Part shown: positions 1 through 64,000 of the stretch, one piece after another
Layout of the letters: the number at the start of each line of letters is the position of its first letter
Position numbering within the stretch: the stretch's first letter is position 1
Assembly (NCBI RefSeq): GCF_005145045.1
Contig: NZ_CP039694.1
Span: 310,001 to 374,000, forward strand
Direction of reading: 5' to 3'
DNA from: Agrobacterium larrymoorei
Lineage (GTDB): Bacteria; Pseudomonadota; Alphaproteobacteria; Rhizobiales; Rhizobiaceae
Length of the DNA stretch: 64,000 nucleotides
The notes under the pieces: model-generated
Database searches by the model: none
What the model saw: the letters and a program-made list of their open reading frames with translations, nothing else
What the model was told of the DNA's origin: nothing
Position numbers and translations under genes: made by a program

Positions 1-1
1 G

Positions 2-634
2 GACACGATCCACGAAAAGCTCGGCTTTGGTCCGATGCTGAAGCCTTTCCAGAAGCCCTACCCGCCGGTAGTCGTCTCGATCATGTCCCCGAACTCGAAG
101 TCTGCATACGTTGCCGGCCAGAAGGGTTGGGGCATCGCCTCGGCGAACTTCATTCAGTCGGTCTGGGCCAAGACGCACTGGGAACAGTATGCGATGGGTT
201 GTGAAGCCGCAGGGATCAAACCAGATCGTAAGAACTGGCGTGTCGGACGCTCTATCCTCGTCGCTAGCAGCGATCAGGAAGCGGCGGATTACCTGGCGCA
301 GGAAGGCAACGCGTACGCTTGGTACTACGACTTCGTTATCGATGATATGCGCACCTACAATATCGAAGGCGTCCTGAAGCAGGATCTCAGCATGCCGAGC
401 GATGATATCACCCTGCAATATTGCTTGGACACCATGGTGATCTCCGGCTCGGCCAAGACCGTTCTCGACAAGCTCATTGCGTTCGTCGACGAAATGGGCG
501 GACCATTCGGCGGCTTGCTTGCAGGCTTCAAGGAATGGGATCATCCCGAAGTGCAGAAGCAGTCATTGCAACTGCTTGCCGAAGACGTCATGCCGAAGCT
601 GCGCGCATACTGCGCGTCCAAGAAGGCAGCCTAA
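2..634 (+). CDS. LLM-class flavin-dependent oxidoreductase (luciferase-like), 5' end outside window
   Basis: The reading frame is open from the window edge, so only about 210 C-terminal residues are visible; an internal ATG at 35 is not the real start. The visible part reads like the C-terminal half of a bacterial luciferase-like monooxygenase. It has a conserved region with GWGIASANF, a segment of the type seen in flavin-dependent F420/FMN monooxygenases, and a late VISGSAKTVLDKL helix where family members recognise the end of the TIM barrel, followed by the GPFGGLL motif. Such enzymes use reduced FMN and O2 to oxidise small organic substrates in the cytoplasm, usually with a separate flavin reductase. 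The substrate cannot be told from this fragment. A perfect hairpin follows the stop codon. Confidence 0.8.
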   Translation, partial: DTIHEKLGFGPMLKPFQKPYPPVVVSIMSPNSKSAYVAGQKGWGIASANFIQSVWAKTHWEQYAMGCEAAGIKPDRKNWRVGRSILVASSDQEAADYLAQEGNAYAWYYDFVIDDMRTYNIEGVLKQDLSMPSDDITLQYCLDTMVISGSAKTVLDKLIAFVDEMGGPFGGLLAGFKEWDHPEVQKQSLQLLAEDVMPKLRAYCASKKAA

Positions 635-642
635 TTTTTCAA

Positions 643-665
643 GCCGGCTCGCTTCGCGAGCCGGC
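643..665. terminator. perfect 10-bp hairpin after the monooxygenase gene
   Basis: The arms GCCGGCTCGC and GCGAGCCGGC are exact reverse complements around a TTC loop, 8 bp after the upstream stop codon. No T-run follows on the plus strand, so it may be a rho-dependent or mRNA-stabilising hairpin rather than a classical intrinsic terminator. It ends just before the ribosome-binding site of the next small ORF. Confidence 0.5.
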
Positions 666-680
666 ACTAAGGAGCGGATT

Positions 681-815
681 ATGAATTTAATTCGATACTT
701 GATATGGTCCAACCGGGTTAAAATTGACTGGGCTAGCACACTGTGGGAGCTCCTGAAACGAATTCGTGGTCGAGACGACAAAATCCATTTGAAGAAATCG
801 GACGACAACCGCTAA
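681..815 (+). CDS. small basic 44-residue protein, function unknown
   Basis: A short ORF that begins with ATG and has a good Shine-Dalgarno sequence (AAGGAG, 6 bp upstream), placed between the monooxygenase and the MFS gene. The product is 44 residues, with an amphipathic tryptophan-containing N-terminal half (MNLIRYLIW) and a strongly charged, lysine/arginine-rich tail. No known domain was recognised. It could be a small membrane-associated peptide cotranscribed with its neighbours, or a fortuitous ORF. The ribosome-binding site is the main support. Confidence 0.4.
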   Translation: MNLIRYLIWSNRVKIDWASTLWELLKRIRGRDDKIHLKKSDDNR

Positions 816-836
816 ATCGGGGCAAATGGTTTCATT

Positions 837-1970
837 ATGTCCGACTATTTTTCTGAACGATTGGCGACACGGCTGACGTTCTTCAATTTCGGCTTCGCAA
901 TGTCGGCATGGGCACCGATCGTCCCCCTAACGAAGGCTAGGCTGGGACTTGACGATGGAGAACTGGGATTTCTCCTTCTTTGCTTCGGCATGGGATCAAT
1001 GGTAGCGCTGCCCTTGTCGGGCGCTGCCTGCGGACGGTTTGGAGTACGGGCGACAATTCTGGTCGCGTCGTTTGTCCTGTTCGTGGTTTTCCCGATGCTC
1101 GTCCTTGTGGCCAATCCACTGACTTTATCGATTGTCTTGTTCTTTTTCGGAGCGAGCATTGGTGCGATCGATGGCGTCGTGAACATCCAGGCAATACAGG
1201 TCGAAAGGCTTTGCGCCCGAAAGATGATGTCAGGGTTTCACGCTCTTTTCAGTATTGGTAGCATCTGCGGTCCTGCCATCGTCGCAGCGATGCTCACCTA
1301 TGGTCTTTCATTGCCAGCAATTGCGGCGGTCGCGGTGGCGGTCATAGCACTTGTCACTGCTGCGTCGTTCCCCGGTCTTATCACTGGGTCCTTGGACAGC
1401 AATGGAGCGCTCTTTGCGATCCCTAGAGGTCAGGTGCTCGCCATCAGCCTGTTCTGCTTCACCGTTTTCCTGATCGAAGGTGCAATGCTGGACTGGAGCG
1501 CCGTGTTCCTGACATCAGAAAAATCCATTGAACCTGCAAGCGCAGGACTTGGCTACACCTCGTTCGCCATTGCAATGACCTTCGGTCGTCTCAGCGGCGA
1601 CTATTGGGTTCGGCTGCTTGGGGCCAGGCGGCTTGTCCTTTGCGGAGCGATCGCTTCGGCAACCGCTTTGTTCATGGCGACAATAACCCCGGATTGGCCG
1701 ACAACGCTGGGATGCTACTTCGTCGTCGGTCTCGGCGTCTCAAATCTAGCCCCGATATTCTTCTCGGCAGCCGGAGACCAGAAAAAGATGCCAGAGCACT
1801 TGGCTGTAGCGGCTATTGCAAGCATTGGCTATTCGGGCATACTCGTTGGTCCCGCCATCATCGGTTTCGTGTCGCACGCGAGTGGCCTGAAATCGTCATT
1901 TATACTTTTGGCCATCCTTATGGCGACCGTAACTATGAGTCGGCTCGCCCTCCCTGCCATCCGGAGCTAG
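837..1970 (+). CDS. MFS transporter (YbjJ-like)
   Basis: A 377-residue integral inner-membrane protein with about 12 hydrophobic segments, the size and pattern of the major facilitator superfamily. The N-terminal region (AMSAWAPIVPLTKARLGL) and the loop with GRFGVRATI between helices 2 and 3 match the short MFS exporters related to E. coli YbjJ. The helix carrying GASIGAIDGVVNIQA is also typical of that group. The substrate is unknown; relatives are often exporters of small organic molecules. The gene lies 21 bp after the small ORF on the same strand and could share its transcript with the flavin monooxygenase. The start ATG is weakly supported by a ribosome-binding site, but no better start fits the helix pattern. 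Confidence 0.8.
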   Translation: MSDYFSERLATRLTFFNFGFAMSAWAPIVPLTKARLGLDDGELGFLLLCFGMGSMVALPLSGAACGRFGVRATILVASFVLFVVFPMLVLVANPLTLSIVLFFFGASIGAIDGVVNIQAIQVERLCARKMMSGFHALFSIGSICGPAIVAAMLTYGLSLPAIAAVAVAVIALVTAASFPGLITGSLDSNGALFAIPRGQVLAISLFCFTVFLIEGAMLDWSAVFLTSEKSIEPASAGLGYTSFAIAMTFGRLSGDYWVRLLGARRLVLCGAIASATALFMATITPDWPTTLGCYFVVGLGVSNLAPIFFSAAGDQKKMPEHLAVAAIASIGYSGILVGPAIIGFVSHASGLKSSFILLAILMATVTMSRLALPAIRS

Positions 1971-2135
1971 CCGCGAAGGCGCTGTTTCACCCAGAATTAC
2001 GACCCCGTTATGACAAGGTAAAAAAACGTAATCTGTTGTGGAGATTCACTTACTTGGGGTTGGGCGCCTACTCAGACCGTCGTTCCAACGAGCCGTTATG
2101 AGGATTGGAAATGTTGAAAAGGGCGGGCTTCTTAG

Positions 2136-2644
2136 ATGCACGGACAGGATTTCTATCCTATAGAGGGGTGCCCTAGCGGACAGGCGACAAACGTAGATTC
2201 GAACGACGCACGCCTTAACGGCGCAGCCTGCCTGCCATCTGCCGCTCGATCTGGTCATCATCAAGCTGGGTACGAACGATACCTAGCTACATATCAAAGA
2301 ACACCATTCGATATAGCTTTGGCATGGCAACTTTGGTCGGACAGGTGGCGAGCGCAGCGGGCGGTACCGGCACACTCTATCCGGCTCTGCGGAAACTGGT
2401 TTTGGCACCACCCCCGCTTGGCACTATATCCGATCCATTGTGCAGGGAGACGTCTTCGAGTTCCGCCGATAAATCTCGAGCGAGGCCCGGGTTTTACGTC
2501 AGTATGAGCGGCTTCATGCAGGCCGGCTTCTTCGACGCTGGCGGGGTCATGATGTCTAAGGGGATCGACGGCATACATCTGCCGCGCGGCGCCAATACCA
2601 AGCTCGGCGAAGCGCTCGCAGATGCCATCAAATCCCTGCGCTAG
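2136..2644 (+). pseudogene. SGNH/GDSL-type hydrolase pseudogene with several frameshifts
   Basis: Fragments of an SGNH hydrolase (arylesterase-like) run in order but in different frames. The first piece resembles the region after the catalytic serine block (EGCPSGQATN, from about 2163). Next comes the oxyanion block LPLDLVIIKLGTNDT at 2239-2283, in another frame and ended by TAG. ATYQRTPFDIAL follows back in the first frame. The C-terminal third, from about 2322 (GMATLVGQV, LVLAPPPLG), ends with the catalytic Asp-His block GIDGIHLPRGAN. The N-terminal GDS serine block is absent. At least three frame changes make a working enzyme impossible. Confidence 0.75.
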
Positions 2645-2707
2645 GGGCAGAATATCAATTCGTCCTAATTTTAGTTCGGCCGAAGTCCTATACGCTAGAG
2701 CGCAATT

Positions 2708-4102
2708 TCAACAAGCGGGAACATTTATAGCCAGACCGCCAAGACTGGTTTCCTTGTACCGCACATCCATGTCATCGCCGGTCTGGCGCATTGTTTCGAT
2801 ACAGGCGTCCAATGCTATAAGATGGGAGCCGTCGGACTTTAGCGCCAGGGACGCAGCCGTAACAGCTTTGACGGCCCCAACGGCGTTGCGCTCGATGCAC
2901 GGCACCTGAACCAGGCCACCGACCGGATCACAGGTCGTTCCGAGGTGATGTTCCAAGGCGATTTCGGCCGCCTGCTCCACCTGTTCCGCCGTACCACCAA
3001 GGGCTGCCGTCAGTCCAGCCGCTGCCATAGCAGCGGCCGAGCCGACCTCCCCCTGGCAGCCGACTTCGGCGCCGGAAATCGAGGCGTTGTGTTTGATTAT
3101 ACCACCGACAGCCGCAGATGTGAGCAAGAAGGTCTCGACCGCCTTCGGGTCACGTCCGGTATGGAAATGGAGCATGTATCTTAAGACAGCGGGTACGACG
3201 CCCGCAGCGCCGTTTGTCGGCGCCGTGACGACGCGGGCTCCGGCAGCATTCTCCTCATTTACAGCCATCGCATAGGCAGCAAGCCAGTCGTTAGCGAGCA
3301 TTGGGTTGGGGGTGTTTCGTCTCGCATCCTGTTTAAGGCGGTCAACGAGTGCTTTAGCACGCCGCTTGAGACCTAGGCCGCCGGGCAGAACACCTTCATT
3401 GTCAAGACCGCGATCGATACACGCGGACATCACGCCCCAGATCTGCGTTAGTCCGTCACTGACTTCGGCCTTGCTGCGGTATACTTCTTCGTTTGCAAGC
3501 TTCATTTGTGCTATGGAAAGCTGAGACTTCCGCGCCATGTCCAGCATTCTCGCTGCGGTGTCGAAAGGATACGGAATCTGGCAATGAACGGCAGCAGGAG
3601 CGGACTTACTTTCGCGCTCCTCGGGTGTAACCACAAATCCACCGCCAATGGAATAATAGATCCTCTTGAGTAGCAGCTTGCCTGCTGAGTCCAGCGCCTC
3701 AAATGACATGCCGTTTGGATGACCCGGCAGGGTCGTTGTCCGATCAAAAACCAAGTCTGTTTTAGGATCGAATGCGTAGGACGGGTGGCCGTCCGGGTTC
3801 ACACACTTGCCAGCGCGCACCATGCTGACGGCATCGTCCATTCGATCGGGATCGATTGTCGCAGGATGATATCCACATAGGCCGAGAATGACCGCCCGGT
3901 CGGTCGCATGGCCGACTGCAGTGAAAGCAAGGGACCCATGGAGCGTAACCCTTAAGCTGGATACTTTCACAGCCCTAGGCCGTGGCCAGTCTCCACAAAG
4001 CAGTTCGTTGAGAAAGCGCGTCGCAGCAACCATAGGCCCCATCGTGTGGGAACTCGATGGGCCGATGCCGATCTTGTAAAGGTCGAAAACAGATATAAAC
4101 AT
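2708..4102 (-). CDS. sdaA: L-serine ammonia-lyase (iron-sulfur, single chain)
   Basis: Converts L-serine to pyruvate and ammonia in the cytoplasm using a [4Fe-4S] cluster. The 464-residue product has the fused beta plus alpha architecture of SdaA. The signature GPSSSHT is at residues 14-20, and the three cluster cysteines are in CQGEVGS (about 349), CDPVGG (about 391) and CIERN (about 402), close to the E. coli positions. The first ATG of the longer ORF was rejected because the start at [12 protein letters not shown] fits the family and has an AGAGAGG ribosome-binding site. The gene follows the two binding-protein genes on the same strand after 109 bp containing a hairpin, so it may be the last gene of the ABC operon, perhaps deaminating serine released from an imported compound. 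Confidence 0.93.
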
Positions 4103-4175
4103 CTCGCCTCTCTGCGGAGCATAATCACTTTCGTATTCGGTGTGGCGGGAGATGCGCACGAAGATCGTCGCAATA

Positions 4176-4197
4176 CTCGCCCCACTTTAGGGGCGAG
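4176..4197 (-). terminator. intercistronic hairpin between binding-protein gene and sdaA
   Basis: CTCGCCCC and GGGGCGAG form an exact 8-bp stem around a 6-nt loop, 14 bp after the stop of the first binding-protein gene (minus strand). No T-run follows. It could attenuate readthrough into sdaA or protect the upstream mRNA. Confidence 0.45.
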
Positions 4198-4211
4198 CGT
4201 GAGCGTGAAGG

Positions 4212-5369
4212 TCAGAAACCAGACTTGAAATCGTTCCAGCCTTGGAGCCAGTCGTCGTAGGTCGCATACTTGTCCGACGTGGTCGGCGGTAGGGCGTGGA
4301 TTGGCGATTTGGCGAGCGCCGCCTCGATGTTTCCATAGTCAAAAAGCGCTTTTGTATCAGCGTCCATATAATCAATGGCCTTGCTGCTAACGGCGGCGCA
4401 TGCTGTGGTTTTTGCAGCTTGCGCCTGAACAGCAGGATCAAGAGACTGGTTCATGAATGCGTATGCGGTGTCGATGTTTTCGGCCGTTTTCGGAACGAAC
4501 CAGGCATCGCACCAGGTTACACCGCCTTCTTCGGGAATGACCGTATGAGACTTGACGCCGGCCTTCGCCGTCTCTGCAGGCACGCCTGTCCACGTGCAAA
4601 GGCAACCGAGGATTTCCTTCGATGCTATTAGAGATGCTACGTCGCCGTTTGACGTCGCAAAGGTACGCACCTGCTTCTTCCATGGCTGCAGGTTCTCCCA
4701 TGCCGCCGCCATCTCATCGCGAGTAACATAAGGAAATTTGTCGCCAAGACCCGCGAGACGCGACGCAAGATCGAAGGTGCCTACCTGCCCATCGATGATC
4801 GTCAATTTCCCCTCATACTCGGGCTTCAAGAAATCTTTCAGTGACTTGATTGGCGGAGCACCTTCGACATACAGTGGCATATCCATGCCCCATATCCATG
4901 GCAGTGCAGCTAGCTGATCATCGATGAGCCAATATTTGCCATTATAGAAATACTTGTAGATGTTATCAGCATTGTAGTTGGGTAGCTTTGACGGATCGAG
5001 GGGCGTCGTGATCTTAAGATCCTTAGCGTACAACTCGCTGTAGCTCGCGCCCACCTCAGCGACGTCGAGGGCGACGGGGCTTCCACCAATCAGCTTGGCC
5101 TGAACGTCCTCCTGTGCACTGATGATGCTGACGTTGACATTGACACCAGATTTTTCGCGCCAGCTCTTGAGTTCGGTGTCGAGCGTGAATCCTTCCCAAG
5201 CCATAAGCTTCATCGAGCCGCCGACTGCGGCTTGAGCTCGCCCGGCACCGAAGAGCGGGGCCAAGATCGCGCCGCCAACCCCTACGGCAGAAGCGCCGAG
5301 GAACGACCTCCTATTCAGCAGATGCTCCCGCATCATATTGGTGATAATGTCAGTTTGAGTCTTTTCCAT
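4212..5369 (-). CDS. ABC transporter substrate-binding protein, polyamine/PotD-like (copy 1)
   Basis: A 385-residue periplasmic binding protein of the spermidine/putrescine (PotD/PotF) class, which delivers an organic cation or opine-like ligand to the permease pair encoded upstream. It carries a twin-arginine signal, NRRSFLG followed by a hydrophobic stretch and an AQA-A cleavage region, so it is exported folded. Family features include LMAWEGF at the start of the mature domain, VALDVAEVGASYSELYAKDL, and the C-terminal LQGWNDFKSGF. The start at MEKTQTD was chosen over the first ATG because it sits behind AAAGG and gives a normal signal length. It is a close paralogue, with the same length, of the gene just upstream. 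The ligand is not known. Confidence 0.88.
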   Translation of the reverse strand: MEKTQTDIITNMMREHLLNRRSFLGASAVGVGGAILAPLFGAGRAQAAVGGSMKLMAWEGFTLDTELKSWREKSGVNVNVSIISAQEDVQAKLIGGSPVALDVAEVGASYSELYAKDLKITTPLDPSKLPNYNADNIYKYFYNGKYWLIDDQLAALPWIWGMDMPLYVEGAPPIKSLKDFLKPEYEGKLTIIDGQVGTFDLASRLAGLGDKFPYVTRDEMAAAWENLQPWKKQVRTFATSNGDVASLIASKEILGCLCTWTGVPAETAKAGVKSHTVIPEEGGVTWCDAWFVPKTAENIDTAYAFMNQSLDPAVQAQAAKTTACAAVSSKAIDYMDADTKALFDYGNIEAALAKSPIHALPPTTSDKYATYDDWLQGWNDFKSGF

Positions 5370-5401
5370 GGATTGTGCCTTTGAGAAATGCTTTACAATT
5401 T

Positions 5402-5423
5402 CCCGCCGTGCTAGCACGGCGGG
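5402..5423 (-). repeat. perfect 22-bp palindrome between the two binding-protein genes
   Basis: CCCGCCGTGCTAGCACGGCGGG is an exact palindrome lying between the stop of the upstream paralogue and the start of the downstream one. In mRNA it forms an intercistronic hairpin of up to 10 bp, which could stabilise the upstream message or lower expression of the second copy. No T-run follows. Confidence 0.6.
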
Positions 5424-5475
5424 ATCTCCATCCTGTAGACTTCAGCAGGCCACTGCTTGCAGTAACCTTCCTGGG

Positions 5476-6633
5476 TTAGATGCCCGACTTGAAGTCGCTC
5501 CAACCCTGCATCCAGTCGTCATATGTCGCGAATTTGTCTGATGAACCTGGCGGCAGCGGACGTATCGGTGACTTAGCCAAGGCGCTGTCGATGTTCGCAT
5601 AGTCAAACAAAGCCTTTGTGTCGTCATCCATATGGACCAGCGATTTGCTGCTTACCGATGCCCCGGCTGCTGTCTTGGCGGCCGAAGCCTGAACGACCGG
5701 ATCAAGCGACTGGTTCATAAATTCATACGCCGTGTCGACATTCTCGGCTGTCTTCGGGATGAACCAGGCGTCGCACCAAGTCACGCCGCCCTCTTCCGGA
5801 ATGACGGAATGGGACTTTACACCCGACTTAAGCGTCTCAACTGGAACGCCAGTCCAGGTGCAGAAGCATCCGAGCACCTCCTTTGAAGACACGAGCGACG
5901 CTACGTCACCATTCGATGCGGCAAACGTCCGGATCTGTTTCTTCCAAGGAAGGAGCGCTTTCCATGCGCTCGCCATTTCGTCGCGAGTGACGTAGGGATA
6001 TTTGTCCCCGAGCCCAGCCAAGCGCGATGCTAGGTCAAACGTACCAATCTGGCCATCGATCATCGTCAGTTTGCCTTCGTACTCAGGCTTAAGAAAGTCT
6101 CTGAAAGATTTGATCGGTGGCGCACCATCGGCGTAAAGAGGCATGTCCATGCCCCAAATCCAGGGCAGAGCTGTCAGCACGTTATCGATAAGCCAGTATT
6201 TTCCATTGTAGAAGAATTTGAAAATATTGTCGGCGTTATAGTTGGGGAGCCGAGATGGATCCAAAGGCGTGGTGATCTTCAGATCCCGGGCATAGAGTTC
6301 GCCGTAGCTGGCGCTCACTTCCGTCACATCGAGCGCGACCGGGCTACCCCCGAGCAGCTTTGCTTGTACGTCCTCCTGCGCGCTGATGATGCTGACATTA
6401 ACGGTTACTTTGTTCTTGTTGCGCCAGTCCGCCAACTCTTTATCAAGCGTGAATCCTTCCCAAGCAAGTAGTCTGATTGAGCCGCCTACAGCCGCATAGG
6501 CATCCGTTGAGGGAAAGATAGGAGCGAGCATCGCTCCGCCCGCAAGTGCCGCGCTTCCGCCGAGAAATGATCGTCGGTTCAGCATGTGCTGACGCATCAT
6601 CTCTAGAAATTTATCTGTGCCAGTTTTTGCCAT
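5476..6633 (-). CDS. ABC transporter substrate-binding protein, polyamine/PotD-like (copy 2)
   Basis: A 385-residue Tat-exported periplasmic binding protein (NRRSFLGG at the start of the signal) with the same domain order as its downstream neighbour, from LLAWEGF to the C-terminal MQGWSDFKSGI. The two proteins look to be roughly three-quarters identical by eye. The most obvious variation is in the signal peptide and a few loops. The ATG start was chosen because it has AAAGGTGG 5 bp upstream; an in-frame GTG three codons earlier lies inside that ribosome-binding site. The gene directly follows the ATPase gene, so this copy is the operon-proximal receptor. Confidence 0.88.
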   Translation of the reverse strand: MAKTGTDKFLEMMRQHMLNRRSFLGGSAALAGGAMLAPIFPSTDAYAAVGGSIRLLAWEGFTLDKELADWRNKNKVTVNVSIISAQEDVQAKLLGGSPVALDVTEVSASYGELYARDLKITTPLDPSRLPNYNADNIFKFFYNGKYWLIDNVLTALPWIWGMDMPLYADGAPPIKSFRDFLKPEYEGKLTMIDGQIGTFDLASRLAGLGDKYPYVTRDEMASAWKALLPWKKQIRTFAASNGDVASLVSSKEVLGCFCTWTGVPVETLKSGVKSHSVIPEEGGVTWCDAWFIPKTAENVDTAYEFMNQSLDPVVQASAAKTAAGASVSSKSLVHMDDDTKALFDYANIDSALAKSPIRPLPPGSSDKFATYDDWMQGWSDFKSGI

Positions 6634-6690
6634 ATGTTCCACCTTTGTTTATTTTCTGTTGCGGTACACTTACGATTAGTCCTGGCACTG

Positions 6691-7767
6691 CTAGTGCGTT
6701 AGCACGACAACATCGCTGGATGACCAGGACACCCTTACCTTGTCGCCATCGGCGATACCCTCGGTATGGATTGGCTTTGCGGTCTGATATTTGACCGTCA
6801 GTTCTTCGTTCTTTATTTCGTAGACAACGCGGCTTCCGATGAAGGTCACATCGGAAATCATACCTTCGATGAAGTTCGCGTTCGTCGAAGGTGTCTTGGC
6901 AGCCTTTTCGATATGCATCAGCTCGGGGCGTATCGACAGAAAGACGGATTGACCTGGCTTGACGCCGTTCATTTCCGCCCGCGCAGTGCAGCAACCGATA
7001 TCGACAAGTGTCGTCTCTGGATCGGCGCTGGTAACCGTACCGGGTATGATGTTGGTATCGCCAAAGAATTTCGCGCCGAACAAGGTCTTCGGCCTGGAAT
7101 ACATCTGCTCTGGCGAGCCGATCTGTTCGATACAGCCCTTGTTCATGAGGACGACACGATCGGATAGGATCATGGCTTCGTCTTGGTCGTGGGTGACATA
7201 CACGAAAGTGGTGCCGGTTTCCGCGTGGATCCGCTTGAGTTCATGGAGCATGTGATGACGAATCTTCAGGTCGAGCGCAGCGAGCGGCTCGTCGAGCAGT
7301 AGGACCGAAGGCGAATTTACGAGAGCGCGGGCCAGCGCAACACGCTGCGCCTGTCCCCCGCTCAACTCGTTGATCCAGCGATTACCGAAGCCATCGAGCT
7401 GAACCATGTGCAGCATCGTAGTAACCTTCGCCTTTATCTCCTTGGTGGGCGTTCCCTTCAAGCGCAGACCAAATGCGATGTTGTCAAACACATCGAGGTG
7501 CGGGAACAGTGCGTAGCGCTGAAAGACCATGTTGACGGGCCGCAACTCCGGCGGAAGCTTGGTAACATTCCGACCCTCGAGGAGCACCGAACCTTCGCTT
7601 GGCTGTTCAAAGCCAGCGATAAGTCTCATCAGCGTGGTCTTGCCGCATCCGCTGGGACCCAGGAGCGTGACAATTTCCCCCTTGATGACGGAAAGGTCTA
7701 TCCCGCTGAGAGCCGTTACCGGTCCATAGCGCTTTTTCACGTCTTTGATCTGTACGATGGGGTTCAT
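6691..7767 (-). CDS. ABC transporter ATP-binding protein, PotA-like
   Basis: The cytoplasmic ATPase of the importer, 358 residues. The Walker A motif GPSGCGKTT is at 37-45, the LSGGQAQRVALARAL signature near 136, and the Walker B LLLDEPLAALD just after. A C-terminal TOBE-type regulatory region (from about 275) carries SIRPELMHIEKA. The Q-loop lies in MVFQRYALFPHL, typical of the polyamine/iron/thiosulfate subfamily. The start at MNPIVQIKDV was chosen because it has CTGGAG upstream; the longer ORF overlaps the permease. It is placed between the permeases and the two receptors. Confidence 0.92.
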   Translation of the reverse strand: MNPIVQIKDVKKRYGPVTALSGIDLSVIKGEIVTLLGPSGCGKTTLMRLIAGFEQPSEGSVLLEGRNVTKLPPELRPVNMVFQRYALFPHLDVFDNIAFGLRLKGTPTKEIKAKVTTMLHMVQLDGFGNRWINELSGGQAQRVALARALVNSPSVLLLDEPLAALDLKIRHHMLHELKRIHAETGTTFVYVTHDQDEAMILSDRVVLMNKGCIEQIGSPEQMYSRPKTLFGAKFFGDTNIIPGTVTSADPETTLVDIGCCTARAEMNGVKPGQSVFLSIRPELMHIEKAAKTPSTNANFIEGMISDVTFIGSRVVYEIKNEELTVKYQTAKPIHTEGIADGDKVRVSWSSSDVVVLTH

Positions 7768-7769
7768 GT

Positions 7770-8567
7770 CTATTCTCCAGTTTGATTGGCGCGCGAGTTG
7801 ATTGCTGTGCGGCGGCGGTACCACATGAGCAAGCCCCCAATGACGAGAACAAGCGTGGACACAGCAAGCGCCAGCACCGACGCTGCGTTAATTGTCGGAT
7901 CGATTGTTCGCCGCATCATGGAGAACACGAACAGTGGCAAGGTCGTGTCGCTGCCGCTAGCAAACACGGTGATGATAAATTCATCGAATGATAGCGCGAA
8001 ACACAGGATCGCAGCACCAGCGATTGTTGGCGCAATTATCGGCAGGGTCACCAAGCGGAAGGTCTGAAACGGTGTGGCACCAAGGTCGCGAGCTGCGTCT
8101 TCCAGCGTCAAGTCAAAATACTCGACGCTCGACCTCATCGCCTCAATGAAGAACGGCAACGTGAACAAGACATGCGCGATGACGACAGTCGTGAGGGATC
8201 GGCTTATTCCAAATTGCGCGAACAAGGCCACTAATGCAATTCCTAGGAATAGCCCCGGCAGGGCAATTGGTGAAAAGGAAAGAAATGCAAATGCCGTCTT
8301 GACCGGCCCATTTAGTCTAACCAGAGCAAGGGCAGCCATCGCGCCGAGCAGCGTAGTCGCAACCGCCGAAAGCGTGGCGACACGAACGCTGTTCCACAAA
8401 GATTGCATAAAGTCTGCGTTTGAGAAGATGGTATGATACCAACGCAAGCTGAAACCTGTGAAAGGGAAGGTTAGAGAAGGCGTACTGTGAAAGCTGAAGA
8501 GCGTGATCAGAACGACAGGTGCATAGAGAAAGGCGAGAAAAGCCCAGGCCCAAATTCGCAACAACAT
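7770..8567 (-). CDS. ABC transporter permease, PotC-like
   Basis: A 265-residue inner-membrane protein with about six transmembrane helices. The EAA-loop signature that contacts the ATPase reads EDAARDLGATPFQTFRLVTLP in two adjoining parts. The family-typical start APVVLITLFSF and SLRWYHTIFSN identify the second (PotC/PotI) permease of a polyamine-type importer. The long upstream extension of the ORF overlaps the other permease in another frame and was rejected; the chosen ATG is preceded by AAAGG. Only 2 bp separate its stop from the ATPase start. Confidence 0.9.
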   Translation of the reverse strand: MLLRIWAWAFLAFLYAPVVLITLFSFHSTPSLTFPFTGFSLRWYHTIFSNADFMQSLWNSVRVATLSAVATTLLGAMAALALVRLNGPVKTAFAFLSFSPIALPGLFLGIALVALFAQFGISRSLTTVVIAHVLFTLPFFIEAMRSSVEYFDLTLEDAARDLGATPFQTFRLVTLPIIAPTIAGAAILCFALSFDEFIITVFASGSDTTLPLFVFSMMRRTIDPTINAASVLALAVSTLVLVIGGLLMWYRRRTAINSRANQTGE

Positions 8568-8587
8568 GTTGGAGACCTTTCTAGAAG

Positions 8588-9451
8588 TTAGCGTGAGTAG
8601 CGCTTGCCCGGTGCCAGATCCACAAAATACATGAGGCGCAACACAATCAGGTAGATTACGAGGAAAACGGCGAGCAGGATGAACGCCATGGCAGCACCCA
8701 ATGGCCAGTTGCCAACCATGCGGAACTGATTTGCTATAAGGAGGCCCGTCGTCGTGCCCTCGGTTCCACCCAGAAGCTGAGGTGTCACGTAGTCTCCGGC
8801 GGCAAGCACAAACGTAAACATGAATGAACCGAGCAAACCTTTGTGAGCCATTGGAAGGATGACCTTCCAGAGCACATGTCGCCACGAGGCTCCAAGATCA
8901 CGTGCTGCGTCTATGTAGTCCTGCTTCACATCGCGCAGCGAAGAAACCAGAAGCAAAAGACTAAAGGGAAGCATGATATGGACGAGTGTCAGCACCACAG
9001 CAAACGGGCTAAACAGGAGGATTTCGAGCGGCTTGTCGATTATGCCGAGATTAATCAGCGTCGAGTTTATAAGGCCATTCGACCCAAGGATAGTACGCCA
9101 AGCGTACACGCGCACGAGGTAGCTTGAAAACCACGAAAGAAGCGCCAAGTAGAGGACGAGATTACTTCGTGTTTTGAAGACGATGTAATACGCGACTGGG
9201 AAACTTACCAGAACCGATATCAAGGCGGTCCACAAGCCGTTCCGGATGCCCATCCATGCGCTGTAATAGAAACCTGTAGCAGAGAGCGAGCGAGAGTAGT
9301 TCACCCAAGAGAAGCCAGGGATGAGCTGAAACGAGCGGACTGTCCAGAAGCTGTAAACCAATAGAATGCAGCTTGGCAGAATGAAAAATACCAGCAGAAA
9401 TAGTATTGTTGGACCCGCCAAGATTATGTCACTGACCTTAGATTTTTTCAC
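8588..9451 (-). CDS. ABC transporter permease, PotB-like
   Basis: A 287-residue inner-membrane protein, the first permease of the polyamine-type importer. Six hydrophobic helices are visible. The EAA loop reads DAARDLGASWRHVLWKVILP, and the motif GDYVTPQLLGG near the fifth helix is characteristic of PotB/PotH proteins. The start codon is GTG with GGAG 8 bp upstream. It is the first gene of the minus-strand operon permease-permease-ATPase-receptor-receptor-(sdaA). Confidence 0.9.
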   Translation of the reverse strand: MKKSKVSDIILAGPTILFLLVFFILPSCILLVYSFWTVRSFQLIPGFSWVNYSRSLSATGFYYSAWMGIRNGLWTALISVLVSFPVAYYIVFKTRSNLVLYLALLSWFSSYLVRVYAWRTILGSNGLINSTLINLGIIDKPLEILLFSPFAVVLTLVHIMLPFSLLLLVSSLRDVKQDYIDAARDLGASWRHVLWKVILPMAHKGLLGSFMFTFVLAAGDYVTPQLLGGTEGTTTGLLIANQFRMVGNWPLGAAMAFILLAVFLVIYLIVLRLMYFVDLAPGKRYSR

Positions 9452-9669
9452 TTCTGTACTCCATTTATTCGCTCGCTTTCGCGATCGCTATAAGTGTATG
9501 CAACTGTCGTGCCAGTTTTTGCTGTGCGATAAAACAAATTGTATGTTTGTGTTGATCAGGTAGCCAGATCTTCCCGATCCCGCATAGTATCCATCTGAAA
9601 TATCTGTATATTTTTTGATGCCTTTGAGGCCAATGGCTCACACTTCGGCTCGAGAATTCCCGCTTCTCG

Positions 9670-9696
9670 TCTCATTTTGAGAAATCTCATCTGAGA
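9670..9696. promoter_or_regulatory. two adjacent inverted repeats TCTCA-N2/3-TGAGA
   Basis: The 373 bp between the divergent ABC operon and the GMC gene hold no ORF of note. Within them TCTCATTTTGAGA (9670-9682) is followed by TCTCATCTGAGA (9685-9696). Two near-identical dyads about one and a half helical turns apart suggest tandem operator sites for a dimeric regulator controlling one or both divergent units. No regulator gene lies next to them. No convincing -35/-10 pair was identified. Confidence 0.45.
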
Positions 9697-9824
9697 AAGG
9701 AGGCGGTCGCATCTCTAGTGAGACGCTCGACACGATATGCCCCAATAAGCCGCGCATCGATCGCTTTTTTGCAACTGGCACAAGTCTTGCAAAATCTTCT
9801 TTGGCATCGACAAGGGACGGTGGA

Positions 9825-11447
9825 ATGAGCGAAGATATTTTTGATTATATTGTGGTGGGCGGTGGGTCAGCCGGTTGCGTTGTCGCGTCACGCCTCTGTG
9901 AGCTGCCAGACGTGCGCGTACTTCTACTTGAAAAAGGGCCGAGTGACTGGAACCCGTATATTCATATGCCCGCAATGTTTTACAAGACCGGGACTGGTAA
10001 TCTCGTTGAGCGCTATCACTACGTCGACGGAGCGGGAACAAACAACCGCAATGAGGCCCTTACGATGGTCCAGGCGCGTGTTCTCGGCGGCGGTAGCTCG
10101 GTCAATGGTATGGTATATGTTCGTGGTACGAGGGAAGACTACGATATCTGGGAAGCTAACGGCGCTTCGGGCTGGGGTTATGATGATATCCTTCCCTACT
10201 ACCGAAAGGCCGAGGACAATGACCAATTCCATAACAATCACCATGGTGTTGGCGGTCCTCTCAAGGTCTCTCAACAGAGGAACTTGCATCCCCTGAGTAA
10301 GCAATGGCTGCTTGCAGCCCAAGAGGCCGGCATACCATATGTTCCTGACTTCAACACGGGCGCGCCCGCGGGTTGCGGACCGTATCAGATTACGGCCCGG
10401 GGTGCGCGACGTTCGAGTACCGCAGTATCCTATCTATCTCGAGCGAAAAAGACCGGTCAACTTGACGTCCGAACCAATTGCACCGTCCGCCGTGTTGTCA
10501 TCGCCGGGAACAAGGCGACCGGTGTAGAATACGAGCGGGGGGGTAATGTAAAAACGGTGCGCTGCCGCCACGAAGTGGTTCTGAGCGCGGGAGCAATCAC
10601 CAGCCCGAAATTACTGATGCTTTCCGGCATAGGAAGTCCGGGCGAGCTGGCGTCTCACGGTATTGAAGTTGTGAACGGGTTGGCGGGCGTGGGCAAAAAT
10701 CTGCATGACCACGTTGAAGTTTCACTTGTGTACGATCTTAACAACACGAACAGCTTCGATCGGTATAAAAGATTACATTGGCAAATCCTAGCCGGGTTGC
10801 AGTATCTTCTTTTTCAATCAGGTCCAATTACCAGCAACATTATTGAGACCGGAGCTTTTTGGTACACCAAGCACGGTGCATCGACACCAGATATTCAGCT
10901 ATTCTTTTTGCCAGGCGTCGGTGTCGAAGAGGGAATGGGGACTACCAGCACAGGCTGTGGGTGCACTTCGAGCATAAGCCTCGCTAGACCGAAGTCGCGG
11001 GGCTATGTTGGGCTACGTAGCGCAGATCCGAAAGCCCCTCCAATTGTCGATCCCAACTACCTCAGCAACGGTAATGATCTTGAGACAATAATGGATGGAA
11101 TGCGGATCGCAGATAATATCATGCAGCAGCCTAGCATGAAGGGTCAGATAGCCCGCCGTAGCCATCCCAAAAAAGAATTTGAATCGGAGGACGAGGTCAA
11201 AGCATTCCTCTACGACCAGAAGCGCCCAGGCCTTCATGTCTGCGGTACATGCCGTATAGGCGATGATGTCTTGGGTGTGGTCGACAAGGATCTTCAAGTT
11301 CGCGGGATCAGCGGGCTGCGTGTGGCAGACGCTTCCGTTATCCCCTCCATCGTTTCCGCAAATACGAATGCTGTGTCCATAATGATCGGCGAAAAAGCAG
11401 CCGATCACATCAAGGCATCCCACCGCGGTGCGTCCATTCGGACGTAA
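9825..11447 (+). CDS. GMC family FAD-dependent oxidoreductase (choline dehydrogenase-like)
   Basis: A 540-residue flavoprotein that oxidises an alcohol to an aldehyde or ketone. The N-terminal dinucleotide fold VVGGGSAGCVVASRL binds FAD. GGGSSVNGMVYVRG is the first GMC signature and GAITSPKLLMLSGIG the second. The C-terminal active-site region contains HVCGTCRIG with the conserved histidine, and LRVADASVIPSIVSANTN. The start at MSEDIFDY was preferred because it is typical for the family and follows GGACGGTGG. It lies divergent to the ABC operon and 22 bp upstream of the glycerate kinase gene, suggesting an alcohol side chain is oxidised on the way to glycerate. The specific substrate is unknown. 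Confidence 0.9.
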   Translation: MSEDIFDYIVVGGGSAGCVVASRLCELPDVRVLLLEKGPSDWNPYIHMPAMFYKTGTGNLVERYHYVDGAGTNNRNEALTMVQARVLGGGSSVNGMVYVRGTREDYDIWEANGASGWGYDDILPYYRKAEDNDQFHNNHHGVGGPLKVSQQRNLHPLSKQWLLAAQEAGIPYVPDFNTGAPAGCGPYQITARGARRSSTAVSYLSRAKKTGQLDVRTNCTVRRVVIAGNKATGVEYERGGNVKTVRCRHEVVLSAGAITSPKLLMLSGIGSPGELASHGIEVVNGLAGVGKNLHDHVEVSLVYDLNNTNSFDRYKRLHWQILAGLQYLLFQSGPITSNIIETGAFWYTKHGASTPDIQLFFLPGVGVEEGMGTTSTGCGCTSSISLARPKSRGYVGLRSADPKAPPIVDPNYLSNGNDLETIMDGMRIADNIMQQPSMKGQIARRSHPKKEFESEDEVKAFLYDQKRPGLHVCGTCRIGDDVLGVVDKDLQVRGISGLRVADASVIPSIVSANTNAVSIMIGEKAADHIKASHRGASIRT

Positions 11448-11469
11448 TGACAAATATTTGGGAGGTTAA

Positions 11470-12729
11470 ATGACTATTGATGATCGCCGACTTCTTAAAT
11501 CAATGTTCCACGCCGCGATTAAGGCGGCGGATCCCAGGGATTGCCTTAGGGGGCACCTCCCTGAGAGACCTCGCGGGAAAACCGTTGTCATAGGGGCGGG
11601 AAAAGGCGCCGCGCACATGGCAGCAGCACTCGAAGAGCTCTGGGACGGACCTTTGAGCGGTGCTATCGTGACGCGTTACGGTTATGGTTGCCCCACGACG
11701 CGGATACGAGTGTTGGAGGCTGCACATCCCGTCCCCGATGAAGCTGGATTGCGCGCCTCTCGGTGCCTTATGGGGCTTGTCAGCGAACTGGGTCCAGACG
11801 ATTTGGTGATCGCTTTGATGTGCGGTGGTGGATCATCGCTTTTACCAATGCCGCTGCCAGGAATCTCACTTTCCGATGAAATACAAACCAATCAGGCTCT
11901 GCTGAAATCCGGGCTGTCGATAGCTGAGATGAACGTCATTAGAAAGCACACCTCTGGCATCAAGGGCGGGCGTCTCGCCGCGGCGACATCAGCCCGAGTA
12001 TCGACCTTGGTGGTATCGGATATTCCCGGCGACGACCCTGCTCTCGTTGCCTCCGGTCCAACGATCCCGGATCCTGCAACTCGACAGGCGGCATTATCGA
12101 TAGTGCAGCGTAGCGGTATTCGGCTTCCGGTATCAGTTGTCGCACTACTCCAGAGTAGTGCGGCCGATGCGCCGAACCCAAACAGCGTGCACTTCGCTAG
12201 GAACACTGTAGATGTAATTGCTTCAGCGAGCCTCTCCTTAGAAGCCGCTGGTAAATGCGCAATAGATCATGGCGTCGGCGCTGCAATCCTGTCAGATTCA
12301 TTTGAAGGCGAGGCCCGGATTGTTGCCGGTGTCCATGCGTCGATCGCTCGAGAGGTACTTACTAAGAATCGGCCATTCAGAAGGCCTGTTGTTCTGTTGT
12401 CTGGCGGAGAGACTACGGTAAGTTCCTCGGGGGCTTGGGGGCGAGGCGGGAGGAATACTGAGTTTGCTCTCGCCTTTGCACTGGCGCAACCTGGCTTGCA
12501 AGTGGCCGCCCTTGCTGCCGATACGGACGGAATAGATGGCTCCGAAGACAACTCGGGTGCATTCGTGGATTCCGCTACACTCAGCCGACTGCGTGGCATG
12601 GGTTTGGATGCACAAAAGCTACTTGCCAACCATGACAGCTATAGTGCTTTCGAGGCGTTGAACGACCTTTTTGTTACGGGTGCGACCGGCACTAACGTGA
12701 ACGACTTTCGAGCGATCTTAGTCAAGTAG
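11470..12729 (+). CDS. glycerate 2-kinase, MOFRL family (TtuD/GckA-like)
   Basis: Phosphorylates D-glycerate to 2-phosphoglycerate; older annotations call the family hydroxypyruvate reductase. The 419-residue product has the N-terminal DUF4147-type domain, with VIGAGKGAAHMAAALE at about 36-51, MCGGGSSLLP and VSDIPGDDP. The C-terminal MOFRL domain has LLSGGETTV and GRGGRNTEFALA. A strong GGGAGG ribosome-binding site precedes the ATG. It is cotranscribed with the GMC oxidoreductase. The IS remnants begin soon after its stop codon. Confidence 0.92.
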   Translation: MTIDDRRLLKSMFHAAIKAADPRDCLRGHLPERPRGKTVVIGAGKGAAHMAAALEELWDGPLSGAIVTRYGYGCPTTRIRVLEAAHPVPDEAGLRASRCLMGLVSELGPDDLVIALMCGGGSSLLPMPLPGISLSDEIQTNQALLKSGLSIAEMNVIRKHTSGIKGGRLAAATSARVSTLVVSDIPGDDPALVASGPTIPDPATRQAALSIVQRSGIRLPVSVVALLQSSAADAPNPNSVHFARNTVDVIASASLSLEAAGKCAIDHGVGAAILSDSFEGEARIVAGVHASIAREVLTKNRPFRRPVVLLSGGETTVSSSGAWGRGGRNTEFALAFALAQPGLQVAALAADTDGIDGSEDNSGAFVDSATLSRLRGMGLDAQKLLANHDSYSAFEALNDLFVTGATGTNVNDFRAILVK

Positions 12730-12835
12730 GTTCCCATTCAAACGGTATCCCTCCGGCGTGCACCGCCTTGCGAGTTTTTGGGGCGACACCGTGATTTTGC
12801 GCTCTCGAGAGTGGACTTAAGGTGAGCGATGGGGT

Positions 12836-12904
12836 GGACGCTCCCACTCAACGGCATCTTTGTGCCAGAATGGTTGTGTTTGAACCATTAGAGGGAGAGC
12901 GTCC
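12836..12904 (+). repeat. imperfect inverted repeat in the 5' leader of the IS110 remnant
   Basis: GGACGCTCCC (12836-12845) is complementary to GGGAGAGCGTCC (12893-12904) except for two extra bases. They flank a 47-nt stretch and end exactly at the transposase ATG. IS110 elements carry a structured non-coding RNA in this region, so it may be a remnant of one; the fold was not computed. Confidence 0.35.
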
Positions 12905-13570
12905 ATGGAAAAGGTTAGCATAATCGGTCTGGATTTGGCCAAGAGCATAATTCAAGTTCATGGGGCGAGCGCTGATGGCTCGGTGCTTCTTCGGCGGAAG
13001 ATCTCGAGCAAGAAGTTGCTTGCCTTCCTGTCGGAGGTTCGTCCTTGCACAGTGGCGATGGAAGCATGTGCCGGAAGCCACCATTGGGGTCGTGAGATTG
13101 CCAAGCTTGGGCATCGAGTGAAGTTGATCGCGCCAATTTACGTCAAACCGTTCGTTAAGCGTCAGAAGAACGATGCGGCCGATGCGGAAGCCATCTGCGA
13201 GGCGACAATGCGTCCGACGATGCGTTTCGTCGCGGTCAAAAGCGAGGAAAAGCAGGCTGCGGCGACAGTATTCAAGGTGCGTGACCTTCTCGTGCGGCAA
13301 AAGACCCAAATCATCAACGCTTTGCGTGGGCTGATGGCAGAGTTCGGAATTACCGTTCCACAAGGTCCCTCACATGTCGGAATTCTGATCAGTCACGTTG
13401 AAGACGATAGCTCGAGCTTAACGGAGGCGGCACGCGCGCCCTGCTTGGCATTGGTTGTCACGCTGCGAGCACTGATTGACAAAGTTCGGGAACTCGATTT
13501 GGAGATTGCGCGGAGGGCGCGGCAGGATGACGTTGCCAAGCGGCTCATGTGTTTAAGCATGGAATGTTGA
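12905..13570 (+). pseudogene. IS110 family transposase, C-terminally truncated
   Basis: The N-terminal part is a clear IS110 DEDD transposase: GLDLAKSIIQVHG carries the first Asp, VAMEACAGSHHWGRE the Glu region, and KRQKNDAADAEAICEA the later Asp pair. The frame runs 221 residues and stops just at the start of the transposase_20 (helix-hairpin-helix) domain, where an intact protein would read roughly SIPGVGP; here the homology breaks at about 13556. The serine-containing C-terminal domain is missing, so the element is dead. A GGGAGAGCG ribosome-binding site precedes the ATG. Confidence 0.85.
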
Positions 13571-14449
13571 CCCCTCTGGTGGGGTGAATGTTCGGTGCTG
13601 ATTGACAATCATGATTCCATTGCCAACAAAGGACTTACCGCGATTGCGAGCCCGTTCGCGAGGTAAACGCAGTGCTCGCCCAGACAGCAAGCAAGCCGAT
13701 AGCTCTTGTTTCAATGCGCCTCGGCCTTGAATGTAGCGTGCCTGATAGATGGCTTCGTGGCAGATGCGCATGGTTGCGTCCTCGGGGTAGTCCAGTCTCA
13801 GACGCTGCGCAATCTGTTCCGGGCTCCAGGCTTTGGACCAGCGTCGGCTTTGCCGATGACCGGCCCGTCGTCCTTTCCATACCACGGCAGGCCCATCAAA
13901 GGCGATGCCGCCGGGCGTGGCAATAAGGCCCGAAAGCCGGTCCTGCACGTAATCGGGAAGGGCAGTATTGGCTGCCAGCTTCGCCACCTTCGGTCGCCGC
14001 GAAGCCCGATCAGCGTGCCATTGCGCAGTAGTGGCGCGGTAATCGAAATCGCCGCCGCGTGTCGCTGAATTACGCCTGATCTCGCGCGAGATTGTACTTG
14101 CTGATCGTCCCAGCTTACGTGCGATGGCACGAATGCCGGTGCCTCGAGCACACTCCAAAGCAATTTCTTCTCGCTCTGAGAACGTAAGGCTGCGGTTTTT
14201 AAGTGGTGTTGCCGAGGGTGAAAGATGCGTAGGAGGCATGCCGCCTGAACTCCGAAACCACCGGTTCCCAACGGGGGCAGAGACGCCAGCTTCAATAGCG
14301 GCATCCTCGCTAGACAAGCCAGCCGCTATTTCTCGCCTGAACCGATACAGGTTCTCACGCTGCCATACAGGCGGCCGGCCTGGCGAGGACAATTTCTGCC
14401 GCGTTGACTGCTCCGATTTCCTTCTTCCTGGCACAATAAAAACTTCCAT
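13553..14449 (-). pseudogene. IS30 family transposase, truncated before the catalytic core
   Basis: The 298-residue frame begins with a specific N-terminal domain and has the IS30-type helix-turn-helix region (LTFSEREEIALECARG, AIARKLGRSASTISREIRR), followed by WSPEQIAQRLRLDYP. Homology ends near GKSFVGNGIMI (about 13612), before the DDE integrase core. The last 17 residues come from unrelated DNA. The chain is therefore inactive. The N-terminal end of the element adjoins the IS3 remnant at about 14465. Confidence 0.82.
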
Positions 14450-14477
14450 GTTTAGGGTGTTGCGGCGACCGGTTGAA

Positions 14478-14822
14478 TCTGGCCAATACGTGTCTATCTG
14501 CTACTCGGAACGGTTGGCAGAAGCTGGCATCGAGCCTTCTGTCGGAAGCGTCGGCGATTCCTATGACAACGCCCTCGCTGAAACGATCAACGGTCTTTAC
14601 AAGGCCGAGGTCATCCATCGGCGAGGACCATGCCGCAACTTTGAAGCTGTGGAGTTCGCCACACTGGAATGGGTCGACTGGTTCAACCACCGCCGCCTTC
14701 TGGAGCCTATCGGGAACATGCCTCCGGCAGAGGCCGAAGAGCGCTACTACGCCATGCTGGACGAACCAGCCATGGCCGCATAACTTAAACCTAACGGTCT
14801 CCGGCAAAGCCGGGGCGGTTCA
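14478..14822 (+). mobile_element. IS3 family element, 3' remnant with orfB C-terminus and right end
   Basis: About 100 residues of an IS3-type integrase are readable up to the TAA at 14781-14783: the final DDE glutamate region SYDNALAETINGLYKAEV and the conserved ending NHRRLLEPIGNMPPAEAEE. The first two catalytic Asp residues and orfA are missing. After the stop, a GC-rich end reading AAGCCGGGGCGGTTCA (14807-14822) looks like the right terminal repeat of the element. Confidence 0.8.
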
Positions 14823-14892
14823 TAACAAGGACTGGTGGGCGACGCAGAACAATCTGCACGGACCACCCTTCGCCTCCGCTCTGTTCCCGCTA

Positions 14893-15699
14893 TCATCCAG
14901 CGACCTTAATGACGACCTTTCCGAAGACGTGACCGAACGCCGCTGACTCGTAAGCTTCCCTGGCTTGCGAGATTTGTGAACACCTCGGCAATTGGCGGGT
15001 TGATGCGGTGTTTGTCAACGAAATTGACCATATCCCCGTGCACTGCGGCACTTCCGACGGATGTGCCCCGTATGGATCCGTTCTTTATCATGAGAGCAAT
15101 CAAATTTGGCGGAGCAGCAGCCTGACTGTACAAACCCATCAACGCTACCTGTGCACCTGGTGCAAGGGCGGAGATAGCTTGATCCAGTTCCGCGCCACCG
15201 GCGGCATTGACGACCCGATGGAATCCGCCAAAACCTTCGAACACCACCTCGCCCCAATTTGAATGGTCTTGTAGTTGATGACATCGACCGCCCCGAGCGC
15301 GTGGACCTGAACCGATTTGTTGTCGCGGCTCGTTGTCACCACGGCCTTCGCCCTGACAGTTTGAGCGAAGAGGACGGAAAACAGCGCAACCGCACCCGTT
15401 CCGGTCGCAAGGACTTTGTCACCTTTTCCGACAGGTTTGAGGTAGGGGCGGTTTCCGTTCAGAGCTGTCCAGGCCGTGAGCGCTGCACATGGCAGGCCGT
15501 TAGCCTCCTCTAGCGTGAGGGTTTTTGGGGCCGCCGCAATACGTTCAGCTCGCAACACGACATATTCGGCAAGCACGCCTTCCTCGTCCGGAGATTCGAG
15601 GCCCCAACCTTGATCCAGCGTTGGCGGTCCAACGGCCCAATCGCGGCGAAGTATACTGGTCACCTTATTTCCTACATGCCGACGCGGACGAGTCGCCAT
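14893..15699 (-). pseudogene. zinc-independent alcohol dehydrogenase/quinone oxidoreductase-like MDR pseudogene
   Basis: Medium-chain dehydrogenase fragments in at least three frames. The first, from 15699, contains VTSILRRDWAVGPPTLDQG, GVLAEYVVLRAERI, LPCAALTAWTAL and the cofactor-fold segment VLATGTGAVALFSVLFAQ. The second, from about 15247, contains FHRVVNAAGGAELDQAI and VALMGLYSQ. The last 23 residues (EAYESAAFGHVFGKVVIKV, ending at TCA 14893-14895) are in yet another frame. An N-terminal third that should precede 15699 could not be aligned with confidence. The gene lies next to the IS cluster. The 15700-15975 stretch after it shows nothing recognisable. Confidence 0.75.
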
Positions 15700-15975
15700 A
15701 TACTACCCGAATGGCGATTTTCAGCGCTCGTCCGGATATCGAAGTCCGATCTGCGGACGCACCTCGTCCAACGTAACGCCCGATCTCTACGGATTGCGAA
15801 GGAGGCATTACTTGGCCCTCGATCAGCCCGGCAGCAACTAGTCGCTCGGCCCCTTCAACCCACTCCTACCCAAACAAGTCACTTGCATCTGATTTTACTG
15901 AAAAGAATTCCTAATCCAATATGGCTGTGGAGACGGATTGCCCCTGAGAAGCTGTCCGCTAATAAGAAGCGCCAT

Positions 15976-16443
15976 TTATGGTTCTGCGGCTAGATGCTTG
16001 CGTAGGGTGCTTGCCGCAAGGCGATGATCTTCGACATCCGGCAAGTCGCTGACCCCGATGGTTCCGATCAAGGTGCCGGCGCGCAGGATGATTGGAACTC
16101 CGCCACCAGAGGCCACATAGTCTGTATCCGAAAGGCGATAGCGCTTGTTGAAGTCGAAGCTGCCCGCCTCTGCCTCCAGGCGGATTGCAAGTGAACTGCG
16201 ATGGAACCTGTGCGCCACGGCGCGCTTGCGTGCGGCCCACGCGGAATTATCCAGGGTCGCACCGGGCATCAGCAGAGACAACACAACATCCTCACCATGG
16301 GTCACGGTGATGGCCGCAGGCAAAGCGCCCCCTGCGGCCTGCGCCTGCATCAGGCTGCCGAGCCGCCATGCAATCTCGTAATCGAAAGTTGGCAGTTGGA
16401 GTTCCTGCAATTCGGTGGAGAGCGTCTGGAGCGTGTAGGTCAT
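15976..16443 (-). CDS. UPF0303 / heme-degrading-domain (HbpS-like) protein, copy A
   Basis: A 155-residue cytoplasmic protein of the UPF0303 family (GlcG/HbpS-like fold). Conserved stretches are LPTFDYEIAWRLGSLM, RKRAVAHRFHRSSLA, YRLSDTDYVASGGGVPI and SDLPDVEDH. The biochemical role of the family is not established; related proteins bind heme or cob(I)alamin. The ATG start was taken instead of the in-frame TTG two codons earlier. It is the last gene of the LacI-controlled sugar operon. A same-length paralogue sits in the neighbouring IclR-linked operon, which suggests a recurring helper role in oxidised-sugar metabolism. Confidence 0.8.
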   Translation of the reverse strand: MTYTLQTLSTELQELQLPTFDYEIAWRLGSLMQAQAAGGALPAAITVTHGEDVVLSLLMPGATLDNSAWAARKRAVAHRFHRSSLAIRLEAEAGSFDFNKRYRLSDTDYVASGGGVPIILRAGTLIGTIGVSDLPDVEDHRLAASTLRKHLAAEP

Positions 16444-16471
16444 CTTCAATCCAATACTTCAGGCAAACAGG

Positions 16472-17362
16472 TCAGCACAGTGGCTTAGAAAGTGGATAAG
16501 CGACATAGGCGAAAGAGCGGCTGTCTGGGGACCAGGAGTTGACGTTGATCGTCCCCTGCCCGCCGAACAGCTTTGCTACCGCTCGGGCCTCGCTCCAGCC
16601 CCCGTCCACCAGCTTGATTTCAACCCAGAGGTCGGCTGGATGGCCTTCGGTGCCGGGCGGATAGGACAGGTAGACCGCTTTTGCGCCGTCCGGCGACAGA
16701 TGGGGGAACCAGTCGACGGTATCGGCATGGCTCAGCCGTTCATTGCCGCTGCCGTCTGTCCGCATTCGCGCAATCTGGGCATGGCCCGAAAAGCTTTCCG
16801 TATTATAGTAGATCCACTGGCCATCCGGGCTGTATTCCGGCCCGTCCGCCACGGCACCGTCGGTCAGTCGACAAAAGTCACTGCCGTCATTTGCGATGGT
16901 GCAGATTTCCGCCGCAATCAGGCGGAAGCTGGTTTCGGTAACTTCGGCCTCGAGCCCGACAAAGGCCAGACGCTTACCGTCAGGAGAAACGCCATGCAGA
17001 AAATGCATGAGGTTGTCGTCGCAGCTGATACGCCGTGCCGCACCCCCGGCCAGAGGCGCACGCCAGATCTGCCAGTCATCTTCCGTTGAAATGAAGATGT
17101 GATGACCGTCAGGGTCGGGCACGTGGTCGTTGTTCAGCGGTGGAACGCCCGCAATATCGATCTTTTCCAGGTTAGGCTCTGACAGCGGCAGCCGCCACAG
17201 GACGCCATCGCCGTTCAGGATCAGCGCGTCATCGATCCAGTTAGGCGCTTCGAGCAGAAGATCGGCTGTCTCGAACACCAGCCGATTTTCGCCCGTGACC
17301 GTATCATGGGTCCAGACCTGACAGGTTTGACCGGAGAAAAGATGGCGCGGTTCGAACGTCAA
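16472..17362 (-). CDS. TolB/WD40-like beta-propeller protein
   Basis: A 296-residue protein with repeated PD40-type blades: VPDPDGHHIFIS, VSPDGKRLAFVG, YSPDGQWIYYNT, LSPDGAKAVYLS and SWSPDSRSFAYV. No signal peptide is seen, so unlike periplasmic TolB it should be cytoplasmic. Relatives occur in polysaccharide and glycoside utilisation loci; oligogalacturonate lyases share the fold, but their active-site pattern was not recognised here. It starts at TTG, overlapping the stop of the upstream dehydrogenase (TTGA), which indicates translational coupling. The function is unknown; possibly a sugar-modifying lyase or epimerase. Confidence 0.7.
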   Translation of the reverse strand: MTFEPRHLFSGQTCQVWTHDTVTGENRLVFETADLLLEAPNWIDDALILNGDGVLWRLPLSEPNLEKIDIAGVPPLNNDHVPDPDGHHIFISTEDDWQIWRAPLAGGAARRISCDDNLMHFLHGVSPDGKRLAFVGLEAEVTETSFRLIAAEICTIANDGSDFCRLTDGAVADGPEYSPDGQWIYYNTESFSGHAQIARMRTDGSGNERLSHADTVDWFPHLSPDGAKAVYLSYPPGTEGHPADLWVEIKLVDGGWSEARAVAKLFGGQGTINVNSWSPDSRSFAYVAYPLSKPLC

Positions 17363-18348
17363 GAGAGAACCTTTCCATGGATTTGGATAACCGCCTTATC
17401 CAGAAGCTCAATCACGCCTAAGGTCAAGTCGTGCGGGACACGGCTGCTTTCCCACCGGCCTTCCCTCAAACAGCGCCCCACCTCTTCGATTTCCCATCCA
17501 TACCGGGCTTCGTGACCGGGATCGATCAACTCTTCCACTCCGGCCGCCGTGCTAAAGAGCGCTTTTCCTGGATTGAAGAGATTGTCGGTGACCGCGAGCC
17601 AGCCCTTGTCTCCAATCAGGTGAAAGCCGGAACCAGCCATGCCCTCGGTCTCAGGCACGAAACCGCCTGCCATGGAGGCATATCCATCGGAGGTATTCAG
17701 CGTGATGGAGGATGCACTGTCCACCCCCCGCGCCGTCAAAAGGCCGGAAGCGCCGACAGTAGCGGTCTTCGTCAGATTCGGCGCAAGTCCTGCAAGGATA
17801 TTCAAAGGATAAACCATGCATTCCAGTGTGAAGCTGCCGCCAAGATCGGGATCGGCGACGCGACTGTTTGCCCCCGTTCCCATCGGACCGATATGGGCGG
17901 AGAAGGCGCGCGGCGTGCCGATGCTGCCAGCCGCGATGCGCGATTGCAATTCGCCGTAAAGCGGATTGCAGAGCGTCCACATGGCATCCATGATGAACAG
18001 CCCCTTTTCGCGGGCGAGCGCCAGCAGGTCGGCCGCCTGTTCTGCGTTCATCGTGAACGGCTTTTCGACCAGCACGTTCTTGCCCGCCTCCAGCATCATC
18101 CGCGTGTGTTGGTGATGGTGGCTGTGCGGCGAAGCGATGTAAACCACATCGACGTCCGGGTCCGCGGCCAACGCCGCATAATCACCATGGGAACGAGGAA
18201 TGGAGTGGTGGGTGGCGAAGGCTTCGGCGCGGGTCGCGTCACGCGAGGCCACGGCGGCGCAGACAGCGCCGGAGGTTTTGGACAAATCCTCCGCAAACAG
18301 CCCGGCGATCCACCCCGTGCCGAGGATGCCCCATCGAATATCGGCCAT
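17359..18348 (-). CDS. Gfo/Idh/MocA family NAD(P)-dependent oxidoreductase
   Basis: A 329-residue sugar dehydrogenase. The N-terminal Rossmann fold is ILGTGWIAGLFAEDL, the family signature is VLVEKPFTMNAEQA, and the C-terminal alpha/beta domain has GGSFTLECMVYPLN. Members oxidise or reduce hydroxyl groups of sugars, inositols or glycosides. The ATG start follows AGGAGCTG; the longer ORF extends into the DUF1080 gene. Its place between a DUF1080 protein and a propeller in a sugar ABC operon fits oxidation of a glycoside to a keto form before cleavage, an inference from context. Confidence 0.88.
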   Translation of the reverse strand: MADIRWGILGTGWIAGLFAEDLSKTSGAVCAAVASRDATRAEAFATHHSIPRSHGDYAALAADPDVDVVYIASPHSHHHQHTRMMLEAGKNVLVEKPFTMNAEQAADLLALAREKGLFIMDAMWTLCNPLYGELQSRIAAGSIGTPRAFSAHIGPMGTGANSRVADPDLGGSFTLECMVYPLNILAGLAPNLTKTATVGASGLLTARGVDSASSITLNTSDGYASMAGGFVPETEGMAGSGFHLIGDKGWLAVTDNLFNPGKALFSTAAGVEELIDPGHEARYGWEIEEVGRCLREGRWESSRVPHDLTLGVIELLDKAVIQIHGKVLS

Positions 18349-18349
18349 C

Positions 18350-19207
18350 TTACAGCTCCTTGATGCGAATGTTGCGCCAGCGGCAAGCCGCCTCACGGCC
18401 CCACCGGCCTTGCCCCAACCCGCCCCAGTCATTGTCGTGAACCTCGAAAGCGATGTGGCCCTTCGGCCCCAGGAATTCGGCCACGGCATCGGCGTCGTAA
18501 TTGGGGTAAGTGATGGTGGAGAGGTCGATGGATGCGATCTTCAGCCCGTTGATCCAGCAGGTCGCCTTCGGCTTGGCGCCGGTTATCACGATGCGGAAGT
18601 CGTTCCAGTCTTCGAATTTCCAGGCTTCGAGAAACTCTTCCGCCGTACAGGCTTCGCTCAAAAGGTCGCGCTTGCTCTGGCGGAAGGGCTCGATGGAGGT
18701 TGCGGGATCATCCTCCCGCAGCCCGACAGGCTTACCACCCGCATCGGTCACGACATCCAGCGCAAAGGGCACGGCGTGGAAGCCGGAGATGCCGTTGCCG
18801 TAAAACCCGCCGATGGACCCCGACTTGCGGTGATCGAGAAGCACCTGAAACCCGTGGAACGTCTGCGCTTTCTTGCGCAGCATGATGCCGGTATCGGCAG
18901 GCCAATCGGGCTTGGCTTCGAACCGCAGGTCGAAGTCGCCATATTCTCCCTCGGTCACCAGATAGCCTCCCCAGCCGCTGCCGGGAGCATCCTGCCGGCC
19001 GACGATTGCACCGTCCTCAACAGTCCAGACGGCGGGATGCGCGGCGGCCTTTTCGTTATAATCGGCGGGAAACAGTTTGGGATGCGCCTCACTCACCGTC
19101 GGGCCACCCGGCCACACCTCGCCATAGGTGCGAGGAGTAGCAAACCAGCCCTCCAGCGTCCTACCATCGAAAAGCGGCACAAAGCCAGTGTCATCGGAAT
19201 TGGTCAT
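18350..19207 (-). CDS. DUF1080 (3-keto-disaccharide hydrolase-like) protein
   Basis: A 285-residue protein with the concanavalin-like DUF1080 fold. It has the characteristic opening FVPLFDGRTLEGWF, the middle GGYLVTEGEYGDFDLRFEAKP, TGIMLR, and the end of the domain around GHIAFEVHDN. Some DUF1080 proteins cleave 3-keto-glycosides by an elimination/hydration route after a Gfo/Idh/MocA or GMC enzyme has oxidised the sugar. No signal peptide is seen, so it is probably cytoplasmic. The start at MTNSDD was chosen because AAAGGA lies at the right distance; an ATG two codons upstream abuts the ribosome-binding site. The next gene begins 1 bp after it. Confidence 0.82.
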   Translation of the reverse strand: MTNSDDTGFVPLFDGRTLEGWFATPRTYGEVWPGGPTVSEAHPKLFPADYNEKAAAHPAVWTVEDGAIVGRQDAPGSGWGGYLVTEGEYGDFDLRFEAKPDWPADTGIMLRKKAQTFHGFQVLLDHRKSGSIGGFYGNGISGFHAVPFALDVVTDAGGKPVGLREDDPATSIEPFRQSKRDLLSEACTAEEFLEAWKFEDWNDFRIVITGAKPKATCWINGLKIASIDLSTITYPNYDADAVAEFLGPKGHIAFEVHDNDWGGLGQGRWGREAACRWRNIRIKEL

Positions 19208-19232
19208 TATCATTCCTTTCTGCGTGTTGAGG

Positions 19233-20318
19233 TTAGAGGCGCTGGCCACTATCGGCGTCGAAAAGGGAAACCAGAGCCGGATCTATATCAAAGGTCAGGG
19301 ACGAAGCTTCGTCCAGCCCGGTCAGGCTATCCACCCGGATCGACAGGGCTTCGTTGCCCAAACGGCCCCACAGCAAGGTCTCTGCGCCCATGGGTTCCAC
19401 CGAGGTCAAAGGGGTGTTGAACTGCGCATGCGCACCAGACGGCCGAATGCCCACATGTTCCGGGCGCAGGCCCAGAGTGACGCGACCGGGCCGGGCCTCG
19501 GTGAAGGCATAGCCGTTCAGGGGCAGTTCGAAACCGTTACCGATGAAACGGGGCTCCGGCGCAAGCACCAGTTCGCCATCGAAAAAGTTCATCCCCGGCG
19601 CACCGATGAAACCCGCCACGAAACGGTTGGCAGGCGTGCGGTAAATCTCTTTCGGCGTGCCGATCTGGCGAATGACCCCACCCTCCATGACCGCGATGCG
19701 GTCTGCAAGCGTCAGCGCCTCGATCTGGTCATGGGTGACGAAAATCATCGTCGTCCCAAGCTCCCGGTGCAGCCGCTTCAACTCTGCCCGCAATTCCGTG
19801 CGCAGCTTGGCATCGAGGTTGGACAGCGGTTCGTCGAACAGAAACACGCCAGCCTGCCGCACAAGGGCGCGGCCAATGGCGACGCGCTGCCTTTGCCCGC
19901 CCGAAAGCTGTTTCGGCTTGCGCTCCAGAAGCTTGCTGAGCTGAAGGATTTCCGCCGCCTCCGTGACGCGCTTTTCGATCACGGCCTTGTCCGCACCCGC
20001 CATCCTCAATCCAAAGGAAAGGTTGCCGCGTACCGTCATCTGCGGATAAAGCGCATAACTCTGAAAGACCATGCCGATATCGCGGTCCTTGGGCTCGGCC
20101 CAGGTGACATTCTGGTCACCGATCCAGATTTGCCCAGCCGTTACATCCCGCAGACCCGCGATGACGGAAAGAAGCGTGGACTTGCCGCAACCCGATGCAC
20201 CCAGAAGCACGATGAATTCACCCGGTTCGATTTCAAGGTTCATCTCACGGATGACCTGCAAGGCCCCATAAGCCACTTGCACATTGCGAACGGAGACGCC
20301 TTTTGCCTTGTTTTTCAT
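19233..20318 (-). CDS. sugar ABC transporter ATP-binding protein, UgpC/MsmK-like
   Basis: A 361-residue ATPase of the CUT1 sugar importers. Walker A is GASGCGKST (40-48), the Q-loop is in [14 protein letters not shown], the signature is [15 protein letters not shown], and Walker B is [17 protein letters not shown]-terminal TOBE/MalK-type domain carries TLGLRPEHVGI. It energises the permease pair encoded just upstream; 3 bp separate it from the MalG-like gene. Confidence 0.93.
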   Translation of the reverse strand: MKNKAKGVSVRNVQVAYGALQVIREMNLEIEPGEFIVLLGASGCGKSTLLSVIAGLRDVTAGQIWIGDQNVTWAEPKDRDIGMVFQSYALYPQMTVRGNLSFGLRMAGADKAVIEKRVTEAAEILQLSKLLERKPKQLSGGQRQRVAIGRALVRQAGVFLFDEPLSNLDAKLRTELRAELKRLHRELGTTMIFVTHDQIEALTLADRIAVMEGGVIRQIGTPKEIYRTPANRFVAGFIGAPGMNFFDGELVLAPEPRFIGNGFELPLNGYAFTEARPGRVTLGLRPEHVGIRPSGAHAQFNTPLTSVEPMGAETLLWGRLGNEALSIRVDSLTGLDEASSLTFDIDPALVSLFDADSGQRL

Positions 20319-20321
20319 GAT

Positions 20322-21197
20322 TTATCCTTTCAGCGCGCCGTCTGAGATGCCACGCACGAACCAGCGGCCAGATATGAAGTAGACGGCCAGTGGCACGGCG
20401 GCGGACAGCAATGTCGCGGCCATATTCACGTTGTATTCCTTCTCGCCGTACTGGCTGGTGACGATGGAGGTCAAAAGCACGGTCATCGGCTGGTTCTCCC
20501 GACCGGCAAAAATCAGGCCGAACAGATAGTCATTCCAGGCGCCAGTGAATTGCAGGATGACGGCGACGATGACGATCGGGGTGGAAATCGGCACCAGAAC
20601 GAAGGTGAAGATCGACCAGAAGCCACCGCCATCCACGCGGGCGGCACTGAACATTTCCTCAGGAACCGCAGCATAGAAGTTGCGAAACAGAAGCGTCGTC
20701 AGCGGCAGGGTGAAACCGGTGTGGATCAGGATGATCCCCGGTAGCGAGCCGAACAGTCCCGTCGCCGTCATCATCCGCACCAGCGGGAAAATGAAGACCT
20801 GGATTGGAATGAAGGTCGAGACCAGAAGCGCGGTAAACACCCAGTTGGCCCCACGGAAGCGCCAGAAAGACAAGGCATAGCCGTTGAGAGCACCCAGAAT
20901 GACCGGGAACAGGGTTCCGGGAATGGCGATCTTGAACGAGTTCAGCATGCCGGGGCTTATCCCCTCGCAAACGCGACCGGTGCAGGCCGTGCCCCACGCC
21001 TTGGCCCAGGCGGCCAGACTGGGGGCGTGCGGCAAGGCGAAAAGATTGCCATCGCGGATTTCCGCCATCGGCTTTAGCGAGGTTACGACCATCACATAAA
21101 CCGGAAGCAGGAAGAACAGCGCCGAGAGGCAGAGAAAGACATAAACGGCGATGCGGGAAAGAGAGAGGCGGTGTGGTTTTGGACCGTCGGGGATCAT
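20322..21197 (-). CDS. carbohydrate ABC transporter permease, MalG-like
   Basis: A 291-residue inner-membrane protein with six helices. It has the CUT1 EAA region, FSAARVDGGGFWSIFTFVLVP, and the typical ending VYFISGRWFVRGISDGALKG. The ATG start has a strong AAAGGAGG upstream and overlaps the stop of the preceding permease by 4 bp (ATGA). A longer frame upstream is the shadow of that gene. Confidence 0.92.
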   Translation of the reverse strand: MIPDGPKPHRLSLSRIAVYVFLCLSALFFLLPVYVMVVTSLKPMAEIRDGNLFALPHAPSLAAWAKAWGTACTGRVCEGISPGMLNSFKIAIPGTLFPVILGALNGYALSFWRFRGANWVFTALLVSTFIPIQVFIFPLVRMMTATGLFGSLPGIILIHTGFTLPLTTLLFRNFYAAVPEEMFSAARVDGGGFWSIFTFVLVPISTPIVIVAVILQFTGAWNDYLFGLIFAGRENQPMTVLLTSIVTSQYGEKEYNVNMAATLLSAAVPLAVYFISGRWFVRGISDGALKG

Positions 21198-22072
21198 TTC
21201 GCAGCCTCCTTTCGGCGCAGCAGCAGCCATGGCAGACCCACGAGAACGCAAATCGCCAGCAGCATGATGGTGGCCGCAGCGGTGGCCTGCCCGAGATTGT
21301 TGCGCTGGAACAGCATGTCCATGACGTATTTGGCTGGCACTTCGGTTGATATTCCCGGCCCGCCGCCCGTCATCACCACCACCAGATCGTAGATTTTGAT
21401 GGCGGTCAGCGAGAGGAGAACGGCTGCCGTGGCAACCATCGGCCGGATCATGGCGGGAATGACGTGAATGTAGACGCGCCATGCCGGCACACCATCCACA
21501 CGGGTGGCATTCCAGATGTCCTGATCGATGCCGCGCAGTCCGGCGAGCATGATGACCATGCCAAGCCCCGTGGCCTGCCAGACGCCAGCGCCGACCAGCG
21601 CGTAGATCGCCGTACTTTCGCGCGTCAGCCAGTCGAAGCGGAAGTCGGTCCAGCCCCAGTCACGAACTGCGGCCTGAATGCCGAACGTCGGATCGAAGAG
21701 CCATTGCCACACGATGCCGGTGACGACGAAGGAGAGCGAGGCCGACATGAGGAAGATGGTGCGGAACGTGTCCTCAAAGCGAATGCTCTGATCCAGAGCC
21801 ACGGCAAGACCATAGCCCAGAGCAAGGCAGCCGCCGATAAAGAGCCCGCCAAAAATCGCGACATTTATACAGGCCACCTGCCAGTTATCCGAGGCAAAAA
21901 GCCTCGAATACTGCGCAAGCCCGATGAAGTCATTGTTAGGCAGGAGTTTGGACGAAGTGTACGAGGTCCAGAGCGTCCAGAGGAGGCCGAAACCGATCAC
22001 CACCACGACAAAGAAAATCGTAGGCGTCATGGCAATCATGGCCGGCAGGGTGCGAAACCTGGGTCTAGTCAT
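21194..22072 (-). CDS. carbohydrate ABC transporter permease, MalF-like
   Basis: A 292-residue inner-membrane protein and first permease of the importer. It has the N-terminal cytoplasmic tail and first helix PTIFFVVVVIGFGLLWTLW, the EAA loop NATRVDGVPAWRVYIHVIP, and the GGGPGISTEVPA stretch of MalF/UgpA proteins. It lies 55 bp after the binding-protein gene, with a weak CCCTTC/GAAGGG dyad (22101-22113) between them. Confidence 0.92.
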   Translation of the reverse strand: MTRPRFRTLPAMIAMTPTIFFVVVVIGFGLLWTLWTSYTSSKLLPNNDFIGLAQYSRLFASDNWQVACINVAIFGGLFIGGCLALGYGLAVALDQSIRFEDTFRTIFLMSASLSFVVTGIVWQWLFDPTFGIQAAVRDWGWTDFRFDWLTRESTAIYALVGAGVWQATGLGMVIMLAGLRGIDQDIWNATRVDGVPAWRVYIHVIPAMIRPMVATAAVLLSLTAIKIYDLVVVMTGGGPGISTEVPAKYVMDMLFQRNNLGQATAAATIMLLAICVLVGLPWLLLRRKEAAK

Positions 22073-22127
22073 GGGATGTCCTTCGAAAAACGCTGACGAA
22101 CCCTTCTGAAGGGCGTTACGTCCCGGC

Positions 22128-23348
22128 CTACTCCGTGGAGTTGAAGGCCTTCAGCATCGAGTCGACGAGAACATCTGGGGCGGAGGACCCATTGCTCCAG
22201 TATTTCGCGACGGCATCCATGATCGCAGCCCTGCGGTCCGGCGTCATGACGTAAGACAGGCCGGGCAAACGCTTGGCCGGGTCCTGCAACACCTTCATCG
22301 CCTTCTGCGTGCATTCGTCCATCTGGCTGACATCGGTATCCAGCACGGAAGGCATCGAGCCCTTGGCAATATTGAATGGCACCTGAATTTCAGGCTCAAG
22401 CATCGTTTCGGCCAGAAGCAGCTGTCCGGGACGCTGAGAATCGATCTTGGGGAAAATGAACATGTCGCCGGTCAGGATGATGGCGTCATTCTGCGGGCCC
22501 AGCATGCAGCCATATTCCTTGCCTGCGGTCTGCCCGGCAGCCGTGAACTCTCCCTTGGCCCAGTCGCCCATCACCATCATGGCGGCCTGACCTGATGCGA
22601 CCATGTTGACGGCTACGTTCCATTGCCGACCGGGACTGCCCGCATCATCATAGGCCCGCAGCTTACCGAATATGGCGGCAGCGTTTTTGAAACCGTCGGA
22701 TTTAATGGCTGCCTCGTAATCCGGGCCCTGCATCTGGAGATACACGTCCGGAGCCACGCCTGCGAGGACCTTGAGGAAAAGAATGTTCAACTGCCAGTCC
22801 TGACCACCGACTGCAAACGGAATGATGCCCGCCGCCTTGATCTTGTCGAGCGCAGCGAAAAGCTCGTCATAGGATTGCGGCTCCTTGATGCCGACTTTCT
22901 CGAACACCGCCTTGTTGTACCAAAGCCAGACTTCGGATTGCGCATTGATGGGTGCGCCATAGACGTGGCCATCGCGCGTGATCGAGTTCCACATGAAGTC
23001 AGGAAGGCGATCCTTCCATTTGTTTTTGGCGGCAACCTCATCGATATCGGCCAAAAGCCCGGCCTTCTGCAATTCGGTGAGATCGGCAGACTGCATCTTC
23101 GCGGCTCCCATCGGGTCGCCTGCCACGATGCGCGAAATTGCGGGAGCGACGGTATCGCCCGGCACAGCAAAATCGATCCACTTACCGCCCTTGGCCTCGA
23201 AAGCCTTGGCAATGGCGTTCAGAGCTGCGGACTCTCCACCTGAAACCCAGTTGGTGTAGACCTCTACCTTCAAGTCCTCGGCGAACGCGGATGTTGACAA
23301 AAGCAATGCTGAAAGTCCGCCCAGAACGGCGTTTTTTACGTAATCCAT
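22128..23348 (-). CDS. carbohydrate ABC transporter substrate-binding protein (CUT1)
   Basis: A 406-residue periplasmic receptor. A Sec signal peptide covers about residues 1-23 (hydrophobic VLGGLSALLLSTSAFA, cleaved before EDLKVEVYTNW). The mature domain shows family-1 features: VSGGESAALNAI, a WYNKAVFEKVGI segment and GQAAMMVMGDWAKGEF. The start lies behind a strong GGAGGAGG. It is the first gene of the LacI-linked operon. The ligand is probably a mono- or oligosaccharide/glycoside but cannot be read from sequence. Confidence 0.92.
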   Translation of the reverse strand: MDYVKNAVLGGLSALLLSTSAFAEDLKVEVYTNWVSGGESAALNAIAKAFEAKGGKWIDFAVPGDTVAPAISRIVAGDPMGAAKMQSADLTELQKAGLLADIDEVAAKNKWKDRLPDFMWNSITRDGHVYGAPINAQSEVWLWYNKAVFEKVGIKEPQSYDELFAALDKIKAAGIIPFAVGGQDWQLNILFLKVLAGVAPDVYLQMQGPDYEAAIKSDGFKNAAAIFGKLRAYDDAGSPGRQWNVAVNMVASGQAAMMVMGDWAKGEFTAAGQTAGKEYGCMLGPQNDAIILTGDMFIFPKIDSQRPGQLLLAETMLEPEIQVPFNIAKGSMPSVLDTDVSQMDECTQKAMKVLQDPAKRLPGLSYVMTPDRRAAIMDAVAKYWSNGSSAPDVLVDSMLKAFNSTE

Positions 23349-23457
23349 TATTTTCCTCCTCCAAGGTTCGAAGATCGAAACGACGCCTTGGTTCAGGCGG
23401 CGCACCGTCTTTCTGGCGACCCCTTTGAAGGGGTATAGTATGGTTACGCCATAAATA

Positions 23458-23475
23458 TGTAGTAACGCTACTACA
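23458..23475. promoter_or_regulatory. LacI-type palindromic operator
   Basis: TGTAGTAACGCTACTACA is an 18-bp palindrome with a central CG and one mismatched pair. It sits in the divergent region between the binding-protein gene (start 23348) and the LacI gene (start 23527). A central CpG and this length are typical of LacI-family operators, so it is the probable site of the adjacent repressor. Confidence 0.7.
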
Positions 23476-23526
23476 TCTACTTTGCAAGTCCGTTTTTGTG
23501 GGTTACGTAGGATTGAGGAGAATCCA

Positions 23527-24609
23527 ATGGCAGCACCACGCAAACCGACCTTGGCTGATATCGCTGTTACTACCGGCTATGGAGTGAACACCGTTTCCCT
23601 GGCCTTGAGGGGAAGCACGCGGATTTCGCAGGCAGCGCGGGACAAGATTTTAAAGGCGGCGGAAGAGCTGGACTACATACCCAACGCCACGGCAAAGTCT
23701 CTGGTTACCAAGCGAAGCCATACGGTGGGCATGCTGGTCGAGTATCTGACCAACCCACAGCCCGCAGCCGTTGCAACCGCACTGCAACGCGAAATGGCCG
23801 CACGGGGTTACAGCGTGCTTTTCGCCAGTTCCTCGACGCCGGAGCAGGAGACATCGGCAATAGAGATGTTCCGCCGCCACATGATAGACGGCCTGCTGAT
23901 CTATCCCGTGGACCACACAAATCTCGAACAGCTACGCCGTCTCAGGGCACGAAATTTTCCGATCGTCATGCTGGTCGGCGCCCGCGACACCGGCCTGGAC
24001 GCCGTGGGCGTCGACGAATTTCAGGCATCCTATGACGCCACGACACATCTGATAGCACTCGGCCACACAAAAATCGGCGCACTCGGCCCGTTATACGATA
24101 AACCACTGAAGTTGAAGGGATTTCAGCATGCACACCAAGTGCACGGCTTGCCCTTGGACATCGCCCGGATCGTGGAACCCGCCGGCTTCAGCATGGAGGC
24201 CGGATTTCGGGCGATGGACGAACTTGCGGAACGCAATTCCGGGATGACAGCCGTATTCGCCTCCTCAGACATGTTTGCCCTAGGCGCAATGCGCTGGGCG
24301 AAGCTGAAAGGTCTTCGAGTACCCGAAGACCTTTCTATCGTCGGTTATGACGACATAGAATTTGGAGCCTTTTCCCACACGACACTCACCTCCGTGCGCA
24401 ATGACGGGACTTTGTTGGCGCAAGCAGCAGCAAACAAGCTCGTGGCCTTGATGGAGGGGCGAGGCACACTTCCTGCACCGAGCCTGACGCTTTTGCCCGG
24501 GGAACTAAAGATAAGAGAAAGTTCTGCTCGCCCCGGTCAGAGCAGCGTTACGACGTCAGCAACGGGTTTGGCATCGTATGGAGTGAACCATACAGCCGTT
24601 AGTCCTTAG
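23527..24609 (+). CDS. LacI family transcriptional regulator
   Basis: A 360-residue repressor. The N-terminal helix-turn-helix reads PTLADIAVTTGYGVNTVSLAL and is followed by the hinge helix YIPNATAKSL. A periplasmic-binding-protein-like effector domain spans about 62-335, with VGMLVEYL, DGLLIYPVD and VPEDLSIVGYDDIEFG. The ATG follows TGAGGAG. It is divergent from the sugar operon and presumably binds the palindrome in between, releasing it when the imported sugar or a product binds. Confidence 0.93.
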   Translation: MAAPRKPTLADIAVTTGYGVNTVSLALRGSTRISQAARDKILKAAEELDYIPNATAKSLVTKRSHTVGMLVEYLTNPQPAAVATALQREMAARGYSVLFASSSTPEQETSAIEMFRRHMIDGLLIYPVDHTNLEQLRRLRARNFPIVMLVGARDTGLDAVGVDEFQASYDATTHLIALGHTKIGALGPLYDKPLKLKGFQHAHQVHGLPLDIARIVEPAGFSMEAGFRAMDELAERNSGMTAVFASSDMFALGAMRWAKLKGLRVPEDLSIVGYDDIEFGAFSHTTLTSVRNDGTLLAQAAANKLVALMEGRGTLPAPSLTLLPGELKIRESSARPGQSSVTTSATGLASYGVNHTAVSP

Positions 24610-24677
24610 ATATCATATGTTCTCTGCTCTTTTATCGACCTTGGACCTCATCTTGCGCGAAAAGAAGCTCAGGCTGA

Positions 24678-25103
24678 TTACCGTCGTCGTGCAATCGCCG
24701 TCATCTGCATCCCATCCGGCATCATCTGCATGACTTCGATACGGTGGCCGTCCGGATCCTCGATCCAGCATTGCCAGTTTCCATCAAGCCCGAGCTTCTT
24801 CGCCCGATACAGCGGGATACCGGCCTGTTCGAGTTCCACCACACTCTTTTCGATATCAGGAACCGAAAGGCAGAGGTGATTGTACCCGATCAGTTCGAAG
24901 GCAGGCGCGCGGTCGCCCGTGCCGCCATGGAAAATCTCGATGAACTGCGTGTCGGTGACCCGCAGATAGACAAGCCAGAGGGCGCCATCGCGATCAAGCC
25001 GCATGACTTCTTCGAAGCCAAGCTTGTTAACGTAGAAATCGAGGGTTCGTTCGACGTCAGATACCATGATCGCAACATGGGCGATCTCGGAAACGGTAAG
25101 CAT
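24678..25103 (-). CDS. VOC (glyoxalase/dioxygenase-fold) protein A
   Basis: A 141-residue protein with two beta-alpha-beta-beta-beta modules: IAHVAIMVSDVERTLDFYV at the start, GYNHLCLSVPDIEKSV in the middle and WIEDPDGHRIEVMQM at the end. Candidate metal ligands are His10, Glu56 (FIEIFHG) and the late Glu in HRIEVM. Family members are isomerases, lyases or dioxygenases with a divalent metal. The ATG has CAGGAG upstream. It is last in the minus-strand sugar-acid operon, so an isomerisation or epimerisation of a sugar intermediate is plausible. Confidence 0.82.
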   Translation of the reverse strand: MLTVSEIAHVAIMVSDVERTLDFYVNKLGFEEVMRLDRDGALWLVYLRVTDTQFIEIFHGGTGDRAPAFELIGYNHLCLSVPDIEKSVVELEQAGIPLYRAKKLGLDGNWQCWIEDPDGHRIEVMQMMPDGMQMTAIARRR

Positions 25104-25132
25104 GGGGAAACTCCTGTTGTTGCGGACGACGA

Positions 25133-25888
25133 TCAAGCGATCGTGCGGCGAATGAAATCGATGGAACGCTGCGCCACGCGTTTCCAGTCAGCGGGGTTGT
25201 CGTGCTCTACGACCACATGATCCGCCGACGTCGCGCGGATGGACGGAAGCAGCCCTGCCCAGTCGATAATTCCGTCACCGGTCGCGGCCCAACCATCCTC
25301 CGTTTCCGTTCCCACCGGAGCGACATCCTTCAGCTGAACTGCAACGATCTGGGAGGCGAATTTTTCGAGTTCTGCGGCGGCATCCCCGCCGGCCCGGGTG
25401 ATCCAGCCGCAATCGATCTCAAACTTGACGATGCTGTCCTGGCCGAGGATGTGATCGATCGGGCGCGTGCCATCGTCGAAGAGCGTATATTCGAAATCGT
25501 GGTTGTGCCAGGCCACGCGAAGGCCCCTCGTTGCGGCGTCGTCAGCGCCTTGAGCCAGCGCCAGTCCAAGCGACTTCCAGTAATCGGGCGTATTCCCGCG
25601 GTCCTCTGGTTTGACATACGGCGGAATCAGAAGGTCGCTTCCCAGCGTTTCGGCAATATCGAAGTATTTGTTCGGCTCACTGACTAGGCCGGTCAGCGGC
25701 ATGTGAAAGCCGAGGCATTTCAGCCCTGCATCGTCAAGCTGGCGGCGAAACAGTTGCGGGTCCGCCTCGTAAGCGGGTAGCCATGGTTCGACGGCATCAT
25801 ATCCCATAGCCTTCAGGACGGGAAACTGGTCAGGCAGGGGCGGAAAATTTCGCGAGGAATACAGTTGGTAGGAAACCAGATAGGTCAT
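25133..25888 (-). CDS. sugar phosphate isomerase/epimerase (AP endonuclease 2 fold)
   Basis: A 251-residue TIM-barrel protein. Metal- and substrate-binding segments are GFHMPLTG, WHNHDFEYTLFD, FEIDCGWITRAGGD, VQLKDVAP and VVVEHDNPADW, the last with the terminal Glu-His of the xylose-isomerase-like family. It likely interconverts keto and aldo or epimeric forms of a sugar inside the cell. Its start overlaps the stop of the upstream VOC gene (ATGA). Confidence 0.87.
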   Translation of the reverse strand: MTYLVSYQLYSSRNFPPLPDQFPVLKAMGYDAVEPWLPAYEADPQLFRRQLDDAGLKCLGFHMPLTGLVSEPNKYFDIAETLGSDLLIPPYVKPEDRGNTPDYWKSLGLALAQGADDAATRGLRVAWHNHDFEYTLFDDGTRPIDHILGQDSIVKFEIDCGWITRAGGDAAAELEKFASQIVAVQLKDVAPVGTETEDGWAATGDGIIDWAGLLPSIRATSADHVVVEHDNPADWKRVAQRSIDFIRRTIA

Positions 25889-26367
25889 GGAACGTCCTTG
25901 TCGTTATCAAATTCGAGAAGTTCGATGAACGCCCCAAGATCGTTCATCGTGTCGAAATAGGCATATCGGCCCGTACCGCTCTGAAACTCCCCGCTCTGGA
26001 TTTTCGCGTGGCCATGCGCCTCGAGAGTTTTGCCCTGCTGCCCCATGTTGCGCGTCCTGAACGCAATGTGGTGACAACCCGGCCCCTTGTGCTCCAACAG
26101 TTCGCGCCAGACGCTGGGCTCCGGTCCGGGTTCGAGAAACTCGAGATCGATATTTCCGAAATGAAACATCATGATCCGGCACGTCACCGAAGCAGGCTGC
26201 CCGCGGTAGTCGGCAAAGGCCTTCTGCGGATCGGCGGCAAAGGTCATCTGCGGCATGGGCTTGCCGGTCAGGCCTGAAAACCATCGAGCCGATGCTTCGA
26301 CATCATGGGTTAAGAAGCATATCTGGATGACTGTATCCTGGGTCAGCGCTGCAGCCGGATCGCCCAT
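25885..26367 (-). CDS. VOC (glyoxalase/dioxygenase-fold) protein B
   Basis: A 160-residue VOC protein, clearly distinct from the other VOC protein in the operon: IQICFLTHDVEASARWFSGL, FGNIDLEFLEPG, GPGCHHIAFRTRNM and GAFIELLEF. The His/Glu positions typical of metal binding are present in CHHIAF and FIELLE. It begins 1 bp after the ATPase gene stop and is translationally coupled to the sugar isomerase gene. The exact reaction is unknown. Confidence 0.82.
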   Translation of the reverse strand: MGDPAAALTQDTVIQICFLTHDVEASARWFSGLTGKPMPQMTFAADPQKAFADYRGQPASVTCRIMMFHFGNIDLEFLEPGPEPSVWRELLEHKGPGCHHIAFRTRNMGQQGKTLEAHGHAKIQSGEFQSGTGRYAYFDTMNDLGAFIELLEFDNDKDVP

Positions 26368-26368
26368 A

Positions 26369-27427
26369 TCACGCCTCTAGCCTAACGCCGGTCTTTGCGT
26401 CGAAAAGGTGTAGCTTTGCCAGATCCGGTCGAATGGTGATGATATCACCCGGTCGCGCGGCGATACGATCGCGGAAGGCGGCAACGACATCTTGACCTGC
26501 ATATTTGAGCGCGACGAGCGTTTCGGAACCGGTCGGCTCGACCGTTATGACCTCCGCCTTCGCCCCATCCACATCGAGATGCAGGTGCTCGGGGCGAATG
26601 CCGAGCTTCACTGCAGTTCCGTTTGCAGGCGCATTGCGGCCGCCAAGGTCGATCACGGTGCCATCGGTCGACGCAAACCTGCCGTCGCGAATTGTGCCCT
26701 CAATGAAATTCATGGCTGGCGAACCGATGAAGCCGGCGACGAACAGGTTAGCCGGCGTATCATAAAGCTCGAGCGGCGTGCCGATCTGCTCGATATAACC
26801 ACCATTCATCACCACGATCCGGTCTGCCATCGTCATCGCCTCGATCTGGTCGTGTGTGACGTAAACCGTGGTGGTTTTCAGGCGCTGGTGGTTCTGCTTG
26901 ATCTCCGAGCGCATCTGCACACGCAGCTTGGCATCGAGATTGGAGAGCGGCTCGTCGAACAGAAACACTTTTGGATCGCGCACGATCGCCCGGCCCATCG
27001 CCACACGCTGCCGCTGCCCTCCCGACAGGTGCTTGGGATAACGCTGTAGATACGGTTCGAGGCCAAGAATACGGGCAGCATTGGCCACACGCTTCTTGAT
27101 CTCGTCCTTTGGCGCCCTGCTGAGTTTGAGCGAAAAGCCCATATTGGCTTCGACCGTCATGTGCGGGTAAAGCGCGTAACTTTGAAACACCATGGCGATG
27201 TCACGCTCTTTCGGCGGCTTAGCGTTGACAAGATCATCATCAATCAGCACGTCGCCGGCAGTGATGTCCTCAAGGCCTGCAAGCATGCGCAGCAGCGTGG
27301 ATTTGCCACATCCCGACGGCCCGACCAGAATGACGAACTCTCCGTCGGCGATATCGACCGAAACGCCGTGCAGCACTTCCAGCGCACCGTAGGATTTGCG
27401 CACATCGCGAATTGTTACAGAACCCAT
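26369..27427 (-). CDS. sugar ABC transporter ATP-binding protein, UgpC/MsmX-like
   Basis: A 352-residue CUT1 ATPase: Walker [10 protein letters not shown] (36-44), [14 protein letters not shown], signature [15 protein letters not shown], Walker [16 protein letters not shown], and a C-terminal TOBE domain with [12 protein letters not shown]. It serves the permease pair located upstream across the aldo/keto reductase gene. Confidence 0.93.
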
Positions 27428-27495
27428 TCAGTCCTCCTCTGCGGTTAGCCACGCCGTCGCGGCCGACCGCCAACTTGTGTGTATGAAGTGCGTGC

Positions 27496-28308
27496 TCAAT
27501 CGTCCCAGGCGGGAGATTTTTCCGGGTTGATCATCCGCTCGCCGCGATCCAACCCGCGCAATTGCGCCATGTCGGCATCGCTCAGGCGCAGATCGAGCGC
27601 TGCATAATTGTCCCTGAGCCGCTTTGTGTTTGCAGACGATGGAATGATGATGTGGCCTTCGGCCATGAGGAATGCCAGGACGACTGCCGCTGGCGTTGCC
27701 GACAGGCGTTCGGCGATCGCGGCAATCAGCGGATCGTCGAGCACGCGCCCCTTGGCGAGCGGCATATAGGCGGTGAGCTGCAATCCGGCCTGACGCGCAT
27801 GGTTACGGATTTTTGGCGCCTGCAAATAGGGATGGATCTCGATCTGGTTCGTCGCCAGGGCATCATGGCCGATAAGCTCCGCCGCCCTCTCCAAAAGGGC
27901 GATGGGAAAGTTGGACACGCCGATCAGGCGGGCGATTTTCTGTTCGCGCGCCTGCGCGAGCGCATGCACATAGTCTTCGAACGGAACGATCTGGTCTCTG
28001 GTCGGCCAATGGATCAGCAGGAGATCGACCTGATCGAGTTTCAACGTCTGCAGACTGCGCTCCACGCTGGGCAGGAAATCGCCGCTTGCAAGATTGGTAT
28101 CGGCGACCTTGGTGGTCACGAAAAATTCGGCTCGCTTGATCCCGGACCTTGCCACGGCCTCGCCGACCGTCACTTCCGTTCCATAGCTCTGCGCCGTATC
28201 GAGGTGCCGGTATCCGATCTCGATGGCCGCCAGCATGGCATCCACGCCTTCCGATCCAGTCTGGCCATAGGTTCCCAAACCCATCGGAGGAATGATGTTG
28301 CTAGTCAT
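27496..28308 (-). CDS. aldo/keto reductase
   Basis: A 270-residue (alpha/beta)8 NADPH-dependent reductase. The catalytic tetrad is visible: Asp37 and Tyr42 in HLDTAQSYG, Lys67 in VTTKV, and His100 in LLLIHWP. The cofactor region IIIPSSANTKRLRDN is near the C-terminus. Length and motifs fit the diketogluconate-reductase-like (AKR5-type) group. It is inserted between the permease and ATPase genes of the importer, 3 bp after the MalG-like gene, and probably acts on the imported sugar or a keto-acid derivative. Confidence 0.9.
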   Translation of the reverse strand: MTSNIIPPMGLGTYGQTGSEGVDAMLAAIEIGYRHLDTAQSYGTEVTVGEAVARSGIKRAEFFVTTKVADTNLASGDFLPSVERSLQTLKLDQVDLLLIHWPTRDQIVPFEDYVHALAQAREQKIARLIGVSNFPIALLERAAELIGHDALATNQIEIHPYLQAPKIRNHARQAGLQLTAYMPLAKGRVLDDPLIAAIAERLSATPAAVVLAFLMAEGHIIIPSSANTKRLRDNYAALDLRLSDADMAQLRGLDRGERMINPEKSPAWDD

Positions 28309-28311
28309 GAT

Positions 28312-29163
28312 TTATCCTTTAGTCGCGCCCGCGGTCAGGCCGCCGACAAAGAGCTTCTGCATGCTGAGGAATAGAAGGGCGATCGGCAGCGTCATCACCA
28401 GCGATGCCGCCATGACGGCGCCCCAGTCCGTGTTGAACTCGGTGGAAAACTCCGCCAAACCGATCGGCAATGTCTTCACCGAGGAATCCGTCGCGAAGCA
28501 CAGGGCGAAGATGAACTCGTTCCAGGTGGTCACGAAGGCATAGACGAGAACCGCGACAATGCCTGGCGTCGAAAGCGGCAGGGTAATGCGGAAAAGCACG
28601 CCGATACGCGAGGCGCCATCAACGATCGCCGCCTCTTCGAGCTCGACTGGAATGGCCTTGAAATAGCTGGTCAGCATCCAGACAGACAATGGCAGCGTGA
28701 TGATCATGTAGACGAGGATGAGGCCCCAGAAGGTATTGACCAGACCGAGAACACGCAGCGTAATGAACAGCGGTACGATGATCGCCGCCGTCGGCAGGAG
28801 TTGCCCCACCAGCACGAATGATTGCAGGACAGACTTTCCCTTGAAGTTGAAGCGGGCAAATCCATAAGATGCGAAGATCGCCAGAATGAGAGCGAGCCCC
28901 GTCGACCCCACCGAAATGATGACGCTGTTGAGGAAATAGCGGGGAATGTTGGATTCAAAGATGACGGTGTAATAATTCGCCCAAGTCGGCGCGTGCGGGA
29001 ACCAGCTCGGAGGCACTGTGTAGAGTTCACCGAGCGTCTTGACCGACGAGATCGCCATCCAGACGAAGGGGAACAGACTGACGGCGACCAGAAGGATGGC
29101 GCCAATGGCGATCAGCGCCACCGGCATGCCGGTCCGCTTGAGTTTTGGGGTAGCGGCGTTCAT
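28312..29163 (-). CDS. carbohydrate ABC transporter permease, MalG-like
   Basis: A 283-residue inner-membrane protein of six helices with the CUT1 EAA loop EEAAIVDGASRIGVLFRITLP and the C-terminal end KLFVGGLTAGATKG. It overlaps the preceding permease gene by 4 bp, indicating coupled translation. Confidence 0.92.
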   Translation of the reverse strand: MNAATPKLKRTGMPVALIAIGAILLVAVSLFPFVWMAISSVKTLGELYTVPPSWFPHAPTWANYYTVIFESNIPRYFLNSVIISVGSTGLALILAIFASYGFARFNFKGKSVLQSFVLVGQLLPTAAIIVPLFITLRVLGLVNTFWGLILVYMIITLPLSVWMLTSYFKAIPVELEEAAIVDGASRIGVLFRITLPLSTPGIVAVLVYAFVTTWNEFIFALCFATDSSVKTLPIGLAEFSTEFNTDWGAVMAASLVMTLPIALLFLSMQKLFVGGLTAGATKG

Positions 29164-30020
29164 CGAGCTTCTCCCGAGGGCGCTTGAATGAATTTGACGT
29201 AGACGAAGACGACCACGATCGCGACGGCGAAGAACAGCACGGAAAGCGCCGCCGCCTGGTTGAACTGCACCGCCTCAAATGCCATCCTGAAGATCTGGAT
29301 GGGCGTGATGAGCGTCTTGTTGGCGGGCCCGCCACGGGTGATCGCGTAGATAATGGTGATGGAGTTCAAGCCCCAGATCACCAGAAGCAAAGTGACAGCG
29401 GTGATGATCGGGCGGACCTGCGGTAGCATGATGTGCCAGACCTCCTCCCAGAAACTTGCACCATCGATCCGCGCGGCTTCATAAAGATCGTTGGGGATCG
29501 ACTGCAGGCCGGCGAGCACCATGACGGTGACGAATGGAAACATCTTCCAGACGTTGATGGCGATCAGCACCGGCATAACCGTATCGCGGTTCGTCAGCCA
29601 TCCGATCGGCTGGTCAATGATGGCGGGCGCTGTCATCATGTAGTTGATGATCCCGAACTCTGTGTGGAACATCCATGCCCAGGTCGTCGCCGCAACGATG
29701 CCAGGAACGACCCAAGGAATAACCGTGATCGACCGGACGATCGCCCTGCCGGTAAAATTCTGATTTAGCAACACTGCGGCGGCCGTTCCAAGCGCCACTT
29801 GGAAGATGATGGACGCACCCACGAAATAGAGCGTGTTCCAGAACGCCTGCGGCGTTGCACGGGCACCCAGCACGGTCGCGAAGTTTTTAACCCCGACGAA
29901 TTCACCCTGCTGGTTGCTGACGCTCAGCAGACCGGTATAGGCGACCGGATAGGCGATCAGCATCGCGAGCACGATAAGCGCTGGCAAGACGAAGAGTAGA
30001 CCCGTCGATTGGCGGACCAT
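29160..30020 (-). CDS. carbohydrate ABC transporter permease, MalF-like
   Basis: A 286-residue inner-membrane protein, the first permease of the second sugar importer. The opening helix is LLFVLPALIVLAMLIAYPV, the EAA loop YEAARIDGASFWEEVWHIML, and TRGGPANKTLI is of the MalF/UgpA type. The 66 bp before it, after the binding-protein gene, contain a strong hairpin. Confidence 0.92.
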   Translation of the reverse strand: MVRQSTGLLFVLPALIVLAMLIAYPVAYTGLLSVSNQQGEFVGVKNFATVLGARATPQAFWNTLYFVGASIIFQVALGTAAAVLLNQNFTGRAIVRSITVIPWVVPGIVAATTWAWMFHTEFGIINYMMTAPAIIDQPIGWLTNRDTVMPVLIAINVWKMFPFVTVMVLAGLQSIPNDLYEAARIDGASFWEEVWHIMLPQVRPIITAVTLLLVIWGLNSITIIYAITRGGPANKTLITPIQIFRMAFEAVQFNQAAALSVLFFAVAIVVVFVYVKFIQAPSGEAR

Positions 30021-30040
30021 TGGCTATCTCCTTGTGAGAC

Positions 30041-30068
30041 TGGCCATCGGGCAGACATCCGATGGCCA
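30041..30068 (-). repeat. intercistronic hairpin between receptor and permease genes
   Basis: TGGCCATCGG and CCGATGGCCA are exact complements around an 8-nt loop, 18 bp after the receptor stop codon. Such hairpins commonly stabilise the receptor mRNA relative to the permease part of the transcript. Confidence 0.6.
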
Positions 30069-30086
30069 TGCGTTCGGACGGGTGGA

Positions 30087-31307
30087 CTACTGGTCCAGCA
30101 GCGCCTGAATATCTTCGGCGGCATGGTCCATCGACGTCTGCACGTCCTCGTCGCCAAGGAGAATGCGCTGGATGCCATCGAAATAGGCCTGGGTGATCTG
30201 CACCCAGTTCTTGTTGGCAGGTAGGGCGCGGCCGTGCGGCAGCATTTCCTTGAACGCGTTTAGATCGGGATTTTTGAAGCGCTCGGCAGACATGCCGGAT
30301 GTCCGGGCCGGAAATGTATCGGTCAGGATCGCCTGGTTCTCAGCCTTTGCCAGGAACTTCAACAGCACTTTACCGTCTTCGGGATTGCGTGCCTGCTTGG
30401 GAATAACAAGGCTCCAGCCACCGAGGATCGAAGCGGTTTGTGCGCCCTCGGGATGCGGGATCGGCATGACGCCTACATCGATCTTGGGGTTTTCCTTGCG
30501 GATCGAGACGACGTCAAATTGCCCGGACTGGTACATCGAAACCGTGCCAGCGATAAACAGACGGCGGTTGGCCGTTCCGTCATTTTCCAGCGTCGATGCC
30601 GGCGAGGCTTTCAGCTCCGTATACATGTCGGTATAGAACTTGACCGCTTCGACGGCCTTGGGCTCGTTGACCGTTGCCTTGGTCTGGTCTTCGGAAATGA
30701 TCGATCCGCCATTCATCCAGATGAACGGCAGAGAGCGGAAGATGGTATTGCCGACTTCTCCACCGCCGGTGATGGCAAAACCGGAGCGGCCCTCGCGGGT
30801 CAGCTTCTTGGCCGCCTCGACAAGCTGCGGCCAGGTTTCTAGCGACTTTTCCGGATCGAGACCGGCTTCACGAAAATGGTCTTTGTTGTAGATGACCGCG
30901 TGGCTTTCGATGCGATACGGGATCGCCCACAGCGCGTTGTCATAGGTGCCGTATGCCAGGGCGCCTGGAACATAATCGTCGCGATCCTCGATCACGTCAT
31001 CAAGTTTCGTCACCAGCTCATTGCGGGCATATCCGTTGACCCAGCCGTGCTGCACATCGATGAGGTCAGGCGCAGCTCCCGACTGCATCGTCGTCAAAAT
31101 GCGCTGTGCCAGGCCATCTGCCGCCGTGATTTCAAGCTTGACCTTGATATCCGGATGCGCCGCTTCGAATGTCTTCACCAGCTCGCGTGCCCGAGCCTCG
31201 TTGAAGTTCGGCGTCCACCAGGTCACCTCCCCGGCGCTGGCCAAAGTCGTGCCTACCAGCAAACCCGCAGTCGCTGCCGCAAGCAGTGTCAATTTCCGAC
31301 TGAACAT
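30087..31307 (-). CDS. carbohydrate ABC transporter substrate-binding protein (CUT1)
   Basis: A 406-residue periplasmic receptor. The Sec signal peptide is MFSRKLTLLAAATAGLL with a cleavage region around TLASA-GEV. The mature protein has TWWTPNFNEARARELVKTF, SGAAPDLIDVQHGW and GWSLVIPKQARNPE, all typical of family-1 sugar receptors. GGGAGGAG precedes the ATG. It lies 72 bp after the dehydratase gene. The ligand is unknown; an aldonic or uronic acid derivative would fit the neighbouring enzymes. Confidence 0.92.
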   Translation of the reverse strand: MFSRKLTLLAAATAGLLVGTTLASAGEVTWWTPNFNEARARELVKTFEAAHPDIKVKLEITAADGLAQRILTTMQSGAAPDLIDVQHGWVNGYARNELVTKLDDVIEDRDDYVPGALAYGTYDNALWAIPYRIESHAVIYNKDHFREAGLDPEKSLETWPQLVEAAKKLTREGRSGFAITGGGEVGNTIFRSLPFIWMNGGSIISEDQTKATVNEPKAVEAVKFYTDMYTELKASPASTLENDGTANRRLFIAGTVSMYQSGQFDVVSIRKENPKIDVGVMPIPHPEGAQTASILGGWSLVIPKQARNPEDGKVLLKFLAKAENQAILTDTFPARTSGMSAERFKNPDLNAFKEMLPHGRALPANKNWVQITQAYFDGIQRILLGDEDVQTSMDHAAEDIQALLDQ

Positions 31308-31325
31308 GCTACTCCTCCCTAAATC

Positions 31326-31340
31326 GCGGCTGACAGCCGC
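31326..31340 (-). repeat. small hairpin between the dehydratase and receptor genes
   Basis: GCGGCT-GAC-AGCCGC forms a 6-bp stem with a 3-nt loop in the 72-bp gap. It is short and lacks a T-run, so any role as attenuator is speculative. Confidence 0.3.
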
Positions 31341-31379
31341 TTTGCTCCGGATCACCCGAAAATCAGATGTCGTAATCGG

Positions 31380-32480
31380 TCACGCGAGTGCACGGCCCGT
31401 GCGAGACGGCCCAAGGCAATCTGCATTTGCGATCAATGCCTTCATGTATCCGATCGTGTAGGCATTCCCTGCGTGCCATGGTGCCGGGCAATCCATATCC
31501 GGCACATGGTCCGGCACGAGCACGCCATCGTAATTCTCATCCCGCAGCACCCTGACGATTTCCGCCATGTCGATGTCGCCGTCATCGACGAAGGTCTCTT
31601 CGTAATGCGGCACCTTGCCTCGGACATTTCTGAAATGGACATACCCAATCGCGCCCCTGCGGGCGAAATGGCGCGTCGCCTCATAGATATCGCCGGTTGT
31701 CATCTCCTGCAGCGACCCCAGGCAGAATTCGAGCGCGTTCGCCGGGTTTGGCACGATGTCGAGAAGCCGGTCGTATTTGTGCGGCTGGTTGACAAGCCGC
31801 GGCGTGCGGCGCAGCCGCTCGACCGGCGGATCGTCAGGATGCGCAGCAAGGCGGACATTGGCTTCTTGGGCCACCGGCACAAGCTGCTGCAGGAACCATT
31901 CCAGCCGCTGCCAAAATTCTTCTTCTTCAATCTCAGTCGCCACCTTGTTCGACAAGGCGGCGCGGTAGCGCATATTGCCGACCATGCCGTCAGGCACAGG
32001 ATCATCGCCAGGTATTTCGGCAAGATTGAAGACCGCTGTCGTAGCACCGCCTCGCGCCACACGCTTACGCTGCCAGCCCCAGACACCGGCGATGGAGAAA
32101 TTATAGCCGATGACGGGAATGCCCGCACGGCCGGCATCGCGCACCAGTTGTTTCATCGCGGCCATCTGGCTTGCCTTTTCCGGACCGTCGAGAAGAATGT
32201 CGGACCAGAAGTTCGGCGATATGTTTTCAAGTGCCGCAGGTTTAATATGGTGACGTGCCAGCATGCCGACACAGGCGCGCATATGGTCATAGGTCCAAAG
32301 CGGCGCATCGATGCAGTCGCCGTTGATCGGCCCAACCTCTCCCGCGAGGTAGCGGAAATTGTCGCCGTTGCGACTATAGTCAGTGAAGTGCAAAACGACG
32401 TCATGAACACCGAGCTGCGCGGCATATCGCGCGCCGTCCTCGTTCAACGTTTTGCCAAAAAGACTCAATCCGACGCGCAT
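31380..32480 (-). CDS. mannonate dehydratase family protein (UxuA-like)
   Basis: A 366-residue TIM-barrel enzyme of the UxuA family, which dehydrates D-mannonate to 2-keto-3-deoxygluconate. Family segments include ENISPNFWSDILLDGP, PVIGYNFSIAGVWGW, the metal-site segment RLAAHPDDPP, FCLGSLQEM and the end LVPDHVPDMDCP. Length is close to short UxuA-like relatives and somewhat shorter than E. coli UxuA, so the substrate may be a related aldonate. The ATG follows GGAGGGGC. It is the first gene of the minus-strand operon, divergent from the IclR gene. Confidence 0.85.
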   Translation of the reverse strand: MRVGLSLFGKTLNEDGARYAAQLGVHDVVLHFTDYSRNGDNFRYLAGEVGPINGDCIDAPLWTYDHMRACVGMLARHHIKPAALENISPNFWSDILLDGPEKASQMAAMKQLVRDAGRAGIPVIGYNFSIAGVWGWQRKRVARGGATTAVFNLAEIPGDDPVPDGMVGNMRYRAALSNKVATEIEEEEFWQRLEWFLQQLVPVAQEANVRLAAHPDDPPVERLRRTPRLVNQPHKYDRLLDIVPNPANALEFCLGSLQEMTTGDIYEATRHFARRGAIGYVHFRNVRGKVPHYEETFVDDGDIDMAEIVRVLRDENYDGVLVPDHVPDMDCPAPWHAGNAYTIGYMKALIANADCLGPSRTGRALA

Positions 32481-32513
32481 TGCCCCTCCACCGCCGCTCC
32501 TCCAAGCTGTCAA

Positions 32514-32746
32514 TTCAAATATGAACTAACGCAGTTCTATTGTGATCATAAGAGTGTAATATACAAAATGTCAATGGCCACCGATGACACCGGGAAATGC
32601 CAGTGTGGTCATTACTAAAACCAAGTTTTAATTATTTATTTTCAATGCTTTGGATGTCAGCCTCCTGCCTACACTACGAAATCGTACAGGTGTTTTGGCA
32701 ATTAAAGATATTTAAAATGTTCATTTATGAACTTTGAAAGTTCATT
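32514..32746. promoter_or_regulatory. divergent promoter region with repeated TTCA/TGAA dyads
   Basis: The 303-bp AT-rich gap between the dehydratase and IclR genes contains TTCAAATATGAA (32514-32525), the perfect arms GTTCAT-TT-ATGAAC (32719-32732), and a further AAGTTCAT half-site (32738-32745). Repeated similar dyads at both ends of a divergent region next to an IclR gene suggest operators for that regulator. Confidence 0.5.
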
Positions 32747-32783
32747 TTTCTGTGTTAGTCGATGGACACGGGAGGAAATCTGA

Positions 32784-33569
32784 ATGGATCTCGATTTCAA
32801 CGATGACGCCGCTCAAAAACACCGGGTACCCGCCATCGACAAGATGATGGACGTACTGGTGCATCTGGAGCGAAAGCCGGGCGCGACCATCAGCGACATC
32901 GTTGCTGGCCTGGCCGTTCCCCGCACGACGATCTACCGCGTTCTCAACTCGCTACAGCTTCACGATATGGTCAGGCGGGATGCCACGGGCGCTTATTTTC
33001 TCGGTCGAAGGCTGCTGAGCCTCGCGGCCCATGTCGGGCCGGGCAGCCTCGATGTCGATCTCATCACGCTGGCGCAGCCGCATCTCGACCGGCTCGCGAA
33101 CATGCTGGGTGAAGGTGTGAAACTGTCGATCATCGATGACGCCGGCATTCTTGTTCTCGCGGCCGTTCAGGGCCGCAAGGAATACGCACTGTCTGTCGCG
33201 CCGGGGCAACGAATGCCCATTCACGCGGGTGCGGCGAGCAAGATCCTGCTGGCACACCTGCCGCCCGACAAGCTGCAGGCCTGGTTGGCCCGACCGCTGG
33301 CATCATTCAGCAGCAAGACAATCACCGACCCGAAACGTCTCGAGGTCGAGCTTGCGAAAATCCGCAAACAGGGCTGGGCGCAGGACAAGGGTGAGAACGC
33401 GCCCAGTATTCTGGCATTTGCGGCCCCAGTTTTCGATGCCGGCGGCATCAATGTTGCCGCCATCAGCGTACCCTTTCTGGCGGGAACACCAGCCGATCGG
33501 ATGACCATGATACGACTGGCCGTGATGGATGCAGCACGCACCATGAGCGAAAGCATGCCCCGCGCCTGA
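32784..33569 (+). CDS. IclR family transcriptional regulator
   Basis: A 261-residue regulator. The N-terminal winged helix includes TISDIVAGLAVPRTTIYRVLN. The C-terminal GAF-like effector domain contains LSVAPGQRMPIHAGAASKILLAHL and ENAPSILAFAAPVFDAGG. The ATG is preceded by GGGAGG. It is divergent from the mannonate-dehydratase operon and 33 bp upstream of the enolase-superfamily gene, so it probably controls both transcripts in response to a sugar acid or keto-deoxy acid. Confidence 0.92.
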   Translation: MDLDFNDDAAQKHRVPAIDKMMDVLVHLERKPGATISDIVAGLAVPRTTIYRVLNSLQLHDMVRRDATGAYFLGRRLLSLAAHVGPGSLDVDLITLAQPHLDRLANMLGEGVKLSIIDDAGILVLAAVQGRKEYALSVAPGQRMPIHAGAASKILLAHLPPDKLQAWLARPLASFSSKTITDPKRLEVELAKIRKQGWAQDKGENAPSILAFAAPVFDAGGINVAAISVPFLAGTPADRMTMIRLAVMDAARTMSESMPRA

Positions 33570-33602
33570 TATTGCCACTGCCTTATTCTTCAGGGAGGAA
33601 GA

Positions 33603-34799
33603 ATGAAGATCATCGACTTGAAATGCGCCGTCATCGGCAAAAGTCCCATCGTGCGGATCGTCACCGACGAGGGCATCAGCGGTTTCGGGCAGGCAGAGAC
33701 CTGGAAGAGCAATCTCAAGCCACACATCCTGGCATTCCGCGATGCCCTGACCGGCGAAGACCCGACGAATGTCGAGCGCGTCATGCTGAAAATCCGCCAG
33801 CGCGGCGGTTTCAAGCCATGGGGATCGGCAGTGTCCGTGATCGAGATGGCGCTCTGGGACGTGGCCGGAAAGGCGGCCGGCGTGCCGGTATACAAGCTGC
33901 TCGGCGGCAAGGTGCGCGATAAAGTGCGCGTCTATAATGGCTCCATCCGCTTTCCGCTGCCCGATCATTCCCCTCACTCGCTTGCTGCCGACATCAAGCG
34001 GATGATGGAACTGCCCGAGGGCTTCACCATGATCAAGCAGCCGATCGGCTTTCACTCGGCCATGAAGCGCGAGGTCGACGGTTTTTATTACGGCGAGCCC
34101 AATGCCAGCCCGTTCCATGGTGCGCTGGATCGCGGCCCGATCACCGAAAAAGGCCTCAACCATTTTGTCGATTGCGTCGCCGCCATGAAGGAAGTGACTG
34201 GCGACAAGATCGGACTTGCGCTGGATGCCGGCCCCGGCTGGATGTTGCCTGATGCGATCCGGCTTGCCCGCAAGCTCGAACCCTATCACCTCTTGTGGGT
34301 GGAGGATCTGCTGTCGGGCGATTACACGCCTTGGGTCAATGCCGGCGTCTATCGTGAACTCACGCGCGCCACGTCCACGCCCATCCACACCGGCGAGCAA
34401 ATTTACCTGCGCCAGAACTTCAAGGAACTAATCGAGTCCCAGGCCGTCAGCGTCATCGGTCCCGATCCGGCCGATGTCGGCGGCATCGCCGAACTCAAGT
34501 GGATCGCCGAATACGCCGATCTACATGGCATCATGATGGCCCCGCATGGAACTGCGAACGGCGTGCTGGGTCTTGCCGCCCTCACCCAGGTCTCGGCGAC
34601 CTTGCCGAACAATTTCCTCGCCTTCGAATACACGACCGGTGATCCCGACTGGTGGTACGACATCGTCGAAGGCCTGCCGCAGCAGATCGTCCGCGACGGG
34701 TTTGTCGATGTTCCGGATCGTCCTGGCATGGGTGTCGACATCATTCCGGAAGCGGCGCGCCCGTATCTGGGTGACGATGACCATGACTTCTTCAACTGA
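33603..34799 (+). CDS. mandelate racemase/muconate lactonizing enzyme family dehydratase
   Basis: A 398-residue enolase-superfamily enzyme with an N-terminal capping domain and a C-terminal barrel. Metal ligands are seen in GLALDAGPG, LLWVEDLL and PIHTGEQIY. A catalytic His lies in MMAPHGTANG, and the GLLA-type capping segment is SVIEMALWDVAGKAAGVPVY. Members of this subgroup dehydrate sugar acids such as galactonate, mannonate or rhamnonate. Together with the UxuA-like gene across the promoter this gives the locus two different acid dehydratases. CAGGGAGG precedes the ATG. Confidence 0.88.
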   Translation: MKIIDLKCAVIGKSPIVRIVTDEGISGFGQAETWKSNLKPHILAFRDALTGEDPTNVERVMLKIRQRGGFKPWGSAVSVIEMALWDVAGKAAGVPVYKLLGGKVRDKVRVYNGSIRFPLPDHSPHSLAADIKRMMELPEGFTMIKQPIGFHSAMKREVDGFYYGEPNASPFHGALDRGPITEKGLNHFVDCVAAMKEVTGDKIGLALDAGPGWMLPDAIRLARKLEPYHLLWVEDLLSGDYTPWVNAGVYRELTRATSTPIHTGEQIYLRQNFKELIESQAVSVIGPDPADVGGIAELKWIAEYADLHGIMMAPHGTANGVLGLAALTQVSATLPNNFLAFEYTTGDPDWWYDIVEGLPQQIVRDGFVDVPDRPGMGVDIIPEAARPYLGDDDHDFFN

Positions 34800-34812
34800 A
34801 CGCGAGGCAGGC

Positions 34813-35796
34813 ATGTTACGTATCGGAATTCTGGGTGCAGCCGGCATCGCGCCGCGCTCGATCATTCAGCCGGCCCGCCGTCGGTCGGATGTCACGATCT
34901 ACGGCGTGGCGTCCAGGCGCGCTCAGGCAGGGGCCGATTATGCGGCCTTGCACCGCATACCAAAATCCTACGGCAGTTATGCCGACCTGCTGGCTGACCC
35001 GGAAATTGATGCGGTCTACAACGCGTTGCCGCCAGCGGGGCACGCGCAATGGTCGGTTGCAGCGCTTGAAGCCGGCAAACATGTCCTGTGCGAAAAGCCG
35101 ATAGCCATGTCATCGGCGGAGGCGGAGACCATGTTTGCGGCATCCGCCGCCAGCGGAAAAATCCTGATGGAGGCATTTCACGACCGGTATCACCCGGTTT
35201 TCCTGCACCTTCTCGAGTTGAAGGAGAGCGGACGGCTTGGTACACTGAAAAGCGTGAAGGCAGAGTTCTACGTCGATATTCCCTTCGATCCAGCCTCCAT
35301 CCGGCACGATCCCGGCCAGGGGGGCGGCTGCATGATGGATCTTGGATGTTACCCCCTGCATTGGCTACGGAATTTCTTCGGCGAGGAGCCGAAAGTCCTG
35401 TCTGCAAAAGCCACGCTCACCGCACTTGGCGTCGATGAAAGCATGCATGCGCGCCTGCGCTTCGGTAATGTCGATGCCGAACTTGTCGCCCATATTGCCA
35501 AGCCTCCGTTCGAAGCGCGCCTGTCCGTCATTGGCGATGGCGGAACGATCGAGATCGACAATCCGGTGCTACCGCACAAGGGGCACTCGATCCGCCAGAC
35601 CTACGACGGTCGCCTCGAGGAGTTCACCCTTGGCGGCGGCACGACCTATGATTACCAACTGCAGGCCTTTGTCGAGGCAATCGACAGCGGACGCCCTCCG
35701 CTCACGGGCAGGTCGGACGCCGTCAACAACATGATCGCGCTTGAAAAAATTTACGCCATGGCCGCGCTGAAAATGGAGAAAGGACAAGACGCATGA
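34813..35796 (+). CDS. Gfo/Idh/MocA family oxidoreductase
   Basis: A 327-residue NAD(P)-dependent sugar dehydrogenase: N-terminal ILGAAGIAPRSIIQPA, signature VLCEKPIAMSSAEAE, and GGGCMMDLGCYPLHWLRNFFG in the C-terminal domain. The start after GGCAGGC was chosen; the longer frame overlaps the upstream gene. Its stop overlaps the next start (ATGA). The substrate is unknown. Confidence 0.88.
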   Translation: MLRIGILGAAGIAPRSIIQPARRRSDVTIYGVASRRAQAGADYAALHRIPKSYGSYADLLADPEIDAVYNALPPAGHAQWSVAALEAGKHVLCEKPIAMSSAEAETMFAASAASGKILMEAFHDRYHPVFLHLLELKESGRLGTLKSVKAEFYVDIPFDPASIRHDPGQGGGCMMDLGCYPLHWLRNFFGEEPKVLSAKATLTALGVDESMHARLRFGNVDAELVAHIAKPPFEARLSVIGDGGTIEIDNPVLPHKGHSIRQTYDGRLEEFTLGGGTTYDYQLQAFVEAIDSGRPPLTGRSDAVNNMIALEKIYAMAALKMEKGQDA

Positions 35797-36260
35797 CCGG
35801 GCAACCATATTCACTGGAAGTCCTCGCCGAAGAACGGGCGCAACTGACGATACCCAACTTCGACTATGCATTCGCTTGGCAATTGGGCAGCCTCATCCGC
35901 CAGAAGGCCGTCGAAAACGATCTGTCGGTCGCCATCGAAGTTCGTCATGGCGCGGATGTCGTGTTCGCCACATTAGCCGGAAAGGCGACAATCGACAATT
36001 TCGACTGGACACGCCGCAAATGCGCGGCAGTACATCGTTTCCACCGCAGCTCGCTGCAGCTGCGACTTGACGCAGAGAAAGGCGGATACGATTTCAACCA
36101 GCGTTTCAGACTGCCGCCTGCCGATTATGTCGCCAGCGGCGGCGCGGTGCCGTTGATCCTCACCGGCGGAACCCTGATCGGAACAGTTGCGGTCAGCGGC
36201 CTTCCGGATGTCGAGGACCACGCGCTCGTCGCCTCCGCGCTGCGGGACCTGATATCGTGA
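35793..36260 (+). CDS. UPF0303 / heme-degrading-domain (HbpS-like) protein, copy B
   Basis: 155 residues, the same length as copy A in the LacI-linked operon, sharing IPNFDYAFAWQLGSL, VHRFHRSSLQLRL, DYVASGGAVP and SGLPDVEDH. It is translationally coupled to a Gfo/Idh/MocA dehydrogenase gene, repeating the association seen in the other operon. No enzymatic residues can be assigned. The pairing with dehydrogenases could mean a role in protecting or maturing a redox step, which is inference only. Confidence 0.8.
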   Translation: MTGQPYSLEVLAEERAQLTIPNFDYAFAWQLGSLIRQKAVENDLSVAIEVRHGADVVFATLAGKATIDNFDWTRRKCAAVHRFHRSSLQLRLDAEKGGYDFNQRFRLPPADYVASGGAVPLILTGGTLIGTVAVSGLPDVEDHALVASALRDLIS

Positions 36261-36376
36261 CGGCTGAACCTGCTTGTCCGGCTGATTTAAAACGACGATC
36301 GAGGCAAACAATATGATAGCCGCGCTGATTGGCGTGAGACGAAATCGGCATCACCTGAACGGTAAGGAGAAGACGG

Positions 36377-37372
36377 GTGGATGACAATCTGAAATGGGGT
36401 GTTCTGGCAACGGGCTGGATTGCCGAACTTTTTACCCAGGATTTGATCGAGGCAGGTCTGACGGTTCATGCCGTCGGATCGCGAACCTTTGAGAAGGCCA
36501 CCGCCTTTGCAGAGCGTTTCGCGATTCCGGTTGCCTATGGAAGTTATGAAGAACTGGTCGCGGACGACGAGGTCGACATCGTCTATATCGCAACGCCGCA
36601 TCCTCAGCATGTGTCGGCTGCCCTGCTCGCCATCGAGGCCGACAAACATGTCCTGATCGAAAAGCCCTTCACCATCAATGCCGCCGAAGCCGAATTGCTC
36701 GTATCGAGCGCGCAGCAACGGGGGGTGACGGTGCTCGAAGGGATGTGGACGCGATTTCTGCCGCATATGCGGCGCATTCACGAGATCATCGACGCCGGAA
36801 CGCTCGGCACGTTGCGCTCGCTTCGCGCCGAGCATCGGCAATTCCTGCCCACCGATCCGAACCACCGCCTGAACTCGCTGGCCTTGGGAGGCGGCGCTCT
36901 GCTTGATCTCGGGATTTACCCGATCTCTTTCGCCTACGATATTCTTGGCGCCCCCGTTTCCATTGCCGCCACTGCCCGTTTCCAGGAAACTGGCGTCGAT
37001 GCAGAGATCGCAACGATCATGTCTCACCCCGGTGGATCCGTTTCCACAACGGTATCGGCGCTCGATCTGCAACTTCCGAATACAGCGGTGATCTTCGGTT
37101 CACTGGCGCGCATCGAAATCGATGCAACTTGGTATACGCCGACCTCATTTCGGGTCATCGACCACAAGGGAAACGTGATCGAAATATTCGACGGCAGGGT
37201 TCCCGGTCGAGGCATGCAGTTTCAGGCGCTTGAACTGGAGCGGCTTGTGCGCACGTCCGAGCACTCGAGCCACATGCCTGTTAGCCAGAGCGTCGAGATC
37301 ATGGGCGTACTGGATGAGATTAGGAAGCAAATCGGACTAATCTACCCACAGGAGAGCGTTGAATTAGGCTAA
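36377..37372 (+). CDS. Gfo/Idh/MocA family oxidoreductase
   Basis: A 331-residue dehydrogenase with VLATGWIAELFTQDLIEAGL at the Rossmann fold, VLIEKPFTINAAEAE, and LALGGGALLDLGIYPISF in the C-terminal domain. It resembles the dehydrogenase of the LacI-linked operon in the GWIAELF and EKPFT regions. The start is GTG with TAAGGAGA upstream; an overlapping ATG is out of frame. It is the last gene of the IclR-led unit, 116 bp after copy B of UPF0303. The following 149 bp up to the convergent dehydrogenase gene show nothing recognisable. Confidence 0.88.
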   Translation: MDDNLKWGVLATGWIAELFTQDLIEAGLTVHAVGSRTFEKATAFAERFAIPVAYGSYEELVADDEVDIVYIATPHPQHVSAALLAIEADKHVLIEKPFTINAAEAELLVSSAQQRGVTVLEGMWTRFLPHMRRIHEIIDAGTLGTLRSLRAEHRQFLPTDPNHRLNSLALGGGALLDLGIYPISFAYDILGAPVSIAATARFQETGVDAEIATIMSHPGGSVSTTVSALDLQLPNTAVIFGSLARIEIDATWYTPTSFRVIDHKGNVIEIFDGRVPGRGMQFQALELERLVRTSEHSSHMPVSQSVEIMGVLDEIRKQIGLIYPQESVELG

Positions 37373-37521
37373 CAGCTTCGATGGTTGGCGCTTCAAACAT
37401 TGAGCGGAACGATATGTTGTTAGCCGAGCTCGTGAGTGACTTAGAACCTAGGACCATTGAAACCCCTCCATCGAGCGTCGCATCTCGAAGGGTCATACAG
37501 CTATTTTGGTTTTGAGCCGCA

Positions 37522-38553
37522 TCAAAACGCTAGTTGCACCTTCATCGACTTGCTTCTATCACCCGCAGCTTCAAATGCTTGTACGGAATCCTCAAGAGGG
37601 AACGTGCCGCTCAGCAGCGGCTTGAGATCGACGCGGCGCTTACCGATAAAGTCGACGGCCAGTCCGAACTCCTCGTGGAATCGGAAAGTGCCCCTCATCT
37701 CGATTTCCTTGGCAACGACCATGTTCTGCGGAATGGAGACCTCACCGCCGAGACCAAGTTGCACCACCGTCGAACGCGGACGCAGCACTTCAAGGCCCGA
37801 GCGCACGGCCCTCTCATTGCCGGAGGCTTCGAACTGCACGTCAAAATACCCCTTGCCAGCCGCATAGGCCGAAAGTTCTTCCGGGCTTTCGGCGACGTTG
37901 ATGACTCGGTCGGCCCCAACCTCGAGCGCCTTCGCCAGAACGGCGTCCATCACATCGGTGGCAACGATCTCGCGGGCGCCATGGGCACGCGCAGCAATGA
38001 TGGCCAACGCGCCGATCGGGCCGCAGCCGGTCACCAGAACGCGCTTGTCGGTCAGCGGGCCGGCGCGGTTGACGCCATGCAGAGTGACGGCGAACGGTTC
38101 CGCCATCGCCGCCTCATTGATCGAGACGCCATCCGCGACCTTGTGGCACTGCCAAACTTCGGCAATCAAACGCTGACGAAATGCCCCTTGGATATGTGGC
38201 ATCGGCATCGCCGAGCCATAGAAGCGCATGTTCGAGCAATGATTCTGCTGGCCCTTTAGGCAATATTCGCAGCGGCTGCAGGGTCGGCTCGGCGAGACCG
38301 CTACCCGGTCACCGATCGCAAAGCCTGACACCCCCTCACCCAGAGCCTTGATCGTGCCAGCCACTTCATGGCCGAGGATCATCGGTTCTCGAACGCGCAC
38401 AGTACCAAAGCCGCCGTGATTGTAGTAGTGAAGATCGGATCCGCAGATGCCGCCCGCCTCGATGGCGACTTCAACTTGTCCGGCAGCAAGCGTCTCCACT
38501 TCTCTTGCCTCGATCCGCAAATCCTTAGCGGCATGAATAACGATGGCTTTCAT
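37522..38553 (-). CDS. idnD: L-idonate 5-dehydrogenase-like zinc-dependent MDR
   Basis: Oxidises L-idonate to 5-keto-D-gluconate, by family resemblance. The 343-residue chain has the catalytic zinc site Cys in GICGSDLHYYNHGGFG and His-Glu in LGHEVAG, the structural zinc loop CSRCEYCLKGQQNHC, and the cofactor fold VLVTGCGPIGALAI. The HYYNHGG and REPMILGHE segments fit IdnD rather than sorbitol dehydrogenase. The start was chosen at MKAIVIHAAKDL after GAGGATAG. It is the last gene of the long hydantoinase-idonate unit, 10 bp after the 2-hydroxyacid dehydrogenase gene. Confidence 0.85.
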   Translation of the reverse strand: MKAIVIHAAKDLRIEAREVETLAAGQVEVAIEAGGICGSDLHYYNHGGFGTVRVREPMILGHEVAGTIKALGEGVSGFAIGDRVAVSPSRPCSRCEYCLKGQQNHCSNMRFYGSAMPMPHIQGAFRQRLIAEVWQCHKVADGVSINEAAMAEPFAVTLHGVNRAGPLTDKRVLVTGCGPIGALAIIAARAHGAREIVATDVMDAVLAKALEVGADRVINVAESPEELSAYAAGKGYFDVQFEASGNERAVRSGLEVLRPRSTVVQLGLGGEVSIPQNMVVAKEIEMRGTFRFHEEFGLAVDFIGKRRVDLKPLLSGTFPLEDSVQAFEAAGDRSKSMKVQLAF

Positions 38554-38563
38554 CAGGCTATCC

Positions 38564-39511
38564 TCAGATGACGGGAGTTGGAAGCGTATCGCCAGCGAAG
38601 TGAGCCACGAGGTTGTCGCGCACCAGCTTGCCCATTGCTTTGCGGGTTTCAATTGTGCCCGAAGCGTGATGCGGCTGCACCAGAACATTGTCGAGTTTCA
38701 AGAAGCGCGGGTTGAGATTTGGCTCCCCTTCGAACACGTCGAGCGCGGCGGATCCAAGCGTGCCGCTTTCCAACGCGTCGAGCAGCGCATCCTCATCTAT
38801 ATTAGAAGCACGCGAGATGTTGATCAGCATGCCTTCCGGGCCAAGAGCTTCAAGGACCTCCTTCGAAACGATATGGCGCGTGGCGGCTGAAGCGGCGAGC
38901 GTAACAAACAGGAAGTCAGAGTGCCGGGCGAGTTCGACTGGATCGGCGATGAAGGTGATGTTCTTTGCAAAATCCTTTGCCGCCACATCGCTATAGGCAA
39001 TATCCATGTCGAAGCCCCTAAGGCGCTTGGTAACCTCAAAGCCTATCCGGCCTAGGCCCAGCACGCCTGCCTTCCGGCCCCAGACCTTTCGCTTTAGCGG
39101 GTAAAGGCCCTTCGCCGACCAGCTTCCGTCCTTTACCCACCGCTCCGCACCAATCATTCCGCGTGACTGAACGAGCATCATGGCCACACCGAGATCAGCG
39201 ACGTCGTTGGTCAGCACATCAGGCGTGTTGGTGACGCGAATGCCACGTGCGCGACAGGCCTCGAGATTGACTGCATCGTAGCCGACCCCGTACACCGACA
39301 CCACTTCCAGCTTCGGCAACCTGCCGATGAGCTCTGCCGAGGCACCGAGCTCTCCACGGGTAGCGATGCCGCGGATGTTTCCGCCATGCTGCTGCAGGAA
39401 TGCGTCGCGATCTGTCGCCTCATAAAGCTTGCGAACTTCAAATTTTGCCTCGAGCTCGACCAGATCCCATTCCGGGTATGGGCCGACAAGCAGAATCTCC
39501 GGCTTGGTCAT
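38564..39511 (-). CDS. D-isomer-specific 2-hydroxyacid dehydrogenase
   Basis: A 315-residue NAD(P)-dependent enzyme. The nucleotide-binding motif is VLGLGRIGFEV, the catalytic Arg is in INISRASNIDE, the Glu in LDVFEGEPN, and the His in LVQPHHASGT. The profile fits glyoxylate/hydroxypyruvate or 2-ketogluconate reductases. The second ATG was used because GGAGGAC precedes it. In an idonate/gluconate operon it probably reduces 2-keto-gluconate or a C3 keto acid. Confidence 0.88.
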   Translation of the reverse strand: MTKPEILLVGPYPEWDLVELEAKFEVRKLYEATDRDAFLQQHGGNIRGIATRGELGASAELIGRLPKLEVVSVYGVGYDAVNLEACRARGIRVTNTPDVLTNDVADLGVAMMLVQSRGMIGAERWVKDGSWSAKGLYPLKRKVWGRKAGVLGLGRIGFEVTKRLRGFDMDIAYSDVAAKDFAKNITFIADPVELARHSDFLFVTLAASAATRHIVSKEVLEALGPEGMLINISRASNIDEDALLDALESGTLGSAALDVFEGEPNLNPRFLKLDNVLVQPHHASGTIETRKAMGKLVRDNLVAHFAGDTLPTPVI

Positions 39512-39533
39512 AGTGTCCTCCATGATAAATTTA

Positions 39534-40109
39534 TCAATTGTCTGTTGCGGTCGCAAAACCGAACGCGGCGATGCGGGCGATGGCATCGTGAACGATCCGT
39601 TCGAGCGGCTGGTCGATTTCCACGGTCACTACGTCCCGCTCGCTTTGCGGTAGTTCCAGCGTGGCTAATTGGCTGTCGAGCAACGACAGCGGCATGTAAT
39701 GGCCTTCGCGGGCGCCCATCCGCGAGGCTAGCAGTGTCCGCGTTCCCTGCAGGAACACGAATGTCACCGGCCGCCCTGCCCTTGCCCGCAACAGGTCGCG
39801 GTAGGACCGTTTCAGCGCGGAGCAGGAGATGATGGTGCGCGCATCATCGCCGAGCTCAGTGCCGAGCACGTCCAGCCAGGGCCAGCGGTCGGCATCGTCA
39901 AGCGGAATGCCCTGGCGCATCTTCTCGACATTGGCGGTCGGATGACGGCTGTCGCCTTCGATGTAACGGCAGTCGAGCATGGACGCGAGCCTTTCGCCGA
40001 CGGATGTCTTGCCGCAACCGGAGACCCCCATCACGACGATCGGCCCGATGGCACCGGCAGTTTCAGAGAGACGTGGTGATGCCGCCGTCGACATAAAGCG
40101 TGTGTCCAT
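39534..40109 (-). CDS. gluconokinase (GntK/IdnK-type)
   Basis: Phosphorylates D-gluconate to 6-phosphogluconate. The 191-residue product has the P-loop GVSGCGKTS at 28-36, GDSRHPTANVEKMRQGIPLDD in two adjoining parts, and CSALKRSYRDLLR, which are gluconokinase hallmarks. The beginning overlaps the end of the upstream dehydrogenase gene by 32-47 bp depending on the start used (ATG at 40109 or 40094), so the N-terminus is uncertain. It fits with idnD/idnO homologues as the step that delivers gluconate into central metabolism. Confidence 0.87.
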   Translation of the reverse strand: MDTRFMSTAASPRLSETAGAIGPIVVMGVSGCGKTSVGERLASMLDCRYIEGDSRHPTANVEKMRQGIPLDDADRWPWLDVLGTELGDDARTIISCSALKRSYRDLLRARAGRPVTFVFLQGTRTLLASRMGAREGHYMPLSLLDSQLATLELPQSERDVVTVEIDQPLERIVHDAIARIAAFGFATATDN

Positions 40110-40830
40110 TCACGAAAGAGGAAGCCTTGCCGGACAGGAACACCGCAGCACCGACCAGTTCGTCGACATTGCCCCAGCGGGCAGCCGGCGTGCGTTTCTC
40201 CAGCCAGGACGAGAATTCCTCGCTGTCGACCAGCGCCTGGTTCAGCGGCGTCTTGAAGTAACCTGGCGCGAGCGCATTCACCTGCAGGCCATGTTTGGCC
40301 CAGTCGGTGCACATGCCGCGCGTCAGGTTTTTGACTGCACCCTTGGTGGCCGTATAGGGCGCGATGCCCGGACGGGCGAGTTCGCTCTGCACCGAGGCGA
40401 TGTTGATGATCTTGCCGCGACCGCGACCGATCATGTGCTTGGCAACCGCCTGACCGACGTAAAACACGCTGGAGACATTGGTCTTCAGCAACTGTTCCCA
40501 GCGGTCGACGGGAAAATCCTCCAGCGGTGCGCGGAACTGCATGCCGGCATTGTTGACGAGGATATCGATCGGCCCAACGCGGGCTTCGATCTCGTCGACA
40601 CCCTTACGCACGGCTTCGGCTTCGGTGACGTCGAAATCGGATGCAGATACTTTTGCACCGGCGGCGGTCAAATGGTTGACGGCCGTATCGAGTTTGGCCT
40701 TGTCGCGGCCGTTCAGCACCACTTCGGCGCCATGCGCGGCAAGCCCTTCGGCAAGCGCAAAACCAATTCCCTGCGAAGAGCCCGTCACTAGAGCCCGAAG
40801 GCCCGAAAGATCAAAAAGGTCGGAAACCAT
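40063..40830 (-). CDS. idnO: SDR family oxidoreductase, gluconate 5-dehydrogenase-like
   Basis: Reduces 5-keto-D-gluconate to D-gluconate, by similarity to IdnO/Gno. 255 residues: cofactor motif VTGSSQGIGFALAEGL, NNAGMQFRAPLEDF, active site Tyr-Lys in YTATKGAVKNL, and the conserved ending LYVDGGITTSL. The ATG with GAGGGC upstream was chosen over an in-frame TTG. Its start overlaps the tail of the aldolase gene and its end overlaps gluconokinase. Confidence 0.87.
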   Translation of the reverse strand: MVSDLFDLSGLRALVTGSSQGIGFALAEGLAAHGAEVVLNGRDKAKLDTAVNHLTAAGAKVSASDFDVTEAEAVRKGVDEIEARVGPIDILVNNAGMQFRAPLEDFPVDRWEQLLKTNVSSVFYVGQAVAKHMIGRGRGKIINIASVQSELARPGIAPYTATKGAVKNLTRGMCTDWAKHGLQVNALAPGYFKTPLNQALVDSEEFSSWLEKRTPAARWGNVDELVGAAVFLSGKASSFVNGHTLYVDGGITTSL

Positions 40831-40840
40831 TCTATCGCCC

Positions 40841-41539
40841 TCAAGCAATCGCGTTTTTCACCGCCGCGAGACCGCGACGCAGGAACGGGTCCGAATGCAC
40901 GTAGAAGAACTGCACGCCCTTGCCGCGCCAATGCGGGATCTCATCGAGCGTAGCGAGCGTTCCGGCAATCTTGCCCGTCGCACGGATCTTGTCGACGGCA
41001 ACCGCCACCTTTTCCATGACAACATCCGGGCGCGGTTCGCCGAACGGCGGCGCCGGCGGATATCCCATGTCCTGTGACAGATCGCCGGGACCGATGAAAA
41101 ACACATCGATGCCTTCGACCTTCAGCATTTCTTCGAGTTCATCGATTGCATCAACGGTTTCGATCATGGCGATCACAAGCCGCTTTTCATAATCGGAGGG
41201 AATGGCGTAGCGAACGGCATCCACGATCGCGCGCGCTTCCTGCGCGTTGCCGATCATCGGCACCATGATGCCATCCGCGCCTGCATTCAGATAACGGATG
41301 ATCAGCGGCCGTTCGTGCGATTGCGGACGAACGATGGCGGCGCCACCCGCGCCCCTGACGATCTGCGCGGTTTCGCGCACATCTTCAAAACTCCAGGTCC
41401 CGTGCTCGCAGTCCACGAAGACCGCATCGGCCCCCAGTTCTACCAGACGCGCAGAAATTCCTGAATGCGTATGATGCGGCGTGAACATGCTGATGGCTTC
41501 ACCCGCAGCAAGACGTGCGCGCAGTTTTGCTCCATTCAT
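40841..41539 (-). CDS. HpcH/HpaI family aldolase
   Basis: A 232-residue metal-dependent class II aldolase that cleaves or forms 2-keto-3-deoxy-type acids with pyruvate. Motifs are FVDCEHGTWS, AMIETVDAIDELEEML with the metal-binding Glu, and IGPGDLSQDMGYP with the Asp. Length is slightly below HpaI, and the Trp/His-rich C-terminus differs. The ATG follows AGGGAGAGG. It stands between two SDR genes in the operon. Confidence 0.88.
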   Translation of the reverse strand: MNGAKLRARLAAGEAISMFTPHHTHSGISARLVELGADAVFVDCEHGTWSFEDVRETAQIVRGAGGAAIVRPQSHERPLIIRYLNAGADGIMVPMIGNAQEARAIVDAVRYAIPSDYEKRLVIAMIETVDAIDELEEMLKVEGIDVFFIGPGDLSQDMGYPPAPPFGEPRPDVVMEKVAVAVDKIRATGKIAGTLATLDEIPHWRGKGVQFFYVHSDPFLRRGLAAVKNAIA

Positions 41540-41554
41540 GACTTTTCCTCTCCC

Positions 41555-42361
41555 TTATTTCTTGCTTGGCATGTCCGGCGTATCGGCCGGAGCCCCGACC
41601 CAGCGTGCCGTCTCGATATCGGCGGACGTGTCACGCATATGAACCGGGCAGATATGCAGTTCGGGAATGACCGCGCTTTTGCCCAGGCTCGCACACAGGG
41701 CAATCGCGCGGGCAACTTCGTGAGGATCCATCATCACCGCGCGCTCTTCCTTGAGGGGCGGTCGCGCGCGGTTGTCCATGATCGGCGTGTCGGTTTCGCC
41801 GGGCAAGATGGTCGTCGCCCGAATGCCCTGATTTCGGTAGGTGTTGTGGAGGAAAGACATGAAATTCTTCACGCCCGCCTTGGCCGCACCGTAAGCGACG
41901 CCACCGAGAAGGTTGGGATTGACGACGGCCAGAGACGAAACCGTAATGATGGTTCCCTCATTTCTCGCTATCATGTCGGGCAATACGGCTTGCGTCAGAT
42001 TGAAGACGGCCGTCAGGTTGACATTGATGGTCGAGTTCCACTCTTCCTCGCTGATGAAGCGGGCGTTGAGAACCTTGCTGGCGCTGCCAGCATTGTTGAC
42101 GAGGGTATCAACCGAGCCGATGCCCTCCTTCACCCACTTGATCGTTTCGAATATCTCGTCGCGCGATGCAATATCGAGCGCGCGAACAAAGGCCTTGCCT
42201 TTCTTCTTTTCGATCAAGGCCGCTACTTCGCGCAACGGTTCGAGACGGCGCCCGGTAAGAACAAGGGTTGCCCCCTCCTTGGCGAGAAGAAGGGCCGTCT
42301 CCCGACCGATACCTGAGCCTGCACCGGTGACGAGCGCGATCTTTCCGTTGAGCAACCCCAT
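41555..42361 (-). CDS. SDR family NAD(P)-dependent oxidoreductase
   Basis: A 268-residue classical short-chain dehydrogenase: VTGAGSGIGRE (11-21), NNAGSASKVLN, ITVSSLAVVNP for the catalytic Ser and YGAAKAGVKNF for Tyr-Lys. The extended C-terminus (ICPVHMRDTSADIETARW) is unusual for the small SDRs. The substrate is unknown. It is 9 bp downstream of the hydantoinase B gene, so it is a candidate for a step linking amide hydrolysis to the sugar-acid branch. Confidence 0.87.
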   Translation of the reverse strand: MGLLNGKIALVTGAGSGIGRETALLLAKEGATLVLTGRRLEPLREVAALIEKKKGKAFVRALDIASRDEIFETIKWVKEGIGSVDTLVNNAGSASKVLNARFISEEEWNSTINVNLTAVFNLTQAVLPDMIARNEGTIITVSSLAVVNPNLLGGVAYGAAKAGVKNFMSFLHNTYRNQGIRATTILPGETDTPIMDNRARPPLKEERAVMMDPHEVARAIALCASLGKSAVIPELHICPVHMRDTSADIETARWVGAPADTPDMPSKK

Positions 42362-42370
42362 GACTGCCTC

Positions 42371-44047
42371 CTATTCTGCTGCGACCGGAATCGGGCCAGT
42401 ATAGCCATAGATGTTCTTGGCTGACTGCGGTAAAACGAGCTTATCAGCAAGATCCTGCTCGATGAGTGCAGATGAGCGTTCGCTGGCTCGACCCCAGCCA
42501 CCACCGCCGGGCGTTTCGACTTCCAGCCTTTCGCCGGTTTTCAGAACGACCTTGCCCTTGGGGAAATGCGGCTCGCCCTCTTTCATTACCTTCCCGGCGG
42601 TCCCGCTTTGACCTCCGACGACACCGAAGCAGGGGTGACGAACCCGTTCGGAGGCCAGATAGATGTTCATCGGGTTATTGCCGAGGTTACGAAGCACGAC
42701 GCGCTGGCCAAGACCGCCGCGATGCTTTCCCGCACCGCCAGAATCGGCAATGAGCTCTTTACGTTCCGTCAGAACAGGTACGGCAACCTCGAACATCTCA
42801 ACCGCCGTCACCTTGCAGTTAGACGGGAAGCTCAGCGTGTCGAGACCATCGAATTCCGATCGCGCACCCTGCCCACCATGAAAATTTTGCACGGATGCAT
42901 ATTGGGAGCCGTCGTTGCGCTGCCCGACGCAGTTGGCCGCCCAGATCGGCGCCCCGCCGCTGTCGCCCAGCACCTTGTGTGGAACAATCCCCTCCAGAGC
43001 CCGGAAGATGAGTGACGGAATGACATGGCCGATGAGGTTACGGGAGTTACCCGCTGTCCATTCCTGCGGATTGAGAATGCAGCCCAATGGAGCCTCATCC
43101 GTAATCGGAACGATACAGCCCTCATTGTTTGGCGTTTCGGCGTCAAGAAGGCACTTTAGCGCGTATACCGAATGAGCATAACGATAATTGGTACGGCAAT
43201 TGATCGAATGCAGGACCTGATCCGACGTGCCGGTGTAATCGACATGGATGGAATCGTCCTTGACGATAACCGCTGCCTTGAGCGTGACATCGACGTCATA
43301 CCCATCCAGGAGAACTTCGGCACTATAGGTGCCGTTCGGCCATTCGCGGATCGCCTTGCGGGTCTGGGCCTCGGAACGGGAGTGAATTGCCTGCGCCAGC
43401 CCTTCGACGTCATCGAGACCATACTCGTCGAGAAACTTCACCAGTTCCCGGCCCATGACGTTGTTTGCCGCAATCATCGATTCCAGATCGCCACGCACTT
43501 CAATCGGCATACGAACGGAAGCTTCGATGATGTCGAATACATCCTCGTTGGGGACGCCGGCCTTGAGGAGCTTCACAATCGGGAAACGAATTCCCTCCGC
43601 AAATATATCGCTCGCTTCGGAGTGCAGTGGCGCGCCACCGATATCGGGCAGGTGGGCAATCGATCCGGCATAGGCGACGACCTTGCCGTTCTTGAAGATC
43701 GGCGTGATCATCGTCACGTCCGGCAGGTGGCCCGTACCGATTTCCGGATCGTTAGTCGCAAGCACGTCGCCTTCGACCAGTTTTTCCGCCGGGAATTTCG
43801 GCAGAAAATACTTCTGGGCAGCGGCGGGCAGCGAGGTGATGAAGACCGGGATGGACCATGTGCACTGGGCAAGCGCTCTGCCCTTCGCATCGAGAAGGAC
43901 GGTGACGTAGTCATGGTTCTCACGGACGATAGGCGAGAAAGCCGTTTTGCCAAGTACGTTGTCGGCCTGGTCCGCGATGAAGATCAAGCGGTTCCACATG
44001 ACTTGCAGATTGATCGGATCATTGAAATCGGTGGCGGGTTTCGACAT
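42371..44047 (-). CDS. hyuB: hydantoinase/oxoprolinase beta subunit (HyuB family)
   Basis: A 558-residue B subunit that, with the A subunit, hydrolyses a cyclic amide in an ATP-dependent way (5-oxoproline, N-methylhydantoin or similar). Family motifs include FSPIVRENHDYVTVLLDAKG, ATNDPEIGTGHLPDVTMI, HSINCRTNYRYAHSVYALKC and the C-terminal TPGGGGWG. The order A then B with 12 bp between is the standard arrangement. Acetone and acetophenone carboxylases share the family, but those need a third small subunit that is not seen here. Confidence 0.9.
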   Translation of the reverse strand: MSKPATDFNDPINLQVMWNRLIFIADQADNVLGKTAFSPIVRENHDYVTVLLDAKGRALAQCTWSIPVFITSLPAAAQKYFLPKFPAEKLVEGDVLATNDPEIGTGHLPDVTMITPIFKNGKVVAYAGSIAHLPDIGGAPLHSEASDIFAEGIRFPIVKLLKAGVPNEDVFDIIEASVRMPIEVRGDLESMIAANNVMGRELVKFLDEYGLDDVEGLAQAIHSRSEAQTRKAIREWPNGTYSAEVLLDGYDVDVTLKAAVIVKDDSIHVDYTGTSDQVLHSINCRTNYRYAHSVYALKCLLDAETPNNEGCIVPITDEAPLGCILNPQEWTAGNSRNLIGHVIPSLIFRALEGIVPHKVLGDSGGAPIWAANCVGQRNDGSQYASVQNFHGGQGARSEFDGLDTLSFPSNCKVTAVEMFEVAVPVLTERKELIADSGGAGKHRGGLGQRVVLRNLGNNPMNIYLASERVRHPCFGVVGGQSGTAGKVMKEGEPHFPKGKVVLKTGERLEVETPGGGGWGRASERSSALIEQDLADKLVLPQSAKNIYGYTGPIPVAAE

Positions 44048-44059
44048 ATGGATGTCCCC

Positions 44060-46123
44060 TTAGAGAATGTTGATCACGAGGTTGCCGTGCGCATCGACAT
44101 GGAAGACGCCGCTTGGACCCACGACCGCTGTTGATTCACGCTGTTCGACGATTGCAGGCCCCTTGACCGCCTCACCGACCGGCAGTTTGTAATGGTCATA
44201 AACGGACGTCTCGACGTAGGTTCCCGCTTCCTGAAAGTAGACCTGACGGCTACCCTTTTTGGCGTCGGCAACAACAGTTTCGTGCGGGCGCGTAACCTGA
44301 TCCTTGTCCCCGCTGGCGCGCAAACGCCAGGTGATGACTTCGAGGGGCGCAGCAACGGTTCTGCCGAACAGTTCTCGATAGAGCTTGAAGAAGGCGTCGC
44401 GCAATTCCTGAAGAAACTGCTCTTTCGGCAAGGTCCGATCCGGCAGGACGATGGTGATTTCATGCCCCTGCCCTACGTGCCGCATATCCACGGTGTAACG
44501 ATTGGCAATGGTGTCCTTCGGTACGCCTGCCGCAGAAACGACTTCGGCACCTTGGGCCGCAAGGTCGTCCAGAAGCGTATTCATGGCATCGATATTCCAC
44601 GCATCCAGCGCCATCGGATGGCTGACCGAAAGATCGACGGCCACGGGTGCGATCAACAGTCCAATGGCGGAACTGACACCGGCGCCGGTCGGGCAGATGA
44701 TCCGCGAAATGCCGAGCTTTCGGGCGATACCGTAGGCATGGACCGGCCCGGCACCACCAAACGCGACCATGGGCAGCGAACGCGGGTCGACGCCGAGATC
44801 GGTCGCGTGCATCGCGGCGGCCTTGCTCATGGATTCGTTGACCAGATCGTGGATGCCCCAGGCGCAGCGCTCCACCGAAACATCGAGCGAAGTCGCAAGC
44901 TTTTCCATCGCAACGCGCGCTGCATCCTTGGAAACCTTGAAAGAGCCGCCGACGAAGGATTCCGTCCCCATGTAGCCGAGCAGAATGTCCGCATCCGTGA
45001 CCGTTGGTTCGGTGCCGCCGCGCTGGTAGGCCGCCGGTCCCGGCATTGCGCCAGCAGAATGCGGGCCGACATCCAGAAGACCAAGAGGGTTTCTGGCCGC
45101 AATGGAGCCGCCGCCCGCACCGATTTCGATCATCTGGATCGACTGAATTTTCAGCGGGAAGCCGGAGCCTTTGCGGAACCGCTGATAATGGGCGACCTCG
45201 AGATCCGTGCCGACATTCGGCTCGCCATCCGGGATCAGGCAGAGCTTTGCGGTCGTGCCGCCCATATCGAAGGACAACACGCTGTTTTCGCCAGCGGTGC
45301 GGCCGAATTCGGCAGCGGCGACAGCGCCTGCGGCCGGGCCCGATTCAATCAGGCGCACCGGAAGCTCCGCAGCGCGCTGGCTCGGCACCAGACCGCCGGA
45401 AGATGTCATCCACAGAACCTGACGGTCGATGCCTTTTTGCGCGAATTCGCGCTGAAGATGAGCAACGTGGCCCGCCATTTGCGGGCGTGTATAAGCGTTT
45501 ACCACCGTGGTGGATGCACGATCGAACTCGCGCATTTCCGGGCAGACTTCCGAAGAAAGCGAAACGAAAATATCGGGATTTTCTTCACGAAGAAGGGCTG
45601 CGACACGCTTTTCATGCTGCGGATATTTGTAGGCATGCAGCAGGCAGACTGCGACCGAGCTGATACCCTTCTCCTTCAGCCGACCGGCGATTTCGCGCAC
45701 GGTTTCTTCCATCAGTTCAGTGATGACCGAACCATCGGCTGCGATGCGTTCCTGAGCACCGAAGCTGTTCGAGCGGGTGACCAGCGGATCGGGATATTTG
45801 ATGTTGAGATCATAGAGATCGTAGCGCCCCTCGTTGCGGATGCGCAGCATGTCCTGAAAGCCGTCCGATGTTACAAAACCTGTCTCGACGCCCTTACGCT
45901 CCAATACGGCATTGGTCACGACAGTCGTTGCACCCAGAACCTGGATGTTGTCGATCGAAATTGTTGCGGCGTGCTTTTCGAGCAACTCGGATACGCCCTG
46001 AACGACAGCTTCGGCAGGGTTTTTCGGTGTGCTCAGGACCTTGTGCAGATGGAGTTCTCCACTGTCATCAAGCAGAGCGAAGTCGGTAAAAGTACCGCCA
46101 GTGTCGAAAGCAAGTTTTGCCAT
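44060..46123 (-). CDS. hyuA: hydantoinase/oxoprolinase alpha subunit (HyuA family)
   Basis: A 687-residue ATP-binding A subunit. The N-terminal actin-like segment is FDTGGTFTDFALLD, the middle LIESGPAAGAVAAAEF followed by SFDMGGTTAKLCLI, and later VAFGGAGPVHAYGIARKLG. The ATP chemistry activates a cyclic amide for opening. The start at MAKLAFDTGG was chosen because it follows GAGGGAAC; the longer frame runs into the regulatory region. It is the first gene of the eight-gene minus-strand unit and carries the shared promoter block about 100 bp upstream. Confidence 0.92.
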   Translation of the reverse strand: MAKLAFDTGGTFTDFALLDDSGELHLHKVLSTPKNPAEAVVQGVSELLEKHAATISIDNIQVLGATTVVTNAVLERKGVETGFVTSDGFQDMLRIRNEGRYDLYDLNIKYPDPLVTRSNSFGAQERIAADGSVITELMEETVREIAGRLKEKGISSVAVCLLHAYKYPQHEKRVAALLREENPDIFVSLSSEVCPEMREFDRASTTVVNAYTRPQMAGHVAHLQREFAQKGIDRQVLWMTSSGGLVPSQRAAELPVRLIESGPAAGAVAAAEFGRTAGENSVLSFDMGGTTAKLCLIPDGEPNVGTDLEVAHYQRFRKGSGFPLKIQSIQMIEIGAGGGSIAARNPLGLLDVGPHSAGAMPGPAAYQRGGTEPTVTDADILLGYMGTESFVGGSFKVSKDAARVAMEKLATSLDVSVERCAWGIHDLVNESMSKAAAMHATDLGVDPRSLPMVAFGGAGPVHAYGIARKLGISRIICPTGAGVSSAIGLLIAPVAVDLSVSHPMALDAWNIDAMNTLLDDLAAQGAEVVSAAGVPKDTIANRYTVDMRHVGQGHEITIVLPDRTLPKEQFLQELRDAFFKLYRELFGRTVAAPLEVITWRLRASGDKDQVTRPHETVVADAKKGSRQVYFQEAGTYVETSVYDHYKLPVGEAVKGPAIVEQRESTAVVGPSGVFHVDAHGNLVINIL

Positions 46124-46219
46124 AGTTCCCTCAAAGCGACCTCGCAGCCTTTGGTGCTGCTTTGCAGACCCATCGTTCAGGTCCGTTTCTGAGGAGAGGT
46201 TAGGAGAGACTGGCATGCA

Positions 46220-46262
46220 TTGGCCAACACAACTACAGTCTGCCGCTATAGGGTTTGCTTAT
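46220..46262 (-). promoter_or_regulatory. 43-bp promoter block shared with the Liv operon, with ATA-N9-TAT
   Basis: This block matches 53416-53458 at 38 of 43 positions and lies upstream of the hyuA start. Inside it ATA-GGGTTTGCT-TAT (46248-46262) fits the Nac consensus ATA-N9-TAT. A Nac-like LysR gene lies directly next to it, so it is a likely binding site. It may include or neighbour the hyu promoter. Confidence 0.6.
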
Positions 46263-46407
46263 GACAGTGGTAGCGTTTCAAACACCGAACTTGCATTCGC
46301 GGTAAGCGTACCGCGCGACAAATCAGTGCTGTTAGCACCGATGATGTGCTCATATGTGCGCGGCATTCGAGTGGCGACAGAGCTTTCAGGCGACAGCCGC
46401 GTTCAGA

Positions 46408-47346
46408 TTAAATCGCGCGAATGCCTGGGTGATGTTCGCTCTGCATCTTGGCGACGATCTCGAGGAGAACCGATCGTGCCGCGAGCGCCGGTTCGGACAA
46501 CGGAAGATGGTCGGAGGTACATAGAGACACGGTTGCATCGATCACCGGCTTGGTGAGAGGATGCATCTGCGCACCTTGAAAACTTGTGGTTTCCAGAACC
46601 ACGGATGCGGGCAGGATCGTCGAACCGAGGCCATCCAAAACAGCGGCGCTGAGTGCTGGGATGGATTCCAGCTCCGATATGACCTCGGGCTTTGCCCGCG
46701 CCCGACCGACCGCATCGTCGATCAAACGCCGCAAGAAATGCGATTTGCTCGGCAATAGCAGCGGCATCGCGTCCAGAGACGATAGAGGCAACGCCTTGCC
46801 GGGCGCTTCAGGAAGCGTCATGCCCGCAGGCGAGACCAGATACATTTCCTCCCGGAACAACGGCCGCAGTGACACGCCTTTGATCGGATCCGATGTATAT
46901 ATGAGCGCCATGTCCATTTTGCCGGTCATGATCAGCTCGCTCAGGATATGGCCAAAACTGTCATTGATATGCACTGTGATATCGGGAAACCGTGCTCTCA
47001 TTGCCTTAATCAGCGGGAGAGACAGCGCGCTTGAGGAGGAATAGGTTGCCAAACCAATCGAAACCCGGCCCGACAAGGACCGTGCGGACTGATCGATATC
47101 GATCTGCGTCTGCTCGATCTGCTTTAGCATGATCTGAGCGTTTCGATAGAGAATAAGCCCTGCTTCCGTCGGGGTAATGCCGACATTGCTGCGGATGAGA
47201 AGCTGGTGCTTGAAGTGTTGTTCTAGCGAAGCAATCTGCTGGGACAGGGCCGGCTGCGCGACACGAAGGATACTGGCTGCGCGCGACACACTTCCCGTAT
47301 CGATTATCTTTACAAAGCTCTTCAGTTTCTTGAAATCAACGCTCAT
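46408..47346 (-). CDS. LysR family regulator, Nac (nitrogen assimilation control)-like
   Basis: A 312-residue LysR protein. The N-terminal helix-turn-helix reads LKSFVKIIDTGSVSRAASILR and then VAQPALSQQIASLEQHF. The segment LLIRSNVGITPTEAG and the following linker resemble Nac/Cbl-type regulators more than amino-acid or aromatic LysR proteins. The ATG with CGGGGA upstream was preferred over an in-frame GTG four codons earlier. It lies between the hydantoinase and aminotransferase/Liv units and is the obvious candidate to read the shared ATA-N9-TAT sites. Confidence 0.85.
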   Translation of the reverse strand: MSVDFKKLKSFVKIIDTGSVSRAASILRVAQPALSQQIASLEQHFKHQLLIRSNVGITPTEAGLILYRNAQIMLKQIEQTQIDIDQSARSLSGRVSIGLATYSSSSALSLPLIKAMRARFPDITVHINDSFGHILSELIMTGKMDMALIYTSDPIKGVSLRPLFREEMYLVSPAGMTLPEAPGKALPLSSLDAMPLLLPSKSHFLRRLIDDAVGRARAKPEVISELESIPALSAAVLDGLGSTILPASVVLETTSFQGAQMHPLTKPVIDATVSLCTSDHLPLSEPALAARSVLLEIVAKMQSEHHPGIRAI

Positions 47347-47375
47347 GGTTCCCCGCACTTTTTGGGGAGATTAGG

Positions 47376-47411
47376 CCGTGTCGAAGGGCATAAGCAAGCC
47401 CTCCGACACGG
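47376..47411 (-). terminator. long hairpin after the aminotransferase gene
   Basis: CCGTGTCG-A-AGGGC pairs with GCCCT-C-CGACACGG, giving 13 pairs with one mismatch around an 8-nt loop. It begins 11 bp after the aminotransferase stop (minus strand) and 29 bp before the LysR start. The T-run that a classical terminator would have is absent. Confidence 0.55.
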
Positions 47412-47422
47412 ATTGGGGATCG

Positions 47423-48631
47423 TCAATTAAGAGCCTTGACCGCCTGCTCGATCCGGTCACAAGCTTCCTCGATTACCTCCATCGAGGTTGCGTAGGAAAT
47501 GCGGAAATATGGAGACAGCCCGTACGCTGCGCCCTGCAATGCCGCCACACCGACGCCATCGAGGAGATACAGCACGAAATCGAGATCGCTCTCGATCACC
47601 TTTCCGTCCGGTGTCGTTTTACCGATCACGCCTGCACAGTTCGGGTAGAGATAAAATGCACCATCCGGCACATAGCAAGACAAACCGTCGATGGCGTTCA
47701 GGCGGGAGCAGGCATAGTCACGACGCTCCTTGTAGACCTTCACACTTTCGCCAATGAAAGCCTGATCGTTCGAGAGCGCATGGGCCGCAGCAGCCTGGCT
47801 GATGGAAGATGGGCAGGACGACATCTGCGACTGAAGCTTGTTGATGGCCGCAATCAAAGGTGCCGGACCGCCAGCATAACCAATGCGCCAGCCTGTCATC
47901 GCATAAGACTTGGATACGCCATTTGCGAGCAGGATGCGTTCCTTCAACGCTGGCACAGCCGCCACCAGGGTCGTCATCGGTTCATCCTGGAACCAAACCT
48001 GGTCATAGATGTCGTCACACAGGACGAAAACCTGCGGATGACGAAGCAGGACCTCGCCAAGCGCTTCAAGCTCGCTTCGGCTGTACGCGGCGCCCGTCGG
48101 GTTCGAAGGTGCATTCAGGATAAGCCAGAGGGTCTTCGGCGTGATCGCCTTTTCGAGCGCGTCGGGCGTAAGCTTGAAACCAGTTTCTTCCGGGCAGGCG
48201 ACAATGACGGGCTTTCCTTCATTGGCTATGACTATGTCTGGATAGGAAACCCAGTAGGGAGCAGGGATGATGACCTCGGCATCGTTCTCCACACTCGCCA
48301 TCAGCGCGAGGAAGAGTATCTGCTTTGCACCGCCGCCCACGCAGATTTCATTGTCCGCATAGGTCACGCCGAGACGGCGCTCGAAATCGCCGATGATCGC
48401 CTTGCGCAGCGCAGGCGTGCCGTTGACTGCCGTATATTTCGTCTCGCCACGATCAATCGCAGCGTGAGCCGCAGCCTTGACGTTATCCGGTGTATCGAAA
48501 TCCGGCTCGCCCACGGTCAGGTCCATGATGCTGCGGCCAGCCGCCTTCAACTCACGCGCCTTTGCGGCGGCAGCCGTGCTTGGAGAAATCTTGATCCTGG
48601 AAACCCGCGACGCGGGCACGAAGGTACTCAT
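47423..48631 (-). CDS. PLP-dependent aminotransferase, aspartate aminotransferase-like (class I)
   Basis: A 402-residue fold-type I enzyme transferring amino groups between an amino acid and a 2-keto acid. Key segments are TVGEPDFDTPDNVKAA, TKYTAVNGTPALRKAI, APYWVSYPDI, the Asn-Pro segment NAPSNPTGAAYSRSELE, the PLP lysine in NGVSKSYAMTGWRIGY, and a C-terminal arginine in FRISYATSMEVIEEA. The group resembles subgroup I-gamma aspartate/prephenate aminotransferases common in alphaproteobacteria. It is downstream of livF and likely the last gene of the Liv unit, coupling amino-acid uptake to deamination. Confidence 0.9.
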   Translation of the reverse strand: MSTFVPASRVSRIKISPSTAAAAKARELKAAGRSIMDLTVGEPDFDTPDNVKAAAHAAIDRGETKYTAVNGTPALRKAIIGDFERRLGVTYADNEICVGGGAKQILFLALMASVENDAEVIIPAPYWVSYPDIVIANEGKPVIVACPEETGFKLTPDALEKAITPKTLWLILNAPSNPTGAAYSRSELEALGEVLLRHPQVFVLCDDIYDQVWFQDEPMTTLVAAVPALKERILLANGVSKSYAMTGWRIGYAGGPAPLIAAINKLQSQMSSCPSSISQAAAAHALSNDQAFIGESVKVYKERRDYACSRLNAIDGLSCYVPDGAFYLYPNCAGVIGKTTPDGKVIESDLDFVLYLLDGVGVAALQGAAYGLSPYFRISYATSMEVIEEACDRIEQAVKALN

Positions 48632-48680
48632 GAAATTGTCCTCGGTTTGTTTTTATCTGTCGATTGAAGCTGTGGCACCG

Positions 48681-49424
48681 TCAGTGCACGGCATCCAGTT
48701 CGTCGCGCATCTTGCCCGTCAGGAAGAGTTCCCCAAGCTCGTCATGGCTTATGTCTGCCGGCTTGCCATCCCAGATTACCTTGCCAAGACGCAGGATAAC
48801 GGCGCGCTGCGCGACCTCCATCGCCTTCTTCGTGTTCTGTTCGACAAGCAGAATGGTCATGCCTTCCGCATGGAGCCGCAGCAATTCGTTAAAAACGATG
48901 CCGATCGCTGCGGGCGATAGCCCCACAGACGGTTCATCGACCAGCAGCACCTTGGGACGCTGAAGGACAGCCATGGCCACTTCCAGCAACTGCTGTTCAC
49001 CGCCGGACATGTTTCCGGCAAGCGTGGAACGGCGGGTCTTGAGAATGGGAAACAGATCGTACAAGTAGTCGCGATCGGCCTTCACCTTCGCATCGCGGAT
49101 GGTATAGGCCGCCATTTGCAGGTTCTCATCCACGGTCATGACCGGAAAGTTGCACCGCCCCTGCGGGACGAAGGAAATGCCATCTCCCAGGATAGACTTC
49201 GACTTTGCTCCCGCAATGTTCTTGCCCCGCCAGTGGATATCGCCTTCCTTGACGGTGGTCATGCCGTAAAGGGTCTTGAGCAGAGTGGATTTGCCCGCGC
49301 CGTTCGGCCCCATCAGGGCAACGAACTCACCGGCTGGAACATCCAGATCGACACCGTTCAGAATATCGAGATTTCCGTATCCTGCGCGCAGGCCTTTGAT
49401 GGAAAGATTGCTGTCAGCCGCCAA
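48681..49424 (-). CDS. livF: branched-chain amino acid-type ABC transporter ATP-binding protein LivF
   Basis: A 247-residue ATPase with Walker A GPNGAGKST (39-47), NMSGGEQQLLEVAMAVLQRP as the LivF-type signature, and Walker B VLLVDEPSVGLSP. It pairs with LivG to energise uptake. It overlaps the end of livG by 11 bp. Confidence 0.93.
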   Translation of the reverse strand: MAADSNLSIKGLRAGYGNLDILNGVDLDVPAGEFVALMGPNGAGKSTLLKTLYGMTTVKEGDIHWRGKNIAGAKSKSILGDGISFVPQGRCNFPVMTVDENLQMAAYTIRDAKVKADRDYLYDLFPILKTRRSTLAGNMSGGEQQLLEVAMAVLQRPKVLLVDEPSVGLSPAAIGIVFNELLRLHAEGMTILLVEQNTKKAMEVAQRAVILRLGKVIWDGKPADISHDELGELFLTGKMRDELDAVH

Positions 49425-50187
49425 GATAGGCCTCCCTCACGCGCTGGTCGTTGATGATTTCCTGTGGCAGTCCTTCAACGAGCTTTGCGCCCTGATCAAG
49501 CACGACGACACGCTGGCAAATGCTGGTCACGACATCGATATTGTGCTCGATCACGAGGAAGCTGACGCCCAGTGACTTGTTGGCGTACTGGATTGTTTCG
49601 ACCACACGTTCGATGATCTTGGGATTGATGCCAGCCATCGGCTCGTCGAGAAGGATGATTTTCGGCTCCGGCATGAGCATGGAGGCGAACTGGATCAACT
49701 TCTGCTGCCCCCCGGACAAATTACCCGCCGGTTGGTGCCGCACATCCCACAAGCCCGCCATCTTGATCAATTCACGAGCCCGTTCCCGCAGGGCATTGAT
49801 GCGGCTGCGCGAAACCTTGCCGATACCGAACGTCGAAGCCAGTGTCCGAAAGGTAAACATCTGGCCTGCGATGATGAGGTTTTCCTCCACGTCCAAAGCC
49901 TTGAATGTAACCGTATTCTGGAACGAGCGGAGCATGCGTCCCTCCCGCGCGATGCGGTTGAGTGACCATCCGGTTATATCCTGGCCATCCAGAAAGACCG
50001 TTCCCGCGCTTGGCTGCGCCAACCCCGTCGTGCAGTCGAAGAAAGTCGATTTTCCGGAACCGTTCGGGCCGATCAATCCTGCGATTTCACCGCGATTGAC
50101 ATGCATGCTGACGTCGTTGACGGCACGGACCGCACCGTAGGACTTACTGAGATTGCGAATGTCCAGAATGGGAAGATGCGAAGTCAT
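49414..50187 (-). CDS. livG: branched-chain amino acid-type ABC transporter ATP-binding protein LivG
   Basis: A 257-residue ATPase: Walker A GPNGSGKST (40-48), the LivG-specific insert ITGWSLNRIAREGRMLRSFQ, signature NLSGGQQKLIQFASML, and Walker B ILLDEPMAGINPK. The start at MTSHLPILDI overlaps the livM stop (ATGA). The longer frame is a shadow of livM. Confidence 0.93.
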   Translation of the reverse strand: MTSHLPILDIRNLSKSYGAVRAVNDVSMHVNRGEIAGLIGPNGSGKSTFFDCTTGLAQPSAGTVFLDGQDITGWSLNRIAREGRMLRSFQNTVTFKALDVEENLIIAGQMFTFRTLASTFGIGKVSRSRINALRERARELIKMAGLWDVRHQPAGNLSGGQQKLIQFASMLMPEPKIILLDEPMAGINPKIIERVVETIQYANKSLGVSFLVIEHNIDVVTSICQRVVVLDQGAKLVEGLPQEIINDQRVREAYLGG

Positions 50188-51170
50188 TTCGAACCTCCGA
50201 TTGCGTTCCAGAAGCGATTGATCAAAGGTGCAAGGCCGTTTTTGAACCAGAAGACAAGAGCCAGAAGGCACAGACCATATGCGATCATGCGCAACTCGGG
50301 CGCCACGCGAAGCGCTTCCGTCAGTCCCACGAAAAGCAGGCTTCCGAGTACAGTGCCGGAGATCATTCCCGCGCCACCGCCAAGAACGATGATCAGCATA
50401 GTGGTCGAGTAGTACATCTGAAAGGTCAGAGGGCTGACAACGGTGAGATAGTGCGCATAAAGGCAACCTCCCACGCCCGCAAAGACCGCGCTCAGCATGA
50501 ATACGATCAATTTATAGCGCCATGTCGGCACTCCGAGCGACTCCGCCAGAGTTTCGTTCTCACGGATTGCCACCATGTTACGACCAGCGGGAGACCGTAC
50601 GAGAGCCCAGGCAATCAGAGTTCCCAACACGGTGATCGCCAGCGCGAGGTAATAGAAGCTGGTGGTTCCGCTGATCGCGAAGGAGAGCGGCCCCAGTTCG
50701 AAGTATGGCTTCGGTATGCCCGAAAGGCCCATATCGCCGCGGGTCAGCGAAATCCAGTTCTTGGATATCGCCTGACCAATGATGACGAAGCCGAGCGTAC
50801 ACATGACGAACGAGGTCGAACGCAGGCGCAGCGCCGGGATGCCGAGAGGCAGAGCGATGGCGCCCGACACCAGACCCGCAGCGATCAGATTGATGTAGAA
50901 TGGCGTATTGTAATGAACAGCGAGCAGACCTGCCGTATAGGCGCCGATGCCGAAAAACGCAGCCTGCGCCAATGACAGAAGACCGGTATAGCCAACGAGC
51001 AGATTGAGCCCATGGGCCGGAAGCATGAAGATCAACGCGATGATCAGCGAGTGGGTCACATAGCGCGTGCCGATGAATGGTGCGGCGAGTGCGATGACGA
51101 TCAGGACGGCGGCGAGCGGAATGCGCAAATCGCGACGGCGTGCCCGGGAAGCAGTGTCCGTGAGAGACAT
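50184..51170 (-). CDS. livM: branched-chain amino acid-type ABC transporter permease LivM
   Basis: A 328-residue inner-membrane permease with the LivM hallmarks LPAHGLNLLVGYTGLLSLAQ and FFGIGAYTAGLL, the AIRENETLAESLGV loop that contacts the ATPases, and GGAGMISGTVLGSLLF. It is 42 bp downstream of livH. Confidence 0.93.
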   Translation of the reverse strand: MSLTDTASRARRRDLRIPLAAVLIVIALAAPFIGTRYVTHSLIIALIFMLPAHGLNLLVGYTGLLSLAQAAFFGIGAYTAGLLAVHYNTPFYINLIAAGLVSGAIALPLGIPALRLRSTSFVMCTLGFVIIGQAISKNWISLTRGDMGLSGIPKPYFELGPLSFAISGTTSFYYLALAITVLGTLIAWALVRSPAGRNMVAIRENETLAESLGVPTWRYKLIVFMLSAVFAGVGGCLYAHYLTVVSPLTFQMYYSTTMLIIVLGGGAGMISGTVLGSLLFVGLTEALRVAPELRMIAYGLCLLALVFWFKNGLAPLINRFWNAIGGSK

Positions 51171-51212
51171 GTCGGGTCCTCAGTGTTCGAGAAGGTTCGG
51201 CGGGCGCAACAT

Positions 51213-52085
51213 TCAGAAGCGCGCCTGCGTCGAAAACAGGCCATGGGGCCGCCACATCAGCATCAGGATAAGCGTCGCAAATCCAACGGTGTCACGGAAC
51301 TGGAGGCCGATATAGGTGGCGACCAGGCTCTCGGCGATACCCAGGATCATGGCAGCGTAGAAGGTGCCCCGAACGTTACCAAGGCCTCCCATGATGATGA
51401 TCGGAAGTGTCTTGAAGGTGATGAGTTCACCCATGCCGCCGTAAACGCTGACATTCACCGGCGCCGTCAGGACACCCGACAGTGCGGCAAGCGCCGCACC
51501 GAGAATGAAGGTGCGTAACACGACCTGAGGGACATCTATACCAACCACGCCACAGCACTGAATATTCTGCGATACGGCACGCATGGCCATACCTAATCGG
51601 CTGTATGTCACCATCAACTCAAGACCGACGAACACCAGAAGGCACACGACGAGGATGATGATGCGCTGCTGCGCAAGGGAAAAGCCGAAAACGGAGATGG
51701 GTTCGATGTACCCGCCTGCGAAGAACTTGTAACCGCCGCCAAACACGAAAATGACGGTGTTTTGAAGAATGAGCGCGATACCAAGGGTGGCGAGAACGCC
51801 GGACTCCGCCGGCGCCCCCACCATCCTGCGCATCACCAGTTGTCCTACGACATAAGCCACTACGATCGTCGACAGAACACCAACGACAATCGAAGCTTCA
51901 TAGGAAAGACCGAGATAGTCGATGGCAAACCACGCCCCGAAAGTCCCTAGCATGTAATATTCGCCGTGAGCGAAGTTGATGGCTCGAAGCACGCCGAAAA
52001 TCATCGTCATGCCGACGGCGACGATGGCATAAACGGAACCGGTGACGATACCGTTTATGACCTGCTCGATAATTGTCGAGAACAT
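51213..52085 (-). CDS. livH: branched-chain amino acid-type ABC transporter permease LivH
   Basis: A 290-residue permease with the LivH segments GIVTGSVYAIVAVGMTMIFG, INFAHGEYYMLGTFG, MRAVSQNIQCCGVVGID and GGLGNVRGTFYAAMILG. It is 20 bp after the receptor gene. Confidence 0.93.
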   Translation of the reverse strand: MFSTIIEQVINGIVTGSVYAIVAVGMTMIFGVLRAINFAHGEYYMLGTFGAWFAIDYLGLSYEASIVVGVLSTIVVAYVVGQLVMRRMVGAPAESGVLATLGIALILQNTVIFVFGGGYKFFAGGYIEPISVFGFSLAQQRIIILVVCLLVFVGLELMVTYSRLGMAMRAVSQNIQCCGVVGIDVPQVVLRTFILGAALAALSGVLTAPVNVSVYGGMGELITFKTLPIIIMGGLGNVRGTFYAAMILGIAESLVATYIGLQFRDTVGFATLILMLMWRPHGLFSTQARF

Positions 52086-52105
52086 GGCAATCTCCCTCCC
52101 GTCTG

Positions 52106-53290
52106 TTACTGAGCCGGGTACTGGATTTCTGCCGTATAGGCGCCCTTGATGCTTGGTTTGCCGTTTTCGATCTGTAGCAGGATCATCGGCAGACGGGCCT
52201 GGTTATGATCGTCGAACGTAACCTCGCCGACGGGGCTGGTATATTTGATTTTCGAAAGAGTATCCCGCACCTTTTCCTTATCCGAACTTCCAGCTTGCTT
52301 TATGGCCTGGGCAAGCAGGTTCACCGTGTCCCAGTGGACATAGGCGTGGTTGTTTGGCGCTTCCTTGTAGGTCGTGGTAAACTTTTCGACGAAAGCCTTG
52401 CTTGCAGGGCTATCGAACTGAGGCAGCCACGCTGCGGCTTCGACCGCTCCCTCCATGGCCTTCGGTGCAGCCTGGATCGTTTTCTCGGTATTGAACTCGC
52501 CATTACCGATCAGCGTAACCTTGCCGGCAAGCCCAAGCTCCAGCATCTGACGCGCAATGATGGGTGTCGTATCGGCCAGACCATACATGATGATGGCCTG
52601 CGCACCATTGTCGCGAATTTTTGCGAGAACGCTGCGGAAATCGACTTCGCCTTCCTTGTAATAGTCTTCGCTAAGGATTTCGCCCTTGAAATCGGGAAGG
52701 TATTTCTTCGTAAAGGTAACTGCCGAACGGCCATAGTCGCTATCGACCGAAAGTACCGCGAACTTGGTGAAACCGCGCTGTTCAGCGGCGTATTTGGCAA
52801 CCACGAACGCACGGTTTTCATCGGTCGGATAGTTGCGGAAGGTCCACTTAAAGCCGCCGACACCAGCTTGATAGGTGATCTTCGGGTTGGAAGAAGCAGC
52901 GTTAAGAAGCAGAATTTCGGCATCTTCGGCTACAGGCTGCATGGCAAGCGTCACCGAACTGGAGACGTCGCCGATAACGAAACTGACGCCATCTTGGTCG
53001 ATTAGGCGGCGCGTTGCAGAGACGCCTTCAACCGGCGTTCCCTGACTATCGGCGTTGAAGAGTTCGATCTTCTGCCCATTGATACCACCGGCATCGTTGA
53101 TGTCTTTCACCGCCAGTTCGGCGCCGCGCAAGGAGAAAGCGCCGTATCGCGCATTCGGACCGCTCATCGGTGCGACCACGCCCACCTTGATGCTATCTGC
53201 GGCTATCGCGTGGGTGATCGGCTGTGCACCAAATGCCAAGATGGCAGCTGTGGAAATTAGAAGAAACCTGCGTGTAATTCTACGTGTCAT
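52106..53290 (-). CDS. branched-chain amino acid-type ABC transporter substrate-binding protein
   Basis: A 394-residue periplasmic receptor (Peripla_BP_6). The signal peptide FLLISTAAILAFGAQPITHAI is followed by ADSIKVGVVAPMSGPNARYG. Other landmarks are DINDAGGINGQKIELF, FVIGDVSSSVTLAM and the late VHWDTVNLLAQAIKQAGS. Such receptors bind branched amino acids, amides, urea or aromatic acids. The promoter block it shares with the hydantoinase operon suggests a nitrogenous ligand, which is inference. Confidence 0.92.
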   Translation of the reverse strand: MTRRITRRFLLISTAAILAFGAQPITHAIAADSIKVGVVAPMSGPNARYGAFSLRGAELAVKDINDAGGINGQKIELFNADSQGTPVEGVSATRRLIDQDGVSFVIGDVSSSVTLAMQPVAEDAEILLLNAASSNPKITYQAGVGGFKWTFRNYPTDENRAFVVAKYAAEQRGFTKFAVLSVDSDYGRSAVTFTKKYLPDFKGEILSEDYYKEGEVDFRSVLAKIRDNGAQAIIMYGLADTTPIIARQMLELGLAGKVTLIGNGEFNTEKTIQAAPKAMEGAVEAAAWLPQFDSPASKAFVEKFTTTYKEAPNNHAYVHWDTVNLLAQAIKQAGSSDKEKVRDTLSKIKYTSPVGEVTFDDHNQARLPMILLQIENGKPSIKGAYTAEIQYPAQ

Positions 53291-53415
53291 GTTCCCACTC
53301 CGTTTTCGGATTTATCTTACCGGCCTCATGTCCGGTCGCCTCCTGCCGCTTATGCGGTTCTTTTCGATTAACGTCTCGCTAATCGTTAAAGCAGAGTAGG
53401 TCTGATATAGGTCAA

Positions 53416-53458
53416 TTGGCCAACACAACTCCTTTCTGCCGCTATAGCGTTTCCTTAT
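53416..53458 (-). promoter_or_regulatory. 43-bp promoter block shared with the hydantoinase operon, with ATA-N9-TAT
   Basis: This is the second copy of the block at 46220-46262, 38/43 identical, upstream of the Liv receptor gene. ATA-GCGTTTCCT-TAT spans 53444-53458 and includes part of the palindrome CGCTATAGCG. Its repetition at two operons flanking a Nac-like gene supports joint control. Confidence 0.6.
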
Positions 53459-53585
53459 ACCGAGGTCGTAGGATCCTCCTATCATCATCTCTGCGCTTGT
53501 TGCATGACTACCATGCATGCAAACGCCTAGTTTTTCACCGCGACATCGCACAAATAGAGGTCAATCAATTTAAGAGGAAACCGGA

Positions 53586-53726
53586 ATGCGAATTCAGGAC
53601 AAGCTGCGCAACTTCATCCGCACCCGACGCGCGATCGCTGAGCTTCACGCACTAGATGATAAGAACCTTGCTGATCTCGGAGTAAGCCGATCCCAGATTC
53701 GCGCCGCTGTGGAAGGTCGACTTTAA
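53586..53726 (+). CDS. DUF1127 small protein
   Basis: A 46-residue basic protein: MRIQDKLRNFIRTRRAIAEL, then ALDDKNLADLGVSRSQI. The LDDKxLADLGVSRSQI pattern is the diagnostic DUF1127 (YjiS-like) motif. Alphaproteobacteria encode several such small arginine-rich proteins; some affect RNA-binding regulation and carbon/phosphate metabolism. AGAGGAAACC precedes the ATG. It is the first gene after the Liv promoter, on the opposite strand, and marks the start of the small accessory island. The following 350 bp up to the HNH remnant hold only unconvincing ORFs. Confidence 0.85.
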   Translation: MRIQDKLRNFIRTRRAIAELHALDDKNLADLGVSRSQIRAAVEGRL

Positions 53727-54077
53727 TTTCAACTAGTTGCAGCTGTTCGAGATTAAACGGTGAGAGCAGGCATTTTTATACCAAAGAAAGCAGGCCGTAA
53801 GGGTCCATACATCCAGTCGGCTAAGGCAGGTATCCCACTGAAAGCCGAGCTCTTTGGAGTAGTTTGGACAATGAACGCAGACCTGTATGGATGTGGATTT
53901 CAGTTTCCTCAAGGGAGCGTTGACCCCCTCTTGTACTCAAGGAGCGGTCAATTTTCGAATGACAAGGTAGTCGCTAAGGGCTTCCGAAGAAATTTTTTAA
54001 TGCCTTACAATTGAGGGGATATGAACCGAAAACCCGCACTTGGAAATCTACCAGACTGAAAATATTCGAGACTTTGC

Positions 54078-54340
54078 TACGAGCTATCTCGAAAGCGGAT
54101 TGGGAACATATCCTCGCCGCGGTGGTGTAGACGGGTATGACGCAGTCTGCACAGCTAGCGTACTTTGAGGGGCTCATCATATCTGTCATGATGAGCGTCT
54201 ACCACTTGGTTTCCGCAGACTTCACATGATTGTTTCTCCAGATCGCCAGCCTTCACCGCCCTCTGGACGGCAAGGTGAGCATCATACTTGGCTGGATTGG
54301 CTCGACGCCAGTTGGCCTGACGGGTATCAGTTTTCAGCAC
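54078..54340 (-). pseudogene. small HNH/zinc-finger-like phage-type protein with in-frame stop
   Basis: The frame reads RQANWRRANPAKYDAHLAVQ, then a Cys pair in CEVCG, then DAHHDRYDEPLKVR, a pattern seen in small phage and mobile-element HNH-like proteins, where the text continues WLC..HH. Here a TAG replaces the tryptophan codon (54155-54157), but the frame continues with LCRLRHTRLHHRG up to the TAG at 54078-54080. It starts with GTG. The gene is probably inactivated by a point mutation unless the TAG is suppressed. Confidence 0.6.
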
Positions 54341-54358
54341 TGACGTGTTCCTATAACG

Positions 54359-54889
54359 CTAGGTCGCAACGAGCTCGGCGAGTTTGTCTGCTACCATTGC
54401 CACCGTATCTTCCCCGGTGCTCAACCCGCTGCGTGAAGCCAAAAGGGGGCTAACGTTGCGGAGGGCTTCATAGGTCGTATTATGGACAATGGGCACGAGC
54501 TGTTCGGTTGCCAAGAGCGCTGAAAGTTCCTTATCAGCAACGCCGGCTGCTGGAAGACGACGGAGCAATGCCGGGGTTACCAAAACGATACCGACCCGTG
54601 ACTTTACCAAGCCTTTGTCGATCTCGCGAAGCAACGACGTGCCAAGAGCAACATCCTTCTCGCTAAACCAGACCGATACGCCACGTGCTTCGAGTAGATC
54701 ATGCAAGTCCTTGGCATCCCCCTGTCGATCGTCCCTAGCATGACACAGAAAAACATCACGGAGATCAGGTAATAGCGCTCGGTTCTCGGCGGTTTCTCGG
54801 ATTGGCGTAGCCTTCGAATGCCGCCTCCTGCTTCTTGCCAATGACGGACGAGGAAGTGTTTGGGTTGATGAAGAAGCTTGAGGAAGCAA
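54359..54889 (-). CDS. TIR domain protein, N-terminus uncertain
   Basis: The core (about residues 43-175) is a TIR domain: RDVFLCHARDDRQGDAKDL, VSVWFSEKDVALGTSLLREI (BB-loop region), VGIVLVTPALLRR, and ADKELSALL with Glu121 at the position of the NADase glutamate. Bacterial TIR proteins often cleave NAD+ as effectors of phage defence. The first 26 residues are arginine/serine-rich, lie antisense to the next gene's start and lack a ribosome-binding site. The usual N-terminal partner region is missing, so this may be a C-terminal fragment of a larger gene. It adjoins AbiE genes, consistent with a defence island. Confidence 0.7.
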   Translation of the reverse strand: MLPQASSSTQTLPRPSLARSRRRHSKATPIRETAENRALLPDLRDVFLCHARDDRQGDAKDLHDLLEARGVSVWFSEKDVALGTSLLREIDKGLVKSRVGIVLVTPALLRRLPAAGVADKELSALLATEQLVPIVHNTTYEALRNVSPLLASRSGLSTGEDTVAMVADKLAELVAT

Positions 54890-55032
54890 GCGAGAGCATT
54901 CGTCCTGAAGATCGCGATGACAGCGATGTGTTCGCCCGAATCGCCATGGTGGAGACGGCGATCGAGGATCGGTTTCCGGGCCAGCTTATGGCGCCATACA
55001 AGGATTGGCAGCAGCGCCGGGTCGGTAGCTGA
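54841..55032 (+). CDS. small acidic protein of unknown function (63 residues)
   Basis: A charged, mostly helical protein (TDEEVFGLMKKLEEASESI, FARIAMVETAIEDRFPG). No domain recognised. The ATG lacks a good ribosome-binding site and its 5' part overlaps the antisense TIR frame, so the gene may have been cut at its start when the TIR segment arrived. It leads a run of three small plus-strand genes: 15 bp separate it from the next. Confidence 0.45.
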   Translation: MTDEEVFGLMKKLEEASESIRPEDRDDSDVFARIAMVETAIEDRFPGQLMAPYKDWQQRRVGS

Positions 55033-55047
55033 TCAGGAGGATTTTTG

Positions 55048-55302
55048 ATGAGTGAGAAATCTGAAAATCAGCAACGACTGTTTCAGCAGTTGGATGATGC
55101 CGTCGCCGAGATCATCGATCGTTTCGCAAACGAGGGACACGGAACAGCGCGTGTCGTAGAGACGCTTCAGGACGTTCTGGCAAAGCGACAGCTCGCCTAT
55201 GATCGCGACCCTGATCCCGCGGATGAACCGATAGAAGAACCGGCCAACGAGTGGCCCGCAGCCGATAACCCGTCGAACGAAAACGGGGGGCGGAGACCAT
55301 GA
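55048..55302 (+). CDS. small acidic protein of unknown function (84 residues)
   Basis: An N-terminal helical half (QQRLFQQLDDAVAEIIDRF) with VVETLQDVLAKRQL, followed by a proline/glutamate/asparagine-rich, probably disordered tail (DPADEPIEEPANEW). A strong AGGAGG ribosome-binding site and ATGA overlap with the next gene support translation. The function is unknown. Confidence 0.65.
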   Translation: MSEKSENQQRLFQQLDDAVAEIIDRFANEGHGTARVVETLQDVLAKRQLAYDRDPDPADEPIEEPANEWPAADNPSNENGGRRP

Positions 55303-55565
55303 ACAATACGGCAGACCATCCCGCCGCCGTCGAGGCAATAGGCAGTTTGACCCGGACGCAAGAAGAAGCGCTTCGAGCGATTGCCTTCTTCCGGCGACAG
55401 CGGAAGGTGGGCAGCGGCTGGCTGGTGGGTGACAAGCGGCTGTCGGAGAAGCTTGTCGAGCGGCTGGAAAAGCTGGAACTAGTCGAGGAGAGCTTCATCC
55501 GCGGCGAACCGGTGCTGCAGTTGACCATTGTCGGACAAGCACTCAAGGCGCAGTTGCTTCAGTAA
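55299..55565 (+). CDS. small winged-helix-like protein of unknown function (88 residues)
   Basis: The sequence alternates helices and a beta-hairpin in a way that suggests a winged helix: TRTQEEALRAIAFFRR, LSEKLVERLEKLELVEES, and the strand VLQLTIVGQALKAQL. It could be a DNA-binding partner of the two preceding small proteins, but no family was recognised. Its start overlaps the preceding stop (ATGA). Confidence 0.6.
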   Translation: MNNTADHPAAVEAIGSLTRTQEEALRAIAFFRRQRKVGSGWLVGDKRLSEKLVERLEKLELVEESFIRGEPVLQLTIVGQALKAQLLQ

Positions 55566-55640
55566 TCTGTCTGCTCCGGCTTTGCATCCGTTGAAAAGAC
55601 ATCCGCCTCACTACATGAAAGCCTAGACTGGCGATGCTAC

Positions 55641-55713
55641 TGACCAATGTTTCGATATAAAAATTGGTCACTAGCGTCGGAGTTGCCATTGGTGACCAAT
55701 TTTTGTATATAAT
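55641..55713 (+). promoter_or_regulatory. abiE promoter with ATTGGTCA inverted-repeat operators
   Basis: TGACCAAT (55641-55648), then ATATAAAAATTGGTCA (55655-55670), and its near-exact inverse TGACCAATTTTTGTATAT (55693-55710) are present, with ATTGGTGACCAAT (55688-55700) as a further dyad. A TATAAT -10 (55708-55713) overlaps the last repeat; TTGCCA at 55683 with 19-bp spacing is a possible -35. AbiEi antitoxins repress their operon by binding inverted repeats, so this is the likely autoregulatory site. Confidence 0.65.
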
Positions 55714-55737
55714 TTTTGGACACAATGTAGGGCAACC

Positions 55738-56457
55738 ATGCCGGATCCCACATCTGACACTTTGGAACGCATTCACCATCGGATCGCCGACGCGGCGCCT
55801 TCGGGGGTTTGGTCGCGCTCCGACTTCCTGGATATCGCAACACCGAACGCCGTCGAAAAGGCGCTACAGAGGCTGACCAATCGCGGCGACATCCGCCGCC
55901 CTCATCGTGGTCTTTACGACAAGCCAGCTGTCAGCCAACTGACAGGCAAGATGGTGTTTCCGCCACGGGCCTCATTCATCGATGCAATCGCGCGACGTGA
56001 CAAACTTCGTGTTTGCGTCGATGGCATGACGGCTGCCAATGATCTTGGCCTGACGACGGCCGTCCCCGCCAGGTCAACAATCTATGCGGACACATATCCC
56101 CGAACCATCGAGATCGAGGCCAATGCCGGCGATGCGGAGGCCACGAAGCCCGTGATCTACATCTTGGACTTCAAGCGTATCTCAGCAAAGACCGCTTTTT
56201 GGGCGGGCCGGCCGGCAATGCGAGTGATCCAGGCCCTTCACTGGTTTCGTGACGAGCGATCCAATCTGGAGACCGTTGTCGATGGTATCGTCCGCTACCT
56301 GGCACGAAGCCATCATAGGCAGCCGATCGTCGAAGATCTGCGCGAAAACATTCACGCCATCCCAGCCTGGATGTATCAGGCTGTGGAGACCATAACCGCC
56401 GATCCGCCACTCCAGGAAGACGGAAACACTTTGCCGGGCCGCGGGGGGGAAAGGTGA
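55738..56457 (+). CDS. abiEi: AbiEi-type (DUF6088) antitoxin of a type IV toxin-antitoxin system
   Basis: A 239-residue antitoxin/repressor. The N-terminal winged helix-turn-helix is VWSRSDFLDIATPNAVEKAL, then LTNRGDIRRPHRGLYDKPA. The middle (FPPRASFIDAIARRDKLRV, GMTAANDLGLTTAVPARSTIY) and the C-terminal AKTAFWAGRPAMRVIQALHW match DUF6088/AbiEi proteins. It neutralises the nucleotidyltransferase toxin indirectly and represses the operon. The stop overlaps the toxin start (GTGA). Confidence 0.88.
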   Translation: MPDPTSDTLERIHHRIADAAPSGVWSRSDFLDIATPNAVEKALQRLTNRGDIRRPHRGLYDKPAVSQLTGKMVFPPRASFIDAIARRDKLRVCVDGMTAANDLGLTTAVPARSTIYADTYPRTIEIEANAGDAEATKPVIYILDFKRISAKTAFWAGRPAMRVIQALHWFRDERSNLETVVDGIVRYLARSHHRQPIVEDLRENIHAIPAWMYQAVETITADPPLQEDGNTLPGRGGER

Positions 56458-57569
56458 ACATGCACCAGAGTTTCATTGATATCCTTCGCTCGACCGCTGA
56501 CGAGCGGCGAGCACTGTTTTCCGCCGCTGCGTCCGATCTGGAGACGCGGGCCGAAAATATCGAGAAGGATCTGTACGTCTGCTGGGTGCTGGACTTTCTG
56601 TTCAACCGCCGCAAAGACGATACTATCGGCCTCTACTTTAAGGGCGGCACCAGTCTCAGCAAGGCATATGGCCTGATAAAGCGCTTTTCTGAAGATATCG
56701 ACATCGGCATCTACAAGGCGGACCTAAAAGTTCCGCTCGAGGCCGATATCGCAGCCCTGCCCTCCGTCAATCAACAGCAGAAAGCTCTGGCCGAACAGGT
56801 GGATGAGGCAGCGCGCCATTATTTGTCCGGACCGCTCAAGCGTTTGCTCGATGAGGAAATCACTGCGGTCGAGGAAGAGACCGGACAATCTGGGCATTTT
56901 TCGCTCGACTTCGGATACGATCTCTACCGAAAAAAGGAGGCGCTTGACGTACTCGTTCTGGGGTACAAAAGCGTCTTTGACACGAGCGGCGGTTACGTCG
57001 AGGCCGCAGTGCGCATCGAAGGCGGGGCACGCCCGGATCCGGTTCCGGCCGAGACGCGAGAGATCATTCCATACGTTGCCTCGGAAATGCCAAAGGGCAC
57101 TGACCTGACGGTCCGGAATGTAACGACCGTCAAGCCCGAGCGCACCTTTTGGGAAAAAGTTCTGATCCTTCACGCTATGACGGAGATGACCGAAAAACGA
57201 AGCATGCCGGATAGTCCTGAGCTGAAAGTTCCAGACCTCAATCGATACTCACGCCACTATTACGATGTTCATCAAATCTGGACGAATCCAGACTACGGCA
57301 AGACCACTGCATCGATGCTTGACCTTGCCGAAGCTTGCCGCCGGCATAAGGAGCTAATGTTTCGCGCGCCGGACCATCGATATGATCGAGCCGTCCCAGG
57401 AAGTTTTCGGCTGGTGCCCACGCCCGAGATGCGCAAAAAACTCGCATCCGACTACGAGAGAATGTCCGCCATGATATTTGGAACGCCTCCGGAATTTGGA
57501 TCTGTCATGGCCAGCATTGAGGAGTTGGAGGCCTTTCTCAACTCAATCGCGGACAAGCCCTCGATTTGA
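56454..57569 (+). CDS. abiEii: AbiEii/AbiGii-type nucleotidyltransferase toxin
   Basis: A 371-residue DUF1814 nucleotidyltransferase. The polymerase-beta-like motif is FKGGTSLSKAYGL (62-74) followed by FSEDIDIGI (78-86) with the catalytic Asp pair. The later motif VKPERTFWEKVLILHAMTEM is diagnostic for AbiEii, whose members modify tRNA acceptor ends and stop growth during phage infection. It starts at a GTG that overlaps the antitoxin stop; an ATG two codons later would also fit. The 217 bp after it hold no convincing gene. Confidence 0.9.
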   Translation: MNMHQSFIDILRSTADERRALFSAAASDLETRAENIEKDLYVCWVLDFLFNRRKDDTIGLYFKGGTSLSKAYGLIKRFSEDIDIGIYKADLKVPLEADIAALPSVNQQQKALAEQVDEAARHYLSGPLKRLLDEEITAVEEETGQSGHFSLDFGYDLYRKKEALDVLVLGYKSVFDTSGGYVEAAVRIEGGARPDPVPAETREIIPYVASEMPKGTDLTVRNVTTVKPERTFWEKVLILHAMTEMTEKRSMPDSPELKVPDLNRYSRHYYDVHQIWTNPDYGKTTASMLDLAEACRRHKELMFRAPDHRYDRAVPGSFRLVPTPEMRKKLASDYERMSAMIFGTPPEFGSVMASIEELEAFLNSIADKPSI

Positions 57570-57786
57570 AGGCAAATGCGAGAGCTAGCCGATCGTGAAG
57601 TGCCCTGAGCGGAATCGAACCATCGACCAGGGCCATGAAACCGCCGAGCAATTCTGACTTTTTTATTTGATGCGAGCATACTGTCCTTGCGGCAAGACTT
57701 CCACTATGGCGCTATCCAAAACCAGCGGGCAGAAAATTCAAGTGTCGGTGAGACGGTCAAAAGAAAATGCTCTTTGAGTACAGTCG

Positions 57787-58617
57787 TCAGCGAAGAAGCT
57801 GCTGAAGAATCTGCGTCGCCCTCTCAACTACGGGCCTATCAACCATCTTTCCTTCAAACTGAACTACGTTATCTCCGGCCGCCTCCACAGCGGACAGAAT
57901 TGCTTTCGCCCAAGTGATTTCCTTCTCATCAGGCCCAAAGAGCTGGTTTACCAGAGCCACCTGCTTCGGATGAACGCACAGTTTGCCTCCAAAGCCGTAG
58001 GCTCGAGCATTTCTGATATCGTTGACAAGCTGGTCTTCATCGTCGAGCGCTGCGGTTACGCCGTCGATGGGCGGCGGCTGTCCCGCGGCGCGCGAGACCA
58101 TTGCTATCTGAAATCTCGCATGGTCCAGCGCGGGGCTCGTCACATGGATGCGCGCGTCTGTACTGAAGTCGATGTTCCCGAAGGCTATCCTCGACACCCC
58201 CCTCGTACTGGCCAGTTCACTCGCCTGCATCAAACCAGACACGGTTTCGATGAGTGCGATCACGGGACGGTCGACGAGATATTTCAGAACCCGCTCGACA
58301 GATGCCGGATCCGCCTTGGGAAGCATGACTTCCGCTTCGGGAAACCTGGCGGCCATCGCGAGATCGGCCTCAAACCAGTAGCTATCGATCCCGTTTATAC
58401 GCAGAACAGCGGGATTGCCAATCCGAAACCAGCGATCGGCAGCACTGCGTGCGGCGTCCTTTTCGCCTGCGGCAACGGCATCCTCGAGGTCGACAATGAC
58501 GCGGTCTGCACCTGACGCAAGCGCCTTCTCGAACCTGTCCGGCCGATTGCCAGGGACGAACAAGTAGCTCAGGGCATCTCGCGCATGCACGTTATGGGGC
58601 GCGTTGTCGCTATTCAT
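57787..58617 (-). CDS. HpcH/HpaI aldolase/citrate lyase family (CitE-like acyl-CoA lyase)
   Basis: A 276-residue CitE/Mcl-type lyase that cleaves a 3-hydroxyacyl-CoA such as malyl- or citramalyl-CoA. It has YLFVPGNRPDRFEKALASGA with the substrate arginine, RVIVDLEDAVAAGEKD with the metal acid pair, VIALIETVSGLMQASEL, and GFGGKLCVHPKQVALVNQLF. The start overlaps the stop of the upstream dehydratase gene (ATGA). It is the last gene of the CoA pathway unit. Confidence 0.9.
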   Translation of the reverse strand: MNSDNAPHNVHARDALSYLFVPGNRPDRFEKALASGADRVIVDLEDAVAAGEKDAARSAADRWFRIGNPAVLRINGIDSYWFEADLAMAARFPEAEVMLPKADPASVERVLKYLVDRPVIALIETVSGLMQASELASTRGVSRIAFGNIDFSTDARIHVTSPALDHARFQIAMVSRAAGQPPPIDGVTAALDDEDQLVNDIRNARAYGFGGKLCVHPKQVALVNQLFGPDEKEITWAKAILSAVEAAGDNVVQFEGKMVDRPVVERATQILQQLLR

Positions 58618-59480
58618 TGGAATTCCGCCTCCGCCGTCATTGCGAGATTACCTTCCGGCCCCTTGACCCACAGCCTCATCAGGCCGACGGCATCTCCATC
58701 AGAACCTTCTATATGAAACGCACGATCCACGAACAGAGGCGAGACCGCTCGGAAGTCGAACCGGACCAGACGCTGATCCGGCCTGGCGCGTTGGGCGAGC
58801 CCCTGGAGCAGGCTGGAGATCAGCGGGCCGTGGACCACGAGATCGGGATATCCTTCCTCGTTGCGGGCGTAGGGCGTGTCGTAGTGGATCCGGTGACCAT
58901 TTGAGGTGAGAGCCGAGTACCTGAACAAAAGGACAGGATCGGGCGTGAAAGCTTCCGACCAGTCCGCATCGATTGGAGCCGGCTGCATGGGCGGCGCTGC
59001 CGCGCCTGGCTGGGGCGGCTCGCGGTAGACGATGTTTTGCTCTTCCTCGATGCATGTGAAGCCGCCTGAGGTCACTCGATGGCGAACGGTCACAAAGACC
59101 AGTCGTCCCGCCTTGCCTGACTTTGGTGTCACACTCAGGATCTCACTGCTGCGCTCTGCTTTGGCACCGATCGACAAGGGCGCGTGGTATCTGAGCCGGC
59201 CGCCTGCCCACATACGCCGTGGAAGCCCGACGTCCGGAAGAAAGCCACCTTTCCTCGGGTGGCCGTCTGCTCCGACTTCGCTGCGGCGGACAAACGGATT
59301 GAAGAAGATCCAGTGCCAAGCGGCAGGGAGCCCCTCGCCTTCAGCGGGGATATCCTGAAGGTCGAACGTATTCGCGAGGGCTGCAACGCGGTCGGGGTCG
59401 ATGAAAGCGAAACGCTGCTCCGTCCGACCCACATGGCCCGAATAGTCCTCCGCAATCGCGTCTGCCGGATCTGCTGACAT
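58614..59480 (-). CDS. FAS1-like/MaoC acyl-CoA hydratase (mesaconyl-C4-CoA hydratase-like)
   Basis: A 288-residue double hot-dog protein. The N-terminal FAS1-like dehydratase domain includes HWIFFNPFVRRSEVGADGHP and GFLPDVGLPRRMWAGGRL. The C-terminal half has LFRYSALTSNGHRIHYDTPY, the hydratase segment with the active-site Asn-His, then DLVVHGPLISSLLQ. Both segments match the mesaconyl-C4-CoA hydratase group. The ATG after GAGGGAGACC was chosen; the frame's first codon is a TTG. It would hydrate an unsaturated dicarboxyl-CoA to the substrate of the CitE-like lyase. Confidence 0.87.
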   Translation of the reverse strand: MSADPADAIAEDYSGHVGRTEQRFAFIDPDRVAALANTFDLQDIPAEGEGLPAAWHWIFFNPFVRRSEVGADGHPRKGGFLPDVGLPRRMWAGGRLRYHAPLSIGAKAERSSEILSVTPKSGKAGRLVFVTVRHRVTSGGFTCIEEEQNIVYREPPQPGAAAPPMQPAPIDADWSEAFTPDPVLLFRYSALTSNGHRIHYDTPYARNEEGYPDLVVHGPLISSLLQGLAQRARPDQRLVRFDFRAVSPLFVDRAFHIEGSDGDAVGLMRLWVKGPEGNLAMTAEAEFQ

Positions 59481-59497
59481 TCTGGTCTCCCTCACAT

Positions 59498-60691
59498 TCA
59501 AAAGATGACTTCCCGATCGACGAGCTCGTCGATTTCACGCCGCGACATCCGGAGAAGCTCTCCGTAGACGAAGTCCTCGTGCTCTCCGAGTTTCGGCGTT
59601 CCCCTGTCGATGGCAGGCGGATCGCTCACCGAGAACCGAGCAGGAAAGCCCACTGCAGCGCGCCTGTGTCCCTCATCCTCGTCCACATCGACGATCGCGC
59701 CGCGCCGACGCAGATGCTCGTCGTTCACGAGATCATGCGTGTTGAAGGACACGTGTGCCGGAACTCCGACGCCCTGCAGGGCGTCGGCCGCCGCCTCGGC
59801 ATTCTGTCGTGCGCTCCATTCGGAAACGGCAACATCAAGGTCGCGACGGTTGGCGTGGCGAGCCTTCATGTCGACGAACCGGTGGTCGGACACGAGGTGC
59901 GAAAGTCCGGCAAACTGCGCGAACGATCTCCATTGCTGCTCGGTGCCGACGGCTAGGCTGAGCCATCGATCCGGCGTGTCAGTGCCGAAGAGTCCGTGCG
60001 GCGCCATCCTGTAGTCGTCGTTGCCCAGACGCTCCACCTGTCCACCTGCCGATACGGCCATCAGTGACTCTCCTATGAGCGAAGACGCCACTTCACGCGC
60101 AGCAACGTCGACGTGGGACCCCTGCCCCGTCCGTCGCTTCCGATGAAGAGCCGCAACCGTCGCCAGCGCGGCGTTCAACCCTACAGAGTGATCCATGACA
60201 TGCCGCATTTCCATCGGCGGCCCGTCGCTGTACCCGGACAGGGATCCGAGACCGCCCCATGCACCGAACAACGGTGCATATCCTGCGAAGTGGGAATCCG
60301 GCCCGGTCTGTCCGGACGATGACACGGACACCATGACGATGTCGTGCTTCACGTCCTTCAAGCTCTCATATCCGAGCCCGAGCCGGGTCATCACGCCTGC
60401 CCGGAAGCTTTCGGCGGCCACGTCGGACACGGCGACCAGCCGTTTCGCCAGGGCCACCCCTTCCGGGTGCTTCATGTTCAGACGGATGGAGAGCTTGTTG
60501 GACGCCACCTGATCGAAGCTTGCGGGTCCGCTGCGCCCGTAGACCGCATGCGGCTTTCGGAAAATATCAGGACGGAGCGCACTTTCGATCTTGATGCATT
60601 CCGCTCCCAGTTGCGACAGCATGTGGGTGCAGAAGGGCCCGGCTGCATGCACCGTGAAATCGGCTATCCGCACGCCTTCCAGAGGTTTCAT
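59498..60691 (-). CDS. CaiB/BaiF family III CoA-transferase, Glu at the nucleophile position
   Basis: A 397-residue family III CoA-transferase: VRIADFTVHAAGPFCTHMLS, DQVASNKLSIRLNMKHPEG, DIVMVSVSSSGQTGPDSHFA and the central strand HVDVAAREVASSLIGESL. At the position of the catalytic Asp (usual pattern VDV-x3-D) there is Glu in VDVAARE, as in several non-formyl relatives. The gene overlaps the second transferase gene by 4 bp. The two may form a heteromer in which the other subunit provides Asp. Confidence 0.87.
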   Translation of the reverse strand: MKPLEGVRIADFTVHAAGPFCTHMLSQLGAECIKIESALRPDIFRKPHAVYGRSGPASFDQVASNKLSIRLNMKHPEGVALAKRLVAVSDVAAESFRAGVMTRLGLGYESLKDVKHDIVMVSVSSSGQTGPDSHFAGYAPLFGAWGGLGSLSGYSDGPPMEMRHVMDHSVGLNAALATVAALHRKRRTGQGSHVDVAAREVASSLIGESLMAVSAGGQVERLGNDDYRMAPHGLFGTDTPDRWLSLAVGTEQQWRSFAQFAGLSHLVSDHRFVDMKARHANRRDLDVAVSEWSARQNAEAAADALQGVGVPAHVSFNTHDLVNDEHLRRRGAIVDVDEDEGHRRAAVGFPARFSVSDPPAIDRGTPKLGEHEDFVYGELLRMSRREIDELVDREVIF

Positions 60692-61872
60692 GCTCGTTCC
60701 TTCCACGGATTCATGTTCCGCTCCACGATGCGGCTTGTTTCATCGATCGCTTGGTGAACCTCACGTGACGATGGCCAGGGCCGTGTCGGAAGTGGATCCT
60801 TGTCGAACCGGAAGGGAGCGGACTGCACGCTGCACGTGCCTCCGTCCGGAAGCGGTACCGCTGCAAACAAACCTCGTGCGCTCTCATGATGACCGGACAG
60901 GATCTGTTCGGGAGTGTTGTAGCGCGCCATGGGCACTCCAAGACGCTGTGCCTTCACGACGACCTCCTCCACCGGATGCCGTGACGCCCATCTGCGGATT
61001 TCTCCGTTGATGAACTCGCCTCTCTGGCTGCGGACGGCGGCATCTTCGAGGGCAGCGTCCAGCGCCCATTCGGGATAGCCCATGAGTTCCACGAGGCCGT
61101 GCCACTGGCGCTGCTCCAGCGTGAGAAGTTCGACGTACCCGTCACGGCACTCGATTACGCCGCCATACCGGAAAGATCGGGCCAGCCTGTGTTCGAGCGA
61201 CCCGTCTCCGTAACGCTGGACGGTGAAAGCGCCGACGGCGAGATTAGCATCCTGGACGGCCACATCGACATACTGTCCGGTCCCGCTCCAAAGGGCGGCA
61301 AGCGCGCTCAATGCTCCGGCCACACCACCCTGCATCTCGCCGAAATGTCCGGCAATCTTGAGTGGCGGCCGATCGGGAAAGAGCGTGGCCGACAGGCCGT
61401 TCGGCAGTAGAAAACCCTCGCCGGCCGAATGGATCAGGTTGAGTTCGGATCCGATCCACCCGCATTTCGGACCGTACGAACCGAAGGGAAGTACCGAGAG
61501 GTGGACGAGCTTGGGCCATGTTCCGCAAATCTCTTCGGGATCTAATCCGAGCCGCTTCTTGTCGCCCGCCGCCGCATCCTCGACCAGGATGTCCGCTGTC
61601 TCGAGCAGGCTCTTGAATTCCGACGCCCCTTGAGCCGTTTCGAGCTCAAGCGAAACGGAACGCTTCCCTGCTGAAAGGTAGGCGAACAGAGCGCTTTCGT
61701 CACTTTCCGGCCCCAAAAACGGAGGCTCTCTCCTGACCGGCGAGCCTCCCAACGGTTCGATCAGGATGACTTCGGCGCCCATCGCCGCCAGAAGTCGCCC
61801 CGCATAGGCCGCGGCAACACCTGTCGTGCATTCGACGCATCGGATTCCAGAAAGAGGAAGCGACGTATCCAT
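60688..61872 (-). CDS. CaiB/BaiF family III CoA-transferase, Asp nucleophile present
   Basis: A 394-residue family III CoA-transferase: GIRCVECTTGVAAAYAGRLL, VILIEPLGGSPVRREPPF, AGKRSVSLELET, and the active-site strand GQYVDVAVQDANLAVGAF carrying Asp. The C-terminus has GVPMARYNTPEQIL. Two adjacent family III genes recall the two-subunit SmtAB and BbsEF transferases. It would activate a dicarboxylic or aromatic acid with CoA from succinyl-CoA or a product thioester. Confidence 0.87.
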   Translation of the reverse strand: MDTSLPLSGIRCVECTTGVAAAYAGRLLAAMGAEVILIEPLGGSPVRREPPFLGPESDESALFAYLSAGKRSVSLELETAQGASEFKSLLETADILVEDAAAGDKKRLGLDPEEICGTWPKLVHLSVLPFGSYGPKCGWIGSELNLIHSAGEGFLLPNGLSATLFPDRPPLKIAGHFGEMQGGVAGALSALAALWSGTGQYVDVAVQDANLAVGAFTVQRYGDGSLEHRLARSFRYGGVIECRDGYVELLTLEQRQWHGLVELMGYPEWALDAALEDAAVRSQRGEFINGEIRRWASRHPVEEVVVKAQRLGVPMARYNTPEQILSGHHESARGLFAAVPLPDGGTCSVQSAPFRFDKDPLPTRPWPSSREVHQAIDETSRIVERNMNPWKERA

Positions 61873-61883
61873 GACTGCGTCCC

Positions 61884-63101
61884 TTACCGGACGACCGGAA
61901 GCTCGAGATCGAGTTTCGCGCCGTCGAAATGCACCGGGATGTTGGGATCGCGGCTGGGCAGGATGACCGTGGCAAGACCCGGCGTGGTGATTTCGCCACG
62001 CTGGTTCTCACCCCAGATTTCAAGGTCGACGAGCGCGTGGCCATCCTTGACGTACTTGCGGGAGACCTTGCCCTTGCACCAGGTGGAATCACCCATGGTG
62101 TTGAAGCGGCGCATTTCGGTGCGGACACGCTTGAGGAAGGCTGCGTCACCCATCCAGTTGGTGACGAGCGAGGCCATCCAGGAGGAGCGCTGCGGGCCGT
62201 AATCGTATACGCCCGGCACGCCGACTTCCTTTGCCGTCGATTCACGATGGTGGCCGATCCCGGTGTATTCGATGCCGCCGCCCGCTTCCGGATTTCGGAA
62301 GAAGTGGCCCGGATGCTTCATCGCCGCTTTGAAGACGACGCCGTGGGTATGGCCGCGGCCGCAGCCGACGAGGAACCCCATCGTGTCCATGAGCGACAGC
62401 GGGCCGCGGACGATCGGATCGAGTTCCTCGCCCTCGGTCACATCTTCCCAGTACCGGACATTGGCGCCGCGCATGCGGGCCTCTTCCCTAAGGATAGCCT
62501 CGTCGATCTTCTCGAATTCCTCCTGCGTGTATTCGTGGGTGACGATGTCCTTGTACTTGCCCGCGTCACGGGCGGCCTTGCGTTCGTGCCGCGTGCATGT
62601 GCCGAGGGCGCGGGCGACGATCTCGCCACGCTGGTTGCTGTACGTCGCTTCGACATATTGCAGCACGAGACGGCCGGAGAACTTGCTCTCCTTCTCCTCG
62701 ACGCCGACGACGCGCTCGATGGCGCCGATACGGTCGCCCGGACGGATGTGGCGAAACAGTTCCCAGTCGTTTCCGGCATAGAACCCGTGAACCCCCGGAA
62801 GGCCCCAACGAGTCCGGCCGACCCAACCGAATGCCATCGGGAACATCGGGTGAGCTACTTGCCCGCCATACCGGGAATTGCGACCGTATTCCTGTTCCCT
62901 GTAGAGCGGGTTCAGGTCGCCGATGCCGTTGCACCAGTTCCTGAGCGTGTCGGTGGTGGCGTCCTGCAGGTACGGACCTTCCGGGCGCAGTTGAAGTCCG
63001 ATCATGCCGCGGGCGGCAGCCACCGCCTCGTCCGTGATGAGACCCTCAGCGGGCGCTCCCCCTACGTCCTGTTTAGACTTGTCGATTACCTCAACGTTCA
63101 T
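61884..63101 (-). CDS. MaoC/FAS1-like double hot-dog acyl-CoA dehydratase
   Basis: A 405-residue protein with two hot-dog halves. The first has NWCNGIGDLNPLYREQEYGRN and GWGLPGVHGFYAGNDWELF-like text (RWGLPGVHGFYAGND) and ERVVGVEEKESKFSGRL. The second has DPIVRGPLSLMDTMGFLVGC, GPQRSSWMASLVTNWMG and GDSTWCKGKVSRKYVKDG. Such didomain MaoC proteins hydrate or dehydrate acyl-CoA thioesters. The ATG follows GGAGGAAGAC. It is upstream of the CoA-transferases and opens the CoA unit; the 199 bp before it are AT-rich and probably contain the promoter. Confidence 0.82.
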   Translation of the reverse strand: MNVEVIDKSKQDVGGAPAEGLITDEAVAAARGMIGLQLRPEGPYLQDATTDTLRNWCNGIGDLNPLYREQEYGRNSRYGGQVAHPMFPMAFGWVGRTRWGLPGVHGFYAGNDWELFRHIRPGDRIGAIERVVGVEEKESKFSGRLVLQYVEATYSNQRGEIVARALGTCTRHERKAARDAGKYKDIVTHEYTQEEFEKIDEAILREEARMRGANVRYWEDVTEGEELDPIVRGPLSLMDTMGFLVGCGRGHTHGVVFKAAMKHPGHFFRNPEAGGGIEYTGIGHHRESTAKEVGVPGVYDYGPQRSSWMASLVTNWMGDAAFLKRVRTEMRRFNTMGDSTWCKGKVSRKYVKDGHALVDLEIWGENQRGEITTPGLATVILPSRDPNIPVHFDGAKLDLELPVVR

Positions 63102-63300
63102 GTCTTCCTCCAGAAAATTTTGGCGACGCTTGCATCCGATCGAGCAACCGTTGACCAAGATAATGCATTTTATATTATCTTGGTCAATAAGATTTCCGCA
63201 ATGAAGCTTCAATAACCTATTGATTTCAAACAACCTTCACAAGACACGACTCCGCCTTCCTGGCGACGCCGGGCACACGGAGACATGGAGATAGAGCGCG

Positions 63301-63879
63301 CTAGATCGTGATCTCTGCGGCGCTTGAAATGGCTGCGAAGCGTCGGACGCCCGCAATGGCGTAGTCATGCTCCTCGTCTGTGGCGCCTGCGCAGCAGTCC
63401 TCGATCACGACGCACTCGAAATCCCGATCGTGCCCTTCCCTTGCGGCAGCCTGCACGACACCGTTTGTCGACACACCCGCCAGCAACAGACGTTTGATGC
63501 CCATCGCGCTGAGAACCGGCATCAGCTTCGTCCCATAGAAAGGGCTGACCCGGTGCTTGATGATGTCTATGTCTCCGACCTGCGGTGCGAACCCGTCAAA
63601 GACTTCCGTTCCCCACTCCCCGAGCTTGAAGAACCCATTGTTCCGCGCCTTGGAGAAGACGGGTGAATTGGGCGGGCATTCACGATAATCCGGAGAGAAG
63701 CCCACCCTAACATAGCCAATCGGCACTGCGGCTGCCCGCGCGCGGTCGATGATCAGCTTCGTGTTTTCGTAGACGTTCCTCTCGCGGCATTTGATGCAGT
63801 AGGTCTTAGCACCCATCCCATCGGGATGGACGAGGTCATTGATCATGTCCATGACGAGAAGGATCGTGTCAACGGCCAT
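63301..63879 (-). CDS. isochorismatase-fold hydrolase lacking the usual cysteine
   Basis: A 192-residue protein of the isochorismatase superfamily: LLVMDMINDLVHPDG with the conserved Asp, IIKHRVSPFYGTKL with the Lys, and LLLAGVSTNGVVQAAARE with the following EDCCAG. In amidases of this superfamily the third segment reads TN-x-C; here it is TN-G-V, so the nucleophilic cysteine is absent while Asp and Lys remain. It could be a vinyl-ether-type hydrolase or another non-cysteine subgroup. It lies upstream of the CoA genes on the same strand and downstream of a binding-protein gene. Confidence 0.8.
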   Translation of the reverse strand: MAVDTILLVMDMINDLVHPDGMGAKTYCIKCRERNVYENTKLIIDRARAAAVPIGYVRVGFSPDYRECPPNSPVFSKARNNGFFKLGEWGTEVFDGFAPQVGDIDIIKHRVSPFYGTKLMPVLSAMGIKRLLLAGVSTNGVVQAAAREGHDRDFECVVIEDCCAGATDEEHDYAIAGVRRFAAISSAAEITI

Positions 63880-63960
63880 AGCGGTTCTCCTGGAATGACT
63901 TAACTGTGGTGGCGTTGGTCAGTACCGGGAGGACGGAGGCGTTGTCTCTTGTCGAAAGCC

Positions 63961-64000
63961 TTACGAGGCGTAGCCGACCTTGAACTCGTCCCACCCGGAA
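63961..64000 (-). CDS. C-terminal end of a polyamine-type ABC substrate-binding protein
   Basis: Only the last 12 codons and stop are inside the window. On the minus strand they read SGWDEFKVGYAS, which closely resembles the terminal GWNDFKSGF and GWSDFKSGI of the two PotD-like receptors near the other end of the window. The rest of the gene continues beyond 64000. It suggests an importer next to the CoA pathway genes. Confidence 0.55.
   Translation of the reverse strand, partial: SGWDEFKVGYAS

Follow-up and report, generated by a model that had tools for sequence, protein, structure and literature searches.

At the locus considered here, two near-identical stretches of DNA precede two operons, with the gene for a LysR-type regulator between them, which raises the question of whether they serve one regulon and to what it would respond. 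A first-pass annotation of the window (the whole 64,000-nucleotide stretch of Agrobacterium larrymoorei DNA that was analysed) had proposed a local, nitrogen-responsive regulon joining amide hydrolysis with amino-acid-type uptake.

Two blocks in a conserved gene cluster

Direct comparison confirmed that 46220-46262 agrees with 53416-53458 in 38 of 43 bases, and the addition of one base extends the identity to 39/44 between 46219..46262 and 53415..53458. A match of this quality between any two places in a 64-kb window has a chance expectation of approximately 4e-9 if uniform bases are assumed. Both blocks lie on the minus strand, which is the strand of the operons, and they share one orientation, as had been claimed. 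On the hyu side, the first base of the block is located 139 bp upstream of the start of hyuA (46123); on the other side, the distance to the start (53290) of the gene encoding the substrate-binding protein (SBP) is 168 bp. The genes and blocks are as follows.

40841..41539, minus strand: HpcH/HpaI-type aldolase (PF03328; below every NCBIfam cut-off)
41555..42361, minus strand: SDR oxidoreductase (domain and family searches)
42371..44047, minus strand: HyuB-type subunit (Hydantoinase_B, PF02538, E 7e-148)
44060..46123, minus strand: HyuA-type subunit, hydantoinase/oxoprolinase/caprolactamase superfamily (below the CapA cut-off, 530 vs 1000)
46219..46262, minus strand: predicted operator-promoter block of the hyu operon, 44-bp core (39/44 identity; conserved here in 48/48 loci)
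46408..47340, minus strand: NAC-type LysR, 310 aa (NF008410, 323.4 bits vs a cut-off of 309; GTG start chosen to fit relatives)
47423..48631, minus strand: aspartate transaminase, PRK06107 type (747.4 bits vs a cut-off of 617)
48681..49424, minus strand: ABC ATPase 2, LivF/UrtE-like (below NCBIfam cut-offs)
49414..50178, minus strand: ABC ATPase 1, LivG-like (below NCBIfam cut-offs; start approximate)
50184..51170, minus strand: Liv/Urt-type permease 2 (below NCBIfam cut-offs)
51213..52085, minus strand: Liv/Urt-type permease 1 (below NCBIfam cut-offs)
52106..53290, minus strand: SBP, amino-acid/amide-type ABC substrate-binding protein (best NCBIfam PRK15404, 162.5 bits, below the cut-off of 477; PDB relatives 3ipc and 3ip5)
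53415..53458, minus strand: predicted operator-promoter block of the Liv-type uptake operon, 44-bp core (39/44 identity; conserved in 48/48 loci)

The identification of HyuAB as the caprolactamase CapAB was rejected, as the scores of 530 and 222 bits fall well below the NF050156 and NF050157 cut-offs of 1000. A search for the substrate via relatives of known structure of the binding protein and the aldolase yielded answers at the family level only.

Two near-identical blocks within one window might also be chance copies of a mobile element or of a repeat scattered through the genome, and a wide spread of the block had been named in advance as grounds for refuting the regulon. No such spread was found. 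In the A. larrymoorei genome (5,259,126 bases, 4 contigs) the block matches only these two places at up to 3 mismatches, with no matches to the reversed pattern used as a control, and it is absent from 29 genomes of the genus that lack an orthologue of the LysR. Moreover, 48 loci that encode an orthologue of the LysR were compared, and in every one the two best block matches are those at the SBP and hyuA promoters, scoring 28-39 of 39 (the third-best match per locus reaches at most 23) and lying 146-191 bp (SBP) or 91-175 bp (hyuA) upstream of the start codon. The same loci invariably keep the order SBP-permeases-ATPases-LysR-hyuA-hyuB-SDR-aldolase, and the aminotransferase gene is absent in L049 and L051 only. 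A third copy being ruled out genome-wide at up to 3 mismatches, and the position being fixed before the same two genes, the probability of a chance repeat is negligible.

Anatomy of the predicted sites

The block reads as a LysR operator-promoter, composed of a dyad, a conserved half that reaches a -35-like TTGGC, and a downstream TA. The consensus of the dyad in the blocks is GYYATA-N9-TATRGC; three more conserved bases before ATA, mostly GCC or GCT, complete the 6+6 dyad, which matches at 4-6 of 6 positions at all 96 sites of the 48 loci. The ATA-N9-TAT core claimed for both blocks is indeed present in each. The mean frequency of the commonest base amounts to 0.86-0.89 within the block vs 0.38-0.39 in the preceding columns. 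The predicted elements, the dyads being placed from column frequencies and from dyad matches across the 96 sites, are listed below.

46197..46227, minus strand: predicted hyu promoter (-35-like TTGGCC at 46222-46227, -10-like TAACCT at 46197-46202, putative start near 46190)
46245..46265, minus strand: predicted LysR site GTCATA-N9-TATAGC, a T-N11-A type dyad, on the hyu side
53393..53423, minus strand: predicted SBP promoter (-35-like TTGGCC at 53418-53423, -10-like TACTCT at 53393-53398, putative start near 53386)
53441..53461, minus strand: predicted LysR site GGTATA-N9-TATAGC on the SBP side

The downstream TA bases, which played no part in finding the blocks, are conserved at +19 after the block in 46/48 SBP sites and in 44/48 hyu sites, at either +18 (14 loci) or +19 (30 loci). 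A TA situated 18-19 bp beyond the block would place the dyad near -65. According to two studies, LysR activators usually have their T-N11-A site near -65, with another site close to -35 (PMC5603801, PMC12016517). Counted from the predicted start, the sequence here has this layout as well, the second site lying over -35. Some columns differ between the hyu-side and SBP-side blocks, and the two may therefore differ in binding strength.

A dyad located 91-191 bp ahead of start codons could also pair as RNA, and the block might then be a leader element, either an attenuator or a riboswitch, with the dyad forming a hairpin. However, the region 45800-53800 contains no Rfam match at the gathering threshold, the outer pair is often C facing A, with GCC opposite AGC at 18 of 96 sites. 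Furthermore, the conserved TA at -10 spacing downstream suggests that the block is probably not transcribed. With no Rfam match and a poor pairing pattern, an RNA element was set aside as very improbable.

The regulator and its supposed nitrogen link

The gene between the blocks (46408-47340, minus) encodes, as stated previously, a protein that passes the NCBI NAC model, and its HTH_1 (PF00126, 65.4 bits) and LysR_substrate (PF03466, 107.3 bits) domains identify it as LysR-type. The genome encodes two NAC-type LysRs, and a pattern common to the sites of both types has three matches in it, namely the two blocks and a single site next to the second regulator. Among 39 genomes of the genus, an orthologue of the window LysR occurs in 10; the same 10 hold exactly two blocks and the other 29 none. 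A stricter block pattern recovered one copy only in six of nine matching genomes, the second copy being beyond its mismatch limit and found with a looser pattern. The shared pattern was found in 30/30 genomes that encode a NAC-type LysR (at E <= 1e-80) and in 0/9 of the others, and 50 of its 51 matches fit 10 regulators with two sites each plus 30 regulators with one; the reversed pattern gave 3 matches. Ten of the 40 surveyed regulators, the sole kind in seven genomes, score 302.7-306.9 bits, just below the NAC cut-off of 309.

When the shared pattern was built, the sites of L105, L106, L107, L079 and the window were already known. The nearest approach to an independent test comes from L109 and L110, though their sites had already been seen; L111 and L112 nearly duplicate L107. 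The pattern was fixed before the genus survey, in which 20 hyu-type and 10 of 30 pxp-type sites (L079, L092-L100) had been seen previously and 20 pxp-type sites were new. In most genomes, block and regulator co-occur because both are part of one cluster. A single split cluster, that of G031, was examined; there the site stays with the SDR operon and the regulator lies approximately 21 kb away.

Only the dyad half of the block is typical of LysR sites and the remainder is without a known owner, so that a different regulator might bind the block while the LysR controls something else. Such an arrangement appears improbable, as the shared pattern and the presence of a NAC-type LysR agree in 39/39 genomes and related modules adjoin LysRs of 44-48 % identity in other clusters. 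Part of the block could nevertheless be usable by another regulator.

Enteric Nac is made under the control of NtrC and sigma-54 at nitrogen shortage, requires no inducer and has the consensus ATA-N9-TAT. If the window LysR acted likewise, the two operons would form a nitrogen-responsive regulon, and several observations are consistent with this: the protein passes the NAC model, ATA-N9-TAT occurs in both sites, an NtrC-like GCAC-N7-GTGC palindrome at 46334-46350 matches 9/12 consensus positions, and the cluster could supply nitrogen. Against this, the best sigma-54-like match upstream of SBP, hyuA and LysR is 7/11 in a simple consensus scan, which can miss real sites, and the palindrome in its perfect form is missing in 48/48 relatives, in a simple scan that covered the stretch between LysR and hyuA as well as 450 bp upstream of SBP. 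The block has just two copies in the genome, both local, and the LysR gene lies within its own target cluster.

Phylogeny also separates the two proteins. In a 32-row tree, the hyu-associated LysRs group together (99/100), and the Rhizobiaceae pxp group is attached to them (93/91). E. coli Nac is not part of the clade of the window LysR; it lies among other pxp-type rows (95/81 with three), on a long branch whose placement is unsure. E. coli Nac, which scores 600 bits vs 323 with NF008410, shares 38 % identity with the window LysR. The AQPALSQQ stretch of the DNA-binding domain is identical in both, and they share the ATA-N9-TAT core and the family model with its cut-off of 309; unlike enteric Nac, however, the window LysR is embedded in a cluster, where both of its predicted sites lie. 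A search of the 9 kb surrounding E. coli nac did not recover the extended module. The window LysR does not group with enteric Nac proper in this tree, and the NAC label is, judged from sequence, a family-level one; the regulator looks local and specific to its pathway. The enteric role of Nac is mentioned in PMC9397018 and PMC8376909.

ATA-N9-TAT also serves BhbR1, a LysR of bromohydroxybenzoate catabolism, which has it in its -65 site according to PMC12016517; it is a LysR site of a general kind, and the nitrogen link is left unsupported. Given also the family-level label, the 7/11 sigma-54-like match and the unconserved NtrC-like palindrome, nitrogen responsiveness is unlikely, and this part of the first-pass annotation is not supported. 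Comparison gives good support to the local joint regulon, with its two-site layout in 48/48 loci and a site that tracks NAC-type LysRs (30/30 vs 0/9), and to the coupling of uptake with ring or amide opening through the intervening LysR.

A probable local catabolic regulon and its relatives

Comparison showed two conserved sites of defined geometry, confined to genomes that encode such a LysR, and a related module at the promoters of related regulators. It is therefore very probable that the blocks serve as operators and promoters of a single local regulon controlled by the NAC-type LysR encoded between them. As regards binding, activation, inducer, start sites and operon borders, we infer the following. 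The LysR, presumably as a tetramer, would bind the dyad GYYATA-N9-TATRGC near -65 together with the adjoining conserved half overlapping -35, and would switch on both the Liv-type uptake operon and the hyuAB-SDR-aldolase operon. The uptake operon probably ends with the aminotransferase and LysR genes, a part that might also have its own promoter. The LysR gene would then probably be read from the uptake promoter, making induction self-amplifying. The inducer is most likely a pathway compound.

The predicted geometry fits the site layout of the catabolic promoters of PnpM/PnpR and BhbR1, as PMC5603801 and PMC12016517 describe it. These differ in pathway and downstream half, and in the window the regulator gene is placed between two operons in tandem. 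Other relatives are the NAC-type LysRs beside pxpABC clusters in Rhizobiaceae, Bradyrhizobium, Microvirga, Burkholderia and Variovorax. A variant of the module, in the same register, occurs at promoters beside these regulators and their 5-oxoprolinase genes, the LysRs being 44-48 % identical to that of the window where measured. Aminotransferase, SDR and aldolase genes lie near the regulator there as well, and the annotated alphaproteobacterial clusters also include an amino-acid ABC transporter, but PxpABC, biotin carboxylase and an RraA-type aldolase replace HyuAB and HpcH. In the Rhizobiaceae pxp clusters, the unit starting with a biotin-carrier gene carries no module (L107, L108, L112). 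Among the matches listed in the openly licensed literature, which is not proof of absence, no publication deals with the present cluster or operator, and none of the matches listed concerns LysR control of pxpABC clusters. In PMC13274462, PxpR of Corynebacterium glutamicum is described as a 5-oxoproline sensor that binds the substrate and locally regulates a lactam-use cluster, although it is a GntR-type repressor from another organism group.

The enzymes of the two cluster types, although different, appear to run parallel (either HyuAB or PxpABC for lactam opening, an aspartate-type transaminase, and an HpcH or RraA aldolase), which may point to a substrate like a 4-substituted 5-oxoproline that would end as pyruvate and a small oxo-acid. 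It is a tentative and rather doubtful possibility that, outside enteric bacteria, NAC LysRs are local regulators of lactam- or 5-oxoproline-like catabolism with one conserved operator-promoter module of approximately 65 bp at most of the units under their control, and that enteric Nac descended from one of them.

The gene name 'nitrogen assimilation transcriptional regulator NAC' is common in soil and plant-associated bacteria, and invites a reading that is unsupported here. The shared module may offer a sequence test for the targets of NAC-type regulators, which here would be the promoters of one catabolic cluster, and a block reporter should reveal the inducer and so make the search for the substrate practical. 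The locus also provides an example with which to study how a local regulator could have given rise to a global nitrogen regulator.

The block pair and its gene cluster

The two near-identical promoter elements reported in the first-pass annotation were borne out, with 38 of 43 positions identical, or 39 of 44 when one base more is included. One lies upstream of the gene for a Liv-type ABC substrate-binding protein (SBP) and the other within the LysR–hyuA gap. The minus-strand gene order is SBP, two permeases, two ATPases, aspartate transaminase, the NAC-type regulator LysR, hyuA, hyuB, SDR and an HpcH-type aldolase, and the transaminase and LysR genes are 82 bp apart.

Features of the region
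46219-46262 (-): hyu block, before hyuA
46408-47340 (-): LysR gene, between the two blocks
53415-53458 (-): SBP block, before SBP
about 53586-53726 (+): small ORF of about 46 codons, read by eye, divergent from the SBP operon; presumably resembles DUF1127 proteins
55641-55722: inverted repeat with a 20-base gap between its two arms of 31 bases each, which are 77% complementary, directly preceding an ORF at 55738

At up to three mismatches, no third copy was found in the genome itself (5.26 Mb, four contigs). A plasmid of Agrobacterium larrymoorei encodes a LysR protein with 100% identity to the window's, so the window probably comes from this species or a close one. A LysR orthologue (76–100% identical) is encoded in 10 of 39 genus genomes, this one included, and exactly those 10 carry the block, in two copies each, the other 29 having neither; with a stricter block pattern, 9 of 61 genomes gave matches, six of those a single one. 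Among 394 genomes sampled from the family, the orthologue (E <= 1e-110) and the block occur in the same two. As block and regulator share one cluster, this co-occurrence by itself mainly excludes a dispersed repeat.

Comparison was extended to all 48 loci with a LysR relative (65–97% identical), drawn from Rhizobiaceae, Bradyrhizobium, Bosea, Microvirga, a Methylobacteriaceae genome bin, an Amaricoccus bin and unclassified Rhizobiales. The order of the SBP, permease, ATPase, LysR, hyuA, hyuB, SDR and aldolase genes is kept in all 48, and the transaminase gene is missing in two (L049 and L051). With gene starts taken from tblastn with the window proteins, the two top block matches in every locus lie 146–191 bp upstream of SBP and 91–175 bp upstream of hyuA, scoring 28–39 of 39 fixed positions, with the next-ranked place at 23 or less. 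The mean frequency of the commonest base is 0.89 in the hyu block and 0.86 in the SBP block, and 0.39 and 0.38, respectively, in the 66 preceding columns. When the 10 Bradyrhizobium loci are set against 33 others (mostly Rhizobiaceae), hyu blocks have a mean identity of 0.81 and SBP blocks one of 0.68, which makes the hyu copy the less variable of the two. Within one genome the identity of the two blocks to each other is 0.68 in Bradyrhizobium and 0.81 in the 33 others; exchange between the copies may have occurred, the identity figures fitting either its presence or its absence. Both copies were found in every sampled lineage, which suggests that the pair is old, and both are also present in a Terrarubrum locus outside this set.

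Anatomy of the predicted operator-promoter

Read in the operon direction, a dyad, GYYATA-N9-TATRGC, comes first, followed by GCGGCAGA, a short variable stretch and AGTTGTGTTGGCC. All six half-site bases are present in 26 of the 48 sites of each kind, hyu and SBP, the remainder having four or five. A TA follows 18–19 bases past the block in 44 of 48 hyu sites, and at 19 in 46 of 48 SBP sites. With TTGGCC taken as the -35 element and TANNNT as the -10, at a rather long predicted spacing of 18–19 bp, the dyad would be centred near -65 and the second half of the block would lie over -35. LysR activators are described in PMC5603801 as having this arrangement, with a T-N11-A site at about -65 and an activation site at about -35. 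According to PMC12016517, BhbR1, which is a LysR-type regulator of the catabolism of bromohydroxybenzoate, protects a 54-bp stretch (-75 to -22) surrounding an ATA-N9-TAT site when inducer is absent. Since the BhbR1 site also has this motif, ATA-N9-TAT is good evidence for a LysR protein but not for Nac or nitrogen.

Related modules at pxp-type clusters

A second NAC-type LysR is encoded in the same genome (contig C3, 122319-123227; 9823-10728 of fetched locus L079; 323.8 bits), alongside pxpA/B/C-like (5-oxoprolinase) genes, biotin carboxylase, transaminase, SDR, a polar amino-acid ABC transporter and an RraA-type aldolase, named partly by comparison with annotated loci. One related operator-promoter module lies upstream of its SDR gene (L079 from 10866, + strand). 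The flanks of the two NAC clusters share a duplicated or exchanged segment of some 2.6 kb (window 38001-40575, L079 15961-18532) at 92% identity; it includes genes for a gluconate-5-dehydrogenase-like SDR and for a GntK-type kinase.

When pxp-type loci were scanned with the block, matches came up in register and at suitable positions. The shared pattern has 22 fixed positions, and pxp-type loci were judged at scores of at least 17; 60 simulated sequences never exceeded 16, simulations and E-values both resting on simple backgrounds. All such matches lie upstream of a cluster gene or, once, of a neighbouring gene.

Module matches in pxp-type loci
L105 (Variovorax): three
L106 (Burkholderia): four, one upstream of an L-idonate dehydrogenase gene
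L109 (Bradyrhizobium): three
L110 (Microvirga): three
L079, L107, L108, L112: one each
L111 (unannotated): one, at the same place as in L112

A TA at +18 follows in 11 of 12 module sites of L105, L106, L109 and L110. The Rhizobiaceae pxp-type sites (seven distinct sequences; L108 left out) have it in 13 of 13 cases. The shared-pattern scan found no module upstream of the biotin-carrier gene in Rhizobiaceae pxp clusters, so the module does not stand at every unit of these clusters. The fourth Burkholderia copy is located around 1274 on the minus strand, upstream of an L-idonate 5-dehydrogenase gene, and in R. johnstonii 3841 an L-idonate dehydrogenase gene directly precedes the cluster; these genes hint at a substrate with a sugar-acid part.

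The shared pattern occurs in 30 of 39 genus genomes and a NAC-type LysR (E <= 1e-80) in the same 30, the other nine having neither. Ten of the 40 regulators counted score 302.7–306.9 bits, just below the NCBI cut-off of 309, which is exceeded in 23 of the 39 genomes. Fifty of 51 matches are accounted for by these 40 regulators, with two sites for each of the 10 hyu-type and one for each of the 30 pxp-type regulators; the exception (G027, C22) is at the three-mismatch limit, and a reversed-pattern control gave three matches. By coordinates, site and regulator adjoin in 20 of 30 pxp-type cases and are about 21 kb apart in the other ten, which are the same ten regulators scoring 302.7–306.9. In the one split case inspected (genome G031, C2:1113000-1143000; L116, L117), the module precedes an SDR-transporter-aldolase operon, with the regulator and pxp genes about 21 kb away and the transaminase gene also outside that operon. 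Here the site remained at its target, matching the prediction for a trans-acting regulator.

Nitrogen and the proposed mechanism

The nitrogen-responsive regulon initially proposed is possible but unsupported, on account of NAC score, tree placement, sigma-54 scan and palindrome conservation. The window LysR passes the NCBI NAC label narrowly (323 bits, cut-off 309), whereas E. coli Nac, 38% identical to it, scores 600. A tree of 32 rows sets the window's clade apart (99/100) and joins it to the Rhizobiaceae pxp type (93/91), while E. coli Nac, on a long branch whose position is uncertain, groups with pxp-type rows from Variovorax, Bradyrhizobium and Microvirga (95/81). The best sigma-54 match in three scanned upstream regions was 7 of 11. 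A perfect palindrome in the LysR–hyuA gap (46334-46350, AGCACCGATGATGTGCT, GCAC-N7-GTGC) is NtrC-like in form, and GCAC-N7-GTGC was found in none of the 48 relatives, either in that gap or within the 450 bp upstream of SBP.

Most likely, on this comparative analysis, a LysR tetramer would occupy each of the two promoters at the dyad and the half next to it, and would activate both once it binds a pathway compound. The uptake operon probably takes in the LysR gene, which would give positive feedback. Both cluster types combine ATP-dependent lactam opening, a transaminase and an aldolase, and this parallel in gene content may point to a cyclic amino-acid derivative.
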